A DNA stretch of 64,000 bases from Roseateles oligotrophus. GTDB taxonomy: Bacteria > Pseudomonadota > Gammaproteobacteria > Burkholderiales > Burkholderiaceae_C. The translations under genes and the position numbers were made by a program. Below are positions 1 to 64,000 of the stretch, piece by piece; the stretch's first letter is position 1; every line of letters begins with the position of its first letter. The stretch spans positions 186,001 to 250,000 of the forward strand of contig NZ_JAJIRN010000009.1 in NCBI RefSeq assembly GCF_025717515.1, read 5' to 3'. The notes beneath the pieces were generated by a model. It saw only the letters and a program-made list of their open reading frames with translations, had not been told where the DNA came from and searched no databases.

Positions 1-95
1 CGGGCCAGCACCTCGATGCTGATGCCTGGCAATAGCCGCTGCAAGACCCCGTAGAGGCTCTCGGTGTTCCAGTTCTGGTGCTTGATAGCGGTCAC
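1..95 (-). CDS. Start of an unidentified gene, cut by window edge
   Basis: An open frame runs leftwards from a GTG at 95 to the window edge, giving about 31 residues that begin VTAIKHQNWNTESL. The frame also stays open upstream through a TTG that overlaps the stop of the SET-domain gene, so the exact start is uncertain. It lies immediately downstream of the SET gene on the same strand and may be co-transcribed with it. I do not recognise the family from so short a piece. Confidence 0.35.
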   Translation of the reverse strand, partial: MTAIKHQNWNTESLYGVLQRLLPGISIEVLA

Positions 96-106
96 GGCTA
101 CATAAC

Positions 107-616
107 TCAACGTTTCGGCGCCAGCATGGTGCCACGGCAATCGGGGCTGCCGCAATGGCAGGCGAATTCTTTTTTCAGTTTCGCCGTGTAGCGCTCGTCA
201 ATCGTCAGGCCGTAGTCGTAGAACAATTCCTCGCCGGGAAAGATGTCGCGCAGCGCCTTGATGAAGACGCGGCCGTTTTCTTCATCGGCTTCGCAGTTGG
301 GGTCGCAGGCATGGTTGATCCAGCGCGAGCTGTTGCCGCCATGCAGCGCATCGATGACGCGGCCGTCCTCGATATGGAAGTAAAAAGTATGGTTGGGTTG
401 GGCCGGGTCATGGGGGTGGCGGTCCATCGCTTCGTCCCAAGAAATTCGTTCGCCGGTGTATTCAATCAGCACATCGCCGGAATTTATCGCCGCTACCGCA
501 TAGACTCCGCGCCCATGGACACCGGAATTGCGCACTTGGATGCGCCGTCCGCTTGGCTTGGCTGGGCTGGCCTTTGGCGCAGGTTTGACAGTTTTTTTGG
601 CTGTGGACTTGCTCAT
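107..616 (-). CDS. SET domain-containing protein (putative lysine methyltransferase)
   Basis: A 169-residue protein with a lysine- and alanine-rich N-terminus (about residues 1-25) followed by a compact SET domain. Visible SET motifs are GVHGRGVYA near residue 33, EYTGERIS, the cofactor-binding RWINHACDPNC (the canonical NHxCxPN box), and GEELFYDYG. It ends in a post-SET-like cysteine cluster, CHCGSPDCRGTM, which in this family binds zinc. SET proteins transfer a methyl group from S-adenosylmethionine to lysine side chains; the bacterial substrate here is unknown. The gene is divergent from topB. No good ribosome binding site precedes the ATG at 616, but the Met-Ser-Lys start fits family members. 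Confidence 0.85.
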   Translation of the reverse strand: MSKSTAKKTVKPAPKASPAKPSGRRIQVRNSGVHGRGVYAVAAINSGDVLIEYTGERISWDEAMDRHPHDPAQPNHTFYFHIEDGRVIDALHGGNSSRWINHACDPNCEADEENGRVFIKALRDIFPGEELFYDYGLTIDERYTAKLKKEFACHCGSPDCRGTMLAPKR

Positions 617-644
617 CGGCTTTTTAGGTACATTGAATTCATGG

Positions 645-675
645 GTGTGCGCGCGTGTGGGTGCGTGCGTGCGCG
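645..675. other. Alternating purine-pyrimidine (GT/GC) tract, possible Z-DNA
   Basis: The divergent intergenic region between the SET gene and topB contains about 31 bases of almost perfectly alternating purine and pyrimidine (GTGTGCGCGCG then GTGCGTGCGTGCGCG, with one GG break). Such tracts are the classical sequence context for left-handed DNA under negative supercoiling. The position next to a topoisomerase promoter is notable, but any function is inference. Confidence 0.5.
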
Positions 676-751
676 AGGCCGGATTGTAGGCAGGGTCTAG
701 CTTGGTTTGCTGAAGCTATCCCTTCATTGACGAAAAGAAAACATCATCATC

Positions 752-3436
752 ATGAGCAAGACCCTGATCATTGCCGAGAAGCCCTCTGTGGCTCAAGACA
801 TCGTCCGCGCGCTGACCAGCAGCGCCGGCAAGTTCGAAAAGCATGATGAATATTTCGAGAGCGACCAATATGTGGTCAGCTCGGCCGTCGGCCATTTGGT
901 CGAGATCAAGGCACCGGAGGAATTCGACGTTAAGCGGGGCAAATGGAGCTTTGCCAATCTGCCGGTGATCCCGCCGCACTTTGATCTGAACCCTATCGAC
1001 AAGGTCAAGGGTCGGTTGAACGCGCTGGTCAAGCTGATCCGCCGCAAGGACGTTACGCACCTGATCAACGCCTGTGACGCGGGCCGCGAGGGCGAGCTGA
1101 TCTTCCGTCTGATCGTTCAATACGCGGGCACCGCGAAGGCGGCGATCAACAAGCCGATCGACAGGCTGTGGTTGCAGTCGATGACGCCGCAGGCGATCCG
1201 CGACGGCTTCGAGAAGCTCAAGAGTGACGCGCAGATGCTGCCGCTGGCCGATGCCGCGCGTTGCCGCTCCGAGGCCGATTGGCTGGTCGGCATCAACGGC
1301 ACGCGGGCGATGACGGCCTTCAATTCGCGTGATGGTGGTTTCTTCCTGACCACCGTGGGCCGGGTGCAGACGCCGACGCTGTCCATCGTGGTCGAGCGCG
1401 AAGAAAAGATCCGCAAGCATGTCTCGCGTGACTATTGGGAAGTGCGGGCCAATTTTGACGCTGCGGCGGGCCAATACGAGGGCAAGTGGTTTGACCCGGC
1501 CTGGAAGAAGGACGAGGACCTGGAGCGCCGCGCCGACCGGGTCTGGAACCGCGCCGATGCCGACGCCATCGCGATGGCCGCACTCGGCCAACCGGCCAGC
1601 GTGCGCGAGGAAAGCAAGCCCACCAGCAGCAGCTGCGGCGGCCTCTATGACCTGACGACCTTGCAGCGCGAAGCCAATTCGCGCTTCGGTTTCTCGGCCA
1701 AGACGACGCTGAGCCTGGCGCAGGCCTTGTACGAAAAGCACAAGGTGCTGACCTACCCGAGAACCGACTCGCGCTACCTGCCCGAGGACTATCTGGCCGT
1801 GGCCAAACAGACCGCCGAGATGATCGCCAACGAGGATATGCCGGGGCCGCTGCGCGAACTGTCGGTTCACGCCCGCAAGGCCTTGAAGGAAGGCTATATC
1901 AAGCCGACCAAGAAGGTCTTCGACAACGCCAAGGTGTCGGATCACTTCGCCATCATCCCGACGCTGCAAGCGCCCAAGAGCCTCAGCGATATCGAGGCCA
2001 AGCTCTATGACATGGTGGTCAAGCGCTTCTTGGGCGTCTTCTTCCCGCCGGCCGAATTCATGGTGACGACGCGCATCTCCACCGTCAAGGCTCAGGGTAA
2101 GGAGCTGAACTTCCAGACCAACGGCAAGGTGCTGGTCAAGCCGGGCTGGTTGGCCGTTTATGGCAAAGAGGTGCAGGAGGACGACGCCAACTTGGTCGCG
2201 GTGGCCCCGGGCGAAGTGGTGCGCACCGAGTCCGTCGATGTAAAGAGTTTGCAGACCAAGCCGCCGGCCCGCTATACCGAGGCGACGCTGTTGTCGGCGA
2301 TGGAAGGTGCGGGCAAGTTGATCGATGACGAGGAGCTGCGCGCGGCGATGACCGAGAAGGGTCTGGGCACGCCAGCCACTCGCGCCGCCACCATCGAAGG
2401 CTTGATCATGGAGAAGTACATGCTGCGCGATGGCCGCGAGCTGGTGCCGACCGCCAAGTCCTTCCAGCTGATGACGCTGTTGCGCGGCCTGGATGTGCAG
2501 GAGCTGACCAAACCCGAGCTGACCGGCAACTGGGAATTCAAGCTGGCCGAGATGGAAAAAGGCCGCTTGAACCGCGACAGCTTCATGGCCGAGATCGCCG
2601 CGATGACCGAGCGCATCGTGCAAAAAGCCAAGGAATATGACCGCGACACCATCCCCGGCGACTACGCGACGCTGAAGGCTCCCTGCCCGAAATGCGGCGG
2701 CGTCGTCAAGGAAAACTACCGTCGCTACACCTGCGTGGGCAAAGTTGGCGACGCGGAAGGCTGCGGCTTCTCGATCGGCAAGATCCCCGGCGGGCGCAGC
2801 TTCGAGTTGCATGAGGTCGAGAAGTTCTTGACGGACAAGAAGATCGGCCCGCTGGAAGGCTTCCGCTCCAAGGCCGGCTGGCCCTTCACGGCCGAGTTGG
2901 CGCTGGTCTATGACGACGAGATCAACAACTGGAAGCTCGAATTCGACTTCGGTGAAGACGCCAAGAAGGCCGAGGGCGACGGCGAGCCGGTCGACTTCAG
3001 CGCGCAAACCTCGCTCGGCGCCTGCCCGAAATGCCAGGGTCATGTCTACGAACATGGGTCCAACTATGTGTGCGAGCACGCGGTCGGCGCCGCGGTGACT
3101 TGCGACTTCAAGAGTGGCAAGATCATCTTGCAGCAGCCGATCGAAGCGGCGCAGATGCAAAAGCTGCTGGCCGAGGGCAAGACCGCCTTGTTGGAGAACT
3201 TTGTCTCCAACAAGACCCGCCGCAAGTTCAAGGCCTATCTGGCCTATGACAAGAAGGAGGGCAAGGTGATGTTCGAGTTCGAGCCGCGTGCGCTGAAGCC
3301 CGGTGCCAAGCCGGCCGCAGCCAAGACGGCCGCTCCCGCCAAGACGGCGACCAAGACGGTAGCCGCCAAAAAGGTCGCGGCCAAGAAAGCGCCGGCCAAG
3401 AAAGCGGCGGTCAAAAAAACCGCCGCCGCCGCTTAG
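752..3436 (+). CDS. topB: DNA topoisomerase III (type IA)
   Basis: An 894-residue type IA topoisomerase, which relaxes and decatenates DNA through a 5'-phosphotyrosine intermediate. The N-terminal Toprim domain shows SKTLIIAEKPSVAQDI and DAGREGELIF. The catalytic tyrosine is Tyr335 in LTYPRTDSR. GLGTPATRA and ELTGNWEFKL are typical of the TopB group. Two C-terminal zinc-finger-like modules carry CPKCGG...C and CPKCQG...C. The last 45 or so residues are repeated KK/AA/P motifs like an H1-type DNA-binding tail, common in Burkholderiales nucleic-acid proteins. The start at 752 (MSKTLII) matches the family; the Shine-Dalgarno is only a purine-rich stretch. Confidence 0.95.
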   Translation: MSKTLIIAEKPSVAQDIVRALTSSAGKFEKHDEYFESDQYVVSSAVGHLVEIKAPEEFDVKRGKWSFANLPVIPPHFDLNPIDKVKGRLNALVKLIRRKDVTHLINACDAGREGELIFRLIVQYAGTAKAAINKPIDRLWLQSMTPQAIRDGFEKLKSDAQMLPLADAARCRSEADWLVGINGTRAMTAFNSRDGGFFLTTVGRVQTPTLSIVVEREEKIRKHVSRDYWEVRANFDAAAGQYEGKWFDPAWKKDEDLERRADRVWNRADADAIAMAALGQPASVREESKPTSSSCGGLYDLTTLQREANSRFGFSAKTTLSLAQALYEKHKVLTYPRTDSRYLPEDYLAVAKQTAEMIANEDMPGPLRELSVHARKALKEGYIKPTKKVFDNAKVSDHFAIIPTLQAPKSLSDIEAKLYDMVVKRFLGVFFPPAEFMVTTRISTVKAQGKELNFQTNGKVLVKPGWLAVYGKEVQEDDANLVAVAPGEVVRTESVDVKSLQTKPPARYTEATLLSAMEGAGKLIDDEELRAAMTEKGLGTPATRAATIEGLIMEKYMLRDGRELVPTAKSFQLMTLLRGLDVQELTKPELTGNWEFKLAEMEKGRLNRDSFMAEIAAMTERIVQKAKEYDRDTIPGDYATLKAPCPKCGGVVKENYRRYTCVGKVGDAEGCGFSIGKIPGGRSFELHEVEKFLTDKKIGPLEGFRSKAGWPFTAELALVYDDEINNWKLEFDFGEDAKKAEGDGEPVDFSAQTSLGACPKCQGHVYEHGSNYVCEHAVGAAVTCDFKSGKIILQQPIEAAQMQKLLAEGKTALLENFVSNKTRRKFKAYLAYDKKEGKVMFEFEPRALKPGAKPAAAKTAAPAKTATKTVAAKKVAAKKAPAKKAAVKKTAAAA

Positions 3437-3461
3437 GCGCCAGCCGCGCAGGAGTTGAGGT

Positions 3462-5318
3462 ATGGGACGCAGCCCGGTGAGTATCGGAATTCAGACCCGC
3501 TTGATCGCCGGAATCGGGCTGGTGGCGAGCATTCTGGTGCTCGCGCTGGGTTGGTACTGGACCGCCGCCGAAGAGCGTGAGTTGTCGCTGGCACTGGTGC
3601 AGCGCGAACAACGCATGGCGGATTTGGTGGCGCGCAGTTTTGCCGCCCCGATCTGGAACCTGGACGGCACGGCGATCGAGAACCTGCTCGATGCGGTGAT
3701 GGCTGACCCCGAGGTGCATGCGATCGAGATGGTCAGCCTCGGCGTCAACGTGGCGCCGTTGCGGCGCGAGCGCAGTCGGCCGCCGGTGCAACCCCTGCGC
3801 CGCGAGTTCCCGGTGTTGTATCAGAGCAGCCCGCATGCGGAACCGACGCTGGTTGCCAACGCGGTGCTGGTCTCGACGGCCGAGTTGGTGCAGGCCCAGG
3901 TCAGGCACACACGTCGCTTCGTGGCCGGCCTGCTCGCTGCCACCTTGGCGGCGGTTATTTTGACCAGTTTTGTGCTGGTGAATCGTCTCGTGACAAGGCC
4001 GGTCAAACGGCTAGGCGCCTTGGCGCAACGGGTGGCCGCTGGAGAGTTGGGGGCCAGCACCGAGGTCGAGCACAGCGATGAAATCGGTGTTTTGACGCAG
4101 CAATTCAATTCGATGAGCGAGCGCCTGCTGGCCTCGTCGGTCGACGTTCGGCGCAGCGAGGAACGCTATCGCAGTCTGTTCGAGAATGCCACCGAAGGGA
4201 TTTTTCAGGCCGACGCCAAAGGCCGGCTTTTGAGCTTGAACCGGGCCTTGGCGCAGATGCTGGGCTATGCCTCCCCGCAAGAGGCGCTCAAGGCCGCGCG
4301 GCGCCTGCGCGCGCTGGTGCAGGTGGAGGCGCCGGAGTACAAGCGCGTCGCCCGCGCGCTGTTCCGTTACCGTTTGCTGCAACAAGTGCCGCTGTTGATC
4401 GCAAACCGTGATGGCAAGCAGTTATGGGTCGAACTCAGCGCCCATGTCGTGCCCCCCGCCGATGGTCGCGGTACGCGTATCGAAGGCATGGTCAGCGATA
4501 TCAGCCAACGGCGCCTGGCCGAACAGGAGTTGACCCATCACCGCGATCACCTGGAAGAATTGGTGGCCGAGCGCACGCTGGAGTTGAGCCAGGCCAAGCA
4601 CCGCGCCGAGGCCGCCAGCCAGGCCAAGGGCCGCTTTCTGGCGACCATGAGCCATGAGTTCCGTACGCCGCTGAATGGGATCCTGGGTTTCACGCAATTG
4701 CTGCAGATGGACGATAGCCTGACAGCGGCGCAGCAAAGCAAGATCGCTCAGGTGCGCGATTCGGGTGAGCATTTGCTCAGCCTGATCACCGATGTGCTGG
4801 ACACCGCCAGCATCGAAGCCGGCAAGGTGCGCCTGCAGCCGAGCTCGGTCGACCTGCGCGCGCTCTTGGACATGGTGTGTGACAGCGTGCGCCTGCGTAT
4901 CGAGCAAAAGCAGATGTTGTTCAATATCGATCTGGCGCTGCAACTGCCCTTAAGAGTGATGGTCGATGGTCAGCGCCTGCGTCAGGTCTTGCTGAATCTG
5001 CTCTCGAACGCGCTCAAATTCACCGATTCAGGCAGCGTCGGCCTGACGGTGCGACTGCTGAGTCTGCAGCAGGGCATGGCACGGATCAATTTCGAGGTCA
5101 GCGACACCGGCATCGGCATCGCGGACCATCAACTGGTGCGGCTCTTCCAGCCCTTCGAACAAGTGGTTGATGACGCCCGCTGCCTGGGGGGCACCGGCCT
5201 GGGCTTGTCGATCAGCCAGCAGTTGATGCGCGAGATGGGTAGCGAAATCCATGTCCACAGCGAATTTGGCGCCGGTAGCCGCTTTTCCTTTGAACTGCGT
5301 TTGCCGACGAGCGGATGA
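3462..5318 (+). CDS. Membrane sensor histidine kinase (HAMP-PAS-HisKA-HATPase)
   Basis: A 618-residue inner-membrane kinase. There is a transmembrane helix at about residues 10-32, a periplasmic loop of about 115 residues, a second helix at about 148-172, a HAMP domain to about 225, a PAS domain at about 232-350 and a coiled-coil linker. The phosphoacceptor is His398 in the H box MSHEFRTPLNGILGF. The ATPase domain has NLLSNALKF, DTGIGIAD and GGTGLGLS. No receiver domain is present, so the partner regulator is separate and not obvious nearby. AGGAG precedes the ATG at 3462. Its stop overlaps the start of the next gene (ATGA), so it is probably co-expressed with the AEC transporter. Confidence 0.9.
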   Translation: MGRSPVSIGIQTRLIAGIGLVASILVLALGWYWTAAEERELSLALVQREQRMADLVARSFAAPIWNLDGTAIENLLDAVMADPEVHAIEMVSLGVNVAPLRRERSRPPVQPLRREFPVLYQSSPHAEPTLVANAVLVSTAELVQAQVRHTRRFVAGLLAATLAAVILTSFVLVNRLVTRPVKRLGALAQRVAAGELGASTEVEHSDEIGVLTQQFNSMSERLLASSVDVRRSEERYRSLFENATEGIFQADAKGRLLSLNRALAQMLGYASPQEALKAARRLRALVQVEAPEYKRVARALFRYRLLQQVPLLIANRDGKQLWVELSAHVVPPADGRGTRIEGMVSDISQRRLAEQELTHHRDHLEELVAERTLELSQAKHRAEAASQAKGRFLATMSHEFRTPLNGILGFTQLLQMDDSLTAAQQSKIAQVRDSGEHLLSLITDVLDTASIEAGKVRLQPSSVDLRALLDMVCDSVRLRIEQKQMLFNIDLALQLPLRVMVDGQRLRQVLLNLLSNALKFTDSGSVGLTVRLLSLQQGMARINFEVSDTGIGIADHQLVRLFQPFEQVVDDARCLGGTGLGLSISQQLMREMGSEIHVHSEFGAGSRFSFELRLPTSG

Positions 5319-6295
5319 CGATAGCGGTGTTCTACAAGCTGCTGGCGATTTTTATCGCGGTGGCGATCGGTTGGTTTGTCGGGCGCATGCGCTGGTTGGG
5401 CGAAGGCACCGGCGGCAATGACCCGGCGCGCGTGCTCTCCAATGTGGCCTTCTATATTTTCGCGCCGGCGCTGCTGTTCCGCACCACCGCGAGGCTCGAT
5501 CTGGCCAGCCTGCCCTGGCTGACGCTGGCGGCTTTTTTCATACCGGCGGTGCTGCTTTTGCTGCTGGTTTACGGTTGGCAGCGCTGGCGCAGCCACGCCG
5601 AGACTGCGGCCGCCGCGCCAAGCGTGCAGGCCATCACCATCAGCTTCGGCAACACCTTGCAGATCGGCGTGCCTTTTGCCGCCGGCATCTTCGGCGAGGC
5701 CGGTCTGGCGATCCACATCACCGTCATCAGCATGCACGCCTTGACCTTGCTGACCCTCTCGACCTTGCTGGTGGAGCTGGATCTGGCGCGTGCAAGACCC
5801 GATGCCGCAGGGCTCGCGAGCACCTTGGCGACCACGGTGCGCAACACGGTGATCCACCCGGTCGTGCTGCCGGTGCTGGCCGGGCTGATCTTCAATTCGA
5901 CCGGTGTCGCCTTGCCCACCGTCCTGGATGAGGTGTTGCAGATGCTGGGCACGGCGGTGGTGCCGCTGTGCCTGACCTTGATTGGCATGTCCTTGGCCTA
6001 TTACGGCTGGCCCAAGGCCTGGCGCGGCGTGCTGGGGCTGGCGGCCTTGAAGCTGCTGCTCATGCCGGCCCTGGTGCTGGTGGTGGCGCATTGGGGCTTT
6101 GGCCTGAGCGGCGTGCCTCTGTCAGTGATCGTGATGGCGGCGGCGCTGCCGACCGGCTCCAACGCCTTGATCTTCGCCCAGCGCTACCGCACGCAAGAGG
6201 GCGAAACAACGGCGGCCATCGTCGCCTCGACCTTGCTGTTTGTGCTGACGGCGCCGCTCTGGCTTGCCGTTCTGAGTTGGCTCACGGCGAGTTGA
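5315..6295 (+). CDS. AEC family transporter (auxin efflux carrier-like permease)
   Basis: A 326-residue integral membrane protein with about ten hydrophobic helices in the arrangement of the AEC family (malonate, malate or auxin-type permeases). It starts MTIAVFYKLLAIFIAVAIGW and contains SFGNTLQIGVPFAAGIFGE, a typical AEC motif region, and AALPTGSNALIFAQRY near the C-terminus, characteristic of these carriers. Substrate cannot be deduced. The start overlaps the stop of the upstream sensor kinase by four bases, suggesting the kinase and carrier act together, for example sensing and importing the same carboxylate. It converges on eutC with only 8 bases between stops. Confidence 0.9.
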   Translation: MTIAVFYKLLAIFIAVAIGWFVGRMRWLGEGTGGNDPARVLSNVAFYIFAPALLFRTTARLDLASLPWLTLAAFFIPAVLLLLLVYGWQRWRSHAETAAAAPSVQAITISFGNTLQIGVPFAAGIFGEAGLAIHITVISMHALTLLTLSTLLVELDLARARPDAAGLASTLATTVRNTVIHPVVLPVLAGLIFNSTGVALPTVLDEVLQMLGTAVVPLCLTLIGMSLAYYGWPKAWRGVLGLAALKLLLMPALVLVVAHWGFGLSGVPLSVIVMAAALPTGSNALIFAQRYRTQEGETTAAIVASTLLFVLTAPLWLAVLSWLTAS

Positions 6296-6303
6296 AAAAA
6301 ACC

Positions 6304-7059
6304 TCAGCCGCCCAGTAACTCGCGCTCGCTGTCGTCCTTCAGCGCCACACCGCTGAGCCTTCGCCTTAGCGCCTCCTGCAGCAGCCAGGCCAGGCGCTTG
6401 GCCGCCAAGTCGGGCGCAAGCCCTTCCGGCCGGATATTGCTGACGCAGTTGCGCTCGGCATCGTTGCGGCCGACGCGCGGGCCAAAGGTCAGGTAGGCGC
6501 CCAGGCTGTCGGGCGAACTCAGGCCCGGCCGCTCGCCCAGCAGCATCAGCACCGCCCGGGCTCCCAGCAGCGCGCCGATCTCATCGCCCAGCGCTACGCG
6601 CGCCTGGGTGGCGATCACCAGCGGCGCCCAAGTCAGCCGCTCGCCTAGCACCTGCTTGAGTTGAACGAGCAGCGCCGCTGCGTGGCGCTGGGTGGCGATG
6701 GCCGACAAGCCGTCGCCCAGCACGATGGCCAGATCGACCGGCTCGGCCGCCAAGGCCTGCAGGCCCTCGACGTTTTCCGCAGCGAGCCGTCGCCCCAGAT
6801 CGGGCCGGCGCAAATAGACCTCGCGGTTCGAAGCCTGGCTTTGCACGCTCAGGCATTCGAGTCCGACTCCGCTCAACTCGGTGCTTAGGCCCGCCACATC
6901 CAGTGGCAGCAGCACCGCATCGCGCGCCTGCGCATGGGCGGCGCCGAAGTCCAGCAACTCGCGCGTCGGCAGGCTGGTGCCGGCGCGACCAAGCCCCAAG
7001 CGAGCGGGGGTGTGGCGCCGCAGTTCGCTCCAAGGGTCGGGCGCGATTTCGCGGTTCAT
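6304..7059 (-). CDS. eutC: Ethanolamine ammonia-lyase small subunit
   Basis: A 251-residue small (light) subunit of the adenosylcobalamin-dependent ethanolamine ammonia-lyase, which splits ethanolamine into acetaldehyde and ammonia. Family features are DPWSELRRHTPARLGLGRAG at the N-terminus, DFGAAHAQARDAV, VIGDGLSAIA-like VLGDGLSAIATQRHA, and the C-terminal ERNCVSNIRPEGL. The ATG at 7059 overlaps the eutB stop (ATGA), which fixes the start; the frame stays open further upstream inside eutB but that extension is not family-like. EutB and EutC form the active complex. No microcompartment shell or reactivase gene is seen in the window. Confidence 0.95.
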   Translation of the reverse strand: MNREIAPDPWSELRRHTPARLGLGRAGTSLPTRELLDFGAAHAQARDAVLLPLDVAGLSTELSGVGLECLSVQSQASNREVYLRRPDLGRRLAAENVEGLQALAAEPVDLAIVLGDGLSAIATQRHAAALLVQLKQVLGERLTWAPLVIATQARVALGDEIGALLGARAVLMLLGERPGLSSPDSLGAYLTFGPRVGRNDAERNCVSNIRPEGLAPDLAAKRLAWLLQEALRRRLSGVALKDDSERELLGG

Positions 7060-8450
7060 GACAGGCCGCCTATTTGTTTGGTTAGCGTACTGGCCAACAA
7101 TGACTGACCCTGAGCCGTTGGTAGCAGATCGCCGTTGGCATCGGTGATGCCCATGCTTTGAAGCCAAGCCTCGAACTCGGGCGCCCGCTTCAGCCCGAGC
7201 AGCTTGCGCACGAACAGCGCGTCGTGAAACGAGGTGCTCTGGTAATTCAGCATCACATCATCGGCGCCCGGCACGCCCATCATGAAGTTGAGCCCGGCGC
7301 TGGCCAGCAAGACCAGCAGATTGTCCATATCGTCCTGGTCGGCCTCGGCATGATTGGTGTAGCAGATGTCGCAGCCCATCGGCAGACCCAGCAGCTTGCC
7401 GCAGAAATGATCCTCCAGGCCGGCGCGGATGATCTGCTTGCCGTCGAATAAATACTCCGGCCCGATGAAGCCGACCACCGTGTTGACCAAGAGCGGTTCA
7501 TAGCGGCGCGCCACCGCATAGGCGCGCGCTTCCATCGTCTGCTGATCAACGCCGTGGTGCGCGTTGGCCGACAAGGCGCTGCCCTGGCCGGTCTCGAAAT
7601 ACATCACGTTCGTCTGGCCGCGCCGCAGCGACAGCGCCGCCGCATGGGCTTCGTCGAGCAGGCCCAAGTCGATGCCGAAGCTGCGATTCGCCGCCTCGCT
7701 GCCGGCGATCGACTGGAACACCAGATCGACCGGCGCGCCCGCCTCGATCGCTTGCAGCGTGTTGCTGACATGCGTGAGCACGCAGCTCTGCGTCGGGATC
7801 TGGTGGCGCTGAATCAGCTCGTCCAGCAGGTGCAAGAGCCGCGTCATTGCGGCCACGCTGTCGGCCGCCGGATTGATGCCGATGACGGCGTCGCCGGCGC
7901 CATACATCAGGCCGTCAAGGATGCTGGCGACGATGCCGGCCGGGCTGTCGGTCGGGTGGTTGGGTTGCAGGCGCACAGCCAAGTGGCCGGGCAGGCCCAG
8001 CGTCGAGCGAAAACGCGTCACGACGCGGCAGCGGCTGGCGACCAGGATCAGGTCCTGGTTGCGCATCAGCTTGCTGACGGCGGCCACCATCTCGGGCGTC
8101 AGGCCCGGCGCGAGTGCGGCCAAGGCGGTCGGCGTGGCGGCATCCGACAGCAGCCAGTCGCGTAAAGACCCGACACTCAAATGCGCGACCGGCGCAAACG
8201 CCGCCGCGTCATGGCTGTCGATGATCAGGCGGCTGACTTGATCCGTCTCGTAGGGGATCAGCAAGTGATTCAAGAACAGTCGCAGCGGCACTTCGGCCAG
8301 GGCGCGCCGCGCCGCCACCCGCTCTTGCGCCGTCTCGGCGGCCACGCCGGCTAATTGGTCACCCGAGCGGGCCGGCGAGGCCTTGGCCAATAACTCGCGC
8401 AGATCTGAAAAACCATAGTTGACGACGCCAACCGCTGCCTGAAAAGCCAT
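7056..8450 (-). CDS. eutB: Ethanolamine ammonia-lyase large subunit
   Basis: A 464-residue catalytic large (heavy) subunit of ethanolamine ammonia-lyase, close to the usual family length of about 453-470. Recognisable segments include YGFSDLRELLAKASPARSGD, EVPLRLFLNHLLIPYETD, GLMYGAGDAVIGINPA, FETGQGSALSANAHHGVDQQ and GLPMGCDICYTNHAEADQ, which line the substrate and cobalamin pocket in characterised homologues. Translation is coupled to eutC by a 4-base overlap. The glyoxalase I gene ends 14 bases upstream on the same strand, so gloA-eutB-eutC may be one transcript, although no metabolic reason is obvious. Confidence 0.97.
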   Translation of the reverse strand: MAFQAAVGVVNYGFSDLRELLAKASPARSGDQLAGVAAETAQERVAARRALAEVPLRLFLNHLLIPYETDQVSRLIIDSHDAAAFAPVAHLSVGSLRDWLLSDAATPTALAALAPGLTPEMVAAVSKLMRNQDLILVASRCRVVTRFRSTLGLPGHLAVRLQPNHPTDSPAGIVASILDGLMYGAGDAVIGINPAADSVAAMTRLLHLLDELIQRHQIPTQSCVLTHVSNTLQAIEAGAPVDLVFQSIAGSEAANRSFGIDLGLLDEAHAAALSLRRGQTNVMYFETGQGSALSANAHHGVDQQTMEARAYAVARRYEPLLVNTVVGFIGPEYLFDGKQIIRAGLEDHFCGKLLGLPMGCDICYTNHAEADQDDMDNLLVLLASAGLNFMMGVPGADDVMLNYQSTSFHDALFVRKLLGLKRAPEFEAWLQSMGITDANGDLLPTAQGQSLLASTLTKQIGGLS

Positions 8451-8464
8451 GGCCCTACTCGGCC

Positions 8465-8911
8465 TTACCAGCCGCCGATATTCGGCATCGAGATCCAGGG
8501 CTCGGCGGCAGCCAGCGCCGGGCCGTCTTGCAGCAGCTCGACCGAGATCAGATCGGGCGAGCGCACAAAAGCCATGCGGCCATCGCGCGGCGGGCGCACC
8601 ACGACCACGCCGTGGTCCAGCAGGCGCTGGCAGGCGGCATAGATGTCGGGCACGGCAAAGGCCAGATGGCCGAAATTGCGGCCGCCGCTGTACTGTTCGG
8701 ACTTGCCATCGGCGTCCGGCCAGTTGTAAGTCAGCTCGACCTGCGGCTGGTATTTGCCGGCCTCATTGCCGGGTGCTGCCAGGTAGACCAGCGTGAAGCG
8801 GCCGGCCTCGTGTTCGCTGCGACGCACCTCGACCATGCCGAGCGCATCGCGGTAGAACTTCATCGAGGCGTCGAGATCGGTGACGCGGACCATGGTGTGC
8901 AGGTATTTCAT
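8465..8911 (-). CDS. gloA: Lactoylglutathione lyase (glyoxalase I)
   Basis: A 148-residue metalloenzyme that converts the hemithioacetal of methylglyoxal and glutathione to S-lactoylglutathione. The four metal ligands of the bacterial Ni-type enzyme are visible: His5 (YLHTMVRV), Glu59 (VELTYNW), His82 (FGHLAFAV) and Glu125 (ISVELLQ). The ATG at 8911 is chosen because AAGGAG lies 8 bases upstream and family members begin exactly here; the frame is open further upstream but that part is not conserved. It lies upstream of eutB on the same strand. Confidence 0.96.
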   Translation of the reverse strand: MKYLHTMVRVTDLDASMKFYRDALGMVEVRRSEHEAGRFTLVYLAAPGNEAGKYQPQVELTYNWPDADGKSEQYSGGRNFGHLAFAVPDIYAACQRLLDHGVVVVRPPRDGRMAFVRSPDLISVELLQDGPALAAAEPWISMPNIGGW

Positions 8912-9125
8912 AGCGGGGCTCCTTTTGCTATCGATTGGGCCGGATTGTCGGGGCAGAACGGCAAACCTGCAGAAAACTAGTCCGGTTCTGCGATGCCCAA
9001 GATGGCGATTTTGGGCAACAATCATTGCAGCCCGCAACTCGCGTCTGACCTGCCATGTGTCTCAGAAAAAGCCTGTTAGCCAGTCGATCCCGACTCGGTA
9101 GCACCTCGATGGCTTGTTTGCGGGC

Positions 9126-11861
<2,736 letters not shown>

Positions 11862-13130
11862 TGCCCATGATGACGAGAGAAAAAGGCAGGCGGCGCAGTC
11901 CGGCATAACTCAGCAGGCAGATGGCAAGGGTCAAGGCAATCAGCAGCGGCGCCTCTATCCCCGGCGCCAAGCCCAGCGGCCGCAGCGCTTGCGTCAGCAA
12001 GATGATGACGGTCTGGTGCAGGATGTAGACGCAGAACACCGAGCTGCTCAGACGCCGGCGCCAGGCGCCGTCGAAGTTCAGCCATTGCTTGGCGAAGCCG
12101 CAGGCCGCCATGATCGCCCACCATTGCATCCCGCCCCAGAGCAGCCGGGTCGCCATGCGCAGCAGAAAAGGCGGAGGGGTTTCGGCATAGTGGCTGAAAT
12201 AGCCTTGCAGCAGACCCCAAGCCGTCAAGGCCAGCAGCAGCGCCGGCCAGCGCAGCCGGGCGATGTTGGCCCATAGACTGTCATCAACAGCGGTGCCGCG
12301 CATGCACAAGAGGCCGAGTAGGAACACGCTCAGGTATTGGGCGTGGTTGTACCAGTCCCAGACCAGGTTGTTGGTCCCCTCGAATTGCACCAGCGTCAGG
12401 CGCGAGAACATCAAGGGCAGCGCCAGGCCGAGCATCAGGGTAGCTGGTCCACTGCGGGCGATCAATGCGCTCAGACGATCGAGCTGCGGCCCCGATGTCT
12501 TCACGAGCGCCCAGGCCAGCACCGTGTAAATCCAGAGGTAGGGCAAGAACCACAGATGATTCCAGGTCGGCACAGTCAGGCAGCGGCGCGCGCCTGCTTC
12601 GATCCGGCAGAAGTTCGGGTCGGCCGCCAGATAGCGTTGCATGAAGTCCGGATAGCTGCCCTCAAAGCCGAGCTTGTAGACGACCTCGAAATACGACTGC
12701 GGCGGCACGATGATGAACATGCCGAACAAGAGCGGCCACAGCAGCCTTGCGCTGCGCTGCTTGAGCAGGCCCGCGCCTTGGGTCTTGCGCATCAAGGCCT
12801 GCGTGGCCGCGCCCGAGATGAAGAACAGCAGCGCCATGCGCCAGGGCGAGCTGAGCATCATCAGCGGCTCAAGCGCAGTCACCAGCGTGGCACTTTTGAC
12901 ATGCCAGCCCCAACTGACGTAATACATGCCGACGTGATAAAAAACCAGCAAGCCAAAGGCCAGGATGCGCAACCAATCGAGGAAGAACAGGCGCTGTGTT
13001 TTGGGCGCGGGGGCTTGGGGGTGAAGATGTTTGTCCATGCCTCAGCATCGCCGCCGGCCGCGATGCCGGCAAGCCGAATGGGGCGAGCCGGATCGGGCCT
13101 GGGGCGAAATGGAGCGAATGGGCGTTCTGG

Positions 13131-15590
13131 CTACTGCAGCGCTTCGATCGGCTGCAGCGCCAAGGCCAGGCGCAGATGCCGCAGCGCCGCCAGGCCGGTG
13201 ACGGCCAGGGTCAGCAGCGCGGCCGCTAACAAGGGCAGGGCCAGGCCGGAGAGCAGATCGATGTGGTCGACAAAGTCGGCCAGATAGCCTTGGCCCAGCA
13301 AGGCGGCCAAGGGCAGGCCCAGCAGGCCGGCCAGCGCCAGCGGCGTCGCGAATTCGGCCGCCACCTCGCGGGCGATGGCCAGATGGCTGGCGCCGTGCAG
13401 ACGCCGCAGCACCAACTCGGTACGGCGGCGGCGCAAGGTATCGGCCACCAGCGCGTAAGCGCCCAGCATCGCCACCGCCACCGCCAGCAAGGACACCGCA
13501 GCCAGTACCCAGCTCATCACCTGCTCCTGGCGGTAGACCATATTGCGCTGCTCATCGGCCGTCCAGACCATATGCACCAGCGGCGGGCCGTGACTCTTCC
13601 AGACATCCTCCAAGGCCTGGCGCAGCGCCGCCGCGTCGGGGCCGTGGACGGTCAAATCCCATTGCGGCTCGTCGCTGAGCATGAAGCCCTGCGGCAGCGC
13701 CGCGTCGCGGGCCGACTCCTGCTTGATGTCGCCGACCACCGCCATGATCCGGCGCTGGGCCTGGCCCTCTTTGACCATGTCCCCGCCGCCGCGCAGCAGC
13801 GCGCCGACGGCGTCCTGCGGCGTGGCAAAACCGAGCCGGCGTGCGGCCTTGGCATCGATGACGAGGCGCCCCTCGCCGCTGCCCTTGAGCGGATCGCCGG
13901 CCAAGACCTTGATGCCATAGGTGTCGAAGAAGCTCGGCGATGCGACCGTCATGCGCAACATCTGCTTGTCGCCCTTGGGGCCGACATGAAATTCGCTCGG
14001 GCCGCCAACATCCATGGCCGGGCGGGCCGAGCTGAAGGCGAAATGTTGAATCGCCGGATGCTGGCGCAGGCCCTCGACAAAGGCGTCCATCTTGGGCACG
14101 AAGTCGCGCTCGACCATGGCGCTCAGGATCAAGCGGTTATGGGTGTCTATGCCCCGGTCGGCGTTCAATAAATAGCGATGCTGCAAGCTCAGCACGCCGG
14201 TCAGCGCCAGCAAAAGCAGGGCGCCGCCCAGTTGCAGCGTCAGCAGACCTTGGCGGATGCGCCGACCCCATGGGCCTTCGCTGGCTGTGCGGCCCTGCAG
14301 GGCCGGTGCCGGCACTTGCCGCAAGGCCATGGTGGCCGGCAGGGCCAGCGTCAAGGGCAGCAGCGCCAGCACCGTCAGCCCCAGGCCCAGCAAGGCGCGC
14401 GCAGGCAAGGCGTCGGCCACCGGCCGCTCGGCGCTCAGACCCAAGCAATCGGCGACGGCCGGTGCCAGCCACCAGGCCAGCAAGGCGGCGCCGGCTGCGC
14501 TGATCAGCAGCGTGAGCAGCGTCTCCAGGCCCCAGAGCCGCAGCAGGTCGCCATCGGTCGCGCCCAGGCTGCGGCGCAAGGCGGTTTCGCGGCGGCGCTG
14601 CAGCATCTGAGCCGCCTGCAAATTCATGCTGTTGATGGCGGCCAGCAGAAACAGCAAGGCCGCCGCTGCGGCCAAGGCCCCCAGCAGCATCCAGACCATC
14701 GGCTGGCCTTCCAGCGGCAGCTGAGCCAGCGGCAAGGCACGGAACTCGGCGGCGGCTTGATTCGGGCCGGTCTTCCCGTTTTTCCACTCTGCCGGCAGCT
14801 TGGCATACAGCGGGTGGGCCCGGTAGGCTTGCTCCAGCAGCGGTGCCAGCTCGGCGGCGCTGGCGCCCGGGCGCAGCCGCGCATAGATCTGACCATTGCC
14901 CTGGTGGATCGTGTCTATCGCCTCGGGGCTGTCGATGATGCCGCCGCGGAAGTCATCGCCGACCATCAAAAAGCTGGCCATCGCCTCATGCGCCTGGTTC
15001 AGCGGGCTGCGCGCGTCGATGGCCGGAATCACCGCCGTCACCAGGTAGGCGCGGCCCCGGCATTCGACGCTGCGGCCCAGCGCCTGTGCCAGCGGCAGGT
15101 CACCCCAGAGCTTGCGCACCAGCTTCGGGGTCAGCGCGATCGCATCCTTGCGGCGTAGCGTCGCCGAGAGGTCGCCATGCAGAGCCTTGAGGCCCATCAG
15201 CGCCGGCAGATCGGGGTCGGCGGCCAGCACCCGCACGACTTGCAGGCTTTCCTGTCCGTCCGCATTCATGTGGAGGGTGAAGCCCTCGCTGCTGCTGCGG
15301 CTGATCAACTCCAGCGGCAGGCCACGGTCTTTGAGCAGCGGCACCAGGCCGACCGGCGCGGCCAGTTGCCAGCGAGCCTCCTCGCCCGGCTGATTGGGCT
15401 TGAAGTCCAGCATTACGACCCGCTCCGGCTCGGGCACCCCGGGGTCGACCTCGGATTGCGATAGCGCCAACACGGCCACCAACAAGCACACCGCCATCGC
15501 CACGGTCAGCCCGCCCATCGCCACCAGCGTGGCCGAGCCGCGCTGGCACAGGCCGGCCCAGGCTTCTTTGAACAAGGTCGCCATCTTCAT
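13131..15590 (-). CDS. MacB/FtsX-type ABC transporter permease
   Basis: An 819-residue permease with two MacB_PCD-FtsX modules: a helix at about 20-45, a large periplasmic domain, three helices at about 300-415, then a second periplasmic domain and three helices near the C-terminus (about 715-810). The segments NLQAAQMLQRRRETALRRSLGA and DTLRRRRTELVLRRLHGAS are the hallmark coupling regions of this family. Such transporters use a mechanotransmission mechanism on periplasmic substrates such as peptides, antibiotics or lipoproteins. The start overlaps the stop of the ATPase gene (ATGA). The divergent regulator and kinase genes suggest a stress-responsive exporter; the substrate is unknown. Confidence 0.92.
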   Translation of the reverse strand: MKMATLFKEAWAGLCQRGSATLVAMGGLTVAMAVCLLVAVLALSQSEVDPGVPEPERVVMLDFKPNQPGEEARWQLAAPVGLVPLLKDRGLPLELISRSSSEGFTLHMNADGQESLQVVRVLAADPDLPALMGLKALHGDLSATLRRKDAIALTPKLVRKLWGDLPLAQALGRSVECRGRAYLVTAVIPAIDARSPLNQAHEAMASFLMVGDDFRGGIIDSPEAIDTIHQGNGQIYARLRPGASAAELAPLLEQAYRAHPLYAKLPAEWKNGKTGPNQAAAEFRALPLAQLPLEGQPMVWMLLGALAAAAALLFLLAAINSMNLQAAQMLQRRRETALRRSLGATDGDLLRLWGLETLLTLLISAAGAALLAWWLAPAVADCLGLSAERPVADALPARALLGLGLTVLALLPLTLALPATMALRQVPAPALQGRTASEGPWGRRIRQGLLTLQLGGALLLLALTGVLSLQHRYLLNADRGIDTHNRLILSAMVERDFVPKMDAFVEGLRQHPAIQHFAFSSARPAMDVGGPSEFHVGPKGDKQMLRMTVASPSFFDTYGIKVLAGDPLKGSGEGRLVIDAKAARRLGFATPQDAVGALLRGGGDMVKEGQAQRRIMAVVGDIKQESARDAALPQGFMLSDEPQWDLTVHGPDAAALRQALEDVWKSHGPPLVHMVWTADEQRNMVYRQEQVMSWVLAAVSLLAVAVAMLGAYALVADTLRRRRTELVLRRLHGASHLAIAREVAAEFATPLALAGLLGLPLAALLGQGYLADFVDHIDLLSGLALPLLAAALLTLAVTGLAALRHLRLALALQPIEALQ

Positions 15591-16282
15591 GCGTACTGCT
15601 CCAGATGCGCATCCACCAGCACCCGACCGTCGAGCAGGCGCACGGTGCGCGAGGCCAGCGCCGCATGCTCGGGGCTGTGGGTCACCATCACCAGCGTCGT
15701 ACCCTCTTCGTTCAACTGACGCAGCAAGTGCATCACCTCCTGGCCATGCGCGCTGTCGAGGTTGCCGGTCGGCTCATCCGCCAGCAGCAGGGCCGGGCGC
15801 GCGGCAATCGCGCGGGCAATCGCCACGCGTTGCTGCTGGCCGCCGCTGAGCTGGCTGGGGCGGTGCGCGGCGCGATGGCTCAAGCCCAGCCGCTCCAGCA
15901 CCTCGGCGACGCGCTCGCGCTGGGCTTTCTCGGGCGTGGGGCCGTAGCGCAGCGCCAGTTGTACGTTGTCAAACACGCTCAAGTCGTCGACCAGATTGAA
16001 GCTCTGAAACACAAAGCCGATGCGCCCGCGCCGCAGCGCCGCCAGCTCACGCGCCGTCTTGCGGGTCACGTCCTCGCCGTCCAGCCGGTAGACGCCGGCG
16101 CTGGGCTTGTCCAGCAGGCCCAAGAGGCCCAGCAAGGTGGACTTGCCGCAGCCCGAGGGGCCCGTGATGGCCACATATTCGCCGGCTTCGATGCGCAGGT
16201 CGATGGCGTTCAAGGCGGTGGTTTCGACGTCACCGGCGCGGTGGCGTTTGCTCAATTGGCTCAGTTCGATCATGGCGGGCAT
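15587..16282 (-). CDS. ABC transporter ATP-binding protein (MacB/LolD type)
   Basis: A 231-residue nucleotide-binding subunit. Walker A is GPSGCGKST, the signature is [15 protein letters not shown], and Walker B with the family-typical extension is [13 protein letters not shown], all diagnostic of the LolD/MacB/FtsE group. It is translationally coupled to the FtsX-type permease and would energise it. The start could be the ATG at 16282 or the one three codons later ([11 protein letters not shown]). It is divergent from the response regulator gene, with about 120 bases between them for shared control. Confidence 0.94.
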
Positions 16283-16405
16283 TTTGTTGAAACAGGTGGA
16301 TCAGGCTTCGCAGCATCGGCGTTCCAAGAGAAGTGGCCAAGCCCCCTGTCCGCTATCGAACACCCCTCTGGCGCGCGCCCGCGCGATGCTGCGAAACTGC
16401 CAGCC

Positions 16406-16990
16406 GTGAACGAAGAAGAACCCATCCTCCAAGACCACAGCATCCTGCTGCTCGACGACGACCCCGGCGTCGGTCTGGCCGCGCAGCTGCTGCTGCAGCG
16501 CCGCGTGGCGCCTATCACCTGCCTGCGCCGGCCGGCCGAGTTGATGGCGGCCATCGCCAAGTTGCGGCCCAGTGTTTTGCTGCTCGACCTCAATTTCGGC
16601 CCCGGCCGTACCGAGGGCGAGCAAGGTTTGCAGCTGCTGGCCGAGGTGCAAAAGCTTGGAAGCCCGCCGGTGGTCGTCGTGATGACCGCCTATGCCGATA
16701 TCGAGCTGGCCGTGCAGGCCTTGCGCCGAGGCGCTTTTGATTTCATCACCAAGCCCTGGGACAACGTCCGGCTGATCGCCACCTGCCGCGAGGCGCTGGA
16801 GCGCTTTGGCCGGCCTACCCCGTCTGTTTCCGAAGTTATCAGCGAGCCGGCCCGCTCCCTGGCCGCTCAGGAGCGTGCCGCCTTGCTCGCCGCGATGGCG
16901 GCGGCCGAGGGCAATTTGAGTGCGGCGGCGCGCGGCTTGGGCCTGTCGCGCGCGGCGCTTTACCGGCGCTTGAATAAACATGGGCTTTGA
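16406..16990 (+). CDS. RegA/ActR-like response regulator (REC plus Fis-type HTH)
   Basis: A 194-residue two-domain regulator. The receiver domain has the acidic cluster LLLDDDPG, phospho-acceptor Asp61 in VLLLDLNFG, and the KPW lysine. The C-terminal 45 residues form a Fis-type helix-turn-helix (GNLSAAARGLGLSRAALYRRL). There is no sigma-54 AAA+ domain between them, so it resembles the PrrA/RegA/ActR class rather than NtrC. The start is assigned to the GTG at 16406 because the conserved domain begins about 12 residues later; the frame is open far upstream but across the opposite-strand ABC gene. Its stop overlaps the kinase gene by 11 bases. It probably controls the divergent ABC exporter. Confidence 0.88.
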   Translation: MNEEEPILQDHSILLLDDDPGVGLAAQLLLQRRVAPITCLRRPAELMAAIAKLRPSVLLLDLNFGPGRTEGEQGLQLLAEVQKLGSPPVVVVMTAYADIELAVQALRRGAFDFITKPWDNVRLIATCREALERFGRPTPSVSEVISEPARSLAAQERAALLAAMAAAEGNLSAAARGLGLSRAALYRRLNKHGL

Positions 16991-18167
16991 GTTTCTGCGG
17001 CTGTTGGCGCTGGCCGCCTGCTGGCTGGCCGCCGGCGCCTTGGCCCGCAATGCCGGCCCGGCCGCGCGGGACTGGGTCGGCGTGGGCCTGCTCCTTGTGG
17101 CGGGCTTGGGGCTGGCCTGGCCGATGGCCAAAGCCCATCTCGACAAGCGGCTGCGGCCGCAGCAGTTGCCGCCCGAGCCGGCGCTGTCCCCCGACAACCA
17201 TCGCCTGAACCTGCTGCAGGCCCAGCTCGAACATCTGCCGGTGGCCGCTTGGGCGCTTGGGTGCGATGGCCGCTTGCAAGCGCTGAGTGCCCGCGCCCGC
17301 CGCTTGGCCGCGCCCGGTGCGGTGCGCGACCCCGCCGCGCTGCAGCGGCTCTTGCGCGGAGCCAATCACAGCGGCCCGCAGACGCTGGAGACCGAGCGCG
17401 GCAGCGAGCGCTGGGCCTTGCAGCGCCAAACGCTGTCACTGGACGGGCAGGCGCAGACGCTGCTGGTGCTGCTGCCGCTGGAGAATCAGCTGGAGACCGA
17501 GTCGCTGCTGGCCTGGCAACAGCTGGTGCAGATCCTGACGCACGAGATCATGAACTCGCTGACGCCGATCAAAAGCCTCAGCCAGACCGCGCAGATGTTG
17601 CTGGACGAGCCGCCCTTGGTCGAGCGCGACTTGCGGCTGGCGCTGGACGGCATCGCTCAAAGAGCCGAGGGCCTGTCCAGCTTTGTGGCCACCTACCGGC
17701 GCGTCAGCCATTGGCCGGCGCCGGTCTTGGCGCCCGTCGACCTCACAAGTTTGCTGCAGCGCTTGCGCCTGGCCGCCGCACCCGCCTGGCTCGCGCGCGG
17801 CGGCGAGCTCAGCGTCGAGGTCGCCGAGCCGGGCCTGCGCTTGCTCGCCGATGAGGGGCAGCTGGAGCAGGTCTTGCTGGCGCTGATCAGCAATGCCGAG
17901 CAAGCGACGGCCGAAGTCGCCGCCCCGCGCCTGTGGCTGCAAGCCCGCCAGGGCCGTGGCGGGCGCTTGCAAATCAGCGTGCGTGACAACGGCCCCGGCG
18001 TGCCGGCCGGCCTGGAGCGCAAGATCTTTTTGCCCTTCTTCAGCGCCCGCGAAGGCGGCCAGGGCATTGGCCTGACGGTCGTGCGCCAGTTGCTGCACGG
18101 CATGGGCGGGCGCGTGCGCCTGGTGCGGCCGCTCGACGGCGGGGCGGCCTTTGTCCTGAGTTTTTGA
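16980..18167 (+). CDS. Sensor histidine kinase, NtrY-like core
   Basis: A 395-residue kinase with two N-terminal membrane helices (about 5-25 and 33-49) and almost no periplasmic loop, so it probably senses within the membrane or cytoplasm. A short degenerate PAS-like region follows. The phosphoacceptor is His188 in ILTHEIMNSLTPI, the NtrY/PgtB-like H box. The ATPase domain shows LLALISNAEQA, VRDNGPGVP and GQGIGLTVVRQLL. It begins inside the end of the RegA-like regulator gene, making this a cognate pair. The same arrangement of MacB-type ABC genes with a Fis-type regulator and this kind of kinase recurs in several bacteria, from general knowledge of such loci. Confidence 0.9.
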   Translation: MGFEFLRLLALAACWLAAGALARNAGPAARDWVGVGLLLVAGLGLAWPMAKAHLDKRLRPQQLPPEPALSPDNHRLNLLQAQLEHLPVAAWALGCDGRLQALSARARRLAAPGAVRDPAALQRLLRGANHSGPQTLETERGSERWALQRQTLSLDGQAQTLLVLLPLENQLETESLLAWQQLVQILTHEIMNSLTPIKSLSQTAQMLLDEPPLVERDLRLALDGIAQRAEGLSSFVATYRRVSHWPAPVLAPVDLTSLLQRLRLAAAPAWLARGGELSVEVAEPGLRLLADEGQLEQVLLALISNAEQATAEVAAPRLWLQARQGRGGRLQISVRDNGPGVPAGLERKIFLPFFSAREGGQGIGLTVVRQLLHGMGGRVRLVRPLDGGAAFVLSF

Positions 18168-18176
18168 CGCGGCGCT

Positions 18177-18686
18177 TCAGAGTTCCTGCGCCGAGTTCTT
18201 GGCAAGCCGCGTCACCAGTTTCAGCAAGGTCGGCACGCGTTTGCGGCCATGCATGGCGCGAAGCCGCGCTTTCGCCGCGCCGAGGTCAATGTCGACGCAA
18301 GTAACGATCAGCGGCCGGGTCTCTTCTTCCCGGTGCACCTCAAACTGCTCTGGCGTGCCCGCCGGCGCCGTCTTCGACACGCCGATGATGGCGCAGCTGC
18401 CGCCGAGCGCGTGATACAGGTGGCGGCCCAGGCCGGGCGTTTCCTGCGCATCCAGATGCACCGGGCCATTGATGATGATCAGCTCGGGCTCCAGGCGATG
18501 CTCGCGCAGCAGTTGCAGGATGCAGGGCAGTTCGCGCAGGTCCAGCGCGCCGCGCTCGGCTTTCTCGACATGCTGGATGCGCGACGTGAAAGTGCGGGTC
18601 GGCTCCGCTGCGTCCCAGTCATCAAAGGCGACGGCCGCGGCCATGGCGGTGCTGCTGTCGAAATGCACATCTATGGCTAGTTTCAT
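18177..18686 (-). CDS. Short endonuclease V family protein, catalytic Asp position is Asn
   Basis: A 169-residue protein of the compact endonuclease V (Nfi) family, which cuts DNA next to deaminated bases. The first metal ligand region is MKLAIDVHFD (Asp6), the conserved glutamate region RELPCIL has Glu52, and GLGRHLYHAL followed by IIGVSKTAPAG matches the substrate-binding part. In the family the second catalytic aspartate lies in a V(D)G motif; here the segment reads IIINGPVHLD with Asn73. If the alignment by eye is right this protein may be inactive or altered. ATG at 18686 is preferred to an in-frame TTG six codons upstream. It converges on the preceding kinase gene. Confidence 0.75.
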   Translation of the reverse strand: MKLAIDVHFDSSTAMAAAVAFDDWDAAEPTRTFTSRIQHVEKAERGALDLRELPCILQLLREHRLEPELIIINGPVHLDAQETPGLGRHLYHALGGSCAIIGVSKTAPAGTPEQFEVHREEETRPLIVTCVDIDLGAAKARLRAMHGRKRVPTLLKLVTRLAKNSAQEL

Positions 18687-18878
18687 GGCGGGCTTTGTTT
18701 GCAAACTGGCGCATTGTCCTCCGGGTCAGCGGTGATTTTTGGCCCGGAACTCGCTGGCTTTTCAAGTCTATGCACAGCGCTGACCTGCGCGACGATGCAA
18801 TGCTGGTTCTGGCGTATGACTTGCCCCTAAACTAGCTTCAGCCCAGCCATATCCGCTCAGACAGGTGCGAATCCATTG

Positions 18879-21800
18879 ATGCAATCCCCAGGACTCGGCG
18901 ATTCAAAACTGCAGCCGCCGCAGGCAGGTGCAGCACCCCTGCTTGCCCAAGCCGGTTTGGGTCAAGCCTGGAACTGGCTGATTGCGGGGATCTTGCTGCT
19001 CGGCTTTGGCCTGACCTATCTGCTGACGGTGGCACAGCAAGCGCAGTCGGAGCGCGACGCCAGGGCCCGTTTCGAGCGTTTGTCCGAGCGCATCGAGATT
19101 GAGGTCGAGCGTCGGCTGCGCCAGCCGGTGTATGGCATGAAGGGCGCCCGAGGGATTTTTGCGGCCAGCGCGCTGGTCCAGCGCGCCGAGTTTCGGGCTT
19201 ATGTCGAATCGCGCCAGATGGCGAACGAATTCCCCGGTGTGCGCGGCTTCAGCTTTGTCGAGCGGGTGATGCGCCCGGAGCTCGATGCCTTTGTGGCGGC
19301 GACCCGGCGCGACGGCGCGCCCGACTTTACCGTCAACAGCAATGGCCAAGAGGCCGATCTATTCATCATCAAATACATCGAGCCCTTGGCGAAAAACCCT
19401 TCCGCGCTGGGTTTCGACATTGGCCAGGAAGCGACTCGCCGAGACGCGGCCGAGCGGGCCTTGCGCAGCGGGGAGGCCACGCTGAGCGGGCGGGTCTCGC
19501 TGATACAGGATGCCAAAAGCCAGCCGGGCTTCTTGCTCTTGCTGCCCATCTACAAGCAGGGCACCGCCCCGCAGACCGAGGCGCAGCGAGAGCAGGCCTT
19601 GCTTGGATTTGTGGCTGCACCCATCGTGGTCGCCGAGTTGCTGGACGGTGTCGTCGATGTGGCAGAGCGTCAGCTGGACTTCGAGCTGCTCGATAGCCCG
19701 CAGGACGAATCCAGCAGCCTGGCTTACCGGTCCCTGCCCTTGCCTGGAAACCCGTCGCCAAGCGCGCAGCCGGGGCAGTTCAATGCCTCGCGCGTTTTTA
19801 CCTTTGGCGGGCGCCAGTTGACGGTCTCCACGCACAGCAACCCCGAGTTTGCCCGGCTGTCGCGAGCCCAGCCGGTCGGCTGGCTTGCCGCCGGTGGCAG
19901 CCTGCTGACAATTCTGCTGGCCTTGGCGGCCTGGCTCTTGATCAATGGGCGCCAGCGTGCCGAGGCCAGGGCCAGCGCCATGACCGCAGATCTGGAGCGC
20001 TTGGCAAGGGTGGCTCGCGGCACCAGCAACGCGGTGGTCGCCAGTGATTGCCAAGGGCGGATCACCTGGGTCAACGAGGGCTTCATCCAGATGAGCGGTT
20101 ACGCGGCGGCCGATGCCATCGGGCGCTATCCGTCGGAGTTGATGGGCTGCGCGGAACTCCATGAGCATGAGGCGCTGGGCCCGGCCGCGATGGCCGAAAT
20201 GGCCTTGAGCCGCAGCGGCCGCCGCGCTGAGTTCGAGCGTCGCCGCCCGAATGGCGAGCAATATTGGGTCGAGGCCGATGTGCAGCCGGTCTTTGACGAG
20301 AAGGGCCTGCATTCCGGTTTCATTGAAATCAGCCTGGACATCACCGAAAGCAAGCGCAGCCAGCGGGTCTTGGCGCTCGCCCTGGCCGAGAACAAGGCCT
20401 TGCTGGAGACGATTCACCAGCATGCGATCATGTCGGTCGCGGATGCCAAGGGCATCATCATCGAAGCCAATGCCGCCTTCAGCCGCATCAGCGGCTATAG
20501 CCAGGAAGAGCTGCTCGGCAGCGATCACCGGCTCGTCAATTCGGGCCAGCACAGCCCCGAATTCTGGGATGCGCTGTGGTTCAAAATTTCATCCGGCCAG
20601 TCCTGGCATGGCGAAATCTGCAACCGCGCCAAGGACGGCCATTTGTATTGGGTTGATAGCATCATCGCGCCGGTGCTGGATGCCGCTGGGAAGATCGAAA
20701 AATACTTCTCGATCCGCACCGACATCACCGCCGTCAAGCAGGCGGCCACAATTCAGGCGGAACAGCAGGAACGCCTGAACCGCATCATCGAAGGCACCAA
20801 CGCCGGCACCTGGGAATGGAATATCGTCACCGGCGAGTTGAGGCTGAATGAACGCTGGGCCGAGATGCTGGGCTTCTCGTTGCAGGAGCTGGCCCCTGTC
20901 GATGCCAGCACCTGGGCGAACAACTGCCATCCAGACGACTTGCCCAAGGCGCGTGCCTCGCTGATGCAGCATTTCTTCGGCGAGACCGCTTTCTACGAAT
21001 GCGAGTTGCGCATGCGCCACCGCGACGGCCACTGGGTCTGGGTGCTCGCGCATGGCAAGCTCTACGCGCGCAGCGCCGAGGGTGAGCCGCTCTGGATTGC
21101 CGGCACCCATATGGACATCAGTGCCGCCAAGGGCGCCGCCGAGTTGCTGCAGCACAAGCAATTGGTGCTGGACCGGGCCGAGCGCCTGGCCAGCTTGGGG
21201 GCGTGGGAGTTCGACCTTGCCAGCCAGACCTTGACTTGGTCACCGCAAACCTACCGTTTGCATGATCTTCAGCCCGATGCCCCGAGCGGCCCGATCACGC
21301 TTGAGCGGTCCTTGTCCTACTTCCCGGCCGCAGATCAGGCCCTGTTGCAAGAGGCGATGCGCTTGGCGGTAGAGGCCAGTGAATCCTGGGACTTGAACCT
21401 CAGCTTGCAAACCGAGTTGGGGCGGTTTTTGTCGGTGCGTTCGGTTGGCGAGGCCGTGTTTGATGATGGTGGCGCGGTGCGCCTGGTCGGCACCTATCAA
21501 GATGTGACGCAACAGCGCCTGCTCGAGGCCGACATCAAGCGCAGCCATGCGGTCTTGCGCAGCGTGCTGGACAACCTGCCTTGCGCGCTGTCGGTGTTTG
21601 ACGCCGACCTGCAATTGCTCGCCTACAACCAGCAGTTTCTTGGCATGCTGGAGTTTCCGGCCAGCCTGTTTGCGGGGCCGAGCACCTCGTTCGAGAGCAT
21701 CATCCGTTTCAATGCGGCGCGCGGCGAATATGGCAGCGGCTCCGACGTGGAAACCACCATCGCGCAAATCGTCGAACGCGCACGTCACCCCACCGTGCAT

Positions 21801-24800
21801 CAGTTCGAGCGACAAAGGCCCAATGGCATAACGCTTGAGGTGCGCGGCGCTCCGATGCCGGGCGGCGGCTTTGTGACGACCTATTTCGATGTCAGCGAGC
21901 GCAAGCGCATGGAGGATGCGCAGCGCCGCAGCAATGAGCTGCTCAATATCGTGCTGGAGAGTCTGCCCTGCGGCCTCACCATGATCGATGCCGAGCTGAA
22001 TGTGCCGCTTTACAACCGCCGCTATGCCGAGCTGTATGGCTTGGAGCAAGAATTTTTGTCTGCCGGGCCGTTGACCGTGGAGCGCATTGCCCGCCTGATG
22101 GCTGAACGCGGCGAGTACGGCGCCATCGGCATTGATGCGGCGCTGGACGCAGCGAATGCGCGGGCGATGGCCGCGATAGCGGCGCCGCATCAATGGGCAA
22201 GGCGGCGCCCGAACGGCCTGAGCCTGGAAATGCGCAGCAACCCGGTGCCCAGCGGCGGGTTCGTGACGACCTATATGGATGTCGGCGAGCGCGATCGCGC
22301 CGAGGCCGAGGTGCGGCGCGCCGAGGTCTTGCTGCGCGGCGCGATCGACGCCGTCAACGAGGCCTTTGTGCTTTACGGCCCTGATGACCGACTGGTGTTC
22401 TGCAATGAAAAATACCGGCAAATGTACGCGGCCTCGGCCGATCTGATCGTGCCGGGCGCCAGCTTCGAGGAGATCATCCGTGGCGGCGCCTTGCGTGGCC
22501 AATACATCGAGGCGCAAGGCCGCATCGATGAATGGGTGGCCGAGCGTTTGGCCATCCATCGGCGCGGCGATTCGCTGCTGGTGCAAAAGCTCGACAACGG
22601 CCGCTGGGTGCGGGTGATCGAACGCAAGATGATTGATGGCCACACGGTGGGCTTCCGCATCGACATCACCGATTTGATGCAGGCCACCGAAGCGGCCGAA
22701 GATGCGTCGCGCTCCAAGAGTCAGTTCCTGGCCAATATGAGTCACGAGATCCGCACGCCGATGAATGCGATCCTGGGCATGCTCAAACTCTTGCAAAAAA
22801 CCGAACTGAATACGCGCCAACTCGACTACGCCAGCAAGACCGAAGGCGCCGCACGCTCTTTGCTGGGGCTGCTGAATGACATTTTGGATTTCTCCAAGGT
22901 CGAGGCCGGCAAGATGACGCTGGACCCGCAGCCCTTCCGCATTGAGCAGTTGTTCCGTGATTTGTCGGTGATCTTGTCGGCCAATGTGGGCGCCAAACCG
23001 CTCGAGGTGTTGTTCGACATCGACGCCGCTTTGCCGCCGCTCTTGAATGCCGACGCGATGCGCTTGCAGCAAGTCTTGATCAACCTGGGCGGCAACGCGA
23101 TCAAGTTCACCCCGCGCGGCGAGGTGGTCGTGAGTGCAAGGCTGTTGTCGACGCTGGGCCGCGAGGTGGAGATCGAATTCGCGGTGCGCGACTCCGGCAT
23201 CGGCATCGCGCCCGAGCATCAGGCGCGTATCTTTTCGGGCTTTACTCAGGCCGAGGCTTCGACCACAAGGCGCTTTGGCGGCACCGGCTTGGGTCTGGCC
23301 ATCAGCCAGCGCCTGGTGCAGTTGATGGGCGGTGAATTGGCGCTCGAGAGTGCGCCGGGTCAAGGCAGTTGCTTCTCCTTCAGCTTGCGCATGCAGGTCG
23401 AGGTGCAACCAGATGGCGCTGCGCCGGCGATTGCCTTCCAGGCTTTGCGGGCCTTGATCATTGACGACAATCCGGCCGCCCTCGATGTGCTCGGCCATAT
23501 GAGCGAAGCCTTGGGCTGGCAGGCTGATCTCGCTCCATCGGGCGCGGCGGCCCTGCGGCTGATGCAGCAGCAGATGGATGCCGGCACGCCTTATCAGGTG
23601 GTGCTGGTCGATTGGCAAATGCCGGGTATGGACGGTTTTGAAACCGCCCAGCGTATCCGCGTCCTGGCCGGTGCAAAGGCCATGCCCTTGCTGGTCATGG
23701 TGACGGCACATGGGCGCGAAATGCTGGCGCAGCGCAGTGAAATCGAGCAGCGTCTGTTGGACGGTTTCCTGGTCAAGCCGGTGACGGCCTTGATGTTGCA
23801 AGAAGCGGTGCAGGCCGCGCGCGGCGGCCCGGCCGCGCCCAGCAAGCCCGTCGCCGCAGCGGCAGGCCCCAAACCCTTGCAGGGCATGCGGATTCTGGTG
23901 GTTGAAGATAACCTCAACAATCAGCAGGTCGCGCAGGAACTGCTGGAGGATGCCGGCGCCCGCGTGCAATTGGCCGACAACGGGCAGATCGGCGTCGATC
24001 TATTGCGCGCCGATGGCAGCGCCTTTGACATTGTTTTGATGGATGTGCAAATGCCGGTGATGGACGGCTACACCGCCACGCGCGCGATTCGTGGCGAGCT
24101 TGGGCTGACGCAGCTGCCTATCGTGGCGATGACGGCCAATGCGATGGCCTCCGACCGGGAGGATTGTTTGGCCGCAGGGATGAACGATCATGTGGGCAAG
24201 CCCTTTGATCTGGAGCATCTGGTGGAGGTTCTGGTGAAGTTGACCGGCCGGGCCGCCGCTGCAGCGAAGGCGTCGGCAGGTGGTGCGTCCAGGTTCGCCA
24301 GCCTGATGGTGCCGCCGGACTTGCGCGACCGGGCCACCGCGCAGGGCTTCGACCTGCAGGCGGCGATGGACCGTTTCATGGGCAAGACCGAACTGTTCAA
24401 GCGCATGGTGCACTCCTTCACCAACTCCGCGAAGACGCTGCCGGCGCAACTGACCGTGATGCTGGCCGAAGAACGCACCAACGAAGCCAGCATGGCCTTG
24501 CACTCCTTCAAGGGCTTGGCGGCCACGCTGGGTGGCGTGCAGTTGGCCGAATGGGGCGGCGAGGGCGAGACGGTCTTGAAACGCGGGGACCGCCTCAGCA
24601 CCATTTGGCTGAGTGAGCTGGACAGACATATTCAAGCCGGTTGCCGCGATATGCTGCGTCTGGCGGACGATTTGTCTGCCTTGGGTCCGAAACCGGCGGC
24701 GCCTGCCGCCCCGGCACCGAACAATGCTCCTGCCTTCAAGTTGGAAATGACGCAACTGATGCAATTACTTCGAGATTTTGATCTGGGTGCGACCGAAGCC

Positions 24801-24935
24801 TTCGCGCAATTGCGTGAGCGCCATGCCGGCTTGTTGGGAGCGGGGCAGGATGCTTTGGAAGCAGCGGTCGGGGCGCTGGATTTTGCTCGGGCCTTGACCT
24901 TGTGCGAGGCCATTCTTGTGGATGTAAAAGCATGA
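18879..24935 (+). CDS. Giant CHASE/multi-PAS hybrid histidine kinase with two RECs and Hpt
   Basis: A 2018-residue membrane kinase. A helix at about 33-49 and another at about 333-355 flank a periplasmic CHASE domain (about 57-250), a ligand sensor with the RGIFAAS and RFEF-like GVRGFSFVERV segments. Seven PAS or PAS-like domains follow at about 372, 504, 631, 766, 888, 1020 and 1152, the last three being PAS_7-type. His1289 lies in [19 protein letters not shown]; the ATPase domain shows [17 protein letters not shown] and [10 protein letters not shown]. Receivers have Asp1578 (LVDWQMPGMDG) and Asp1722 (LMDVQMPVMDG). The Hpt domain has His1875 (LHSFKGLAATLG). The start is the ATG at 18879. Its stop overlaps the next gene's ATG, so the GGDEF regulator is the likely output. 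Confidence 0.93.
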   Translation: MQSPGLGDSKLQPPQAGAAPLLAQAGLGQAWNWLIAGILLLGFGLTYLLTVAQQAQSERDARARFERLSERIEIEVERRLRQPVYGMKGARGIFAASALVQRAEFRAYVESRQMANEFPGVRGFSFVERVMRPELDAFVAATRRDGAPDFTVNSNGQEADLFIIKYIEPLAKNPSALGFDIGQEATRRDAAERALRSGEATLSGRVSLIQDAKSQPGFLLLLPIYKQGTAPQTEAQREQALLGFVAAPIVVAELLDGVVDVAERQLDFELLDSPQDESSSLAYRSLPLPGNPSPSAQPGQFNASRVFTFGGRQLTVSTHSNPEFARLSRAQPVGWLAAGGSLLTILLALAAWLLINGRQRAEARASAMTADLERLARVARGTSNAVVASDCQGRITWVNEGFIQMSGYAAADAIGRYPSELMGCAELHEHEALGPAAMAEMALSRSGRRAEFERRRPNGEQYWVEADVQPVFDEKGLHSGFIEISLDITESKRSQRVLALALAENKALLETIHQHAIMSVADAKGIIIEANAAFSRISGYSQEELLGSDHRLVNSGQHSPEFWDALWFKISSGQSWHGEICNRAKDGHLYWVDSIIAPVLDAAGKIEKYFSIRTDITAVKQAATIQAEQQERLNRIIEGTNAGTWEWNIVTGELRLNERWAEMLGFSLQELAPVDASTWANNCHPDDLPKARASLMQHFFGETAFYECELRMRHRDGHWVWVLAHGKLYARSAEGEPLWIAGTHMDISAAKGAAELLQHKQLVLDRAERLASLGAWEFDLASQTLTWSPQTYRLHDLQPDAPSGPITLERSLSYFPAADQALLQEAMRLAVEASESWDLNLSLQTELGRFLSVRSVGEAVFDDGGAVRLVGTYQDVTQQRLLEADIKRSHAVLRSVLDNLPCALSVFDADLQLLAYNQQFLGMLEFPASLFAGPSTSFESIIRFNAARGEYGSGSDVETTIAQIVERARHPTVHQFERQRPNGITLEVRGAPMPGGGFVTTYFDVSERKRMEDAQRRSNELLNIVLESLPCGLTMIDAELNVPLYNRRYAELYGLEQEFLSAGPLTVERIARLMAERGEYGAIGIDAALDAANARAMAAIAAPHQWARRRPNGLSLEMRSNPVPSGGFVTTYMDVGERDRAEAEVRRAEVLLRGAIDAVNEAFVLYGPDDRLVFCNEKYRQMYAASADLIVPGASFEEIIRGGALRGQYIEAQGRIDEWVAERLAIHRRGDSLLVQKLDNGRWVRVIERKMIDGHTVGFRIDITDLMQATEAAEDASRSKSQFLANMSHEIRTPMNAILGMLKLLQKTELNTRQLDYASKTEGAARSLLGLLNDILDFSKVEAGKMTLDPQPFRIEQLFRDLSVILSANVGAKPLEVLFDIDAALPPLLNADAMRLQQVLINLGGNAIKFTPRGEVVVSARLLSTLGREVEIEFAVRDSGIGIAPEHQARIFSGFTQAEASTTRRFGGTGLGLAISQRLVQLMGGELALESAPGQGSCFSFSLRMQVEVQPDGAAPAIAFQALRALIIDDNPAALDVLGHMSEALGWQADLAPSGAAALRLMQQQMDAGTPYQVVLVDWQMPGMDGFETAQRIRVLAGAKAMPLLVMVTAHGREMLAQRSEIEQRLLDGFLVKPVTALMLQEAVQAARGGPAAPSKPVAAAAGPKPLQGMRILVVEDNLNNQQVAQELLEDAGARVQLADNGQIGVDLLRADGSAFDIVLMDVQMPVMDGYTATRAIRGELGLTQLPIVAMTANAMASDREDCLAAGMNDHVGKPFDLEHLVEVLVKLTGRAAAAAKASAGGASRFASLMVPPDLRDRATAQGFDLQAAMDRFMGKTELFKRMVHSFTNSAKTLPAQLTVMLAEERTNEASMALHSFKGLAATLGGVQLAEWGGEGETVLKRGDRLSTIWLSELDRHIQAGCRDMLRLADDLSALGPKPAAPAAPAPNNAPAFKLEMTQLMQLLRDFDLGATEAFAQLRERHAGLLGAGQDALEAAVGALDFARALTLCEAILVDVKA

Positions 24936-25894
24936 GGACGAAGCTTTATCTCGACCCGCAGGATCGACCGCTCAACCCGCTGCTGCAATTGGGCCGCAAG
25001 CCAAGGCTATTGATCGTTGACGACCAGCCGGTCAATATTCAGGCCCTGTATCAGGTCTTCGCCGCCGACTATCAGGTCTTCATGGCCACCTCGGGGCCGC
25101 AGGCTTTGGGCCTCTGCCGCGACAAGCATCCGGATCTGGTGTTGCTGGATATTCAAATGCCGGGCATGGATGGCTTTGAGGTCTGCCGCCAGATCAAGGC
25201 GGATGCCGAGTTGCAGGACTTGCCGGTGGTGTTTGTCACGGCCCACAGCGAACCGAAGGCAGAGACCGAAGGTCTGGAAGTCGGCGCGGTGGACTTTATC
25301 TCCAAACCTTTCAATCCAGCGGTGGTGCGGGCCCGCGTCAAGACGCATCTAACCTTGAAACTGCAGGGCGATTTGCTGCGGCAAATGGTTTTCATCGACG
25401 GCCTGACCGGCGTCTATAACCGGCGTTTCTTTGACGAGCGCCTGGAGCGGGAGTTTCAGCGTGCGCGACGCAGCGCCAGCAGCCTGGCGCTGATCGTGGT
25501 GGATGTGGATTATTTCAAGCGCTACAACGACCACTATGGACATCTGGCCGGCGACGAGGCTTTGCGGGCGGTGGCATCTACCCTGCTGGGGCAGTTGAAG
25601 CGGCCCGGCGATATGGTCAGCCGTTACGGCGGCGAGGAGTTCGCCTGCATCCTGCCGGAGACGGATTTGGCCGGCGCGATGTGCTTGGCCGAGGAAATGG
25701 AGGCCGCGATTCGGGCCGCCCATATTGCACATGCCTATTCAGATGTATGTGCGCATCTGACCGTTAGCCTGGGCGTGGCGAGCTTCAAGCCCGACGGTAC
25801 TCGTTTGGCCGAGGAACTGATCCAGGCGGCCGACCAGCAGCTCTATCTGGCCAAATCAAAAGGCCGCGGCCGCGCCAGCGGGGCGGAGGCTTAG
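24932..25894 (+). CDS. Response regulator diguanylate cyclase (REC-GGDEF, PleD/WspR-like)
   Basis: A 320-residue regulator with a receiver domain (Asp73 in LLDIQMPGMDGFE, KPF lysine) and a GGDEF domain. The active-site motif is an intact GGEEF at residues 233-237, and VDVDYFKRYND holds the metal and guanine contacts. An RPGD motif at 224-227, five residues before GGEEF, is the product-inhibition I-site. It should make cyclic di-GMP when phosphorylated. The start ATG overlaps the stop of the giant hybrid kinase (ATGA at 24932-24935), indicating the Hpt domain of that kinase as the probable phosphodonor. Some frame-open codons upstream lie inside the kinase gene and are rejected. Confidence 0.95.
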   Translation: MRTKLYLDPQDRPLNPLLQLGRKPRLLIVDDQPVNIQALYQVFAADYQVFMATSGPQALGLCRDKHPDLVLLDIQMPGMDGFEVCRQIKADAELQDLPVVFVTAHSEPKAETEGLEVGAVDFISKPFNPAVVRARVKTHLTLKLQGDLLRQMVFIDGLTGVYNRRFFDERLEREFQRARRSASSLALIVVDVDYFKRYNDHYGHLAGDEALRAVASTLLGQLKRPGDMVSRYGGEEFACILPETDLAGAMCLAEEMEAAIRAAHIAHAYSDVCAHLTVSLGVASFKPDGTRLAEELIQAADQQLYLAKSKGRGRASGAEA

Positions 25895-25915
25895 GGCTTT
25901 TGGCCCTTACCCCCT

Positions 25916-26548
25916 TCAGCGCAGGGTTTTGAGTCGCTTGAAATAAAGCGCGGCGTCTTGCAGATTGCCATCGGCACTGGCGTCGTAGCCAGGAATCTCT
26001 CCGGCGCGCTGCCAACCCAGGTGGACATACACCGCTTCGGCCTGTGAACCGGACGGGGCTTCCAGCACCAGCAGGGTTCGAGCTTGCGCCGCGGCCGCGC
26101 ATTCCAGTCGCGCCATCAACAGGCTTGCCATACCTCGGCCGCGGGCACGGCTGTGCACCATCAAGCCTTGCACCTCACCACGGTGGTGCGCATTGACGCG
26201 TGGGCACAGAGACAGTTGCACCGCCCCGACGAGTTGCTCCCCGGCGCTTGATTCGGCGTCCGCGCAGGCAATCCAAAGGCTGTGATGGGGGCCAAGGCGA
26301 GCAAAAACGCCGTGCCAATATTCCAGCGCCGCATAGCGTGACAGCGGAGCCAGAAAGCCCAGGCTGGCGCCTCGGTGCACGCCGTCGATCAGCAGCTCAC
26401 ACAGGGCCGGCAAATACTGCAGGTCTTGAGGCCCGAGCTTGCGCAGACCGGTGGGTGAATGGGCGGGCAGATGCGCAAGGGTCGTGGATTCGAACGAACG
26501 CCGGGTCGGGATCAGACCAGCGGCCGAAAAGAGTGGCGAATAGAGCAT
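25916..26548 (-). CDS. GNAT family N-acetyltransferase
   Basis: A 210-residue acetyltransferase of the GNAT fold, which moves an acetyl group from acetyl-CoA to an amine. The acetyl-CoA loop is visible as RARGRGMASLLMARLE, preceded by the strand EVQGLMVHS and followed by LLVLEAPSGSQAEAVYVHLGWQRAGEIPGY, the typical C-terminal half. Substrate is unknown. The start is taken at MLYSPLF (26548); the frame is open for 23 more codons. It converges on the GGDEF regulator gene, and a short AGGGC/GCCCT hairpin lies between the stops near 25893-25907. Confidence 0.82.
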   Translation of the reverse strand: MLYSPLFSAAGLIPTRRSFESTTLAHLPAHSPTGLRKLGPQDLQYLPALCELLIDGVHRGASLGFLAPLSRYAALEYWHGVFARLGPHHSLWIACADAESSAGEQLVGAVQLSLCPRVNAHHRGEVQGLMVHSRARGRGMASLLMARLECAAAAQARTLLVLEAPSGSQAEAVYVHLGWQRAGEIPGYDASADGNLQDAALYFKRLKTLR

Positions 26549-26638
26549 CAAAAATGGCCTTTGCGTTGGAGAGGCGAGTACCGTCTTTTGAACGGCGAAC
26601 TGCAGTCCCTCTCGCAAAGTGCGTGCCAGCTTCGAGTC

Positions 26639-27844
26639 TTAGCACTCCAAGCCGGGTTCGGCCTGCAAGCGGCCATGGCCGGCGCGCTTGGCCTCGTAAA
26701 GTGCGGTCTCGGCGCGCCGCATCAAGTCCTCGATATTGCGGTCGCCATGGCGCAGCTTGGCCCAGCCGGCGCTGTAATCGAGCTTGTAGCCCAACTCCGC
26801 CTGCGCGCGCGCGTTCAGGGCCAGGCGCATGCGTTGGTCCATCGCTTGCGGCCCTTGCGGCTCACAGCGATCCATCAACAGTGCGAAATTTTCATTGCCG
26901 ACCCGGCCGGCCAGATCGCCCAGCCGCATCTGAGTCTGTATGCAACTACTGAACAAGACCAAGGCGCGCTCGGCGCCGGCTTGACCATGTTCGGCTTCGA
27001 TGGCCTTGAAGTTGTCGATCTCCAGCAGCATCAGGGCCAAGGGTTCTTGATGGCGCCGCGCGGCCGAAATCATGTCAACGGATCGGGCCGCAAAGGCGCG
27101 CCCATCGCTCAAACCCGTCAGCCCATCGGATTGCGCCAATCGCGCCAGCTCCGATTCGGTCTCGCCGCGCCAGGCCAGAATGACGCCCAAGACCACCAGG
27201 TTCAGGCCCCAGAGCGCCGCCAGGGCCAGGGTGGTGTTGATGGTGGCGGGACTGAGCAGGCTGCTCGGCGCCGAGCCAAAAGCGCCGATGCTGCCGCGCA
27301 GCAGGCAGATCAGCAGCAGAGGCAATACGGCGGCCAGCAGCACCGAGCGCCAGCGCCGGTTGTCGGCGCCGGGCACGCTATTTGGGGCTGCTTTTGACAA
27401 GGCGTGGTGACCTTGATCGGGCCTGCTTGGCAGCAACAGGCTGAGCGCGAGCATGCCGAGTTGCAGCGCCAGCCAATACTGCGCCCAAGCGCCGCGAAGG
27501 CCGACGTTCTCAAACTGCAGGCCGTAGATCAAAGGCATTAGCAGCGGCGCCAGGACAGCCAAGGAGCGGCCAGGGCGCGGCTTGATCCACAGTTGCAGCG
27601 CCCACCACAAGGCACTCAGGCTGGCGCTGAAGGCCGCCAGGGCCAAACTGAGCCAGAGCCTTTCATTGCCCGAGCCCGCCAGCGCCAACAGCAGCCAGGC
27701 CAGCGATTGCAATCCCATGAATACATGGGCTCGTCGTGCGGCTGGGCTTGAGCGCCGCCAACCCATCAGCAGCAAAAGCAGGGCTGTCGCGGCCAAGGCC
27801 TGCAGCAGCGCCAGATTGAACAGGGTCGGGTTGTCGAATTGCAT
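26639..27844 (-). CDS. Membrane GGDEF-domain protein with degenerate active site
   Basis: A 401-residue protein with six or so membrane helices (about residues 10-240, with a longer cytoplasmic stretch near 145-165) and a C-terminal GGDEF domain (about 240-395). The catalytic motif reads GNENF at 316-320 instead of GGDEF/GGEEF, and the metal-binding strand reads LLEIDNFKAIEAEHG where active enzymes have D-x-D-x-F-K-x-x-N-D. In contrast the I-site RLGD at 307-310 is preserved five residues upstream. From family knowledge, such proteins often lose cyclase activity but can still bind cyclic di-GMP. It lies between the GNAT gene and an orphan small gene, inside a region rich in cyclic di-GMP genes. 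Confidence 0.88.
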   Translation of the reverse strand: MQFDNPTLFNLALLQALAATALLLLLMGWRRSSPAARRAHVFMGLQSLAWLLLALAGSGNERLWLSLALAAFSASLSALWWALQLWIKPRPGRSLAVLAPLLMPLIYGLQFENVGLRGAWAQYWLALQLGMLALSLLLPSRPDQGHHALSKAAPNSVPGADNRRWRSVLLAAVLPLLLICLLRGSIGAFGSAPSSLLSPATINTTLALAALWGLNLVVLGVILAWRGETESELARLAQSDGLTGLSDGRAFAARSVDMISAARRHQEPLALMLLEIDNFKAIEAEHGQAGAERALVLFSSCIQTQMRLGDLAGRVGNENFALLMDRCEPQGPQAMDQRMRLALNARAQAELGYKLDYSAGWAKLRHGDRNIEDLMRRAETALYEAKRAGHGRLQAEPGLEC

Positions 27845-27894
27845 GGCGGCTCACTCGGAGGAGATGCGCCATTCTCTATCCTGATTGGCCGTGC

Positions 27895-28269
27895 ATGCGC
27901 CGCTTGGCCGAAGAAACTGGATTTGGAACTCGGCTATCGGCTTTCCTTCAGAGGGAAGCAGCCGGCAGCCAGCCCCGCGATGGGCAGGCCAGGGTGTTTG
28001 TAGCCAAGCGGCTGGGGCTGAATGCGCCGAAAATAGCGTCATTTGAGATTGAGGCCCTTGTGAATTCATCCACAGCACACGCCGCGCTGATCGCCACGTT
28101 CCGAAGGGCGCAGGCCGATGCGGCGCACAAGTTCGGACTCATTCAAACGGTCTCTAAAAAGGGCCCCAAAGCCATAAAGGCTGCCTCTGAAGCCGCAGCC
28201 AAAGCAGCCAAGCGCAGGGATGCCTATGCGAAGAAATTGATTGACCTGGGGGTTTGCCTCCCGGATTGA
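27895..28269 (+). CDS. Hypothetical Ala/Lys-rich protein
   Basis: A possible 124-residue protein that I do not recognise. The middle reads VAKRLGLNAPKIASFEIEALV and the C-terminal third is helical and basic, with KKGPKAIKAASEAAAKAAKRRDAYAKK. No signal peptide or membrane segment is evident. No clear ribosome binding site precedes the ATG at 27895 and it is only 50 bases from the divergent GGDEF gene. It stands at the edge of a poorly coding stretch, so it could be a real orphan gene or a truncated remnant of a transferred element. Confidence 0.4.
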   Translation: MRRLAEETGFGTRLSAFLQREAAGSQPRDGQARVFVAKRLGLNAPKIASFEIEALVNSSTAHAALIATFRRAQADAAHKFGLIQTVSKKGPKAIKAASEAAAKAAKRRDAYAKKLIDLGVCLPD

Positions 28270-28929
28270 GCGAGCACGGTTCGGGTCTAAGCTCTAAAGG
28301 CAAGACCTGACTCTTTAGCTCATATCTTGTTCAAAACCAGGCGCAAGTGGGTGCGGGTGCTTTTTCGGCGCGATGCCGGGCCGAACACCTGAGTGCAATT
28401 TAAGCAATGCCGATCAGTGCTGGAGTTAGTCCTTGCCCGTTGAGGCACAGGTACCGTTTACCTGCGGCAGTTCCGGGCGGGTGTTGCAAGCATTGGCGGG
28501 CGACTGCAGTGTGCCCCTAGCAGTCGCTCGAAGGCAACGCCGGCAAGGGCAAAAAAACAAGCACTGCCCATCAACCCAACATACGTTCAACCTAGGCCGG
28601 CTACTCTTTCCGCTGCGCGCTGGCTGGAAACACCTTGCCCTCTGTCAAGATGCGGCCAAAGGTACTGTTCGTCAACTCTTGATCAACGGCCGCCAAACGC
28701 ACGGGCGCGGTCTCGCCGTGGTCATCAAAAAGTATGGCCGCGATGCGTGAACAGTACCAATAACGTGACCGATAGTCCTGGACCTGCCCCCTGGCCCAGG
28801 CAGCTCAATTGGTCCCAATGAGTCACATGATTACTTCTAAAAATCAAGTAGTAAATCTGGTGCAATCTTCGGGGTAGGCGTAAATCTGCGAGTATCGTGA
28901 GGGAGCCCCCTTCGCTGCAGGATTCGCCA
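28270..28929. other. Poorly coding interval, no convincing gene
   Basis: About 660 bases between the orphan gene and the binding-lipoprotein gene. Short open frames exist on both strands but none has a good start, recognisable motifs or the codon pattern of neighbouring genes. An 8-base stem hairpin (GCGACTGC at 28500-28507 with GCAGTCGC at 28520-28527) and a 10-base inverted pair (28661-28670 and 28749-28758) are present, both near chance level. The last 100 bases are relatively AT-rich and probably hold the promoter of the downstream three-gene operon. It looks like decayed sequence. Confidence 0.5.
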
Positions 28930-29979
28930 ATGTTTTCGCCCCGCACGCCGAACGGGCAGCCCTGTGTCTACGAGCAGTATGCTCATGCCTACATGCACCT
29001 TCCGCCCAAAACGAGCCCTCCTTCGACCCAGCGCCGCCTGCTGCTAGGTGGTGCTGTCGCCTTCGGCCTCGGGCTGTGCGGTTGCAGCCCACCCTTGGCG
29101 CCCTTGCGGGTCGGGGCTATCGCCTTCGCTGGATACGGCTTCCTCTTCCTGGCCCAAGACTTAGGCTTGCTGCACAGCGCTGGCATCCGCATGCACGAGC
29201 TGCGGTCCAACACGGATGTGCTGCGCGCCCTGGCCTTGGGTCGCCTGGAGGCGGCCGCACTGACGCTTGACGAAGTGCTCACCGGCTTGCACGACGGGCT
29301 GCGCCTCAAGGTGGTGGCGGTGCTCGATGTATCCGCGGGCGCCGACGCGGTGATGGCCCGCGCCGGATTGACCCGTCCGGAGATGGCGCGCGGTCAGCGC
29401 GTGGCGGTAGAGGGCAGTGCGGCAGGCGCCCTGATGCTGTCGGCCTTTCTGGAGTCTGCAGGGCTCAGCCCAGACGAGGTGCGCCTGGTGACCAGACCCC
29501 TGCCCGAAACAGCGGCGGCCCTGCGCGATGGCACTGCAGACCTGGCCGTCACCGCTGAACCCTGGGTCAGCCAATTGGAGGCCGAAGGCGCCACGCGCCT
29601 GTTCGACAGCCGACAAGTTCCCGGACGCATCGTCGACGTGCTGGCTGTGCGCAGCGAGTTGCTCGAGACCCGGCCCGATGCCATCCACAGCCTGGTGAAA
29701 GCACACTTTGCCTGCCTTGAGCGCTTCCAGCGCGACCCCGGCAGTGTGGTGGATCGACTGGCGCTCCAGTTGCAGATCGAACCGGGCGCTGTTGCGTCGG
29801 CGTTCCGGGGCCTCGAGCTTCCCGACCGTAAGGCCAATGAGGCGCTTCTCTCGCCCGGGGGCGACGTGGCACAGGGTTTGAGGGGCCTCGCCGAGTTGCT
29901 GCACCGCAAAGGACTGATCGCGAGCCCCGTGGACGCGTCAGGGCTGATCGATACGCGCTGGGTGCGAGGCACGCCATGA
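28930..29979 (+). CDS. NMT1/SsuA-like periplasmic substrate-binding lipoprotein
   Basis: A protein of about 349 residues of the NMT1/THI5/SsuA type, which bind small organic ligands (sulfonates, nitrate, pyrimidines). A signal region RRLLLGGAVAFGLGL ends in the lipobox LCGC, so it should be lipid-anchored in the periplasm. The binding domain shows AFAGYGFLFLAQDLGLL, LALGRLEAAALTLDEVL, and GTADLAVTAEPWVSQLEAEGA, typical of the family. ATG 28930 has AGGA seven bases upstream; ATG 28993 would give a more usual signal peptide length and is an alternative. No ABC permease or ATPase is beside it. Its stop overlaps the start of a hybrid kinase, so it is probably a sensory binding protein rather than a transporter part. 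Confidence 0.85.
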   Translation: MFSPRTPNGQPCVYEQYAHAYMHLPPKTSPPSTQRRLLLGGAVAFGLGLCGCSPPLAPLRVGAIAFAGYGFLFLAQDLGLLHSAGIRMHELRSNTDVLRALALGRLEAAALTLDEVLTGLHDGLRLKVVAVLDVSAGADAVMARAGLTRPEMARGQRVAVEGSAAGALMLSAFLESAGLSPDEVRLVTRPLPETAAALRDGTADLAVTAEPWVSQLEAEGATRLFDSRQVPGRIVDVLAVRSELLETRPDAIHSLVKAHFACLERFQRDPGSVVDRLALQLQIEPGAVASAFRGLELPDRKANEALLSPGGDVAQGLRGLAELLHRKGLIASPVDASGLIDTRWVRGTP

Positions 29980-32900
29980 GCGGACGGACCATCCAGTTGC
30001 GGGTCTTCCTGCCATTGGCTCTGCTGCTCACGCTGCTGCTGGCCGTCGGAAGTTCCTTCGTGCACCAATGGGTCTCGCACCGCAGTGATGTGAGGCGTGG
30101 CGCGGCAGACACACTGCTTGTGATGGCGGACAAATTGTCACGCTCGGCCCGGTACGAACTGGAAACCGCGCCCGACCGCGTGTCGGCCGAGGTGGCCCTG
30201 GAGGCCACCGAGTTGCGTGCCCGGGAGCTTGCTGTCATCAGCGAGCACGGGCTGGTGGTGGCGCATGCTTTCCGCCTGATGGAAGGGAAGCCGGCACAGT
30301 CCGTCCTGAGCAGTTTCAACGCGGCGCGTTTTGAGCAGGCGCGCCAGACCCGCCGGCCCGTGCTGTGGTCGGACGGTACGCAAGCGGGCATCGCCCTGTC
30401 CTTCGGCGTGCTGGACGGCGCGGCCGGACCGGGGCAGATCCGCAACCTTGATCGTGTGGTGGTGTGGGTGGTCTTCGACCTCTCGCACGAGATGGAGTTG
30501 GCCCGCTTTGAAGCCATGAAGGACGTGATGCCGGTCCTGCTGGCCGCTGTTCTGATCTGCGCGGGCTTTGCGGTATTCCTTTGGCGGCAGGTCACCGCTC
30601 CGCTATCCATCATTGGGCGTGCCAGCCAGGAGTTGGCAACTTCGGGACAGTTGGCTGAGCCGGTGCCGGAGGTCGGTCCCTGGGAGGTGAAGGGGCTGGC
30701 CCAGCGTTTCAACAGCATGGCGCAGCACATCCAGCGCGCCCGGCATGACATCGAGACGGCGCGCGAGCGCATCGCGGCCCTGGTGGACTCGGCGATGGAC
30801 GCCATCATCACCGTGGACGGAGAGAGGCGGATCGTGATGGCCAATCGCTCGGCCACCGCTCTGTTCGGGGTCGAAGAAGCAGAGCTGCTCGGACAGAGCA
30901 TCGAGATGCTGATGCCCGAGCGCTACCGTGAACGGCACCCCCAGCTGCTGCAAAATTTTGGGCGCAGTGACGCGGCCAGCCGTCAGATGAGCGCAAAGGC
31001 GGTGGTGTACGGGCGACGTTGGAATGGCGAGGAGTTTCCTGCGGAGGCCTCGATCTCGCGCAGTTGCGTGGGTGAAGAGGAGTTCTACACGGTGATATTG
31101 CGCGACGTCACCGAGCGTCAGCGCGCCGAAGAAGCCATCCGCAAGCTGAATGCGTCGCTTGAAGCCACCGTGGTCGAGCGCACCGCGGACTTGCAGGCCA
31201 CAGCTGAGGCGCTGGCGCGCGAGCGCGATCGGCTGACGGAGCTGACCCAGGAGGTTTCGCTCATTGTGGACAGTGCCCCGGTAGGCATCCTGCTGCTGAA
31301 GGATCGGCGGGTGCTGCGGGCCAACGTCAAGGCAGAAGAATTGCTGGGCTACGGGCCCGGCGAAGCAGTCGGGTCCAGCGCAGAAGCTTGGTACTTGAGC
31401 CGGGAGGACTACGAAACGGTCGGCCGGGAGATGCACACAGATCTGGTGGCTGGGAGAGTGCACCAGCGCGAAATGCAGGCTCGACGCCAAGATGGCACGC
31501 ACTTTTGGGTTCGCTTTTCGGCGCGGCGACTGGACCGCGGCGGCGAGTCTTTGACACTCTCCATCATCGAAGATATCAGCGCCGAGCACGCCGTCGCGGA
31601 AGCCCTCGCCGCAGCCAAAGTCGACGCTGTGAAGGCAAACGAAGCCAAGAGCCAGTTCCTGGCCAATATGAGTCACGAGATCCGTACGCCGATGAACGCC
31701 ATCATCGGCATGGCTCACCTTGCACTGCGTACCGAGCTGAGTGACACGCAGCGCGATTACCTGCACAAGATCCAGCTGTCATCACAGCACCTGCTCGGGG
31801 TGATCAACGACATTCTCGACTTCTCGAAGGTGGAGGCCGGCAAGCTCGTTCTAGAGCACATCGACTTCCAGCTCCTGCCCGTGCTGGATAACGTGTTCAC
31901 CCTGGTGGGCAGCAAAGCCAACGAGAAAGGCTTGGAGCTGGTACTTGACGTGGCGCTCGACGTGCCCAACTTCCTGATAGGGGATCCGCTGCGCTTGGGG
32001 CAGGTGCTCATCAACCTATGCAGCAATGCCGTCAAGTTCACCGAGCGCGGGCAAGTGGTGGTCCGGGTGCACTGCCAGACCGATGAAGCCGAAGACCTGA
32101 GCCTGCACATCGAGGTGCAGGACACTGGCATTGGCTTGAGCGCCGGGCAGATCGCGCAGCTGTTCCAGAGCTTTCAGCAGGCCGACAGCTCCACCACCCG
32201 GATGTATGGTGGCACCGGCCTGGGCCTGGCCATTTCGCAGCGCTTGGTGCACTTGATGGGTGGCGAAATCGGGGTGCGCAGCGAGCCGGGACAGGGTTCC
32301 ACCTTCTGGTTCACGGTGCAGTTGCAGGCTGGTGCGACTCCCTGTCAGGACTCGGCCGCCAAGGGCGATCCGGCGCAGCTGGTCGGGCGGCGTGCGCTGG
32401 TGGTGGATGACAATGCCGTCGCTCGCCAGGTGCTGCAGGGCCTGTTGCACCACATGGGGCTGCACAGCGACGCCGTGAACGATGGCGACGAGGCCGTGGC
32501 TGCAGTGCGCGCGGCCCAAGAGGCCGGCTCACCGTATGACATCGTGCTGCTCGACTGGAGCATGCCCCACATGAACGGCATCGATGCCGGGCGCGCGATC
32601 CGCGCACTGCCGGCCGATCCGAAACCGCGACTGATGCTGGTGACAGGTCGCGGTCGCGAAGAGGTGCTGCTGGATGCCCTGGAGAGTGGCTTCTCCACCG
32701 TGATGGTCAAGCCAGTGAACGCATCGGTGCTCCTGGATAACCTGCTGCTGAGCTTCATGCCGCAAGTCGCTCTGCCGCTCGGCGCTGGCGCAGGACCGGT
32801 CAACGAGCAGCCCCGCATGCAGGGCCGCGCGCTGGTGGTGGAGGACAACGCCATCAACCAGCAGATCGCACGCGAGATGCTGCAGGACCTGGGCCTGACG

Positions 32901-33854
32901 GTCGAGATCGCCGGCAACGGGCGGGAGGCCCTAGATCGGCTGGAGCGCTCCGAGCCCTTCGACCTGGTGTTCATGGACATGCACATGCCAGTCATGGATG
33001 GTCTGACTGCCACCAAAACCCTGCGCAGCAATGCAAGATGGGCCAAGGTCCCTGTGATTGCGATGACCGCCAACGTCATGAGCGAAGACCGCGAGCGCTG
33101 CAGCGCTGCCGGCATGAATGACTTCGTGGCCAAGCCCGTGGACCCCAACGCCTTGGCGGCAGTCGTGCGCCGCTGGATGCCCAGTCTTCCAGCGTCTGCC
33201 TCTCTCCCCACGGGGCCCGTCCCCGTGGCCAATGACCCGCGTCTAGCACCGTTGCAGGGCATTCACGGCCTGGATCTGCGCGACGGCCTGCGCCGCTGTG
33301 GCCACAAGACCGAGCTGTACCTCGACCTGCTGCGCCGCTTTGTAGAAAGCCAAGCGACCGCTCTGCTTGAATTTGGGCAGTTGAGTGCCGACCCGACCCA
33401 GGACACAGAGCACTTGCGCCTGCATTTGCACAGCCTCAAGGGCGTGGCGGGCAATCTAGGGGCGACGCTGCTGCACAGCCGCTGTGAGGCGGCAGAACGC
33501 CAGCTGCGGGCAGACCCACTGTTGGCTGGGGAGGCGGTCGGCGCGGTGGAATCCACCACGCGCACCCTGGGCGATGCCTTGCGCAGGGCGCTGGGCATGC
33601 ACCAAGCACCGGGGGTGGAGCGGGTGCTGCACCCCGGCGCTGAAGCCGAGTCTGCCGGCCCGGATCTAAAGGCATTGGGGACGCTGCTGCATGGGGGAGA
33701 CCCTGACGCCCTTGCCTGGGTGGAACAGCACAAGTCCGGCCTTCAAGCCCTCTTGGGAGCGGATGCGGGTACACTTTTTTCGCGTATCCACCAGTTCGAG
33801 TACGACGAAGCGCTGAAGCTGATCGAAGCCCACCGCCCTGCGGAGACACCATGA
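29976..33854 (+). CDS. Hybrid sensor histidine kinase (HAMP-PAS-PAS-kinase-REC-REC-Hpt)
   Basis: A 1292-residue inner-membrane hybrid kinase. Helices at about 10-30 and 180-200 enclose a periplasmic domain; a HAMP domain follows (about 203-255), then PAS domains at about 265-380 and 420-535. His567 is in [21 protein letters not shown]; the ATPase domain shows [17 protein letters not shown] and [10 protein letters not shown]. Two receivers have Asp860 ([11 protein letters not shown]) and Asp1001 ([11 protein letters not shown]). The Hpt domain has His1152 ([12 protein letters not shown]). Four-base overlaps with the binding lipoprotein upstream and the HD-GYP regulator downstream make a ligand sensor, relay, and cyclic di-GMP output unit likely. 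Confidence 0.94.
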
Positions 33855-34954
33855 GCCCAATCCTGAACGAGCTTTCAACCGTGCTGGTTGTTGACGATGT
33901 GGCCGAGAACCTGGCCCTGATGGTAGGGCTGCTCAAAGCGAGCTACCGGATCAGGGTAGCGAACAACGGCCCCAAGGCCCTGGAACTGGTGGCCCAGTTG
34001 CCGGCTCCAGACCTCATCCTGCTGGACATCACGATGCCGGGCATGGACGGCTACGAGGTGTGCAGGCGCCTCAAGGCGGACCCGGGCACACAGGACATCC
34101 CAGTGATCTTTCTCACGGCCAGAGCCGAGGTCGAGGACGAGACATTCGGGCTGTCCCTGGGCGCGGTGGACTACATCACCAAGCCCATCAGCCCACCCAT
34201 CGTGGAAGCCCGAGTACGGACCCATCTGCAGCTCAAGGCCGCATCGGACTTCCTGCGTGACCGCAGCGCCTACCTAGCGACCGAAGTGGCCCGTCGCACC
34301 CGCGAGAACGAAGCACTGCAAGACGTCGTGGTGCTCGCCATGGCATCACTGGGTGAGACGCGCGACAACGAGACGGGCAACCATCTGCGCCGCACCCAGC
34401 ACTATGTGCGCACCTTGGCCGAGCAACTGCGCGATCACCCACGCTTTGCCGAAGTCCTGACGCCTGACGCCATTCGCCTGCTTTTCAAGTCCGCGCCGAT
34501 GCACGACATCGGCAAGGTCGGCATCCCCGACGCCATCCTGCTCAAGCCGGGACGGCTCACGCCGGAAGAATTCGAGGTGATGAAAACCCACACCACGCTG
34601 GGCTACGAGGCCATTCGTCGCGCCGAGCTGAGCCTGGGCGAGGAACTGCCATTCCTGCGCTTCTGTAAGGAGATCGCGCTGTCGCACCAGGAGAAATGGG
34701 ACGGCAGCGGCTACCCGCAAGGGCTGGCCGGCGACGCCATTCCGGTATCGGCACGGATGATGGCACTGGCCGATGTGTACGATGCGCTGATCAGTGAACG
34801 GGTCTACAAGCCCGCCATGAGCCACACCGACGCTCGCGCTCTCATCCTCAAGGGCCGGGCACAGCACTTCGATCCCGATGTGGTGGACGCTTTCCTAAGC
34901 GTGGAGGCTCAATTCATCTCGATCGCAGAGCGTTTCCAGGAGCGCGCGGCCTGA
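33851..34954 (+). CDS. Response regulator HD-GYP phosphodiesterase (RpfG-like)
   Basis: A 367-residue regulator with an N-terminal receiver (Asp59 in LILLDITMPGMDGYE, KP lysine in ITKPISPP) and an HD-GYP domain. The catalytic HD pair is His218-Asp219 in HDIGKVGIPD and the GYP signature is at residues 287-289 (WDGSGYPQGLAGD). Upstream NETGNHLRRTQHYV supplies further metal ligands. This class hydrolyses cyclic di-GMP to pGpG or GMP. Its ATG overlaps the stop of the hybrid kinase (ATGA), so phosphorylation by that kinase probably controls cyclic di-GMP breakdown in response to the ligand of the upstream binding protein. Confidence 0.96.
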   Translation: MSPILNELSTVLVVDDVAENLALMVGLLKASYRIRVANNGPKALELVAQLPAPDLILLDITMPGMDGYEVCRRLKADPGTQDIPVIFLTARAEVEDETFGLSLGAVDYITKPISPPIVEARVRTHLQLKAASDFLRDRSAYLATEVARRTRENEALQDVVVLAMASLGETRDNETGNHLRRTQHYVRTLAEQLRDHPRFAEVLTPDAIRLLFKSAPMHDIGKVGIPDAILLKPGRLTPEEFEVMKTHTTLGYEAIRRAELSLGEELPFLRFCKEIALSHQEKWDGSGYPQGLAGDAIPVSARMMALADVYDALISERVYKPAMSHTDARALILKGRAQHFDPDVVDAFLSVEAQFISIAERFQERAA

Positions 34955-35374
34955 GCCTCGTTCGCCCTGGGTGTACCTGATGTGTCACGCAGATACGGGG
35001 AGTAGGCAGGCTTGCATGGTGGCCTGAATGCCCGGTATGGGCACATCGGAGCCCACTCTGCGCATCCGAATGGCAAGAACTGGCTGGCAGCGTGAGGCCA
35101 CAACATCGCCAGTAAGCCGCCGTTGACCAAAACGGTCGGTGAACCGAACGTCAACTTTGCGGCGCATGTTCGAGCTGTCGGCACGGCGCGGACCGGGACA
35201 TTTCGAGGGCCCTGACCCTGGGCATCCTTCTGAGCTTCTCCGTACTCGGCAATCTGGGGCCTCCGATGGAGTCGATGCACAAGGTGGGCGACGACTTGAG
35301 CGCCGCAAGCGCCAGTGAACGCTCCGCGTAATCACCTATTTCGGACCTGAGTGCGCTCGACCATACTGACATCA

Positions 35375-35394
35375 GTTATCAGTTGTCAGATAAC
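35375..35394. promoter_or_regulatory. Operator-like site 1 upstream of TonB receptor
   Basis: The sequence GTTATCAGTTGTCAGATAAC has outer palindromic arms GTTATC/GATAAC. Its core matches 14 of 16 positions of the palindrome TATCAGATGTCTGATA found upstream of the gntR gene at 50007-50022. It lies about 85 bases before the receptor start. By position and similarity it is a candidate binding site for the FCD-type regulator of the sialic acid locus. Confidence 0.55.
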
Positions 35395-35448
35395 AGGCGA
35401 TGGGGTCTTGCCGTTTGCTTGCGAAGTGGATCCAGTCACCCGGATAGA

Positions 35449-35464
35449 TATCCGATGTCAGATA
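35449..35464. promoter_or_regulatory. Operator-like site 2 upstream of TonB receptor
   Basis: TATCCGATGTCAGATA matches 14 of 16 positions of the palindrome upstream of gntR. It ends 15 bases before the ATG of the TonB receptor, a position where a bound repressor would block transcription or early elongation. Together with site 1 it forms a pair whose centres are about 72 bases apart, near seven helical turns, allowing cooperative binding or looping (inference). Confidence 0.5.
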
Positions 35465-35479
35465 AACACGAGAGGCGTT

Positions 35480-38400
35480 ATGAAGTTTCTAACTACCAAT
35501 GGATCGAAGTCATTCAAAATTCCGTTGCGGGTTCTCCCGCGCGATGTATCGGCGGCTCTTGCGGCATGGTCTGTGTTGCTGCTGACTGTGCCGGCGGCCA
35601 GTTACGCTGAAGAAAATCAAGAGGCTCAAGTCTCCGCTGCACAAGCCAAGGATGCCAAAGCCCCGGCTGAAGGCGCCATCCGTAGCCTAGACACGGTCAT
35701 GGTCACCGGCTCGCACATTCCGGGAATGGCCAATGCGACATCGTCTGCGCCCATCACGCAGGTGGGTGAACATCTCATCCGGGGTACGGCATCGATCTCG
35801 ATTGAAGATTCGTTGAGCCGCATTCCCTCGATCACGTCCAGTAATTCTGCTTCGTCCAACAATAACTCGACTGGCGCGGAAGCGGCCAATGTCGGCGTGG
35901 CCACGGTCTCGCTGCGAAACCTGGGTTCCGCGCGCACGCTCGTACTCGTGAATGGCCGTCGATTCGTTTCGGGTGTGTCCGCCAACACCGGCTACGGCGT
36001 TGACCTCAACAGCATTCCCACGGCACTCGTCAAGCGTGTTGACGTGCTGACCGGCGGGCAGTCTGCCATTTATGGTTCCGACGCTATCGCCGGTGTCATC
36101 AACATCATCACCAAGACCAATTTCAGCGGCCTCGAAATCAACGCGTTCGGCGCCGATTCGCAGGCGGGCGGCGGTGGCCGGAAAAACGTCGATCTGACCT
36201 ACGGGCAGAACTTCAGCTCGGGCAATGCCTGGGTGTCCGCGGGCCGCTCCGTCCAGGAAGCGCTGCACTCGCCGGACCGGCCTTTTTCATCCTATGAACT
36301 GGCCTTTGTTGATGGCAATAAATCGGGTGTTCTCGACACGATCACGCGGCGCCCCGGGCCTGCCCATGTGCCCGGTGGCGCGCTTTTCGTTGGCCCCAAT
36401 GGCAACAACTTGGCGATCTTTGGCAGCGGCGCCCCATTTAACCGGAACCAGCCGCTGCTCGATGCCAATTTCAAGCCCACGAGCAATGCTGATTGGGACA
36501 ACCAGTATGCCCGCCGCTATCTGGTGACACCGTACCAGCGCAACTATGTTGCCTCCGGCATGACCTTCGACCTCAGCCCGGACTCCCGTGCCGACGTCGA
36601 GCTCAACTGGACCAAGACTTCTGCCTCCGTGGGCTTGGAGCCGGCACCGCTGTCGGCGGTTGCAGATGTCTTCCGTGTCCCCCAAGGTGGCCGTACCGGC
36701 ATTGATGTTGCCACCAGCCCCTACTTTGTCGGCAGCAGCGCTGGCCGCCAGTTGGTCACCGCCTTGGGCGCGGACACCTCGCTGGACCGCGTGCAAACGT
36801 TCAGGCGCCTGGCCGAGTTCGGCGACCGTACCGCTTCGTCCGAGCGCAACACCTTCCGGATTGCCACGGGTCTGACACATGACTTCAGCGACACGATGTC
36901 GCTGAAGACGAGCGTAATCTATGGTCAGACCTCGGCAACCCAGACCAATACGGGTGACATCAGCATCCCCAACTTCCGCAATGCCCTGACGATTGTGCCG
37001 AATGGGCGCGGCGGCTATCAATGCGCCGATGCAGTCGCGCGCATCGAAGGCTGCCGGCCGGTCAATCCCTTCGGCACGGTCGACAGCTTGGCGGGCCAAG
37101 CCGGCATTACCGGCATCTCACCGGAGGCGATCAAGTATCTGAAGATTGCGACGGGGGGCACGGGCAAGGTCAGTCAAACCGTTGTCAACACCGTTCTTTC
37201 GGGCCAGGCACCATGGTCGATTTCCGGCAAGCCGATCAGCTATGCAACCGGCCTTGAATACCGCAAGGAGGAAGGTGCGGAGACACCGGACTCTTACCGG
37301 CAGCAGGGCCTTTCCAGAGACTTGCAGGTTTCGGCGATTTCCGGCCAGTTCGATGTCAAAGAAGCCTTTGCCGAAATCGAAGCGCCGCTGGCGCGCTGGT
37401 TGATCCTGGATGCCGCCGCTCGCGTTGGCAAATATTCCACGATCGGCACGGCCAGCACTTATCGGCTTGGCTTGAATGCTCCCGTCATGGATGCCCTGCG
37501 CATGAGAGGAAGCTGGTCGCGCTCGATGCGCGCGCCCAACGTCAATGATCTGTTTTCCAACGGCACGACCACCGCTATCTCTACGACGACCACCGATGTT
37601 TGCAACGGCGTGACCGCAACGACGCCCGGCAATATTGCGCAGAATTGCCGCAGCATCCCTGCGGTTGCGAAGCGCATCGCCGACGTCGGTGTCTTTAAGC
37701 TGGTGGCCTCCGAAGCCAACAACACGCGCTTACTGTCGCTGGGCTCGCAGACGCTGGGTGCAGAGACGGCCGATGCGGTGACGCTGGGCATGGTGTTCAC
37801 CCCGCTGCGTGGTCTTTCGCTGTCGGTCGACTACTTCGATATCAGCATTAAAGATGGCATCACGCGTATCAGTCCGGATGTTTTTGTGAAGAGCTGCCAC
37901 GATGTTGCGCCGGGTTCGTTTGATGCCACCTGCGGCGGCAAGCTGACTCGCGATGTCAATGAGGGCCCGATGCTGAATCTGAGTTCGCCGTTGATCAACG
38001 CAGCCAGCATCAAGACGAAGGGCGTCGACCTGGAACTCAACTATTCGCAGCGGAATTTCGGCATTACCGCCTTCGCGAATTACCTGGAGAACTATGACGT
38101 CGTCAGCGCAAGCGGTGCGACCGAGAATTTCGGCGGACGTCCGCTGTATCCCAAGTGGCGCCTGACTCTCAATGGCTCATACAAGATTTCCGATCAGCTC
38201 GATGTGTTCGCGCAAGCCCGTTACCGTAGCGCGACCCAGGAGTTCCTCACAAAGAGTCCCTATTCCGAAGACTTGAACAACGTCAAATCCTCCACCTATA
38301 CGGATCTGCGTTTCAATTACTCGGTCACGCCTGCGCTGAGCTTGTATGTCGGGGCCAACAATCTGTTTGACGTTCAGCCGGACATTCTTCCGCGCGGCGG

Positions 38401-38485
38401 TTTGGTCGGTACCAATACCGAACCGCGTGCGTTTGATGTGATCGGACGGCAGTTCTTCGCGGGTTTGAAGTTCAAGCTGAAGTGA
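35480..38485 (+). CDS. TonB-dependent outer-membrane receptor, putative sialic acid/glycan importer
   Basis: A 1001-residue receptor. A signal peptide (about 1-45, ending in PAASYAEE) is followed by the TonB box region VMVTGSHIPGM, a plug domain (GTASISIEDSLSRIPSITSS, LVLVNGRRF, GYGVDLNSIPTALVKRVDVLTGG, YGSDAIAGVINIITKTNF) and a large barrel ending in aromatic-basic FFAGLKFKLK, as outer-membrane barrels do. The start ATG 35480 has GAGAGG before it; the frame is open further upstream through the operator sites. It sits beside nanM and opposite the sialic acid operon and shares operator-like sites with gntR, so sialic acid or a sialylated glycan is the likely ligand. No pathway-specific binding motif can be read directly. 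Confidence 0.9.
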   Translation: MKFLTTNGSKSFKIPLRVLPRDVSAALAAWSVLLLTVPAASYAEENQEAQVSAAQAKDAKAPAEGAIRSLDTVMVTGSHIPGMANATSSAPITQVGEHLIRGTASISIEDSLSRIPSITSSNSASSNNNSTGAEAANVGVATVSLRNLGSARTLVLVNGRRFVSGVSANTGYGVDLNSIPTALVKRVDVLTGGQSAIYGSDAIAGVINIITKTNFSGLEINAFGADSQAGGGGRKNVDLTYGQNFSSGNAWVSAGRSVQEALHSPDRPFSSYELAFVDGNKSGVLDTITRRPGPAHVPGGALFVGPNGNNLAIFGSGAPFNRNQPLLDANFKPTSNADWDNQYARRYLVTPYQRNYVASGMTFDLSPDSRADVELNWTKTSASVGLEPAPLSAVADVFRVPQGGRTGIDVATSPYFVGSSAGRQLVTALGADTSLDRVQTFRRLAEFGDRTASSERNTFRIATGLTHDFSDTMSLKTSVIYGQTSATQTNTGDISIPNFRNALTIVPNGRGGYQCADAVARIEGCRPVNPFGTVDSLAGQAGITGISPEAIKYLKIATGGTGKVSQTVVNTVLSGQAPWSISGKPISYATGLEYRKEEGAETPDSYRQQGLSRDLQVSAISGQFDVKEAFAEIEAPLARWLILDAAARVGKYSTIGTASTYRLGLNAPVMDALRMRGSWSRSMRAPNVNDLFSNGTTTAISTTTTDVCNGVTATTPGNIAQNCRSIPAVAKRIADVGVFKLVASEANNTRLLSLGSQTLGAETADAVTLGMVFTPLRGLSLSVDYFDISIKDGITRISPDVFVKSCHDVAPGSFDATCGGKLTRDVNEGPMLNLSSPLINAASIKTKGVDLELNYSQRNFGITAFANYLENYDVVSASGATENFGGRPLYPKWRLTLNGSYKISDQLDVFAQARYRSATQEFLTKSPYSEDLNNVKSSTYTDLRFNYSVTPALSLYVGANNLFDVQPDILPRGGLVGTNTEPRAFDVIGRQFFAGLKFKLK

Positions 38486-38506
38486 TGTCGCTGTAGATGG
38501 GTATCG

Positions 38507-38556
38507 ACTCCCCGGGCAATTGGCAATGGATTCAATTGCGCTTGACCCCGGGGAGT
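38507..38556. terminator. Hairpin downstream of TonB receptor (ACTCCCCGGG arms)
   Basis: ACTCCCCGGG at 38507-38516 is the exact reverse complement of CCCGGGGAGT at 38547-38556, with inner GCAATTG/CAATTGC arms that extend the pairing. It starts 21 bases after the receptor stop. The arms are GC-rich enough for a transcription terminator or mRNA-stabilising hairpin, though no T-run follows directly. Confidence 0.5.
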
Positions 38557-38584
38557 GCGGGACCGCAAAGCTCAAAAAATCGGG

Positions 38585-38613
38585 GAAGCTTTGAATAATA
38601 AATTCAAAGCTTC
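38585..38613. terminator. Perfect 12-base palindromic hairpin
   Basis: GAAGCTTTGAAT and ATTCAAAGCTTC are exact reverse complements separated by AATAA, followed on the plus strand by TTTGCTC. The pairing is perfect over 12 bases but AT-rich. It may act as a second terminator after the receptor gene or as a protein-binding palindrome upstream of nanM. Confidence 0.5.
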
Positions 38614-38790
38614 TTTGCTCGAGTTCAAGCCCGGACTCGGCGCGCAATGACAAAGCGCGGTTGGACTTATTCTGCATCCCCCCGGCTTTCGAGGAAGCCT
38701 GCGGGCTTGAGTCAGGCCTGGTCAGGCTTCTTTTGGCTGTTCTGGCGTCTATTATTTCAGCCCCCAGTAGCAGCGCCAGAGGTTCACAAC

Positions 38791-39939
38791 ATGCTCGCCA
38801 AACGAGTCCTTCTAGCGGCTTCCGCATTCATCATGATCAGTTTTTCCGCAAGCATCCACGCCGGTGAACGCTGGCCCGACCTGCCCGTGCCGGTCAAAAA
38901 TGGTGCCGGTGCCAAGATCGGCAACACCCTTTATGTCGGCCTGGGTAGCGCCGGCAAGGCTTGGTACTCACTCGACTTGGCCACGCCCGGCGCTCAATGG
39001 ACCATGCTGGCCGAGTTTCCCGATGCGCCGCGCGATGCCGCGACCACGGCGGCCGTCAACGGACAGATCTACGTCTTCGCCGGCGCAGGCAAGCTCGATC
39101 CGAGCGATAAGACGGTGTTGATGTTCGACACGGGCTACAAATACGACCCGGCCGCCAACAGCTGGAGCAAGCTGCCCACGCGCACGCCCTTGGGCGCTCT
39201 GGCCTCGGCGGCGGTCTCATTCGACCAGCAGAACATCCTGTTCTTCGGCGGCGTCAACAAGCAGGTCTTCGACGGTTTCTTCATTGACAACGCCGCCGCC
39301 GGCGACGACGAGGACAAGCAGGCGGCCGTAGCCTCGGCCTATTTTGACCAGCGCCCGCAAGACTATTTCTTCACGTCCCAAGTGATGAGCTACAACGTGG
39401 CGAACAACCAATGGGCCCAGCTCGGCATCGACCCCAACTGGCCCATCGTAGGTGCCGGCGTGGCGGTCAAGGCCAAGGAGCTCGTGCTGGTCGGCGGTGA
39501 GGTCAAGCCCGGACTTCGCTCGCCCATGGCCAAGTTCGTGACGGTCAGCGGCAACAAGCTGAGCTGGAAGACCTCCACCCTGACGCCCGCCCCCGGCGAC
39601 CAGGCTCAGGAAGGTGTGGCGGGCGCCTTCGCCGGCTATAGCGGCAAGGCCTTGCTGGTGGCCGGCGGCACCAATTTCCCCGGCGCCTGGAAGCAGTTCA
39701 ATGCCGGCCAGAACTGGGCCCACAAGGGCCTGAAGAAGACTTGGCGCGATGAGATCTACGCCGAGTTGAATGGCCAGTGGCAGGTCGCAGGCAAGCTGCC
39801 CATGGCGCTGGGCTATGGCAACTACTTCCAGCTCGATCAGGGCTTGCTGATCGTCGGCGGCGAGTTGCAAGACGGCGCTCCCAGCAAGGCCGTCTTCGAG
39901 CTGCGCTGGAACGGCAAGAGCGTCGACATCATCCGTTGA
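38791..39939 (+). CDS. nanM: N-acetylneuraminate epimerase (mutarotase), periplasmic
   Basis: A 382-residue Kelch-repeat beta-propeller. A signal peptide (MLAKRVLLAASAFIMISFSASIHA) sends it to the periplasm, where NanM converts the alpha-anomer of sialic acid released by sialidases to the beta-anomer. Kelch-type units include GNTLYVGLGSAGKAWYSLDL, INGQIYVFAGAG-like VNGQIYVFAGAG, NILFFGGVN and LLIVGGE. The C-terminal block LLVAGGTNFPGAW, AHKGLKKTWRDEIYAELNGQW and LGYGNYF is strongly NanM-like. It is on the same strand as the TonB receptor, 305 bases downstream, and faces the nan operon. Confidence 0.95.
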   Translation: MLAKRVLLAASAFIMISFSASIHAGERWPDLPVPVKNGAGAKIGNTLYVGLGSAGKAWYSLDLATPGAQWTMLAEFPDAPRDAATTAAVNGQIYVFAGAGKLDPSDKTVLMFDTGYKYDPAANSWSKLPTRTPLGALASAAVSFDQQNILFFGGVNKQVFDGFFIDNAAAGDDEDKQAAVASAYFDQRPQDYFFTSQVMSYNVANNQWAQLGIDPNWPIVGAGVAVKAKELVLVGGEVKPGLRSPMAKFVTVSGNKLSWKTSTLTPAPGDQAQEGVAGAFAGYSGKALLVAGGTNFPGAWKQFNAGQNWAHKGLKKTWRDEIYAELNGQWQVAGKLPMALGYGNYFQLDQGLLIVGGELQDGAPSKAVFELRWNGKSVDIIR

Positions 39940-39996
39940 CGGGACGAAGGAGCCGGTCGGCACCCTATCAACCCAAGCACCCTTGGGCTTGCGCGA

Positions 39997-41082
39997 TTAA
40001 GCGACGGGCAGGCAGAGCCGGCGGAGCGCGTCGGCGATGCGCTGCGACACCTCGCCACGGTAGGCGCCCGATGAAATATGGATGTGAATCATCTCCGGTT
40101 CGCAGGTGCGGCCATCGGTCAGCGGCGGCGAGACTTCGGTCGGATAGTCCGCAGCGGCCGGATCATGGAAATGGTCACGGTTGGTTTGCGTCGGCCGGCC
40201 GTCTTCGCCAAAACGCAGGTCCAGCAAATGCATTTGCGACGGTCGCTGCGCCGCCAGCTGGCGGTAGCCCTCGATCACCTCGCGATGTGCCGGCAAAGCC
40301 TCGTCCCACCAATGCGTGGCCAGCACATTGATCCAGGCGACTTCGGTCCAATTGCGGCCCAGGAATTGCGACTCGCGGTCGGCCAGCTCGCTGCCGAGGC
40401 GATCGACCATAGCCGCAAAATTGACGCCATGCTCGCTGGCATGAGGATCGCCGGCATGCGCGTCGGATTCGCCTTGTATCCACACAAAGCCGAGCAGGCG
40501 ATTGGCGGAATTGGCCTGCAGCGCAAAGCGGGTGCGGTCACGCAGATCGAGGTAGAGCGGGGCGTCCGCGCCGGCCCAGGCCATCGCGCCGTTGGCATTC
40601 GAGTCCGCAGCGCCGGGGTAGTTGCAGACCGAGCGGCCGATGCTGGCACCGGGCTGATCCAGCGGCCCGCATTGCTCCGCTGGCGTGTAGCGGCCCGGAT
40701 CGCCGTAGCTCATACCGGCCCCGCCATGGGCCTGAGGCATCAGCAGAATGCCGGCGTCTTCGGGCAAGAACGGCAGCAGCCGGCGCGCGATGAATACACC
40801 CGGCCCGACCGTGCCCGAGCGGCTCAGCTCAGGGTTGCCGCGCAGATTCGAGAAGCGCATGTCCTTGAGATCGTCGAGCTGATGGCTGGCATCGACGATC
40901 TTGTTCCAGCGATCTTCATAAACGCCATCCGGGCGCATGCCGCGGTAGCGGCCCAGTTGCTGGATGCGCGGCGAGGGCTGCATGTCCTCGCGCAGCGGCA
41001 AGGCCTCGCCGAAGCCCTGGGCATTGGATTGCCCCGCGATGACCAGCACATACCAATGGCTGACAGGTTTGGATTCGTTCAT
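39997..41082 (-). CDS. nanS: NanS-like sialate O-acetylesterase (SGNH/DUF303)
   Basis: A 361-residue SGNH-type esterase. The nucleophile serine lies in VIAGQSNAQGFGEALPL, followed by RIQQLGRYRG, WIQGESDAHAG (block with the conserved WxQGE), and MIHIHISSGAYRGEVSQRI carrying the catalytic histidine region, matching NanS, which removes 9-O-acetyl groups from sialic acid. No signal peptide is visible, implying a cytoplasmic enzyme acting after import. The start at 41082 is chosen for AAAGGAG six bases upstream and for its 4-base overlap with the nanK stop; an upstream ATG at 41100 is less likely. It is the last gene of the operon and converges on nanM. Confidence 0.88.
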   Translation of the reverse strand: MNESKPVSHWYVLVIAGQSNAQGFGEALPLREDMQPSPRIQQLGRYRGMRPDGVYEDRWNKIVDASHQLDDLKDMRFSNLRGNPELSRSGTVGPGVFIARRLLPFLPEDAGILLMPQAHGGAGMSYGDPGRYTPAEQCGPLDQPGASIGRSVCNYPGAADSNANGAMAWAGADAPLYLDLRDRTRFALQANSANRLLGFVWIQGESDAHAGDPHASEHGVNFAAMVDRLGSELADRESQFLGRNWTEVAWINVLATHWWDEALPAHREVIEGYRQLAAQRPSQMHLLDLRFGEDGRPTQTNRDHFHDPAAADYPTEVSPPLTDGRTCEPEMIHIHISSGAYRGEVSQRIADALRRLCLPVA

Positions 41083-41966
41083 GGCTGCTCCTTTGCCCAT
41101 GCAACAACGCCGGCCAGGCCGGCATCGCCGCCCAGGCGCGCGGCCGTGAGCTTCGGAGAATTGCGCACCGGCAGCTGCGCCAGCGCGCGCTGGATGCGAT
41201 CGAGCATGCCTTCGGCGAGGCCGACGCTGCCGCCTATCACCACTTCAGACAAGTCCAGAATCATGTAAAAGCCTGCGATGGCCTCGGCCACAGCGCAGGC
41301 GGCATTGGCGATGATGGCCTCGGCCTTGGCATCGCCCTGGGCCGCCATGGCGAAGAGCTCGGCGCTGTTCAAGGCCCGACCGTAGATCGCCGTGGCTTGG
41401 CGGGCCAAGGCGCTGCCCGAAGCGACCATCTCCAGGCAGCCCTTGCGGCCACAGCCGCAGCAATTCTGGTGGTCCGCCGGGGCCAGGCGAACGCCGGCAT
41501 GTCCGACATGCCCGGCCACCCCATGCGGGCCCAATCGCAGCTGGCCGTCCAGCACCATGCCACCGCCGACGCCGGTGGACAGGGTGATGAAGAGCAGATT
41601 GGCCGGGCCATCCTGCGGCCGGTCTTGTTGGCGCACCAGGTACTCGCCCCAGGCGGCGGCTTGGCCGTCATTGATCAAGGCCACAGGGCAGTCAAACAGC
41701 GAGCGCAGCATATCGCCAAGTGCGAAGCCGTCCCAGAAGGGAATGATGTCCAGGTTGACCGAACGCACGCGGCCGGCGTCGATATAGCCGGTGGTCGCGA
41801 CGGCAACGCTGTCGGGCGCGGGCCAGGCTTGCAGGAGACTTTCGATGGCGAGGCGGAAGCCAGCCTCTTCATAGGCCATCGGGCATTGACGACGCTCGAC
41901 AATGACACTGTTTTCAACGCGGGCGGCGGCGATCTTGGTCCCGCCTATGTCTATCGCAAGCAGCAT
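41079..41966 (-). CDS. nanK: N-acetylmannosamine kinase (ROK family)
   Basis: A 295-residue ROK-family sugar kinase that phosphorylates ManNAc at carbon 6. The phosphate loop is LLAIDIGGTKIAAA, the catalytic base is the Asp of LINDGQAAAWGE, STGVGGGMVLDG follows, and the zinc-binding cysteine cluster reads NCCGCGRKGCLE with GHVGHAGV upstream providing the histidine. No DNA-binding domain precedes it, so it is a kinase and not a NagC-type repressor. It sits between nanE (3 bases upstream) and nanS (4-base overlap), which supports the ManNAc substrate. Confidence 0.94.
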   Translation of the reverse strand: MLLAIDIGGTKIAAARVENSVIVERRQCPMAYEEAGFRLAIESLLQAWPAPDSVAVATTGYIDAGRVRSVNLDIIPFWDGFALGDMLRSLFDCPVALINDGQAAAWGEYLVRQQDRPQDGPANLLFITLSTGVGGGMVLDGQLRLGPHGVAGHVGHAGVRLAPADHQNCCGCGRKGCLEMVASGSALARQATAIYGRALNSAELFAMAAQGDAKAEAIIANAACAVAEAIAGFYMILDLSEVVIGGSVGLAEGMLDRIQRALAQLPVRNSPKLTAARLGGDAGLAGVVAWAKEQP

Positions 41967-41969
41967 CGC

Positions 41970-42659
41970 TCAGGCTTTCCCGGCAGTGGCCTGCTGCATG
42001 GCAGCGATGAACCATTCGGTGATGTGTTCGATGCGTGTGATGGCCGAACCCACCGTGACCGTGTAGGCCCCCGCGCTCAAGGCCGCGGCGGCATCGCTGG
42101 CCGTGCGCATGCGGCCCTCGGCCACCACCAGGGCACCAGCTTTTGCGAGCCTTGTCACCAGGCCCAGGTTGGGGCCGTCGGCCGGCACATCGGCTGTCTC
42201 TTCGGTGTAGCCAGAGAGCGTGGTGCCGATCAGCTCGCAGCCCAGGGCCTGGGCGGCCAGGCCATCCTCCAGCGTCGAGCAGTCGGCCATCGCCATGCGG
42301 CCGGCGGCATGAACGGCCTTGAGCAAATCGGCCATCGGCACCGGGCGCTTGCGCTGCGTGCCGTCAAAGGCGACGACGGCGGCACCGGCATCGATCAAAT
42401 CCTGCACGTCTTGCAGGTAGGGGGTGATGCGCACCGGGCTGTCGGCCAGATCGCGCTTGACGATGCCGATCACGGGTGTGCCTGGCCATGCATCGACCAC
42501 GGCGCGCACATTGCCGGCACCCTCGATGCGCAGCGCGCGCGCACCGGCGGCCACTGCGGCACCGGCCATCGCGACGATGATGTCCTGACGGTCCATGGGG
42601 CTACCAGGCACCGGTTGGCAGGAGACCACGAGCTGGTTCTTCAGTTGTTCGAGCTTCAT
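41970..42659 (-). CDS. nanE: N-acetylmannosamine-6-phosphate 2-epimerase
   Basis: A 229-residue TIM-barrel epimerase that converts ManNAc-6-phosphate to GlcNAc-6-phosphate. Family features are LVVSCQPVPGSPMD at the N-terminus, ALRIEGAGNVRAV, VIGIVKRDL, ITPYL, VVAFDGTQRKRP, MADCSTLEDG, GTTLSGYT and VVAEGRM. The catalytic lysine lies in GIVKRD. The ATG at 42659 overlaps the stop of the upstream ABC ATPase gene (ATGA); frame-open codons further upstream fall inside that gene. Confidence 0.96.
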   Translation of the reverse strand: MKLEQLKNQLVVSCQPVPGSPMDRQDIIVAMAGAAVAAGARALRIEGAGNVRAVVDAWPGTPVIGIVKRDLADSPVRITPYLQDVQDLIDAGAAVVAFDGTQRKRPVPMADLLKAVHAAGRMAMADCSTLEDGLAAQALGCELIGTTLSGYTEETADVPADGPNLGLVTRLAKAGALVVAEGRMRTASDAAAALSAGAYTVTVGSAITRIEHITEWFIAAMQQATAGKA

Positions 42660-43647
42660 TGTTTTCTCGGATAAAGCAAGCAGGCCACGCCATGCCCCGG
42701 TGCCTGGGTTTGCAACTCGGGCACCCGGGTCTTGCATTCGGGCAGGGTCTTGGGGCAGCGGGTATGGAAGACGCAGCCGGCGGGCGGCTTCAGCGGACTG
42801 GGGATCTCGCCGCTCAGCGGCTCCTCGTCCGAGAAACCGGCCTCGGTGTCCACCGTGGGCGAACTCTTCCAAAGCGCCTGGGTATAGGGATGCAGGCCGC
42901 CCCGATTGATGAGCTCGCGCGGCGCGTCTTCCATCAGCCGGCCGAGATAGAGCACCAGCACGCGGTCGCACATCGCCTCCACCATCGGCAGATCGTGCGA
43001 GATGAAGATGATGGACAGCTGGAGCTGCTTCTGCAGGTCCAGCAGCAGATTGATGATTTGCGCCTTCACCGAGGCATCCAGCGCCGCCACCGCCTCGTCG
43101 GCGATCAGCACCTTGGGCTTGAGCGCCAGCGCACGTGCAATCACCACGCGCTGCTTCTGGCCGCCCGACAACTCATGCGGATAGCGCTGCAGCACCGTGG
43201 CCGGCAGACCCACAATCTGCAGCAGCTGGGCGATCTCCTGCTGCTGCTCGGCGGCCTTGCCGCGCTTGTGCAGCACAAAGGGCTCGCGCAGGCACTGCGC
43301 TATCGTGAATCGCGGGTTGAGGCTGGCGTTGGGATCCTGGAACACCATCTGCAGATCGCAGCGCAGTTGCTTGAGGGCGCTGCCCCGGTAGTCCTGCAGC
43401 AGCTTGCCTTCGTAGCGGATCGCGCCGCTGCTGGGTTCCAGCAGCCGCATCGCCAGCTTGCCCAGCGTGGACTTGCCGCTGCCCGATTCGCCGACGATGC
43501 CGAGTATCTCGCCGCGTCTGAGATCGAAGGACACATCCTGCAAGGCATGCAGCGGCAGCGACTTGCCGAACAGGCCGAGGCGGGTGTCGAACTGGATGCC
43601 GGCCTGCTCGAAGCTCAGAACGGCATCGGGGGAATTGTTGCTGCTGC

Positions 43648-43651
<4 letters not shown>
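42656..43651 (-). CDS. Peptide/nickel-type ABC transporter ATP-binding protein (OppF/DppF-like)
   Basis: A 331-residue nucleotide-binding subunit with Walker A GESGSGKST, signature LSGGQKQRVVIARAL and Walker B VLIADEAVAALD. The C-terminal oligopeptide-transporter extension has GCVFHTRCP and KTLPECK, typical of the OppDF C-terminal domain with its cysteine cluster. The GTG at 43651 is the preferred start because it overlaps the stop of the preceding ATPase (GTGA); an open frame runs further upstream only inside that gene. In this operon the complex most likely imports sialic acid. Confidence 0.93.
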
Positions 43652-44664
<1,013 letters not shown>

Positions 44665-44687
44665 GATCTTTGTCTGCGCCCGCCGCT

Positions 44688-45614
44688 TCAGCTCTTGAGC
44701 AGGCCGGTGGCACCGAGGATGGCCTTGATGCGGGCCACTTTTTCGTCCGACAACACCTTGTTGGGGCGGCTCATGTGACGGTTCTCGATGATGCCCAGCA
44801 GCTGCATCGCGGTCTTGAAACCGCCGACGCCCGAGGCGTTGGGGCTGGTGTCGGGCACGCCTTGGAAGACGATCTGGAACAGCTCGATGAGGCGCTCCTG
44901 CTCCTTGCGGGCGGCCACCCAGTCACCCCGCTTGGCGGCCTCGTAGAGGCGCACATAACCAGCCGGGTCGACGTTGCCCAGGCCGGGCACGCAGCCGTGG
45001 GCTCCGCCCAGCAGCGCGCCATCGACCATGATCTCGGAGCCGGTGAGGATGGAGAAATCGTCATTGCCGCCGAAGTCGCGCATCACCATGCGCATATTGC
45101 CGTCGTCGCCGCTGCTGTCCTTGAGGGCGCAGATCACACCCTTGTCGTACAGCGCGCGCAGTGTCGGGCGCTCCAACTTGATGTGCACGCAGACCGGCAG
45201 GTCGTAGGCCAGGATGGGCAGATCGACGGCGTCGCGGATCATCGTGAAGTGATCGATGGTCTCGGCCTGGCTGGTGCGGGTGTAGAACGGTGCGGTCACC
45301 ACCAGGCCTTGCATGCCGGCATCGCGGGCCTGCTTGGCGTGTTCGATCACGCGGTCGGTGGTGGGGTCCATGGTGCCGGCGACCATGGGCACGCGGCCGT
45401 TGTTCTCTTCGGCCACGGTGGCCAGCACGTCGGCGCGCTGCGACGCATTCAGGAACACGCATTCGCTGGTCGAGCCGAGCACGAACAGGCCATGCACGCC
45501 GCCGTCTATCAGGTGGCGCACGACCTTGCGCAGGCTGGGCTTGTCGACTTTGAAGTCGTGGGTCAGCGGCGTGACGACGGGGGGAACGATGCCGTGAAGT
45601 TTGAAAGAGGACAT
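44688..45614 (-). CDS. nanA: N-acetylneuraminate lyase-type DapA/NanA family aldolase
   Basis: A 308-residue class I aldolase of the DapA/NanA superfamily. Visible are GSTSECVFLNASQRADVL (the GxTxE loop), PFYTRTSQAE, YDLPVCVHIKL, and VICALKDSSGD with the Schiff-base lysine. By sequence alone it could be another member of the family, since the tyrosine loop differs from the classical YNIP of NanA. The location between sialic acid genes nanE, nanK, nanM and nanS makes Neu5Ac cleavage to ManNAc and pyruvate by far the best assignment. The start MSSFKLHG at 45614 matches family length; a longer frame upstream overlaps the permease gene. Confidence 0.85.
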   Translation of the reverse strand: MSSFKLHGIVPPVVTPLTHDFKVDKPSLRKVVRHLIDGGVHGLFVLGSTSECVFLNASQRADVLATVAEENNGRVPMVAGTMDPTTDRVIEHAKQARDAGMQGLVVTAPFYTRTSQAETIDHFTMIRDAVDLPILAYDLPVCVHIKLERPTLRALYDKGVICALKDSSGDDGNMRMVMRDFGGNDDFSILTGSEIMVDGALLGGAHGCVPGLGNVDPAGYVRLYEAAKRGDWVAARKEQERLIELFQIVFQGVPDTSPNASGVGGFKTAMQLLGIIENRHMSRPNKVLSDEKVARIKAILGATGLLKS

Positions 45615-45621
45615 GGGAGGG

Positions 45622-46491
45622 TCATTCCTTGATGGTTTTGGGGTCGAAAGCTTGGCGCAGCCCATCGCCAATAAAGTTCACGCAGAGGGCTGTGGTGATG
45701 ATGAAGATGCCCGAGGGCAGCCAGATCCAGGGGTATTGCTTGAGGACGGAGCTCTCGCGCGCGATGCTGATCAGGCTGCCCCAGCTAGCATCTGGCTGCT
45801 GCACGCCCAGGCCGAGAAAGCTCAGGCCCGCCTCGGCCATGATGGCCGAGACGAAACCCAGCGAGGAGAAGACCACCAGCACGTCGGTGGTGTTGGGCAG
45901 CAGATGCTTGAAGAGGATGTAGCCGTGCCCGGCTCCCAGGGTCTTGGCAGCGGCGACGAACTCCATCTCGCGCACGCTCAGAATGCGCGCCCGCACCAGG
46001 CGGCACACCAGCGGCCATGACAGCAGGCCAATGATGAAGATGGTCTTGGCCGTGCCCGACCCGATCACGGCGGCCAGCGTCATCAGCACGATGATGGGCG
46101 GGAAGGTCATCACCAGGTCGACGAAGCGCATGATCAGCTTGTCGACCCAGCCGCCGAAATAGCCGGCGACGCCACCGAGCAAGGTGCCGATGACGAGCGC
46201 CAGCAGCACGCTGCAGGCACCCACCAGCAGCGAGATCTGGCCCGCCGCCATGGTGCGCGCCAGCATGTCGCGCCCAATCTGATCGGTGCCCAGCCAATGC
46301 TGGGATGAGGGCGGCAGCCGCACCGAATCCAGGTCGATTGCATTCGGGTCGAAGGCAAAGATCAGCCGCGAGAACAGGCAAGCCAGCGTGATCAGCGTGA
46401 AGACGCCCAGGCCCAGCATCGCGAGCTTGTTCGCCTTGAATTTGCGCCACTTGGCGGACGTCAAACTGGAGGAGTTCATGTGCATGTTCAT
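45622..46491 (-). CDS. ABC transporter permease (DppC-like)
   Basis: A 289-residue permease with six membrane helices. The N-terminal cytoplasmic stretch KWRKFKANKLAMLGLGVF and the segment WLGTDQIGRDMLARTMAAGQISLLVG are hallmarks of the DppC/OppC family, and the EAA-type coupling loop is EMEFVAAAKTLGAGHGYILFKHLLPNT. QQPDASWGSLI near the end is also conserved. It pairs with the DppB-like permease 19 bases upstream; nanA starts 7 bases downstream. Confidence 0.93.
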   Translation of the reverse strand: MNMHMNSSSLTSAKWRKFKANKLAMLGLGVFTLITLACLFSRLIFAFDPNAIDLDSVRLPPSSQHWLGTDQIGRDMLARTMAAGQISLLVGACSVLLALVIGTLLGGVAGYFGGWVDKLIMRFVDLVMTFPPIIVLMTLAAVIGSGTAKTIFIIGLLSWPLVCRLVRARILSVREMEFVAAAKTLGAGHGYILFKHLLPNTTDVLVVFSSLGFVSAIMAEAGLSFLGLGVQQPDASWGSLISIARESSVLKQYPWIWLPSGIFIITTALCVNFIGDGLRQAFDPKTIKE

Positions 46492-46510
46492 GTGGCGGGT
46501 TCGGCTGCGC

Positions 46511-47464
46511 TTACTTCAGCGCAATGCGCGGATCGATCCACGAATAGAGGATGTCGGTCAGCAGGTTCACGAGCAGAATGGCCAGCGCCATGAACAAGGT
46601 GATGCCCATGATCAGCGGGTAGTCGCGGCTCTCGATGCCGTCGAGGAAGAGCGTGCCCATGCCGGGCCAGGAGAACACGGTTTCGACAAAGACCGCGCCG
46701 CCGACCAGCGCGCCGAAGTTGGCACCGATCACGGTGACGATGGGGATCAGGGCATTCGGGAAGGCGTGGCGCAGCATCACCTTGCCGGCGCTCAGCCCCT
46801 TGGAGGAGGCGGTGCGAATGTAGTCTTGGGTCATCACCTCAAGCAGACCGGCCCGGGTGTAGCGCATCAGGATGGCGATGAACTGCACCGACAACACGGC
46901 CGCCGGCAGCGCCAGGTGATAGAGGATGTCGGCGAAGTCCTCACGGCCCGGTGTCGAATAGCCGCCGGCTGGAAACCAGCCCAGCTGCAGCGAAAACAAA
47001 TACATGCCCAGGATGCCGAGCAGGAAGGCCGGGCTGCTGATCGCCATATAGGCGAGGACGGAGAGCCCATGGTCGACGCGCGTGTTGTGGTGTCGCGCGG
47101 AAACGATGCCGAGCAGGATGCCCAACAAGGAGCCGCCCGCCAAGCCGCTGAAGGCGAGCAGCAGCGTCGGCGCGACGCGCTGCTTGATTTCATCCAGAAC
47201 CTTGGCGCCGTCCTTGTAGCGGTAGCCCAGGTCGCCCTGCGCCACCTGCTTCACCCAGATGGCGAAGCGCAGCGGCAACGGCCGATCCAGCCCGAGCTCA
47301 TGCCGCAGCAGCTCTTTCTGCTGATCCGTCAGGGCCTGCGTCGGGGGGACGAAGGCGTCCACCGGGTCGCCGGGTGCCAAGTTGATGAGCATGAACACGA
47401 CCACCAAAATGGCCAGCAGCGTCGGGATATTGATCAGGATGCGGTTCAGGATGTACTTGAGCAT
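46511..47464 (-). CDS. ABC transporter permease (DppB-like)
   Basis: A 317-residue permease. It begins LKYILNRILINIPTLLAILVVVFMLINLAPGDPVD, the DppB/OppB signature start, has a large periplasmic loop with LGLDRPLPLRFAIWVKQVAQGDLGYRY, and carries the coupling loop EVMTQDYIRTASSKGLSAGKVMLRHAFPNALIP. Six helices are evident. With the DppC-like subunit it forms the membrane pore of the peptide/nickel-class transporter in the sialic acid operon. Confidence 0.94.
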   Translation of the reverse strand: MLKYILNRILINIPTLLAILVVVFMLINLAPGDPVDAFVPPTQALTDQQKELLRHELGLDRPLPLRFAIWVKQVAQGDLGYRYKDGAKVLDEIKQRVAPTLLLAFSGLAGGSLLGILLGIVSARHHNTRVDHGLSVLAYMAISSPAFLLGILGMYLFSLQLGWFPAGGYSTPGREDFADILYHLALPAAVLSVQFIAILMRYTRAGLLEVMTQDYIRTASSKGLSAGKVMLRHAFPNALIPIVTVIGANFGALVGGAVFVETVFSWPGMGTLFLDGIESRDYPLIMGITLFMALAILLVNLLTDILYSWIDPRIALK

Positions 47465-47513
47465 TTAAGTCGTGGCGCGGCTTGACGCGGCGCCGTCTCT
47501 TTGACGAAACGTA

Positions 47514-49073
47514 TCAGCGCAATGACCAGGTCTCGGGCAGATCCTGATAGCGGCCGCCGCCCGGCGCCGGTGTCCAGATCACACCCTGAGTGTTGTTCGC
47601 GAAACCGCCGAAGCGGTTGGCCACCCATAGCGGGATCCAAGGCAGTTGCGCGTTCGTGACACGGCACAAATTCTTGTAGATCTCGGTACGTTGTCCCTCG
47701 TCGGACTCGCGCTGGCCCGCCTGGAAGAGCTGGTCGATCTCTGGCGAGTTGACGCGCATGCGGTTGACACCTTTGGGTGGCGCATAGGCCGATGCCAACA
47801 GCGGAGCCAGCGCGCTGGGGTCCGGGCCGTTGCCGCTGCCGGCGAAGACCATGCTGAATTTGCCGGCATCCACCAGGGGGCCGAAGCTGGGTGCGTCGAC
47901 GAAGCGCGGCTTCAAATTGATGCCGACTTGGGCCAGCATGAATTGCAGCGCCGCCACCACATCCTTGGACAGCTGATCGTTGTAATAGGTCAGCAGCTCG
48001 ATCGGCTCGCCTTTGCTGAGCTTGTCCCAGCCGGCCTGCGCGAGCAGGGTGCGCGCCTGGGCGACATTGGTTTCATAGTGATTGATGTCAGCCGGCACGT
48101 ATTTGGGCATTGTCAGCACGCAGTTGCCGAGCGTCGCGCCGCCGCCGTAGAGGCTTTTGACGATGGCCTTGCGATCGATCGCCAGCAGAATGGCCTCGCG
48201 GATGCGCACGTCCTTGAAGCGCGGGTCATTTTTGTTGACGCCGATGTAGTTCAGCACATGCGAGGAGCCGGCCACCACCTTGTAGGCCTGGTTCTTCTCG
48301 TTCTCCCTCACCTGGTCCAGCGTCAGATAGCTGTATTGGATCTCACCCGCCTGCAGCGCGATGGCGGCCGAACTGCCATCCTTGAAGTAGCGATTGATCA
48401 GCTTGTCGAGCTTGGGTTTGCCACGATAGAAGCTCGCATTGGCGGTCAGCTCCACATACTGATCGGGCAGGTATTTGTTCCATTTGTAGGGGCCGGTGCC
48501 GACCGGCGACTTCCACCAATCGGCGCTGCGCAAATCCTTGGCGGCAAGCTTGCCGAGCAGATGCTCGGGCAGGATCATGATGTTGGTGAAAGCATCGGGC
48601 AGCGTGGCGTCGGGGGCGCTCAGCGCCAGTACCACCGTGGCATCGTCTGCGGCCTTGATGTCGGCAACAGCGCCAAGGCGGCTCGCGAAGACGCTCGCCA
48701 TATCGGGGTTCTGGACCATCTCCAGCGTGAACTTCACGTCGCGCGCGCTCAGCGGCTTGCCGTCGTGCCATTTCACGCCCTGGCGCAGCTTGATCGTCAG
48801 GGTCTTGCCGTCGGCGGAATAGTGCCAGCTCTGAGCCAGGTCGCCGGCGACCTTTTGCAGACCCACGTCGTACAGCGTCAGGGTGCTGAAGTACTTGTTG
48901 TAGAAACTGAAGCCGGCCGACGCCGTCAGCGGGTTGAATTTCTGGGCGTTGCCGGCCGGGCCCACGTCGAAGGCGCCGATGAAGGTTGACTCTGCGGCGA
49001 TGCCTGCCGAAGCCGCCGCAGCCAGGCCGATCGCTGCCGCGATCGTCAGGGAATTTCTGCGCTTTCCAAGCAT
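47514..49073 (-). CDS. Family 5 extracellular solute-binding protein
   Basis: A 519-residue periplasmic binding protein of the peptide/nickel class (SBP_bac_5). A signal peptide (about 1-27, ending in AGIAAES) precedes the mature protein. Typical blocks include LAQSWHYSADGKTLTIKLRQGVKWHDGKPLSARDVKFTLEMV, VGTGPYKWNKYLPDQYVEL, and FKDVRIREAILLAIDRKAIVKSLYGG. Family members bind peptides, nickel, opines or sugars. Sialic acid is the likely ligand here, because the only catabolic genes in the operon are for sialic acid and a transporter of this class, SatABCD of Haemophilus ducreyi, is known to import it. Confidence 0.92.
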   Translation of the reverse strand: MLGKRRNSLTIAAAIGLAAAASAGIAAESTFIGAFDVGPAGNAQKFNPLTASAGFSFYNKYFSTLTLYDVGLQKVAGDLAQSWHYSADGKTLTIKLRQGVKWHDGKPLSARDVKFTLEMVQNPDMASVFASRLGAVADIKAADDATVVLALSAPDATLPDAFTNIMILPEHLLGKLAAKDLRSADWWKSPVGTGPYKWNKYLPDQYVELTANASFYRGKPKLDKLINRYFKDGSSAAIALQAGEIQYSYLTLDQVRENEKNQAYKVVAGSSHVLNYIGVNKNDPRFKDVRIREAILLAIDRKAIVKSLYGGGATLGNCVLTMPKYVPADINHYETNVAQARTLLAQAGWDKLSKGEPIELLTYYNDQLSKDVVAALQFMLAQVGINLKPRFVDAPSFGPLVDAGKFSMVFAGSGNGPDPSALAPLLASAYAPPKGVNRMRVNSPEIDQLFQAGQRESDEGQRTEIYKNLCRVTNAQLPWIPLWVANRFGGFANNTQGVIWTPAPGGGRYQDLPETWSLR

Positions 49074-49158
49074 GTCTCTTGCCTACTGTAAGAAATGGCG
49101 AACGAACGGAACCCCCAGACCTGCCTACGCAAGTCTGCTTGTCTCTCGGCTCTTCGGC

Positions 49159-49848
49159 CTAGCTTTTCGGGTAACGCTTCAAGATCGAATCGAAATGCTT
49201 GCGGTGGGCGGAAAGCAGGCCGGCGCCATCTTTCTTTTCCAGCATGTCGACGATTTGCAGGTGATCGAGGGCGGTGGCCTCCATCGCCCAGGGGTCCGTC
49301 GCGGGTTGCGTTGCGGCGTTGTGCATATTGTTGAAGATGCTCCAGAACAGGTCGATCAGCGACAGCAGGAAACTGTTGTTCAGGCTGCGGTACATCTCGA
49401 CATGGAAGGCCCTGTCCTCTTCCTCGAAGGTTTGATGTGCCCGGGCCTTGACCAGCATGGTCTCGGCAAGCGCGCGCATCTTCACAACGCTCTCCGGCGC
49501 GATCTGCTCGATCACTGTGGGAATGGCACCGAGCTCCAGAAAGGTTCGTACATGGAGCAAGTCCTTGACCTGGGCATCGCCTGCCACCAAGGAGTAGGGC
49601 AGGTTTTCGAGAATCGAGTCAAAGGAGAAGGCCTTGACGAAGATGCCTTCGCCATGTCGTGACTGGATTACCCCCAGGGATTCAAGAGCCTTGACAGCCT
49701 CTCTGAGCGACGGCCGGCTGATGCCGAGCTCCTCGGCAAGCCAGCCTTCGGGCGGCAGCCTATCGCCGTCCTTCAAGCCCTTGTTGTCTATGAACTGCTT
49801 GATCTCAATTTGGGCCCGGCGGTAGGCCGGTACGCGATTTGACGACAT
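49159..49848 (-). CDS. GntR-family transcriptional regulator, FCD subfamily
   Basis: A 229-residue regulator. The winged helix-turn-helix is at about residues 8-75 (LPPEGWLAEELGISRPSLREAVKALESLGVIQSRHG split across the motif), followed by the all-helical FCD ligand domain. The metal-binding residues of FCD proteins are visible in DRAFHVEMYRSLNN, ALDHLQIVD and AHRKHF. NanR, the sialic acid repressor of enterobacteria, belongs to this same subfamily, so a NanR-like role is likely. It is the first gene of the operon, 85 bases before the binding-protein gene, and an 18-base palindrome lies about 160 bases upstream of its start. Confidence 0.92.
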   Translation of the reverse strand: MSSNRVPAYRRAQIEIKQFIDNKGLKDGDRLPPEGWLAEELGISRPSLREAVKALESLGVIQSRHGEGIFVKAFSFDSILENLPYSLVAGDAQVKDLLHVRTFLELGAIPTVIEQIAPESVVKMRALAETMLVKARAHQTFEEEDRAFHVEMYRSLNNSFLLSLIDLFWSIFNNMHNAATQPATDPWAMEATALDHLQIVDMLEKKDGAGLLSAHRKHFDSILKRYPKS

Positions 49849-50005
49849 AAGTGAACTCCAGTTGTCTCAACTACTGACTGAATCGGTTCCTCTGACCCGG
49901 CCAAACGGTTGACTCAGCCGATCCTCAGCGTTGGGGAGAGGGTTGCAACAAGCATCACATCTCTGCCCATTGCCGATCTCTCGCTTGATACAGATGGTCG
50001 CTCAG

Positions 50006-50023
50006 ATATCAGATGTCTGATAT
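50006..50023. promoter_or_regulatory. Perfect 18-base palindrome, candidate GntR/FCD operator
   Basis: ATATCAGA-TG-TCTGATAT has perfect 8-base arms around a TG centre. It lies about 158 bases before the gntR start. Two related copies with 14 of 16 matches are found upstream of the TonB receptor gene at 35375-35394 and 35449-35464, the only other places I found it. Autoregulation of gntR together with control of the receptor is the simplest reading. Confidence 0.6.
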
Positions 50024-50031
50024 TAGGGATT

Positions 50032-50292
50032 TCACTTAGTCAAAGCTTCAAGTAAGCGCTGACTGCACAGCCAAACAGGAACATTTTTTCGGTGCCGCTC
50101 CGACAGCGCAGGAAGCCATCGCCTAATGGTCTGCAAAGTCAGCTTTAGGGCAGTGAGGTCGCCTGTTTGGACTGCCCCTTGAAGTCGGTTGCGTGAATTG
50201 ATCGAGCCAAGGCGAATACCCGCAATGGGCACTTTGCTGTCGCCCGTCAATGCCTGCTGTGCGTCCTGAGTTGCCGCAAGCCATCGAGACAT
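50032..50292 (-). CDS. Unrecognised small open frame
   Basis: A possible 86-residue protein, beginning MSRWLAATQDAQQAL and ending LLEALTK. It has no signal peptide, membrane segment or motif I recognise, although the composition is protein-like. It ends 8 bases before the palindromic operator on the gntR side and starts 35 bases after the amn stop. It may be a gene remnant or chance frame. Confidence 0.25.
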   Translation of the reverse strand: MSRWLAATQDAQQALTGDSKVPIAGIRLGSINSRNRLQGAVQTGDLTALKLTLQTIRRWLPALSERHRKNVPVWLCSQRLLEALTK

Positions 50293-50327
50293 GGGCCTCG
50301 ATGAGCAAGCTCGATCGAAGCTCTGCC

Positions 50328-51848
50328 CTACTGAAACGCCACCTCCGCAAAGCTCCTCAACTTGCGGCTGTGCAACTGGCTCAAAGGGCTGGCGCGCAGC
50401 AGCTCGACGGTGCGCATGCCGATGCGCAGATGCTGGTCGACGCGGGCGCGGTAGAACTGGTCGGCCATGCCGGGCAGCTTGATCTCGCCGTGCAGCGGTT
50501 TGTCGCTGACGCAGAGCAGGGTGCCATAGGGCACACGGAAGCGAAAACCATTGGCGGCGATGGTCGCACTCTCCATGTCCAGCGCGATCGCACGGCTCTG
50601 GCTGAAGCGGCGCTCGGGGCCGCCATGGCGATCGTTGGGTAGCAACTCCCAGTTGCGGTTATCGGTCGAGGCGACGGTGCCGGTGCGCAAAAGCCGCTTC
50701 AGCTCCGGGCCGCTGAGCTGGGTCACATCGGCCACCGCCTGTTCCAGCGCCACCTGGATTTCGGCCAGCGGCGGGATTGGCACCCACAGCGGCAGCTCTT
50801 CGTCCAGCACATGGTCTTCGCGCACATAGGCATGCGCGAGCACATAGTCACCGAGCTGCTGGCTGTTGCGCAGGCCGGCGCAGTGACCCAGCATCAGCCA
50901 GGCATGCGGGCGCAGCACCGCCACATGGTCGCTCATGGTCTTGGCATTGGCCGGGCCGACGCCGATATTGATCATCGTGATGCCGCTGCGATCACGCCTT
51001 ATCAGGTGGTAGGCCGGCATCTGCGGCAGGCGCGGCAGCGCGGCGCCCAAAGCATCTTCCGCCTCGGCACTCAGGCCAACGCGGCGCGTGATCAGGTTGC
51101 CGGGTTCGACCAGGGCGATGCAGTCGTCCAACTCATGCGGCTGGGCCGGGTCGGGGGCTTGCTGCATCAGCTCGCGGCCCATGCGCACGAACTCGTCGAT
51201 GTAGAAAGGGTAGTTGGTGAACAAGATGAAGTTCTGAAAATACTCGGCCCGCGTGCCGGTGTAATGGCGCAGGCGCTGCAGCGAATAGTCGACCCGCGGC
51301 GCGGTGAATAGCGACAAGGGTTGCGGGGCACCGGGGGTCAGGTCTTGCGTGCCATTGGCAATGCCGTCGTCCATCGCGGCCAGGTCGGGCAGATCGAAGA
51401 CCTCGCGCAACAGGCGGCGGCGCTCCGGCGACAAGGACCCTTCGAAATGCTCATGCTCGCCGAGCGCAAAGTGCAATGGGATCGGCTGGTTGCTGCTGCC
51501 CACCTCGAGCGCTTCGCCGTGGTTGTCCAGCAGCAACTGGAACTGCCGGCGGTCATAGTCGGCGAACAGATCGGGGCGGGTCAGCGTGGTTTCATAGTTA
51601 CCGACGCCGTCCACAAAGCCGTAGGCCAGCCTTGAGCCGGGCGCGGCGCCGCGATTGGAGCGCAGGCGCAGGCGCACAAAGGGGTAGCAGGCGCGTACTT
51701 TGGGGAGGTCTTCGCCGGCCACAAAACGCTGTAGGGCCTGGCGCAAATGCAGCACGCTGGCCGCATAAATCTGCTGCGCCTGCGCTTGCGCGGCGGCGGC
51801 GTCCTTGTATTGGACGGGGGCGAAAAACGGCGGGCTGAAACTCATCAT
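50328..51848 (-). CDS. amn: AMP nucleosidase
   Basis: A 506-residue enzyme that hydrolyses AMP to adenine and ribose 5-phosphate. It has the N-terminal AMP-nucleosidase domain (ACYPFVRLRLRSNRG, YGFVDGVGNYETTLTRPDLF, NYPFYIDEFV) and a C-terminal nucleoside-phosphorylase-like domain (IGVGPANAKTMSDHVAVLRPHAWLMLGHCAGLR, LGDYVLAHAYVREDHVLDEELP, ALDMESATIAANGFRFRVPYGTLLCVSDKPLHGEIKLPG). Length matches the family. ATG 51848 or the adjacent ATG one codon later may be used. It stands alone on this strand, downstream of the inverted-repeat element. Confidence 0.95.
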   Translation of the reverse strand: MMSFSPPFFAPVQYKDAAAAQAQAQQIYAASVLHLRQALQRFVAGEDLPKVRACYPFVRLRLRSNRGAAPGSRLAYGFVDGVGNYETTLTRPDLFADYDRRQFQLLLDNHGEALEVGSSNQPIPLHFALGEHEHFEGSLSPERRRLLREVFDLPDLAAMDDGIANGTQDLTPGAPQPLSLFTAPRVDYSLQRLRHYTGTRAEYFQNFILFTNYPFYIDEFVRMGRELMQQAPDPAQPHELDDCIALVEPGNLITRRVGLSAEAEDALGAALPRLPQMPAYHLIRRDRSGITMINIGVGPANAKTMSDHVAVLRPHAWLMLGHCAGLRNSQQLGDYVLAHAYVREDHVLDEELPLWVPIPPLAEIQVALEQAVADVTQLSGPELKRLLRTGTVASTDNRNWELLPNDRHGGPERRFSQSRAIALDMESATIAANGFRFRVPYGTLLCVSDKPLHGEIKLPGMADQFYRARVDQHLRIGMRTVELLRASPLSQLHSRKLRSFAEVAFQ

Positions 51849-51862
51849 CGGGCTCCTTGTTT

Positions 51863-51982
51863 GGGACCCTCTGCAAAAACCCCTTCGGGGCGGGCCTTTG
51901 CGGGTGCTGGCCGGCGGTTCGCGCCTTGCCCTGCATCCCGCAAAGATCCCGCCGCGGCCAACGGGGGTTTGCAGAGGGTCCC
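51863..51982. repeat. 120-base inverted-repeat element (MITE-like)
   Basis: GGGACCCTCTGCAAA at 51863-51877 is the exact reverse complement of TTTGCAGAGGGTCCC at 51968-51982. Inside, CTTTGCGGG/CCCGCAAAG and GGCCGGCG/CGCCGCGGCC-type segments extend the symmetry, so the whole 120 bases could fold into one long hairpin. A 15-base perfect terminal inverted repeat at this spacing is far above chance. It has no coding capacity. Terminal repeats, small size and intergenic position between amn and the DUF1127 gene fit a miniature inverted-repeat element or palindromic unit. No second copy was noticed in the window. Confidence 0.65.
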
Positions 51983-52025
51983 TCGGCGCCGATTGTGGCG
52001 CTCCGACCGAGCCGTTTTGGCGATT

Positions 52026-52199
52026 TCAGTCCTGCTTGAGCAGAAGATATTCCAGCTCGCCGCGGCCCAGGCCTAGATCTAACAATTCACGGCCGTCCAA
52101 GCCGCGCAGCTCGGCCCGCATTTGCGCATCGCGCTGGCGCTGCAGCCAAGCGGCGCGCAGGGTTTGCAGGAAGGGGAATGCCTTTTTTACGAGTGTCAT
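52026..52199 (-). CDS. DUF1127 domain-containing small protein
   Basis: A 57-residue protein. The C-terminal RQRDAQMRAELRGLDGRELLDLGLGRGELEYLL is the DUF1127 (YjiS-like) motif, an arginine-rich helical module. Such proteins in proteobacteria have been linked to phosphate, carbon or RNA-related regulation, but function here is unknown. ATG 52199 is preceded by GGAG at eight bases, better than the ATG eight codons upstream. It is divergent from the LysR regulator with about 90 bases between. Confidence 0.85.
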   Translation of the reverse strand: MTLVKKAFPFLQTLRAAWLQRQRDAQMRAELRGLDGRELLDLGLGRGELEYLLLKQD

Positions 52200-52289
52200 G
52201 GTGTTTCTCCGTTGTCTTGGCATGCATCTTCCGATTTAAGATGAGTGTTGAAAAGTTGAATGATCTGACCGTTTAATTCAGGAAAGCTG

Positions 52290-53189
52290 ATGCGAGCCTT
52301 GAACCTGGACCAACTGCGCACCCTGGTCGCGATTGCCGACCTGGGCACTTTTGCGGCCGCCGCGCAGGCCTTGCACTTGGCCGCGCCGACCGTCAGCCTG
52401 CACATCAGCGAGCTGGAGTCGCGGCTGGACGCCGCCTTGCTGCTGCGCGGCAAACGCGGTGCGCAGTTGACCTCGGCTGGCCAAGTCTTGGTGCAGCGGG
52501 GTCGGGTCTTGCTGCGCGATGCCGATGAAGCGATCGAGCAGGTGCGCCGCCATGCGCAGGGGCGGGCCGGCAAGGTCAGGCTGGGCTCATCGACCGGGGT
52601 GGTGGTGTATTTGCTGCCGCAGGTCTTGGCGATGCTGGCGCAGCAATACCCGGACATTGATGTCGAAGTCAGCGTGCTCGGCAGCAAGGAGACCTTGGCG
52701 CGGCTGGAGGCCGGCAGCCTGGATCTGGGCGTGGTGACGCTGCCGCTGCCGGGCGCGTCGCCCTTGCAATGCACGCCCTGGCGCAGCGATCCGATGATGG
52801 CTTATCTGCCGGCCGATTGGGTGGTGCCGGACGCCATCACGCCGGCCTGGCTGGCCGACAAGCCCTTGATCTTCAATGACAGCTCGACGCAGATGTACCG
52901 GCACACGATGAGCTGGTTCGGCCAAGCCGGCTTCAGCCCGACGGCCCGCATCGAGCTGAACTTCACCGAGGCGATGAAGAGCCTGGTGGTGGCCGGCTAT
53001 GGCGCGGCGATTCTGCCGCTCGAACAGGAACAGGCGCCGCATGCCTTGGGCGTGCATGAGGCCATGCAGATGCGCCCGCTGCGGCCGGCCATGAGGCGCG
53101 AGTTGGTGCTGGTGCATCCCGCGCATGAGTTGTTGCCGGCCGGCGCGCTGCCGGTCCTGGAGGTCTTGAGGGAGTTCGCACAGGCTTGA
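52290..53189 (+). CDS. LysR-family transcriptional regulator
   Basis: A 299-residue regulator. The N-terminal helix-turn-helix reads LNLDQLRTLVAIADLGTFAAAAQALHLAAPTVSLHISELE with the usual spacing, and a periplasmic-binding-type effector domain follows (GKVRLGSSTGVVVYLLPQVLAML, DIDVEVSVLGSKETLARLEAGSLDLGVVTLPLP). The effector cannot be inferred. It is divergent from the DUF1127 gene, and the exported BAAT-type hydrolase begins 120 bases downstream on the same strand; either could be a target. Confidence 0.93.
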   Translation: MRALNLDQLRTLVAIADLGTFAAAAQALHLAAPTVSLHISELESRLDAALLLRGKRGAQLTSAGQVLVQRGRVLLRDADEAIEQVRRHAQGRAGKVRLGSSTGVVVYLLPQVLAMLAQQYPDIDVEVSVLGSKETLARLEAGSLDLGVVTLPLPGASPLQCTPWRSDPMMAYLPADWVVPDAITPAWLADKPLIFNDSSTQMYRHTMSWFGQAGFSPTARIELNFTEAMKSLVVAGYGAAILPLEQEQAPHALGVHEAMQMRPLRPAMRRELVLVHPAHELLPAGALPVLEVLREFAQA

Positions 53190-53308
53190 CCCTTGAGGGC
53201 CTGGGCTTGCGTTTCGTCGCTTGCCCGGTTGATTCGTCGCCTTGCGCCGCGTGGCTTTGGATGGTCTTTCTACAGTGAAGACTCGATTCACCCATTCCGC
53301 AGCCTGTC

Positions 53309-54694
53309 ATGCCTAACTTCAAAATCACCTGTATGGCGATCACTCTCGCGCTGGCCGTCGGCCGGCCGGCCTTGGCCCAGCAAATTCACGTCAGCCCGGC
53401 CGCCGAGGTCGTGGAGGGCACGGCGCTGAGCCTGCGTCTGAGCGAGTTGCCGCCGCTGACTTCGATCCGGATTGTCAGCAGCCGCTTGGCGCGCGGCATG
53501 ATCCCGCAGCAGCCCCATCAGGCTCAGGCCCGGTTCACCAGCAATGCCGCCGGCGAGTTGGACCTGAACAGCCAGGCGCCCGACAGCGGCAGCTACACCG
53601 GCGCCGATGTGCGTGGCCTGTTCTGGTCCATGCAGCTGGCCGCACCCAGGGCGAGTTTGCCGCCGCTGGACCCCAAGCAGCAAGGCGAGGTCTGGCTGCA
53701 GGCCTATGCCGGCGAACGCCTGCTGGTGCAAAAGAAACTATGGCTGCAACCGTTCGCGCCCGAGGTGCAGAGCCGGGCGGTCGTTGACTTTCCCGGGGCC
53801 CGCTTTGCCGTCGGCCCCGGTGCTCATAAACGCGGCGCCATCATCGTGCTGGGCGGCTCGGAAGGCGGCTCCATCGCCGCCCGCACGACCACGCCGCTGC
53901 TGGCCTCGCAGGGCTATGCGGTGCTGGGCCTGCCCTACTATTCGCCGCCGACCTGGGGGGCCAAGGGCATGGAGCCCGCCGAGCTGCCTGGCCTGCCCAG
54001 CTCATTTGCGGACATCGAGTTGGACCGCCTCAATCAAGCGCGCGAGTGGCTCGGTCGCCAGCCCGAGGTGGACGCTGAGCGCATCGCTGTTTATGGCGTT
54101 TCCAAGGGGGCGGAGTTCGCGCTGGCCGCCAGCGCGCGTATGGCCTGGATACGCGCCGTCGTGGCCTATGTGCCCTCGGATGTGATTTGGGAAGGTTGGG
54201 GCATGGGCGTGCCTGAGGCGGACACAAGGTCGTCCTTTGCCTGGCAAGGCAAGCCCTTGCCTTGGCAACCCTACCAGGGCATGGCGGCGGAGTCGGCCGG
54301 CTTCGCCACTGGCGCGGCCGTGCATATCCGCCGGCCTATGGACCAGGGCCGGGTCGCTCACCCCGAACGGCTGGCGGGCGCGCGCATCGCGGTGGAGAAC
54401 TATCGCGGCCCGCTGCTGATGGTCGCCGGCAGCGATGATCAGATGTGGGACTCGGCCGGCATGGCGCGCAATATCGAGGCCAGTCGTCAGGCCCAGGGCT
54501 TGCCCACCATCAGCCTGATCTACCCCGGCGCCGGCCACGCGCTGTCGTCCAGCGGCTGGGCGCCGACCACCGGCCACAACCTCGGCCCAATGAAGCTGGG
54601 CGGCAGCCCCGCCGTCGATGCGCAGGCGCAGGCCGACGCTTGGCCGCAGGTGCTGGCCTTCCTCAAGCAGCATCTGGGCCAAGCGAAGCCGTGA
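53309..54694 (+). CDS. Exported BAAT/acyl-CoA thioesterase-type alpha/beta hydrolase
   Basis: A 461-residue protein with a signal peptide (about 1-23, ending in ALAQQ). The N-terminal half (about 25-160) is the Ig-like thioesterase N-terminal domain (LRLSELPPLTSIRI, FTSNAAGELDLNSQAP, GLFWSM). The C-terminal alpha/beta hydrolase has the nucleophile Ser265 in YGVSKGAEFAL, a likely acid Asp376 in GSDDQMW and His410 in GAGHAL. Family members act on acyl-CoA or bile-acid CoA inside cells. An exported version cannot meet acyl-CoA, so it probably hydrolyses another thioester or ester in the periplasm. Confidence 0.87.
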   Translation: MPNFKITCMAITLALAVGRPALAQQIHVSPAAEVVEGTALSLRLSELPPLTSIRIVSSRLARGMIPQQPHQAQARFTSNAAGELDLNSQAPDSGSYTGADVRGLFWSMQLAAPRASLPPLDPKQQGEVWLQAYAGERLLVQKKLWLQPFAPEVQSRAVVDFPGARFAVGPGAHKRGAIIVLGGSEGGSIAARTTTPLLASQGYAVLGLPYYSPPTWGAKGMEPAELPGLPSSFADIELDRLNQAREWLGRQPEVDAERIAVYGVSKGAEFALAASARMAWIRAVVAYVPSDVIWEGWGMGVPEADTRSSFAWQGKPLPWQPYQGMAAESAGFATGAAVHIRRPMDQGRVAHPERLAGARIAVENYRGPLLMVAGSDDQMWDSAGMARNIEASRQAQGLPTISLIYPGAGHALSSSGWAPTTGHNLGPMKLGGSPAVDAQAQADAWPQVLAFLKQHLGQAKP

Positions 54695-54714
54695 TCGGCT
54701 CCTTGCCCGATCGC

Positions 54715-56706
54715 TCAGCGCGAACGCAACTCGCGCGTTGTCTGCTCGCGCTCGTTCAGGCGTTGCTGCGCCGACAGCGGCCGCACCTTGCCGGCGGCCA
54801 GGGCGGCCTGATCCAGGTTGGCACCCCAGGTCTGGCCGGGCCGGAGCAGAAGTGGCGCAGCCAGCGTGTCGATCAAGGCCGCATCGACCCAGGGCATCGC
54901 CTCGGCCAAGACCAGTTTGGCGCGCGGCTTGATCGCCGCCTCGCCGATGCGGCCGCGTTGGCCCCAGCTAACAGTCAGATCGGCGCTGAGCGCGCCGTCC
55001 AGCAGCTTGTCCGTCACCGCATAGTCGCGCAGCACACCGTAGCGCAGCTGCATCATGGTTTCTTCCGCCAGCATCGCCGCGTCCTCGCGCGAGAAGGCCT
55101 CGCCGTCGGGCACCGAATAGGCGTAGTCATCGCTGACCCGGTCCGTGCTGAAGAAGTGGACGATGTCGCTGGGCGTGTAGGAAATTTGCAGCGGCGTCGG
55201 CGTTGCGCCAAAGGACAGCACCTTCGCCAGGCCCTGCAGCTCGCTCGAATAGAAAGGGAACTGCTCATGCAGGCTTTGCGACAGGCCACGCGCAGGGCCG
55301 GCCTGATAGACCCGTTTGTCGGTGGGCAGGCCGGCGTGCAGGCGCGGCGGCATGAAGTCGGCCGCATGGGTCAGCTCGTGATACAGCAGGCTGCCGAGCG
55401 CAAAAGTCACTTCACCCAAGGGGCGGCTCAGGCGCGGTTCGCGCGCCAGGCTGTTGTAGGCGTGCTGGTTGTCCTTCACATAACGCCAAGGTGAAGCGAA
55501 TCCCAGCAGCGCACCATTGTTGCTGCGCGGGTCCGGCGACTCGCTGACCGTGTCACGCTGTTCCGGCGTTAGCCACAGGCTGCTGGCGTCGAGGTAGATG
55601 GCGCCGGTGGCGCTCCAGTAGAAGGCCGGCCGCACCCGCCCGCCGATGACGATGGCCGTGACGCTGGCCAGCATGCGGCGATAGTCGCCGAATTTATCTT
55701 CCTCGCGCAAAAAGCGCTCGAACAACTCGCCCATCCAGTCGTTCGAGACCAAGACCCGCTGCATCACCTGCTCGACCGTCGGTACTTGGCCCGCCGTGGC
55801 TTGACCCAGCAAGGGCAGCTTGCCCAGGGTGCACAGATTGCTGTTCGTCAGGCGCGGGTTGTAGACGCATTCGTCTAGCGCTGTGGCATAAGGACCCTGG
55901 GCCAGATAGGGGTAGACACGGCTGGAAGGGGCCTTGGCGCTGAAGAGCGGATCGGCCGGAGCGCCCGGCAAGGGCCCTTGCACCAGCAGATTGAACTGAG
56001 CGTTGAGCTTGCTGCCATTGGCCAGGGTGATGCTGGCTTGCAGGCGCAGCATTGCATCGGCCGCCGTTGGCGGCGCGGTGAACACCACACGGCGGGTATT
56101 GGTCTCGCCCAGGTCTGCGCTCGGACCCTCCAGCTGGCTCCATTGCACCGTGGCCAGGCTCCAATCGGCCTCGCTGAGTTTGGCGCTGGTGACGCGCAGC
56201 GAGGTCTTGCCGCCGGCCAGCACCGAGGGCTCGCCGCGCACAAAAATGGCTGCGTCGTCGCCGAGCGCTGCCTTGGCCTCCAGTTGCACGCTTTGCAGAT
56301 GGCTGCCGCCTTGGCCGTCTTGATAGCCGAGATCGAAGCGGTAGCTCTGCCCGACGACGGGGTCGAGCGTGATCGCTTGCGAGCGTGCCGAGAGCAGGTT
56401 CAGCGTCGTGCCGGCGGTTTGCTTCCAGCTCAAAGCCTTCAACTCTTTGCCGCTGCAAGCGAGCAGTGCGATTTCGGTGTTACGTCCCTGCAGCGGAGCG
56501 GCCTCCTGCACCAGCTTGGCGACCGAGCCGGGCTGACATTCGGCGCTCAAGGGCGGCACGGGCAGCGTGGGCGTGGGGATGGGCGTGGGCTCCGCTGGGC
56601 TGCTATCACCGCCACCGCCTCCGCAGGCACTCAGCAGCAAAACCTGCGCCAACAAGGCCATGGTCAACGCTCGCCGCCGAAAATTGCCGAATATCTTTGC
56701 CGTCAT
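54715..56706 (-). CDS. Large lipoprotein with an HELTH (HExxH) motif
   Basis: A 663-residue lipoprotein. The signal peptide ends in the lipobox LSACGGGGG, followed by a proline/threonine spacer. The first half looks like beta-rich Ig-type modules (residues about 55-250). The second half contains LLYHELTHAADFMPP with His443, Glu444 and His447, the zinc-binding and catalytic motif of metallopeptidases. The third zinc ligand is not obvious. I do not recognise a named family. It converges on the BAAT-type gene, 20 bases from its stop, and is divergent from the MFS gene, whose start is 87 bases away. Confidence 0.8.
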   Translation of the reverse strand: MTAKIFGNFRRRALTMALLAQVLLLSACGGGGGDSSPAEPTPIPTPTLPVPPLSAECQPGSVAKLVQEAAPLQGRNTEIALLACSGKELKALSWKQTAGTTLNLLSARSQAITLDPVVGQSYRFDLGYQDGQGGSHLQSVQLEAKAALGDDAAIFVRGEPSVLAGGKTSLRVTSAKLSEADWSLATVQWSQLEGPSADLGETNTRRVVFTAPPTAADAMLRLQASITLANGSKLNAQFNLLVQGPLPGAPADPLFSAKAPSSRVYPYLAQGPYATALDECVYNPRLTNSNLCTLGKLPLLGQATAGQVPTVEQVMQRVLVSNDWMGELFERFLREEDKFGDYRRMLASVTAIVIGGRVRPAFYWSATGAIYLDASSLWLTPEQRDTVSESPDPRSNNGALLGFASPWRYVKDNQHAYNSLAREPRLSRPLGEVTFALGSLLYHELTHAADFMPPRLHAGLPTDKRVYQAGPARGLSQSLHEQFPFYSSELQGLAKVLSFGATPTPLQISYTPSDIVHFFSTDRVSDDYAYSVPDGEAFSREDAAMLAEETMMQLRYGVLRDYAVTDKLLDGALSADLTVSWGQRGRIGEAAIKPRAKLVLAEAMPWVDAALIDTLAAPLLLRPGQTWGANLDQAALAAGKVRPLSAQQRLNEREQTTRELRSR

Positions 56707-56793
56707 TTCGAGTTAGCTCCCTCAAGCCCTGGATCAATCGTTGGCCGGGCGCTGCTCGCCCGCCGGCCTGTTTTTTCGTGTCAAACTGGCCCG

Positions 56794-58068
56794 ATGTTAC
56801 AAGCTGCCGCGCGTCGCTTTCGGCCGCTGGGTCTCCCCTTCAGATTGCTGCTGATCAGCGACAGCTTGATGCTGCTGTCCATGATGGTTGGTCACGTGGC
56901 CGTGCCTTGGTGGGTGGCGACCGAGGGTGGCGCGGCCGAGCTGGCGATCTTCGCGGCGACGCTGTCGGCCGCCTCCTTCATTGCCCTGCCGCTGCTTTCG
57001 CCCCTGGGCGACCGGGTCTCCAAACGAATCTTGATCGCCGGCGGCCTGGCGCTGATGGCGCTCGAATCGCTGGTGTTGGCCGCGCTGGCTCAGGCCGGCA
57101 TCTACCACCTGGGCTGGATCATCGGCCTTGAGTTGCTGTCGGTGGTCGCGATGGCGGCCATCATGCCGGCCTCGTTCAGCATCGTGGCCGAGTTGCTGCC
57201 GGGCGAGCAGCTGACCGAAGGCCTGGGTTTGCAAAAAAGTGCGCAAGCGGTCGGGCGTCTGCTCGGGCCGGCTTTGGGCGGCGCGGTCTTGGCGCTGGCC
57301 AGCACGGCCGCCGCGCTCTGGCTGCATGCCGGCCTGCTCTTGGCGGCGGCCTGGCTGGCCAGCCGTATCAGCGCCGCGACCCCGACCGCAGGCGCCCAGG
57401 CCAGGCATTGGTTAAGGGACTTGCGCGCCGGCTTGGTGGCCAAGTGGAAGATCCCGATGGAGCGTGGCTGGACCTTTGTGTCGTCCTGGGTGTGGCTATT
57501 TTTCGGCCCCGGCATCGGCATCTTGCTGCCGCTGAAGGTGCAGTCGCTGGGTCTGTCGGCGGCTTGGCTGGGGGCTTGCGAGGCCAGCCTGGCGGCCGGC
57601 ATGCTGCTGGGCTCGCTCGGCGGCTCGGTCTGGACGGCGCAGCGGATTGGCCGCTTCAACGCCAGCTTGGGTGCGATTTTGCTTGAGGGCGTGACCATGA
57701 TCGCCATCGGCTTCAGCCATCAGCCGCTGCTGATCGTGTTCGGCTTCGCGCTGTTTGGCTTGGGCATTGCTACCGTGCAGATGGTCGGGCAGACCCACCG
57801 GATGTTGGCCATGCCGCAGGCCTACCGGGCGCGCATGACGGCGGTCAACATGATGGTGATGCAGGTGGCCGGCACCTTGGGGCCAGGTCTTGCCGGCGTC
57901 AGCCTGTTGCACATGAATGTGGACTGGGTCTACGGCCTGTTTGGACTGGGCCTGTTTGTGGTCGGCCTGGCCTACCTGAAGGTGCCTGGCTACCGGCGTT
58001 TTTTGAACCTCCCCCACGCCGAAGCCGAGGGGGCCTATGCCCGCGACTACCCGGCGCTGTTTCGCTGA
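56794..58068 (+). CDS. MFS transporter
   Basis: A 424-residue major-facilitator permease with about twelve membrane helices. The loop 2-3 motif appears as PLGDRVSKRILIAGG, and QKSAQAVGRLLGPALGGAVL in the middle is typical of EntS-like or drug-exporter MFS proteins. IMPASFSIVAELLPGEQL is another family-like segment. The substrate cannot be inferred. The start is the ATG at 56794; a long open frame upstream lies over the opposite lipoprotein gene and is not coding. Confidence 0.9.
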   Translation: MLQAAARRFRPLGLPFRLLLISDSLMLLSMMVGHVAVPWWVATEGGAAELAIFAATLSAASFIALPLLSPLGDRVSKRILIAGGLALMALESLVLAALAQAGIYHLGWIIGLELLSVVAMAAIMPASFSIVAELLPGEQLTEGLGLQKSAQAVGRLLGPALGGAVLALASTAAALWLHAGLLLAAAWLASRISAATPTAGAQARHWLRDLRAGLVAKWKIPMERGWTFVSSWVWLFFGPGIGILLPLKVQSLGLSAAWLGACEASLAAGMLLGSLGGSVWTAQRIGRFNASLGAILLEGVTMIAIGFSHQPLLIVFGFALFGLGIATVQMVGQTHRMLAMPQAYRARMTAVNMMVMQVAGTLGPGLAGVSLLHMNVDWVYGLFGLGLFVVGLAYLKVPGYRRFLNLPHAEAEGAYARDYPALFR

Positions 58069-58075
58069 AACGAGT

Positions 58076-58300
58076 TCAGGCTTGCCGGCGACCGGCAATC
58101 AACACCGGTGGCAGCTTTTGTGGCTGTTCTTGCTGCAGCTCTTGCGCCTGCGCCGTCATTTCACGCGCCAGCCGTTTGTCTACCTTTTGCTGTGTCGCAG
58201 CTTGATCGGCCAGATTCATGCCGAGCACGGCCGAAGCGGCGATGGCGCCCAAGGCGGTCAGCAAGGTGGTCAAAAATTGGTAGTGGCGGGTGGTGTTCAT
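58076..58300 (-). CDS. Small membrane or secreted hypothetical protein
   Basis: A 74-residue protein with one hydrophobic segment (LTTLLTALGAIAASAVLGMNLA, about residues 10-31) and a charged, glutamine-rich C-terminal half (KVDKRLAREMTAQAQELQQEQPQK). AAGGAG lies eight bases before the ATG, supporting translation. It is probably a single-pass membrane protein or has an uncleaved signal. Function unknown. It converges on the MFS gene with 7 bases between stops. Confidence 0.75.
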   Translation of the reverse strand: MNTTRHYQFLTTLLTALGAIAASAVLGMNLADQAATQQKVDKRLAREMTAQAQELQQEQPQKLPPVLIAGRRQA

Positions 58301-58446
58301 GGCTGCGGCTCCTTGGTGTTGAGGGGGCTCCTCTGTTGCAATGTCTGCAGTGTCTACAAAGCCCTTGTCCGGCGCCAGAAGCAGGCGACGAAGCGCAGGC
58401 TTTGGCGTGCGAACTGAGATTGGCAGCGATGAATGGTGCGGGCTAC

Positions 58447-59181
58447 TCAGCGATAGCTGTTCAGCATGCGGGTCAGCGCGCCGCTGCTCTCCAATCGGGT
58501 GATGGCCCGGTTCAGTTCATTAAGCTTGAGTCCACTTCGCCGCGACAGGGCGCAGGGCATCACGTAGCGTGACAGCTGAAAATCCGGATGCAGGGCCGCC
58601 GTCAGCACACCTTGACGGCGCTGATATTCGACATAGAGCTGATTGGCCACGGCATGCTGCATGCGGCCCAGGTTCAGCTTGCGCAGGTTGGCCCCGGCAT
58701 TGGGCGCATCCTCACGTACAAAGTCGCTGCCAAGCGCTCGCTCCAGATCCGGGTAGACAAAGCCATTGACGGTGCCAAGCGGCAGCCCGCGCAAGTCGCC
58801 CAATGTCCGCGGCCGGACAGCGCTGCGCAGGCTCAAGATCACCTCGCCGTCCGGCAGCACAGGCAAGCTCCAATCGAAGGGCCCGGCGAACCATTGCGGT
58901 AGTAGGGCACAGACGATATCGCCCTCGCCACTCTCCAGCGCGGCCGCGACGCGCTTGCGTGGCAGGACCAAAAATCGCGCATCGCGGCCCAGTTGCCCGG
59001 CCAGGGCGTTGCCTAGATCAAGGTGCAGGCCGGCGACCACTTGCCTGTTCTGCAGCCGCGCCCAGGGCATCTCGGTGCTGGTATCGACGATCACACGCAA
59101 AACAGGGCGCGCGGGATCGACCGCGAACGCCGCTGTTGCGATCAAGAGTCCGCCGACAAAAACCAAGGCGCGATGCATCAT
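58447..59181 (-). CDS. Periplasmic SBP_bac_3-type binding protein
   Basis: A 244-residue periplasmic protein with a signal peptide (about 1-21, ending in AFAVD). It has the fold pattern of amino-acid-type binding proteins: TEMPWARLQNRQVVAGLHLDLGNALAGQLG, KRVAAALESGEGDIVCALLP and ELNRAITRLESSGALTRMLNSY. No transporter subunits lie next to it, so it may be a stand-alone sensor or orphan binding protein. The ligand is unknown. Confidence 0.85.
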   Translation of the reverse strand: MMHRALVFVGGLLIATAAFAVDPARPVLRVIVDTSTEMPWARLQNRQVVAGLHLDLGNALAGQLGRDARFLVLPRKRVAAALESGEGDIVCALLPQWFAGPFDWSLPVLPDGEVILSLRSAVRPRTLGDLRGLPLGTVNGFVYPDLERALGSDFVREDAPNAGANLRKLNLGRMQHAVANQLYVEYQRRQGVLTAALHPDFQLSRYVMPCALSRRSGLKLNELNRAITRLESSGALTRMLNSYR

Positions 59182-59218
59182 TTCGCCTGCTACGAGTCTT
59201 CGTACGGGGAATGATAAT

Positions 59219-59239
59219 CGCCGGCTGCGGAGGCCGGCG
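59219..59239. terminator. GC-rich hairpin, candidate terminator of the GH109-like gene
   Basis: CGCCGGC and GCCGGCG at 59219-59225 and 59233-59239 pair perfectly around a 7-base loop. It lies about 55 bases beyond the stop of the minus-strand GH109-like gene and is followed in that direction by an AT-rich stretch (ATTATCATT). It is probably a transcription terminator, although the T-run is imperfect. Confidence 0.5.
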
Positions 59240-59292
59240 CTTGCTTGTATGGCTTTGTTCTCGGCCGTCCTTTGATGGCGAGCCCGACCCGA

Positions 59293-60663
59293 TCAGTAGC
59301 TATCGCCGAAGGCAAAGATCGGCTTGCGCGTCTTCCATTGCCCTTCGGTGAAGTCCGGGAAGGGGAGGGTCTTGAAGCCCTCGGCGATCGACTGTTCGGA
59401 CAGTGGCGTGATCGCGCTCCAGGCCACCGCGTCATAGACGTCGATCGGCATGGGCGCGTCGGCCTTCAAGGCCTCGATAAAGGCATTGATGACAAACCAG
59501 TCCATGCCGCCATGGCCGGCCTCGGCCGCGGTGGCCGCATGCTTCTTCCATAGCGGATGCTCGAACTTGTCCTGGTAGGCCTGGAAGTCCTCCCATTGAT
59601 GCGGCTTGCTGATGCCCTCGAAGTGCACCGAGTGGTTCACATCCATCCACAAACCGTTCGTGCCCTGCACCCGGAAGCCGAGCGAATAGGGGCGCGGCAG
59701 CGAGGTGTCATGCTGCAACAGGATCGTTTCGCCGTTCTCGCAGGCCAGCGTGGTGGTGATGATGTCGCCGAGCTTGAATTTGACCTTGGCCGAGGGGTGC
59801 TCTGGCTTGCCCGACTTGTTGGCGACATAGTCATGCAAGCCGCGCGCCTTGCTGGCGAAGGCATTGATATGGGTGAAGCGGTTGCCGCGGTGGATGTTCG
59901 CGTACATCGCGCAGGGGCCGATGCCATGGCTGGGGTAAAGCTCGCCATTGCGCTCGACCGCATGTTGTGTGCGCCAGCGCGCCTCCGACCAGCCCTTGTC
60001 ACCAAACTCGACGCCGCCGCCATAGGGCTTGGCCGGCTCGCCGGAATTGAATTTGACCGCGCGCAGATCATGCTGATAGCCGCCCTGCAAATGCACCAGC
60101 TCGCCGAACATCTGCGCCCGCACCATCTGCAGCACCGCCATCACATCGCGCCGGTAACAGACGTTCTCCAGCAACATATACGGTGTGCCGGTGCGCTGCT
60201 GGGTGCGCAGCACATCCCAGTGATCTTGCAAGGAAACGCCGGCCACCACCTCGCAGCCGACCGCGACTTTGGCGTTCATCGCGTCTATCGACATCGCTGC
60301 ATGCAGCTCCCAGGGCGTGGCGATGATGACGGCGTCCAAGTCCTTCTTTGCCAACAGCTGCAAATAGGCGAGCTTGTCACCGCTCTCGCCAAAGGTCTGC
60401 GGCTTGGGGCGCTGGAACTTCTCGGCCATCGCCAGCGCCCGGCCCAGCATGATGGGTTCGATATCGCACAGCGCCACCACGTCCACATCGTCGCGGCGCA
60501 GCAGTTCTTTCAGCAAGACCTGACCCCGCATGCCGGTGCCGATCAGGCCGACGCGCAGGCGCGGGCGGGCGGCGGCTTGAGCGGAAAACGCAGGCGTCAG
60601 CAGTGCCGATCCACCCAGGGCGGTGGTGGAGGAACGGAGGAAATTTCTACGGTTCATGGTCAT
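59293..60663 (-). CDS. GH109-like Gfo/Idh/MocA protein (putative alpha-N-acetylgalactosaminidase)
   Basis: A 456-residue protein with a twin-arginine signal (MNRRNFLRSSTTALGG) implying export of a folded, cofactor-bearing enzyme. The Rossmann fold begins LRVGLIGTGMRG; VVALCDIEP and IIATPWELHAAMSIDAM follow. Blocks typical of glycoside hydrolase family 109 are present: YRRDVMAVLQMVR, FGELVHLQGGYQHDLR, YPSHGIGP and AEAGHGGMDWFVINAFIEAL. GH109 enzymes release alpha-linked GalNAc by an NAD-dependent oxidation-elimination mechanism. The start could also be at the second Met. Neighbours are a PEP-CTERM protein, a DUF3472 lipoprotein and a TonB receptor, fitting glycan harvesting. Confidence 0.9.
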   Translation of the reverse strand: MTMNRRNFLRSSTTALGGSALLTPAFSAQAAARPRLRVGLIGTGMRGQVLLKELLRRDDVDVVALCDIEPIMLGRALAMAEKFQRPKPQTFGESGDKLAYLQLLAKKDLDAVIIATPWELHAAMSIDAMNAKVAVGCEVVAGVSLQDHWDVLRTQQRTGTPYMLLENVCYRRDVMAVLQMVRAQMFGELVHLQGGYQHDLRAVKFNSGEPAKPYGGGVEFGDKGWSEARWRTQHAVERNGELYPSHGIGPCAMYANIHRGNRFTHINAFASKARGLHDYVANKSGKPEHPSAKVKFKLGDIITTTLACENGETILLQHDTSLPRPYSLGFRVQGTNGLWMDVNHSVHFEGISKPHQWEDFQAYQDKFEHPLWKKHAATAAEAGHGGMDWFVINAFIEALKADAPMPIDVYDAVAWSAITPLSEQSIAEGFKTLPFPDFTEGQWKTRKPIFAFGDSY

Positions 60664-60689
60664 GGAGGCAATAGGAAATGGAGCTGCAG

Positions 60690-61259
60690 TCAGCTGAGCT
60701 TACGTGATCGTGCCAGCCCAGCCAGCAGGGCTAAACCCAAGCTGAATAGAGCATAACTGGCCGGCTCAGGCACAGCGGCGGCGGCCGTCCAGTCTATGGC
60801 GAGCCGGCCGGACTGCCAGCGCCCATCGGGGCTCAGGCCATCCGACGCCGCTTCGCTGAATTCCAAGCGCAAGATGCCATCGGCGCCGACGCTGAAGTCC
60901 AGGCCCTGATCGAGCAAATCGATCGAGCCGGCAAAGGCTTGGCTGCCGGCAAAGTCGCTGCCGGCGCCGGGCGCAAACAGCAGGCCGGCGCTGCTCGTCT
61001 GCGAGCCGCTCAGGCTCAGTTGCAGCTCCGACAGCCAGCTCGGGTTGTAGGCCTGCAGATCGACCTGCCAGCTGAGGCTGTTGATATGGGCCAGCGCGCC
61101 GAGATTGAAGCTGAGGACGGTGTTGGCGGCCGAGCCGATCACGTCCTGGCTATTGATGCCGCTGACATCCAGCGTCAGCACCTCGGCGCTGGCGGGCATG
61201 GCGATGGACGCCGCAGCGGCGAGTGCCAAGCAGCCACGAGAGAGATATTTCTTCATCAT
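60690..61259 (-). CDS. PEP-CTERM sorting-domain protein
   Basis: An exported protein of about 189 residues with a signal peptide (ending in MPASAEV) and a C-terminal PEP-CTERM anchor: VPEPASYALFSLGLALLAGLARSRK, that is the VPEP motif, a hydrophobic helix and basic residues. Exosortase recognises this signal in bacteria that make extracellular polysaccharide. The middle is beta-rich and resembles secreted matrix proteins. No exosortase gene is in the window. The ATG at 61259 has GAGATG before it; ATGs at 61256 and 61268 are alternatives. Confidence 0.88.
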   Translation of the reverse strand: MMKKYLSRGCLALAAAASIAMPASAEVLTLDVSGINSQDVIGSAANTVLSFNLGALAHINSLSWQVDLQAYNPSWLSELQLSLSGSQTSSAGLLFAPGAGSDFAGSQAFAGSIDLLDQGLDFSVGADGILRLEFSEAASDGLSPDGRWQSGRLAIDWTAAAAVPEPASYALFSLGLALLAGLARSRKLS

Positions 61260-61274
61260 GATGGGCATCTCAGG

Positions 61275-62693
61275 TCAGGGCAGGGTATCGATTTGCACGG
61301 TCGGCTTGGACCCGGTCAGCGGGCGCGTGAAATATTGGCCGGCCGTTACCGTCTCATTGAAGAAGCCGCCGTTGCGCAGGAAGAACTTGCCGCTGGCGTC
61401 AACGCCGCCGGCGTAGTCCAGCCGCTGCTTGTTGGCGCCGGTCGAGTCGACCGTGAAGCGGGCGCGGTTCAGCTCCTTCCATGTGCCGTCTTTGTTGACC
61501 GCCCATTGCTGGCCGTGCAGCATCTTGCGTTCGCGCCACCCTTGCTCGCCGTCGAAGTTCTCGGCGAAGGCGTAAAAATCGGTCAGCCAGCTTGTGATGT
61601 TAGGGCGGGTCCAGGTGGCAATGAAATGCCATTGACCGTCCTCGGGTGCGAAGAACCAGGCCGAGTACAGGCTGGCGCCCTGGCCGTCGGGCCGCACGCG
61701 GGTTATGAATTTATAGGTGTTGCCGGCGATCCAGGGGTAGAGCAGGTAGGACTGGCCGCCGGTGCCTTCGCCACCGAAGTCATTGACGACCACGTCCGGG
61801 CCTTTTTTGACCAAGGTGGTCTTGCCGCCGCCGTCCTCCGGGTCCCAGACCGAGAACAGCACGCGGCGCTCGTCCGGCCCGTTCACCTGTATGCCCATAT
61901 AGCCTTGGCCGAAGCCATTGGCCATGAAGTAAGAGCCGATCGGGTCTTCGCCGACCGGGATCTGCAACTCGCTATAGGCGTACTCGGTATTGGCCGGGAC
62001 GGCATAGGACAGGTGCACCGAAGGGCCACGGCGCGACCAGTAATAGTCTTCCGGCGCATTGGCGTAGAGCAGGCCGGTGGCGGCCGTGCCGCTCAGCTCG
62101 ATCGCGGTCAATTTGCCGAACTCCGCGCCGGTGCGCTTGAGGCCTTGCACATCGATCTTGACGTAGCCGGCCTGGGCCACGTCCACGGTGGCGAGGCTGG
62201 TGAACTGGCCGTTGATGGCTCCATTCCCTGCGGTCAGGCGCTGCGTAAAAGTTTTGCCCAGCGCGGTGATGCGCACGGTGCTGACGCCGCCATCCGGCGC
62301 GCTGCCCTTGAGCACGATATTGAACTTGCCCGGCTGCGCGACCCGCACATAACTGCTGATCACGGTGGCCGGGTCGGTCCAGTCCATCAGCCCGTCTTCA
62401 TTCGAAATCCATTCGGTCGTGTCGGGGCCGGCTGCGGTGATGTAGGCATTGCCGCCGAGGGCGATTTGTGGGGCGCGGGCTTTGGCGAGCGCTGCTGCCG
62501 GGGCCGCCAAGGCATGCGCTGTCGGGCCTGCGGCGACTGCGGGCGCCGTCAACGCAGGCGCCTCGGCTTCGGCTACGCTGCCGCCGCCACATGCTGCGAG
62601 CGACAGCAGCAATAAGGCGCTGAACGTGAGTTGCCGTGCAGGACGGGCCGGCTCGACGGGCGAGACGGGTTCGATTGCGAGATGCTGGTGCAT
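61275..62693 (-). CDS. DUF3472/DUF5077 lipoprotein
   Basis: A 472-residue protein. The N-terminus carries a signal with lipobox LLSLAACGGG after an unusually long charged leader (about 20 residues). A DUF5077-type beta-sandwich (NAYITAAGPDTTEWISNEDGLMDW, SSYVRVAQPGKFNIVLKG) is followed by the DUF3472 domain (GGEGTGGQSYLLYPWIAGNTYKF, WHFIATWTRPNITSWLTDFYAFAENF). Such proteins are common in glycan-utilisation loci and are thought to bind or process carbohydrate. The start at 62693 is preferred over an ATG 30 codons upstream. It lies 15 bases upstream of the PEP-CTERM gene on the same strand. Confidence 0.85.
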   Translation of the reverse strand: MHQHLAIEPVSPVEPARPARQLTFSALLLLSLAACGGGSVAEAEAPALTAPAVAAGPTAHALAAPAAALAKARAPQIALGGNAYITAAGPDTTEWISNEDGLMDWTDPATVISSYVRVAQPGKFNIVLKGSAPDGGVSTVRITALGKTFTQRLTAGNGAINGQFTSLATVDVAQAGYVKIDVQGLKRTGAEFGKLTAIELSGTAATGLLYANAPEDYYWSRRGPSVHLSYAVPANTEYAYSELQIPVGEDPIGSYFMANGFGQGYMGIQVNGPDERRVLFSVWDPEDGGGKTTLVKKGPDVVVNDFGGEGTGGQSYLLYPWIAGNTYKFITRVRPDGQGASLYSAWFFAPEDGQWHFIATWTRPNITSWLTDFYAFAENFDGEQGWRERKMLHGQQWAVNKDGTWKELNRARFTVDSTGANKQRLDYAGGVDASGKFFLRNGGFFNETVTAGQYFTRPLTGSKPTVQIDTLP

Positions 62694-62804
62694 GGGCTGG
62701 CGAATCTTTCTTTGAACTGAACTGAGGAAGCTGCGCACAGCGGCGCTTGGCCCGCCGGAAGCTGGCGGGCCAAGCATGGCCATGTGCGGATCAGGTGCTG
62801 AGTC

Positions 62805-64000
62805 TTACCAGAACTTGTAGCTGGCCGACAGGCTGTACACGCGGCCGAAAACGTTCAGCGCATGGTTGTAGCCTTCCCAGCCGTTCGGGTCGAAGTCGGG
62901 CTGCTTGTTCAAGACGTTCTTGATGTTCAGGCCCAGATTCAAGGACTTGATCGGCTCCCAGTTGAAGCCCAGATTGACCGTGTAATAGGCCGGTGCGCCG
63001 CCGCACAGATTGGCCGGCAGGTCCACGTCGGCCGCTGTACAGGTCGTCGGGTTGTTGTTCTCTTCATCATGCTTGTCGTAAGCCCATTTCGTGCCGCCGG
63101 TGTAGTTGACGAACAAGCTGCTGCCGAAGTTCTGATAGCGCCAATCGGCATTGAAGGTAGCGCGGTACTTGGGCTGACCGTAGTAGCCGACATAGTTCTG
63201 CGAGAAGCCCTCGCCGAGCGCGTCATCATGCTTGTTGCGGTTCATGATGGTGGCGGCCAAACCCAGGTTGAGCTGACCCATGCTTCCGAGGCTGAAGCGG
63301 CCATGGGCGTCGAGGTCGAAGCCGTCGACCAGCGTGCGGCCGCGGTTCAGATAGCTATTGCTCATGCCCGCCAACATGCCGACCGAGTAGCTCAGCGGTT
63401 TGCCCGTGCAGGCTGCCGCATTGGCCGGGTTGGTGCACATGGCAGCGGCGGCGGCCACAGCGGCCTTGTCGTTGTCGGAGATCGGGTTGCGGATCACGCC
63501 CGGCGCGCCGGCCAGGGTAGGGCCGTATTTCTCCGCGTACTGGTCATACAGTTCCTGGAAGTCCTGACGGACGATTTCATCGCGGCGCTGGATCAACCAA
63601 TAGTCGGCCGAGATGTCAAAGTCCTTGCCCGGCTGGAACACCAGGCCGAGCGTGCCGCTCTTGGCCTTCTCTGGCTTCAGGTCCTTGTTGGGTGGCGTCA
63701 GGCCGGCGATATTGTTGCTGCAGTTGCTATTGAGCAAGGACTTGCCGTTGTCTTTGTCCACCTGGTCAACCGACTTCTTGAGCTGATTGGCGATCGCATT
63801 GGTTTCGTTGCAGCGGATGGTGTCCTTCATGCCGCCGCGCTGGGCGAACACGCCGCCTTCGCCGGACTCGGCCAAATTGGGCGCTCGGAAGCCTTCGGAG
63901 TAGGTGCCGCGCAGCAGCAGTTCCGGCATGGCGCGGAACTTCAGGCCGAGCTTGGGCGCCAGATTGGCGGCGAAGTTCGGGTACTTGTCCAAGCGCGCCG
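62805..64000 (-). CDS. TonB-dependent receptor, C-terminal part, cut by window edge
   Basis: About 398 residues of the C-terminal barrel of an outer-membrane receptor. Family features are LLRGTYSEGFRAPNLAE, SLNLGLNIKNVLNKQPDFDP and the terminal aromatic FGRVYSLSASYKFW. The frame continues past the window edge, so the plug and signal peptide are missing. An internal Met near 63992 is not the real start. The gene reads into the DUF3472 lipoprotein, PEP-CTERM and GH109-like genes, suggesting a glycan-import operon. Confidence 0.93.
   Translation of the reverse strand, partial: ARLDKYPNFAANLAPKLGLKFRAMPELLLRGTYSEGFRAPNLAESGEGGVFAQRGGMKDTIRCNETNAIANQLKKSVDQVDKDNGKSLLNSNCSNNIAGLTPPNKDLKPEKAKSGTLGLVFQPGKDFDISADYWLIQRRDEIVRQDFQELYDQYAEKYGPTLAGAPGVIRNPISDNDKAAVAAAAAMCTNPANAAACTGKPLSYSVGMLAGMSNSYLNRGRTLVDGFDLDAHGRFSLGSMGQLNLGLAATIMNRNKHDDALGEGFSQNYVGYYGQPKYRATFNADWRYQNFGSSLFVNYTGGTKWAYDKHDEENNNPTTCTAADVDLPANLCGGAPAYYTVNLGFNWEPIKSLNLGLNIKNVLNKQPDFDPNGWEGYNHALNVFGRVYSLSASYKFW

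What the first reader, a model, noticed from the sequence alone, without database searches (positions are those of the whole stretch)
39997..49848. Sialic acid operon with a peptide/nickel-class ABC transporter interleaved among nan genes
The sequence shows one minus-strand array: FCD regulator, family 5 binding protein, DppB- and DppC-like permeases, NanA, two Opp-type ATPases, NanE, NanK, NanS, with several 4-base overlaps. Sialic acid importers are usually TRAP, NanT or SSS type; the Sat system of Haemophilus ducreyi is the known peptide/nickel-class case. Here the lyase gene splits the transporter genes, so transport and catabolism are locked into one transcript. This may be a distinct sialic acid import lineage in betaproteobacteria.
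Basis: partly seen in the sequence, partly recalled or inferred. Interest (0 to 1): 0.72.

Follow-up and report, generated by a model that had tools for sequence, protein, structure and literature searches.

The report
Sialic acid operon with peptide-type importer
A bacterium carries a compact set of genes that probably imports and breaks down sialic acid using a pump from the peptide-importer family; the same set, with the breakdown enzyme lodged among the pump genes, recurs in distant bacteria.

Summary
The array is real: ten minus-strand genes (39997-49848) in the order read, with three 4-base overlaps. A NanM epimerase and a TonB receptor lie beside it on the other strand. The interleaving is no local oddity: in 12 further loci picked by binding-protein similarity alone, binding protein-permease-permease-lyase stand in that order in 12 of 12, and 10 of 12 have ManNAc-processing genes nearby. 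They include Deinococcus and rhizobial plasmids, so the lineage is not betaproteobacterial only. The lyase resembles the assayed C. glutamicum enzyme CgNal, not E. coli NanA. The binding protein lies outside the SatA pair in a tree, but a deep sister relation to SatA is not excluded. One relative has a TRAP importer between the same regulator and lyase. The palindrome ATCAGANNTCTGAT occurs once in the 5.76 Mb genome, before the regulator, and perfectly in four related Deinococcus clusters. Peptide-class sialic acid importers are already known (SatABCD; C. glutamicum; most actinobacterial nan clusters), so this is a new variant of a known kind. The ligand is inferred, not shown.

The parts
35378..35463 (+). 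two operator-like sites (35378-35391 and 35450-35463, 10 of 12 fixed positions each) just upstream of the TonB receptor ATG at 35480
   Evidence: function inferred
35480..38485 (+). TonB-dependent receptor, possible outer-membrane route for sialic acid or sialoglycans; the ORF opens at 35351, the ATG after the operator-like sites is at 35480
   Evidence: patchy in the genus
38647..39939 (+). NanM-type N-acetylneuraminate epimerase (kelch)
   Evidence: NF010730 458.4 bits (cut-off 416), PF24996 421.2 bits
39997..41082 (-). NanS-like sialate O-acetylesterase (ORF can start at 41100)
   Evidence: PF03629 38.8 bits (cut-off 24.8); no tblastn match at E <= 1e-10 in the 19 loci
41079..41966 (-). NanK, N-acetylmannosamine kinase (ROK)
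   Evidence: NF003461 269.8 bits, just below its 283 cut-off; PF00480
41970..42659 (-). NanE, ManNAc-6-phosphate 2-epimerase
   Evidence: NF002231 285.2 bits (cut-off 189), PF04131; ATG at 42659
42656..43651 (-). OppF-type ATPase (GTG start)
43648..44664 (-). OppD-type ATPase
44688..45614 (-). N-acetylneuraminate lyase of the C. glutamicum CgNal type, lodged between permeases and ATPases
   Evidence: nearest solved structure 5c54/5c55, 282 bits; catalytic Tyr and Lys and Glu198 kept
45622..46491 (-). DppC-type permease
   Evidence: NF045476 351.7 bits (cut-off 350)
46511..47464 (-). DppB-type permease
47514..49073 (-). family-5 periplasmic binding protein, predicted sialic acid binder
   Evidence: PF00496 291 bits; clade of nan-linked proteins; model pLDDT 84.9
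49159..49848 (-). GntR/FCD regulator, predicted NanR-like
   Evidence: PF00392 and PF07729
50001..50021 (.). predicted operator: perfect ATCAGANNTCTGAT at 50008-50021, the only one in the genome, overlapped by a 10-of-12 site at 50001-50014
   Evidence: function inferred

Best explanation
This is a complete sialic acid (Neu5Ac or close relative) uptake and breakdown operon. Inferred path: sialic acid crosses the outer membrane (TonB receptor or a porin), NanM helps interconvert anomers and NanS removes O-acetyl groups; the family-5 binding protein captures the sugar acid and hands it to a DppB/DppC permease pair driven by OppD/OppF ATPases; the CgNal-type lyase splits it into pyruvate and ManNAc; NanK and NanE turn ManNAc into GlcNAc-6-phosphate, which NagA (present elsewhere in the genome) can deacetylate. 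The FCD regulator binds ATCAGANNTCTGAT before its own operon and probably before the TonB receptor-NanM unit. The importer belongs to a lineage of peptide-class ABC transporters, outside the SatA subfamily, that travels with the lyase as a conserved block across phyla. Shown: gene content, order, homology, recurrence, uniqueness of the palindrome. Inferred: ligand, transport direction, operator function, shared regulon.
For: Families. Lyase: best solved match is 5c54/5c55, taken as the assayed CgNal (PMC5380162, passages), about 50% identity, Tyr138, Lys166, Gly196, Glu198 kept. Association: of 15 loci of the lineage (window included), 15 of 15 keep SBP-permease-permease-lyase, 11 of 15 continue directly with OppD-OppF, 10 of 15 have NanE and NanK and 2 more an AGE epimerase plus PfkB kinase. 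Of the 12 picked by the binding protein alone: 12 of 12 keep that order and 10 of 12 have one of the two ManNAc branches. Control: among 79 loci of other family-5 binding proteins, NanE or NanK matched in 0 of 79 and NanM in 1 of 79. Swaps: G163 has NanM-FCD-TRAP-lyase-NanE-NanK; G577 and G127 have another ManNAc branch behind the same importer. Sialidase-like genes nearby in Deinococcus D7000, G577, Leptothrix. Operator: perfect once in the genome, perfect in 4 of 4 Deinococcus clusters and 10 of 12 positions in G577, G127 and G163.
Against: No binding or growth data. The binding protein's best solved matches by sequence and fold are CtaP, AppA, YliB and NikZ, not SatA. Three of 15 loci (L118, L128, L129) have neither NanE/NanK nor AGE/PfkB in the fetched stretch, and 0 of 8 alphaproteobacterial loci have NanM or a site better than shuffles give, so the substrate may differ there. 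The CgNal Ser143, Thr199 and Val212 positions are Cys, Ile and Cys here. No sialidase was identified in the window, and the one own-genome BNR_2 hit is weak and on another contig. The operator does not fit the usual FadR-type GT/AC core described in PMC4494728 (passages).
Confidence: 0.76

Rival explanations
1. The operon imports mainly a sialic acid derivative or another nonulosonic acid (2,7-anhydro-Neu5Ac, O-acetylated forms, KDN or a bacterial nonulosonate) rather than free Neu5Ac, with the same lyase acting after conversion.
For: NanS-like esterase in the window; Gfo/Idh/MocA oxidoreductase pairs beside the cluster in two Deinococcus and two alphaproteobacterial loci and one such gene after OppF in G127, the family of the anhydro-sialate oxidoreductase (recalled); lyase pocket differs from E. 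coli NanA.
Against: None of the ten operon genes is a Gfo/Idh/MocA gene; NanM, NanE and NanK are those of the ordinary Neu5Ac path.
Confidence: 0.17
2. The ABC transporter is an ordinary peptide importer that happens to lie among nan genes.
For: Closest solved relatives are mostly proteins named as peptide, glutathione or nickel binders.
Against: Order with the lyase is kept in 15 of 15 loci of the lineage, from Deinococcota, alphaproteobacteria and the window's family; NanE/NanK beside other family-5 binding proteins in 0 of 79; a TRAP importer takes the same slot in G163.
Confidence: 0.05
3. The importer is simply a SatABCD (ST3) ortholog acquired from Actinobacteria or Pasteurellaceae.
For: Same Pfam family next to nan genes, same kind of lyase (Embleya 49%, Arthrobacter 46-47%) and an FCD regulator; a clade of this lineage, the Leptothrix pair and SatA is not rejected (p 0.54).
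Against: The Embleya ST3 protein matches SatA at 603 bits, the window protein at 96; the 14-row clade is 100/100 and excludes SatA; holding it with the SatA pair alone gives p 0.042; permease C and OppD are fused in Embleya and Arthrobacter but separate here.
Confidence: 0.05

Closest known systems
SatABCD / ST3 sialic acid ABC importers (Haemophilus ducreyi; actinobacterial nan clusters)
   Same: SBP_bac_5 binding protein, peptide-class permeases and ATPases, placed with nan genes and an FCD/FadR regulator (PMC8754123, passages)
   Different: Binding protein outside the SatA pair; separate permease and ATPase genes; lyase inside the transporter block, whereas in Embleya and Arthrobacter it follows the block
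C. glutamicum sialic acid system (CgNal lyase, peptide-class importer SiaEFGI; importer gene names recalled)
   Same: Lyase family with the same catalytic residues; growth of C. glutamicum on Neu5Ac reported (PMC8754123, PMC13188862, passages)
   Different: About 50% lyase identity; three pocket positions differ; its binding protein was not available for comparison
TRAP-type nan cluster of relative G163
   Same: NanM (46%), FCD regulator (51%), lyase (59%), NanE (62%) and NanK (58%)
   Different: DctP-DctQ-DctM TRAP importer where the window has the ABC importer
Bacteroidetes-type path (GlcNAc epimerase NanE-II plus RokA), described in PMC8754123 (passages)
   Same: G577 and G127 pair this importer and lyase with an AGE-family epimerase
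   Different: They have a PfkB kinase beside it rather than RokA; the window has NanE and NanK instead

Membership tests
ST3 as used in surveys (SBP_bac_5 importer in a nan cluster) | PF00496 binding protein as nearest transporter to nanA/K/E | tested here: met
   PF00496 291.1 bits in one array with NanA, NanE, NanK
SatA subfamily proper | binding protein groups with HdSatA | tested here: not met
   own starred clade, SatA with Embleya elsewhere; 96 bits against 603 for a close relative. Deep sisterhood not rejected
SatA subfamily proper | His333 at the Neu5Ac carboxylate (PMC11364026, passages) | tested here: inconclusive
   Asn in the window, but Thr in the SatA-like Embleya protein too, so not diagnostic; I took the His of the ATDHAW stretch as His333, from chain numbering
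N-acetylneuraminate lyase, CgNal type | Tyr138, Lys166, GXXGE, Ser143, Gly196, Glu198, Thr199, Val212 (PMC5380162, passages) | tested here: inconclusive
   Tyr, Lys, Gly196, Glu198 kept; GSTSE for GXXGE; Cys, Ile and Cys at 143, 199 and 212
N-acetylneuraminate lyase, E. coli type | over curated NanA cut-off; Asp191, Glu192, Ser208 | tested here: not met
   121.5 of 281 and 109.4 of 382 bits; the corresponding CgNal positions read Glu, Ile, Cys here
Nan catabolic operon | nanA, nanK and nanE together | tested here: met
   NanA only as CgNal type, NanK just under its cut-off
Functional sialic acid importer | binds and transports Neu5Ac | not testable with these tools
   needs binding and growth assays

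The most novel reading that the evidence does not exclude
A second, independently recruited lineage of peptide-class sialic acid importer, tied by gene order to a CgNal-type lyase in a mobile block that has moved among Deinococcota, rhizobia and the window's family on plasmids and chromosomes, with exchangeable parts: ABC or TRAP importer, NanE/NanK or AGE/PfkB branch, porin or TonB receptor, under one FCD regulator with its own unusual operator.
Probability: 0.4. Interest if true: 0.6.

Novelty: new variant of a known kind. Interest (0 to 1): 0.45.

Why it matters
If right, it adds a sialic acid importer lineage found here in Deinococcus, plant-associated rhizobia and the window's kin, groups where sialic acid use is little studied, and gives survey authors a marker (this binding-protein clade and the lyase-in-transporter order) that Pfam-based ST3 calls do not separate from SatA. 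The TRAP-for-ABC swap and the NanE/NanK-for-AGE/PfkB swap allow direct tests of how such pathways are assembled. It also predicts a simple regulon from one palindrome.

Tried and rejected
They served as control and outgroup, not as orthologs. The plasmid tblastn searches gave the real relatives. Whether the TonB receptor belongs to the system was checked in the genus: matches above 60% in 2 of 17 other genomes (G576, which had no binding-protein match, and G577, in pieces near contig ends), so the link rests on position and operator-like sites only. GC content gives no clear sign of transfer (operon 64.2%, flanks 64.3 and 64.7%; NanM 62.6%, TonB receptor lower at 59.0%). The fold search did not separate SatA (rank 17) from peptide binders. 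Two one-mismatch operator sites elsewhere in the genome lie by genes with no visible link to the pathway. In the window, 4 sites with up to 2 mismatches is not rare by itself (7 of 100 shuffles reach 4); their grouping in two promoters was noticed after the fact. The operator was read off the window and Deinococcus regions, so those are not independent tests; the four Deinococcus clusters are also close kin (binding proteins 77-89% alike). The 10-of-12 sites in G577, G127 and G163 were reached by 5, 6 and 1 of 300 single-base shuffles. Before the tree, 44 of 78 comparison binding proteins were dropped by thinning, and all 78 had been found as hits to the window protein, which biases ranks against SatA. 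The groups for the clade tests were named after seeing the tree; the second test was unfinished and finished.

Papers on ST3 distribution (PMC8461474) and on SatA (PMC6311513) are not held, so no claim is made that this lineage is absent from print; searches were in open-licence PMC only.
Full report
OBSERVATION. The window holds the ten genes named, minus strand, 49848 down to 39997, in the order regulator, binding protein, DppB-like, DppC-like, lyase, OppD, OppF, NanE, NanK, NanS-like. Family matches: GntR+FCD, SBP_bac_5 (291 bits), DHDPS, two ABC_tran+oligo_HPY, NanE (PF04131 230 bits; NF002231 285 of 189 needed), ROK, SASA 38.8 bits. Checked starts give three 4-base overlaps. On the other strand, converging on NanS, lie NanM (38647-39939; 458 bits, cut-off 416) and before it a TonB-dependent receptor. 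Upstream of the regulator is an AMP nucleosidase gene (50328-51848), probably not part of the system.

THE LYASE. It fails both curated NanA cut-offs, which might suggest mis-naming. Its nearest solved structures by sequence are 5c54/5c55, a DHDPS/N-acetylneuraminate lyase of 312 residues (282 bits; the next other protein 149). I take this to be CgNal of C. glutamicum: the length agrees with PMC5380162 (passages read) and all ten residues that I looked up from the paper fall on the stated letters of the printed chain. That paper describes a lyase with measured Neu5Ac activity that itself groups with DHDPS and lacks the E. coli sugar-recognition residues. The window lyase is about 50% identical, keeps Tyr138, Lys166, Gly196 and Glu198, and has Cys, Ile and Cys at 143, 199 and 212.

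RELATIVES. tblastn of the binding protein on plasmids gave 96 records at E <= 1e-60, all under 60% identity: Rhizobium 80, Deinococcus 4, Neorhizobium 4, Phyllobacterium 2, Sinorhizobium 2, Microvirga 2, Shinella 1, Pelagibacterium 1. In a spread list at E <= 1e-40 (60 of 122 records shown) matches of 42.6% and more are followed by a drop to about 30% and less. In whole genomes: 2 of 18 of the genus, 3 of 399 of the family, 1 of 369 of the class (E <= 1e-60) and 4 of 398 of the phylum, the window's genome counted each time. It is rare and patchy.

GENE ORDER. Fifteen loci of this lineage were read: window, G577, G127, four Deinococcus plasmids (L116, L117, L120, L121) and eight alphaproteobacterial plasmids (L118, L119, L124-L129). 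Eleven of the 96 plasmid records were picked from binding-protein lists, with all four Deinococcus; L129 was picked from the lyase list and G127 first came in through NanM and again through the binding protein. SBP-PermB-PermC-lyase is kept in 15 of 15. OppD-OppF follow the lyase directly in 11 of 15 (window, G577, G127, eight alphas; in L125 the OppF match is in two pieces); in two Deinococcus NanE-NanK come between; in D. deserti and D. ficus no OppD/OppF match lies in the stretch. The regulator stands directly before the binding protein in 14 of 15; in G127 it is divergent, beyond a porin and a NanM-like gene. NanE and NanK matches lie in the stretch in 10 of 15 (window, four Deinococcus, L119, L124-L127); AGE epimerase plus PfkB in 2 of 15 (G577, G127); neither in 3 of 15 (L118, L128, L129). 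Counting only the 12 picked by the binding protein alone (without window, G127, L129): order kept in 12 of 12, NanE/NanK in 9, AGE/PfkB in 1, neither in 2. NanM is present in 7 of 15 and in 0 of the 8 alphas. As a control, of 79 loci with other family-5 binding proteins (L037-L115) NanE or NanK matched in 0, NanM in 1 (L037), FCD in 2 and the lyase weakly (24-26%) in 3 (flanks up to 10 kb, often shorter; distant homologs could be missed, and AGE was not sought there).

SWAPS. G163, in the same family, has NanM, FCD (51%), a DctP-DctQ-DctM TRAP importer, then lyase (59%), NanE (62%) and NanK (58%). So the same regulator and catabolic genes occur with an established type of sialic acid importer where the window has the ABC importer. 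This is the strongest argument for the substrate. Leptothrix discophora L037 has a more distant version: FCD, NanM, porin, OppD, OppF, binding protein (35%), permeases, another DHDPS protein (24-25% to the window lyase) and a BNR_2 sialidase-like gene.

SATA OR NOT. HdSatA ranks behind many peptide and nickel binders for the window protein (96 bits; best 163), whereas the binding protein of an Embleya nan cluster matches it at 603 bits. In a tree of 51 rows (34 of 78 comparison proteins kept) the 14 lineage rows form one side of a branch (100/100), joined by Leptothrix and Propionivibrio (100/99); SatA with Embleya lies outside (G127 was not in the tree). Holding the 14 rows and the SatA pair together is weakly rejected (p 0.042), but with the Leptothrix pair added it is not (p 0.54, likelihood marginally higher). 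So it is not a SatA-subfamily member, yet one ancient origin of both cannot be excluded. A predicted structure (pLDDT 84.9) has the family fold; the fold search puts AppA, NikZ, CtaP and YliB first and SatA 17th, which does not decide the ligand.

REGULATION. A perfect ATCAGANNTCTGAT lies at 50008-50021, about 160 bases before the regulator; it is the only one in 5.76 Mb, with two one-mismatch sites elsewhere by genes with no visible link. All four Deinococcus clusters have a perfect copy between NanM and the regulator; G577 (before NanM), G127 (between porin and regulator) and G163 (before NanM) have 10 of 12; Leptothrix and Arthrobacter 9; the eight alphas 6 to 8 of 12, as shuffles often do. 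In the window the only sites with up to two mismatches are two at 50001-50021 and two at 35378 and 35450, just before the ATG of the TonB receptor at 35480. That suggests, without proof, that the receptor-NanM unit is in the same regulon.

KNOWN CONTEXT. PMC10017367 (passages) lists three ABC families for sialic acid: SatABCD, SAT2, SAT3. PMC8754123 (passages): ABC importers in 88.24% of actinobacterial systems, mostly SBP_bac_5/ST3, nearly always with fadR regulators in Actinomycetia, and clusters with split nanA/K/E in 53 species. PMC13188862 (passages) cites a C. glutamicum system of this class as needed for growth on Neu5Ac. PMC10570557 (passages) reports sialic acid clusters from Rhizobiales and free-living habitats; the word transporter occurs once in it. 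PMC2693436 (passages) gives H. ducreyi as the first ABC case.

VERDICT. A real, probably functional sialic acid operon with a peptide-class importer of a distinct lineage that is spread across phyla but patchy. New variant of a known kind; substrate unproven. 

Noticed in passing
L117 and L121 (Deinococcus deserti and D. ficus plasmids): The nan clusters keep binding protein and permeases but no OppD/OppF match lies in the fetched stretch, so ATPases may be borrowed from another importer.
   Followed up: partly
L118:18317-19246, L119:18345-19280, L126:18330-19265, L128:18379-19314: A second DHDPS-family gene follows OppF in four alphaproteobacterial loci; in the three compared it is only 16-17% identical to the window lyase, hinting at an extra or different substrate.
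   Followed up: partly
L116, L120, L124, L125 and L134:1646-2722: Gfo/Idh/MocA oxidoreductase genes sit beside the importer cluster, in pairs in four loci; candidates for an anhydro-sialate oxidoreductase.
   Followed up: no
G000:C55:259998-260960 and G000:C23:535541-536635: Two NagA-like genes in the own genome (225.2 and 264.3 bits, cut-off 225.65), one about 10 kb beyond the window end, could continue the pathway.
   Followed up: partly
L036:7797-9473 (own genome, C34): A BNR_2 protein of 558 residues, weak (43.2 bits), the only own-genome hit for that sialidase-type family.
   Followed up: partly
L033:1668-3368: A transposase-like gene (HTH_38, weak rve) lies near the nan cluster of relative G577.
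   Followed up: no
window 28897-34954: NMT1-type binding protein, a large hybrid sensor kinase and an HD-domain response regulator in tandem, left of the TonB receptor.
   Followed up: no
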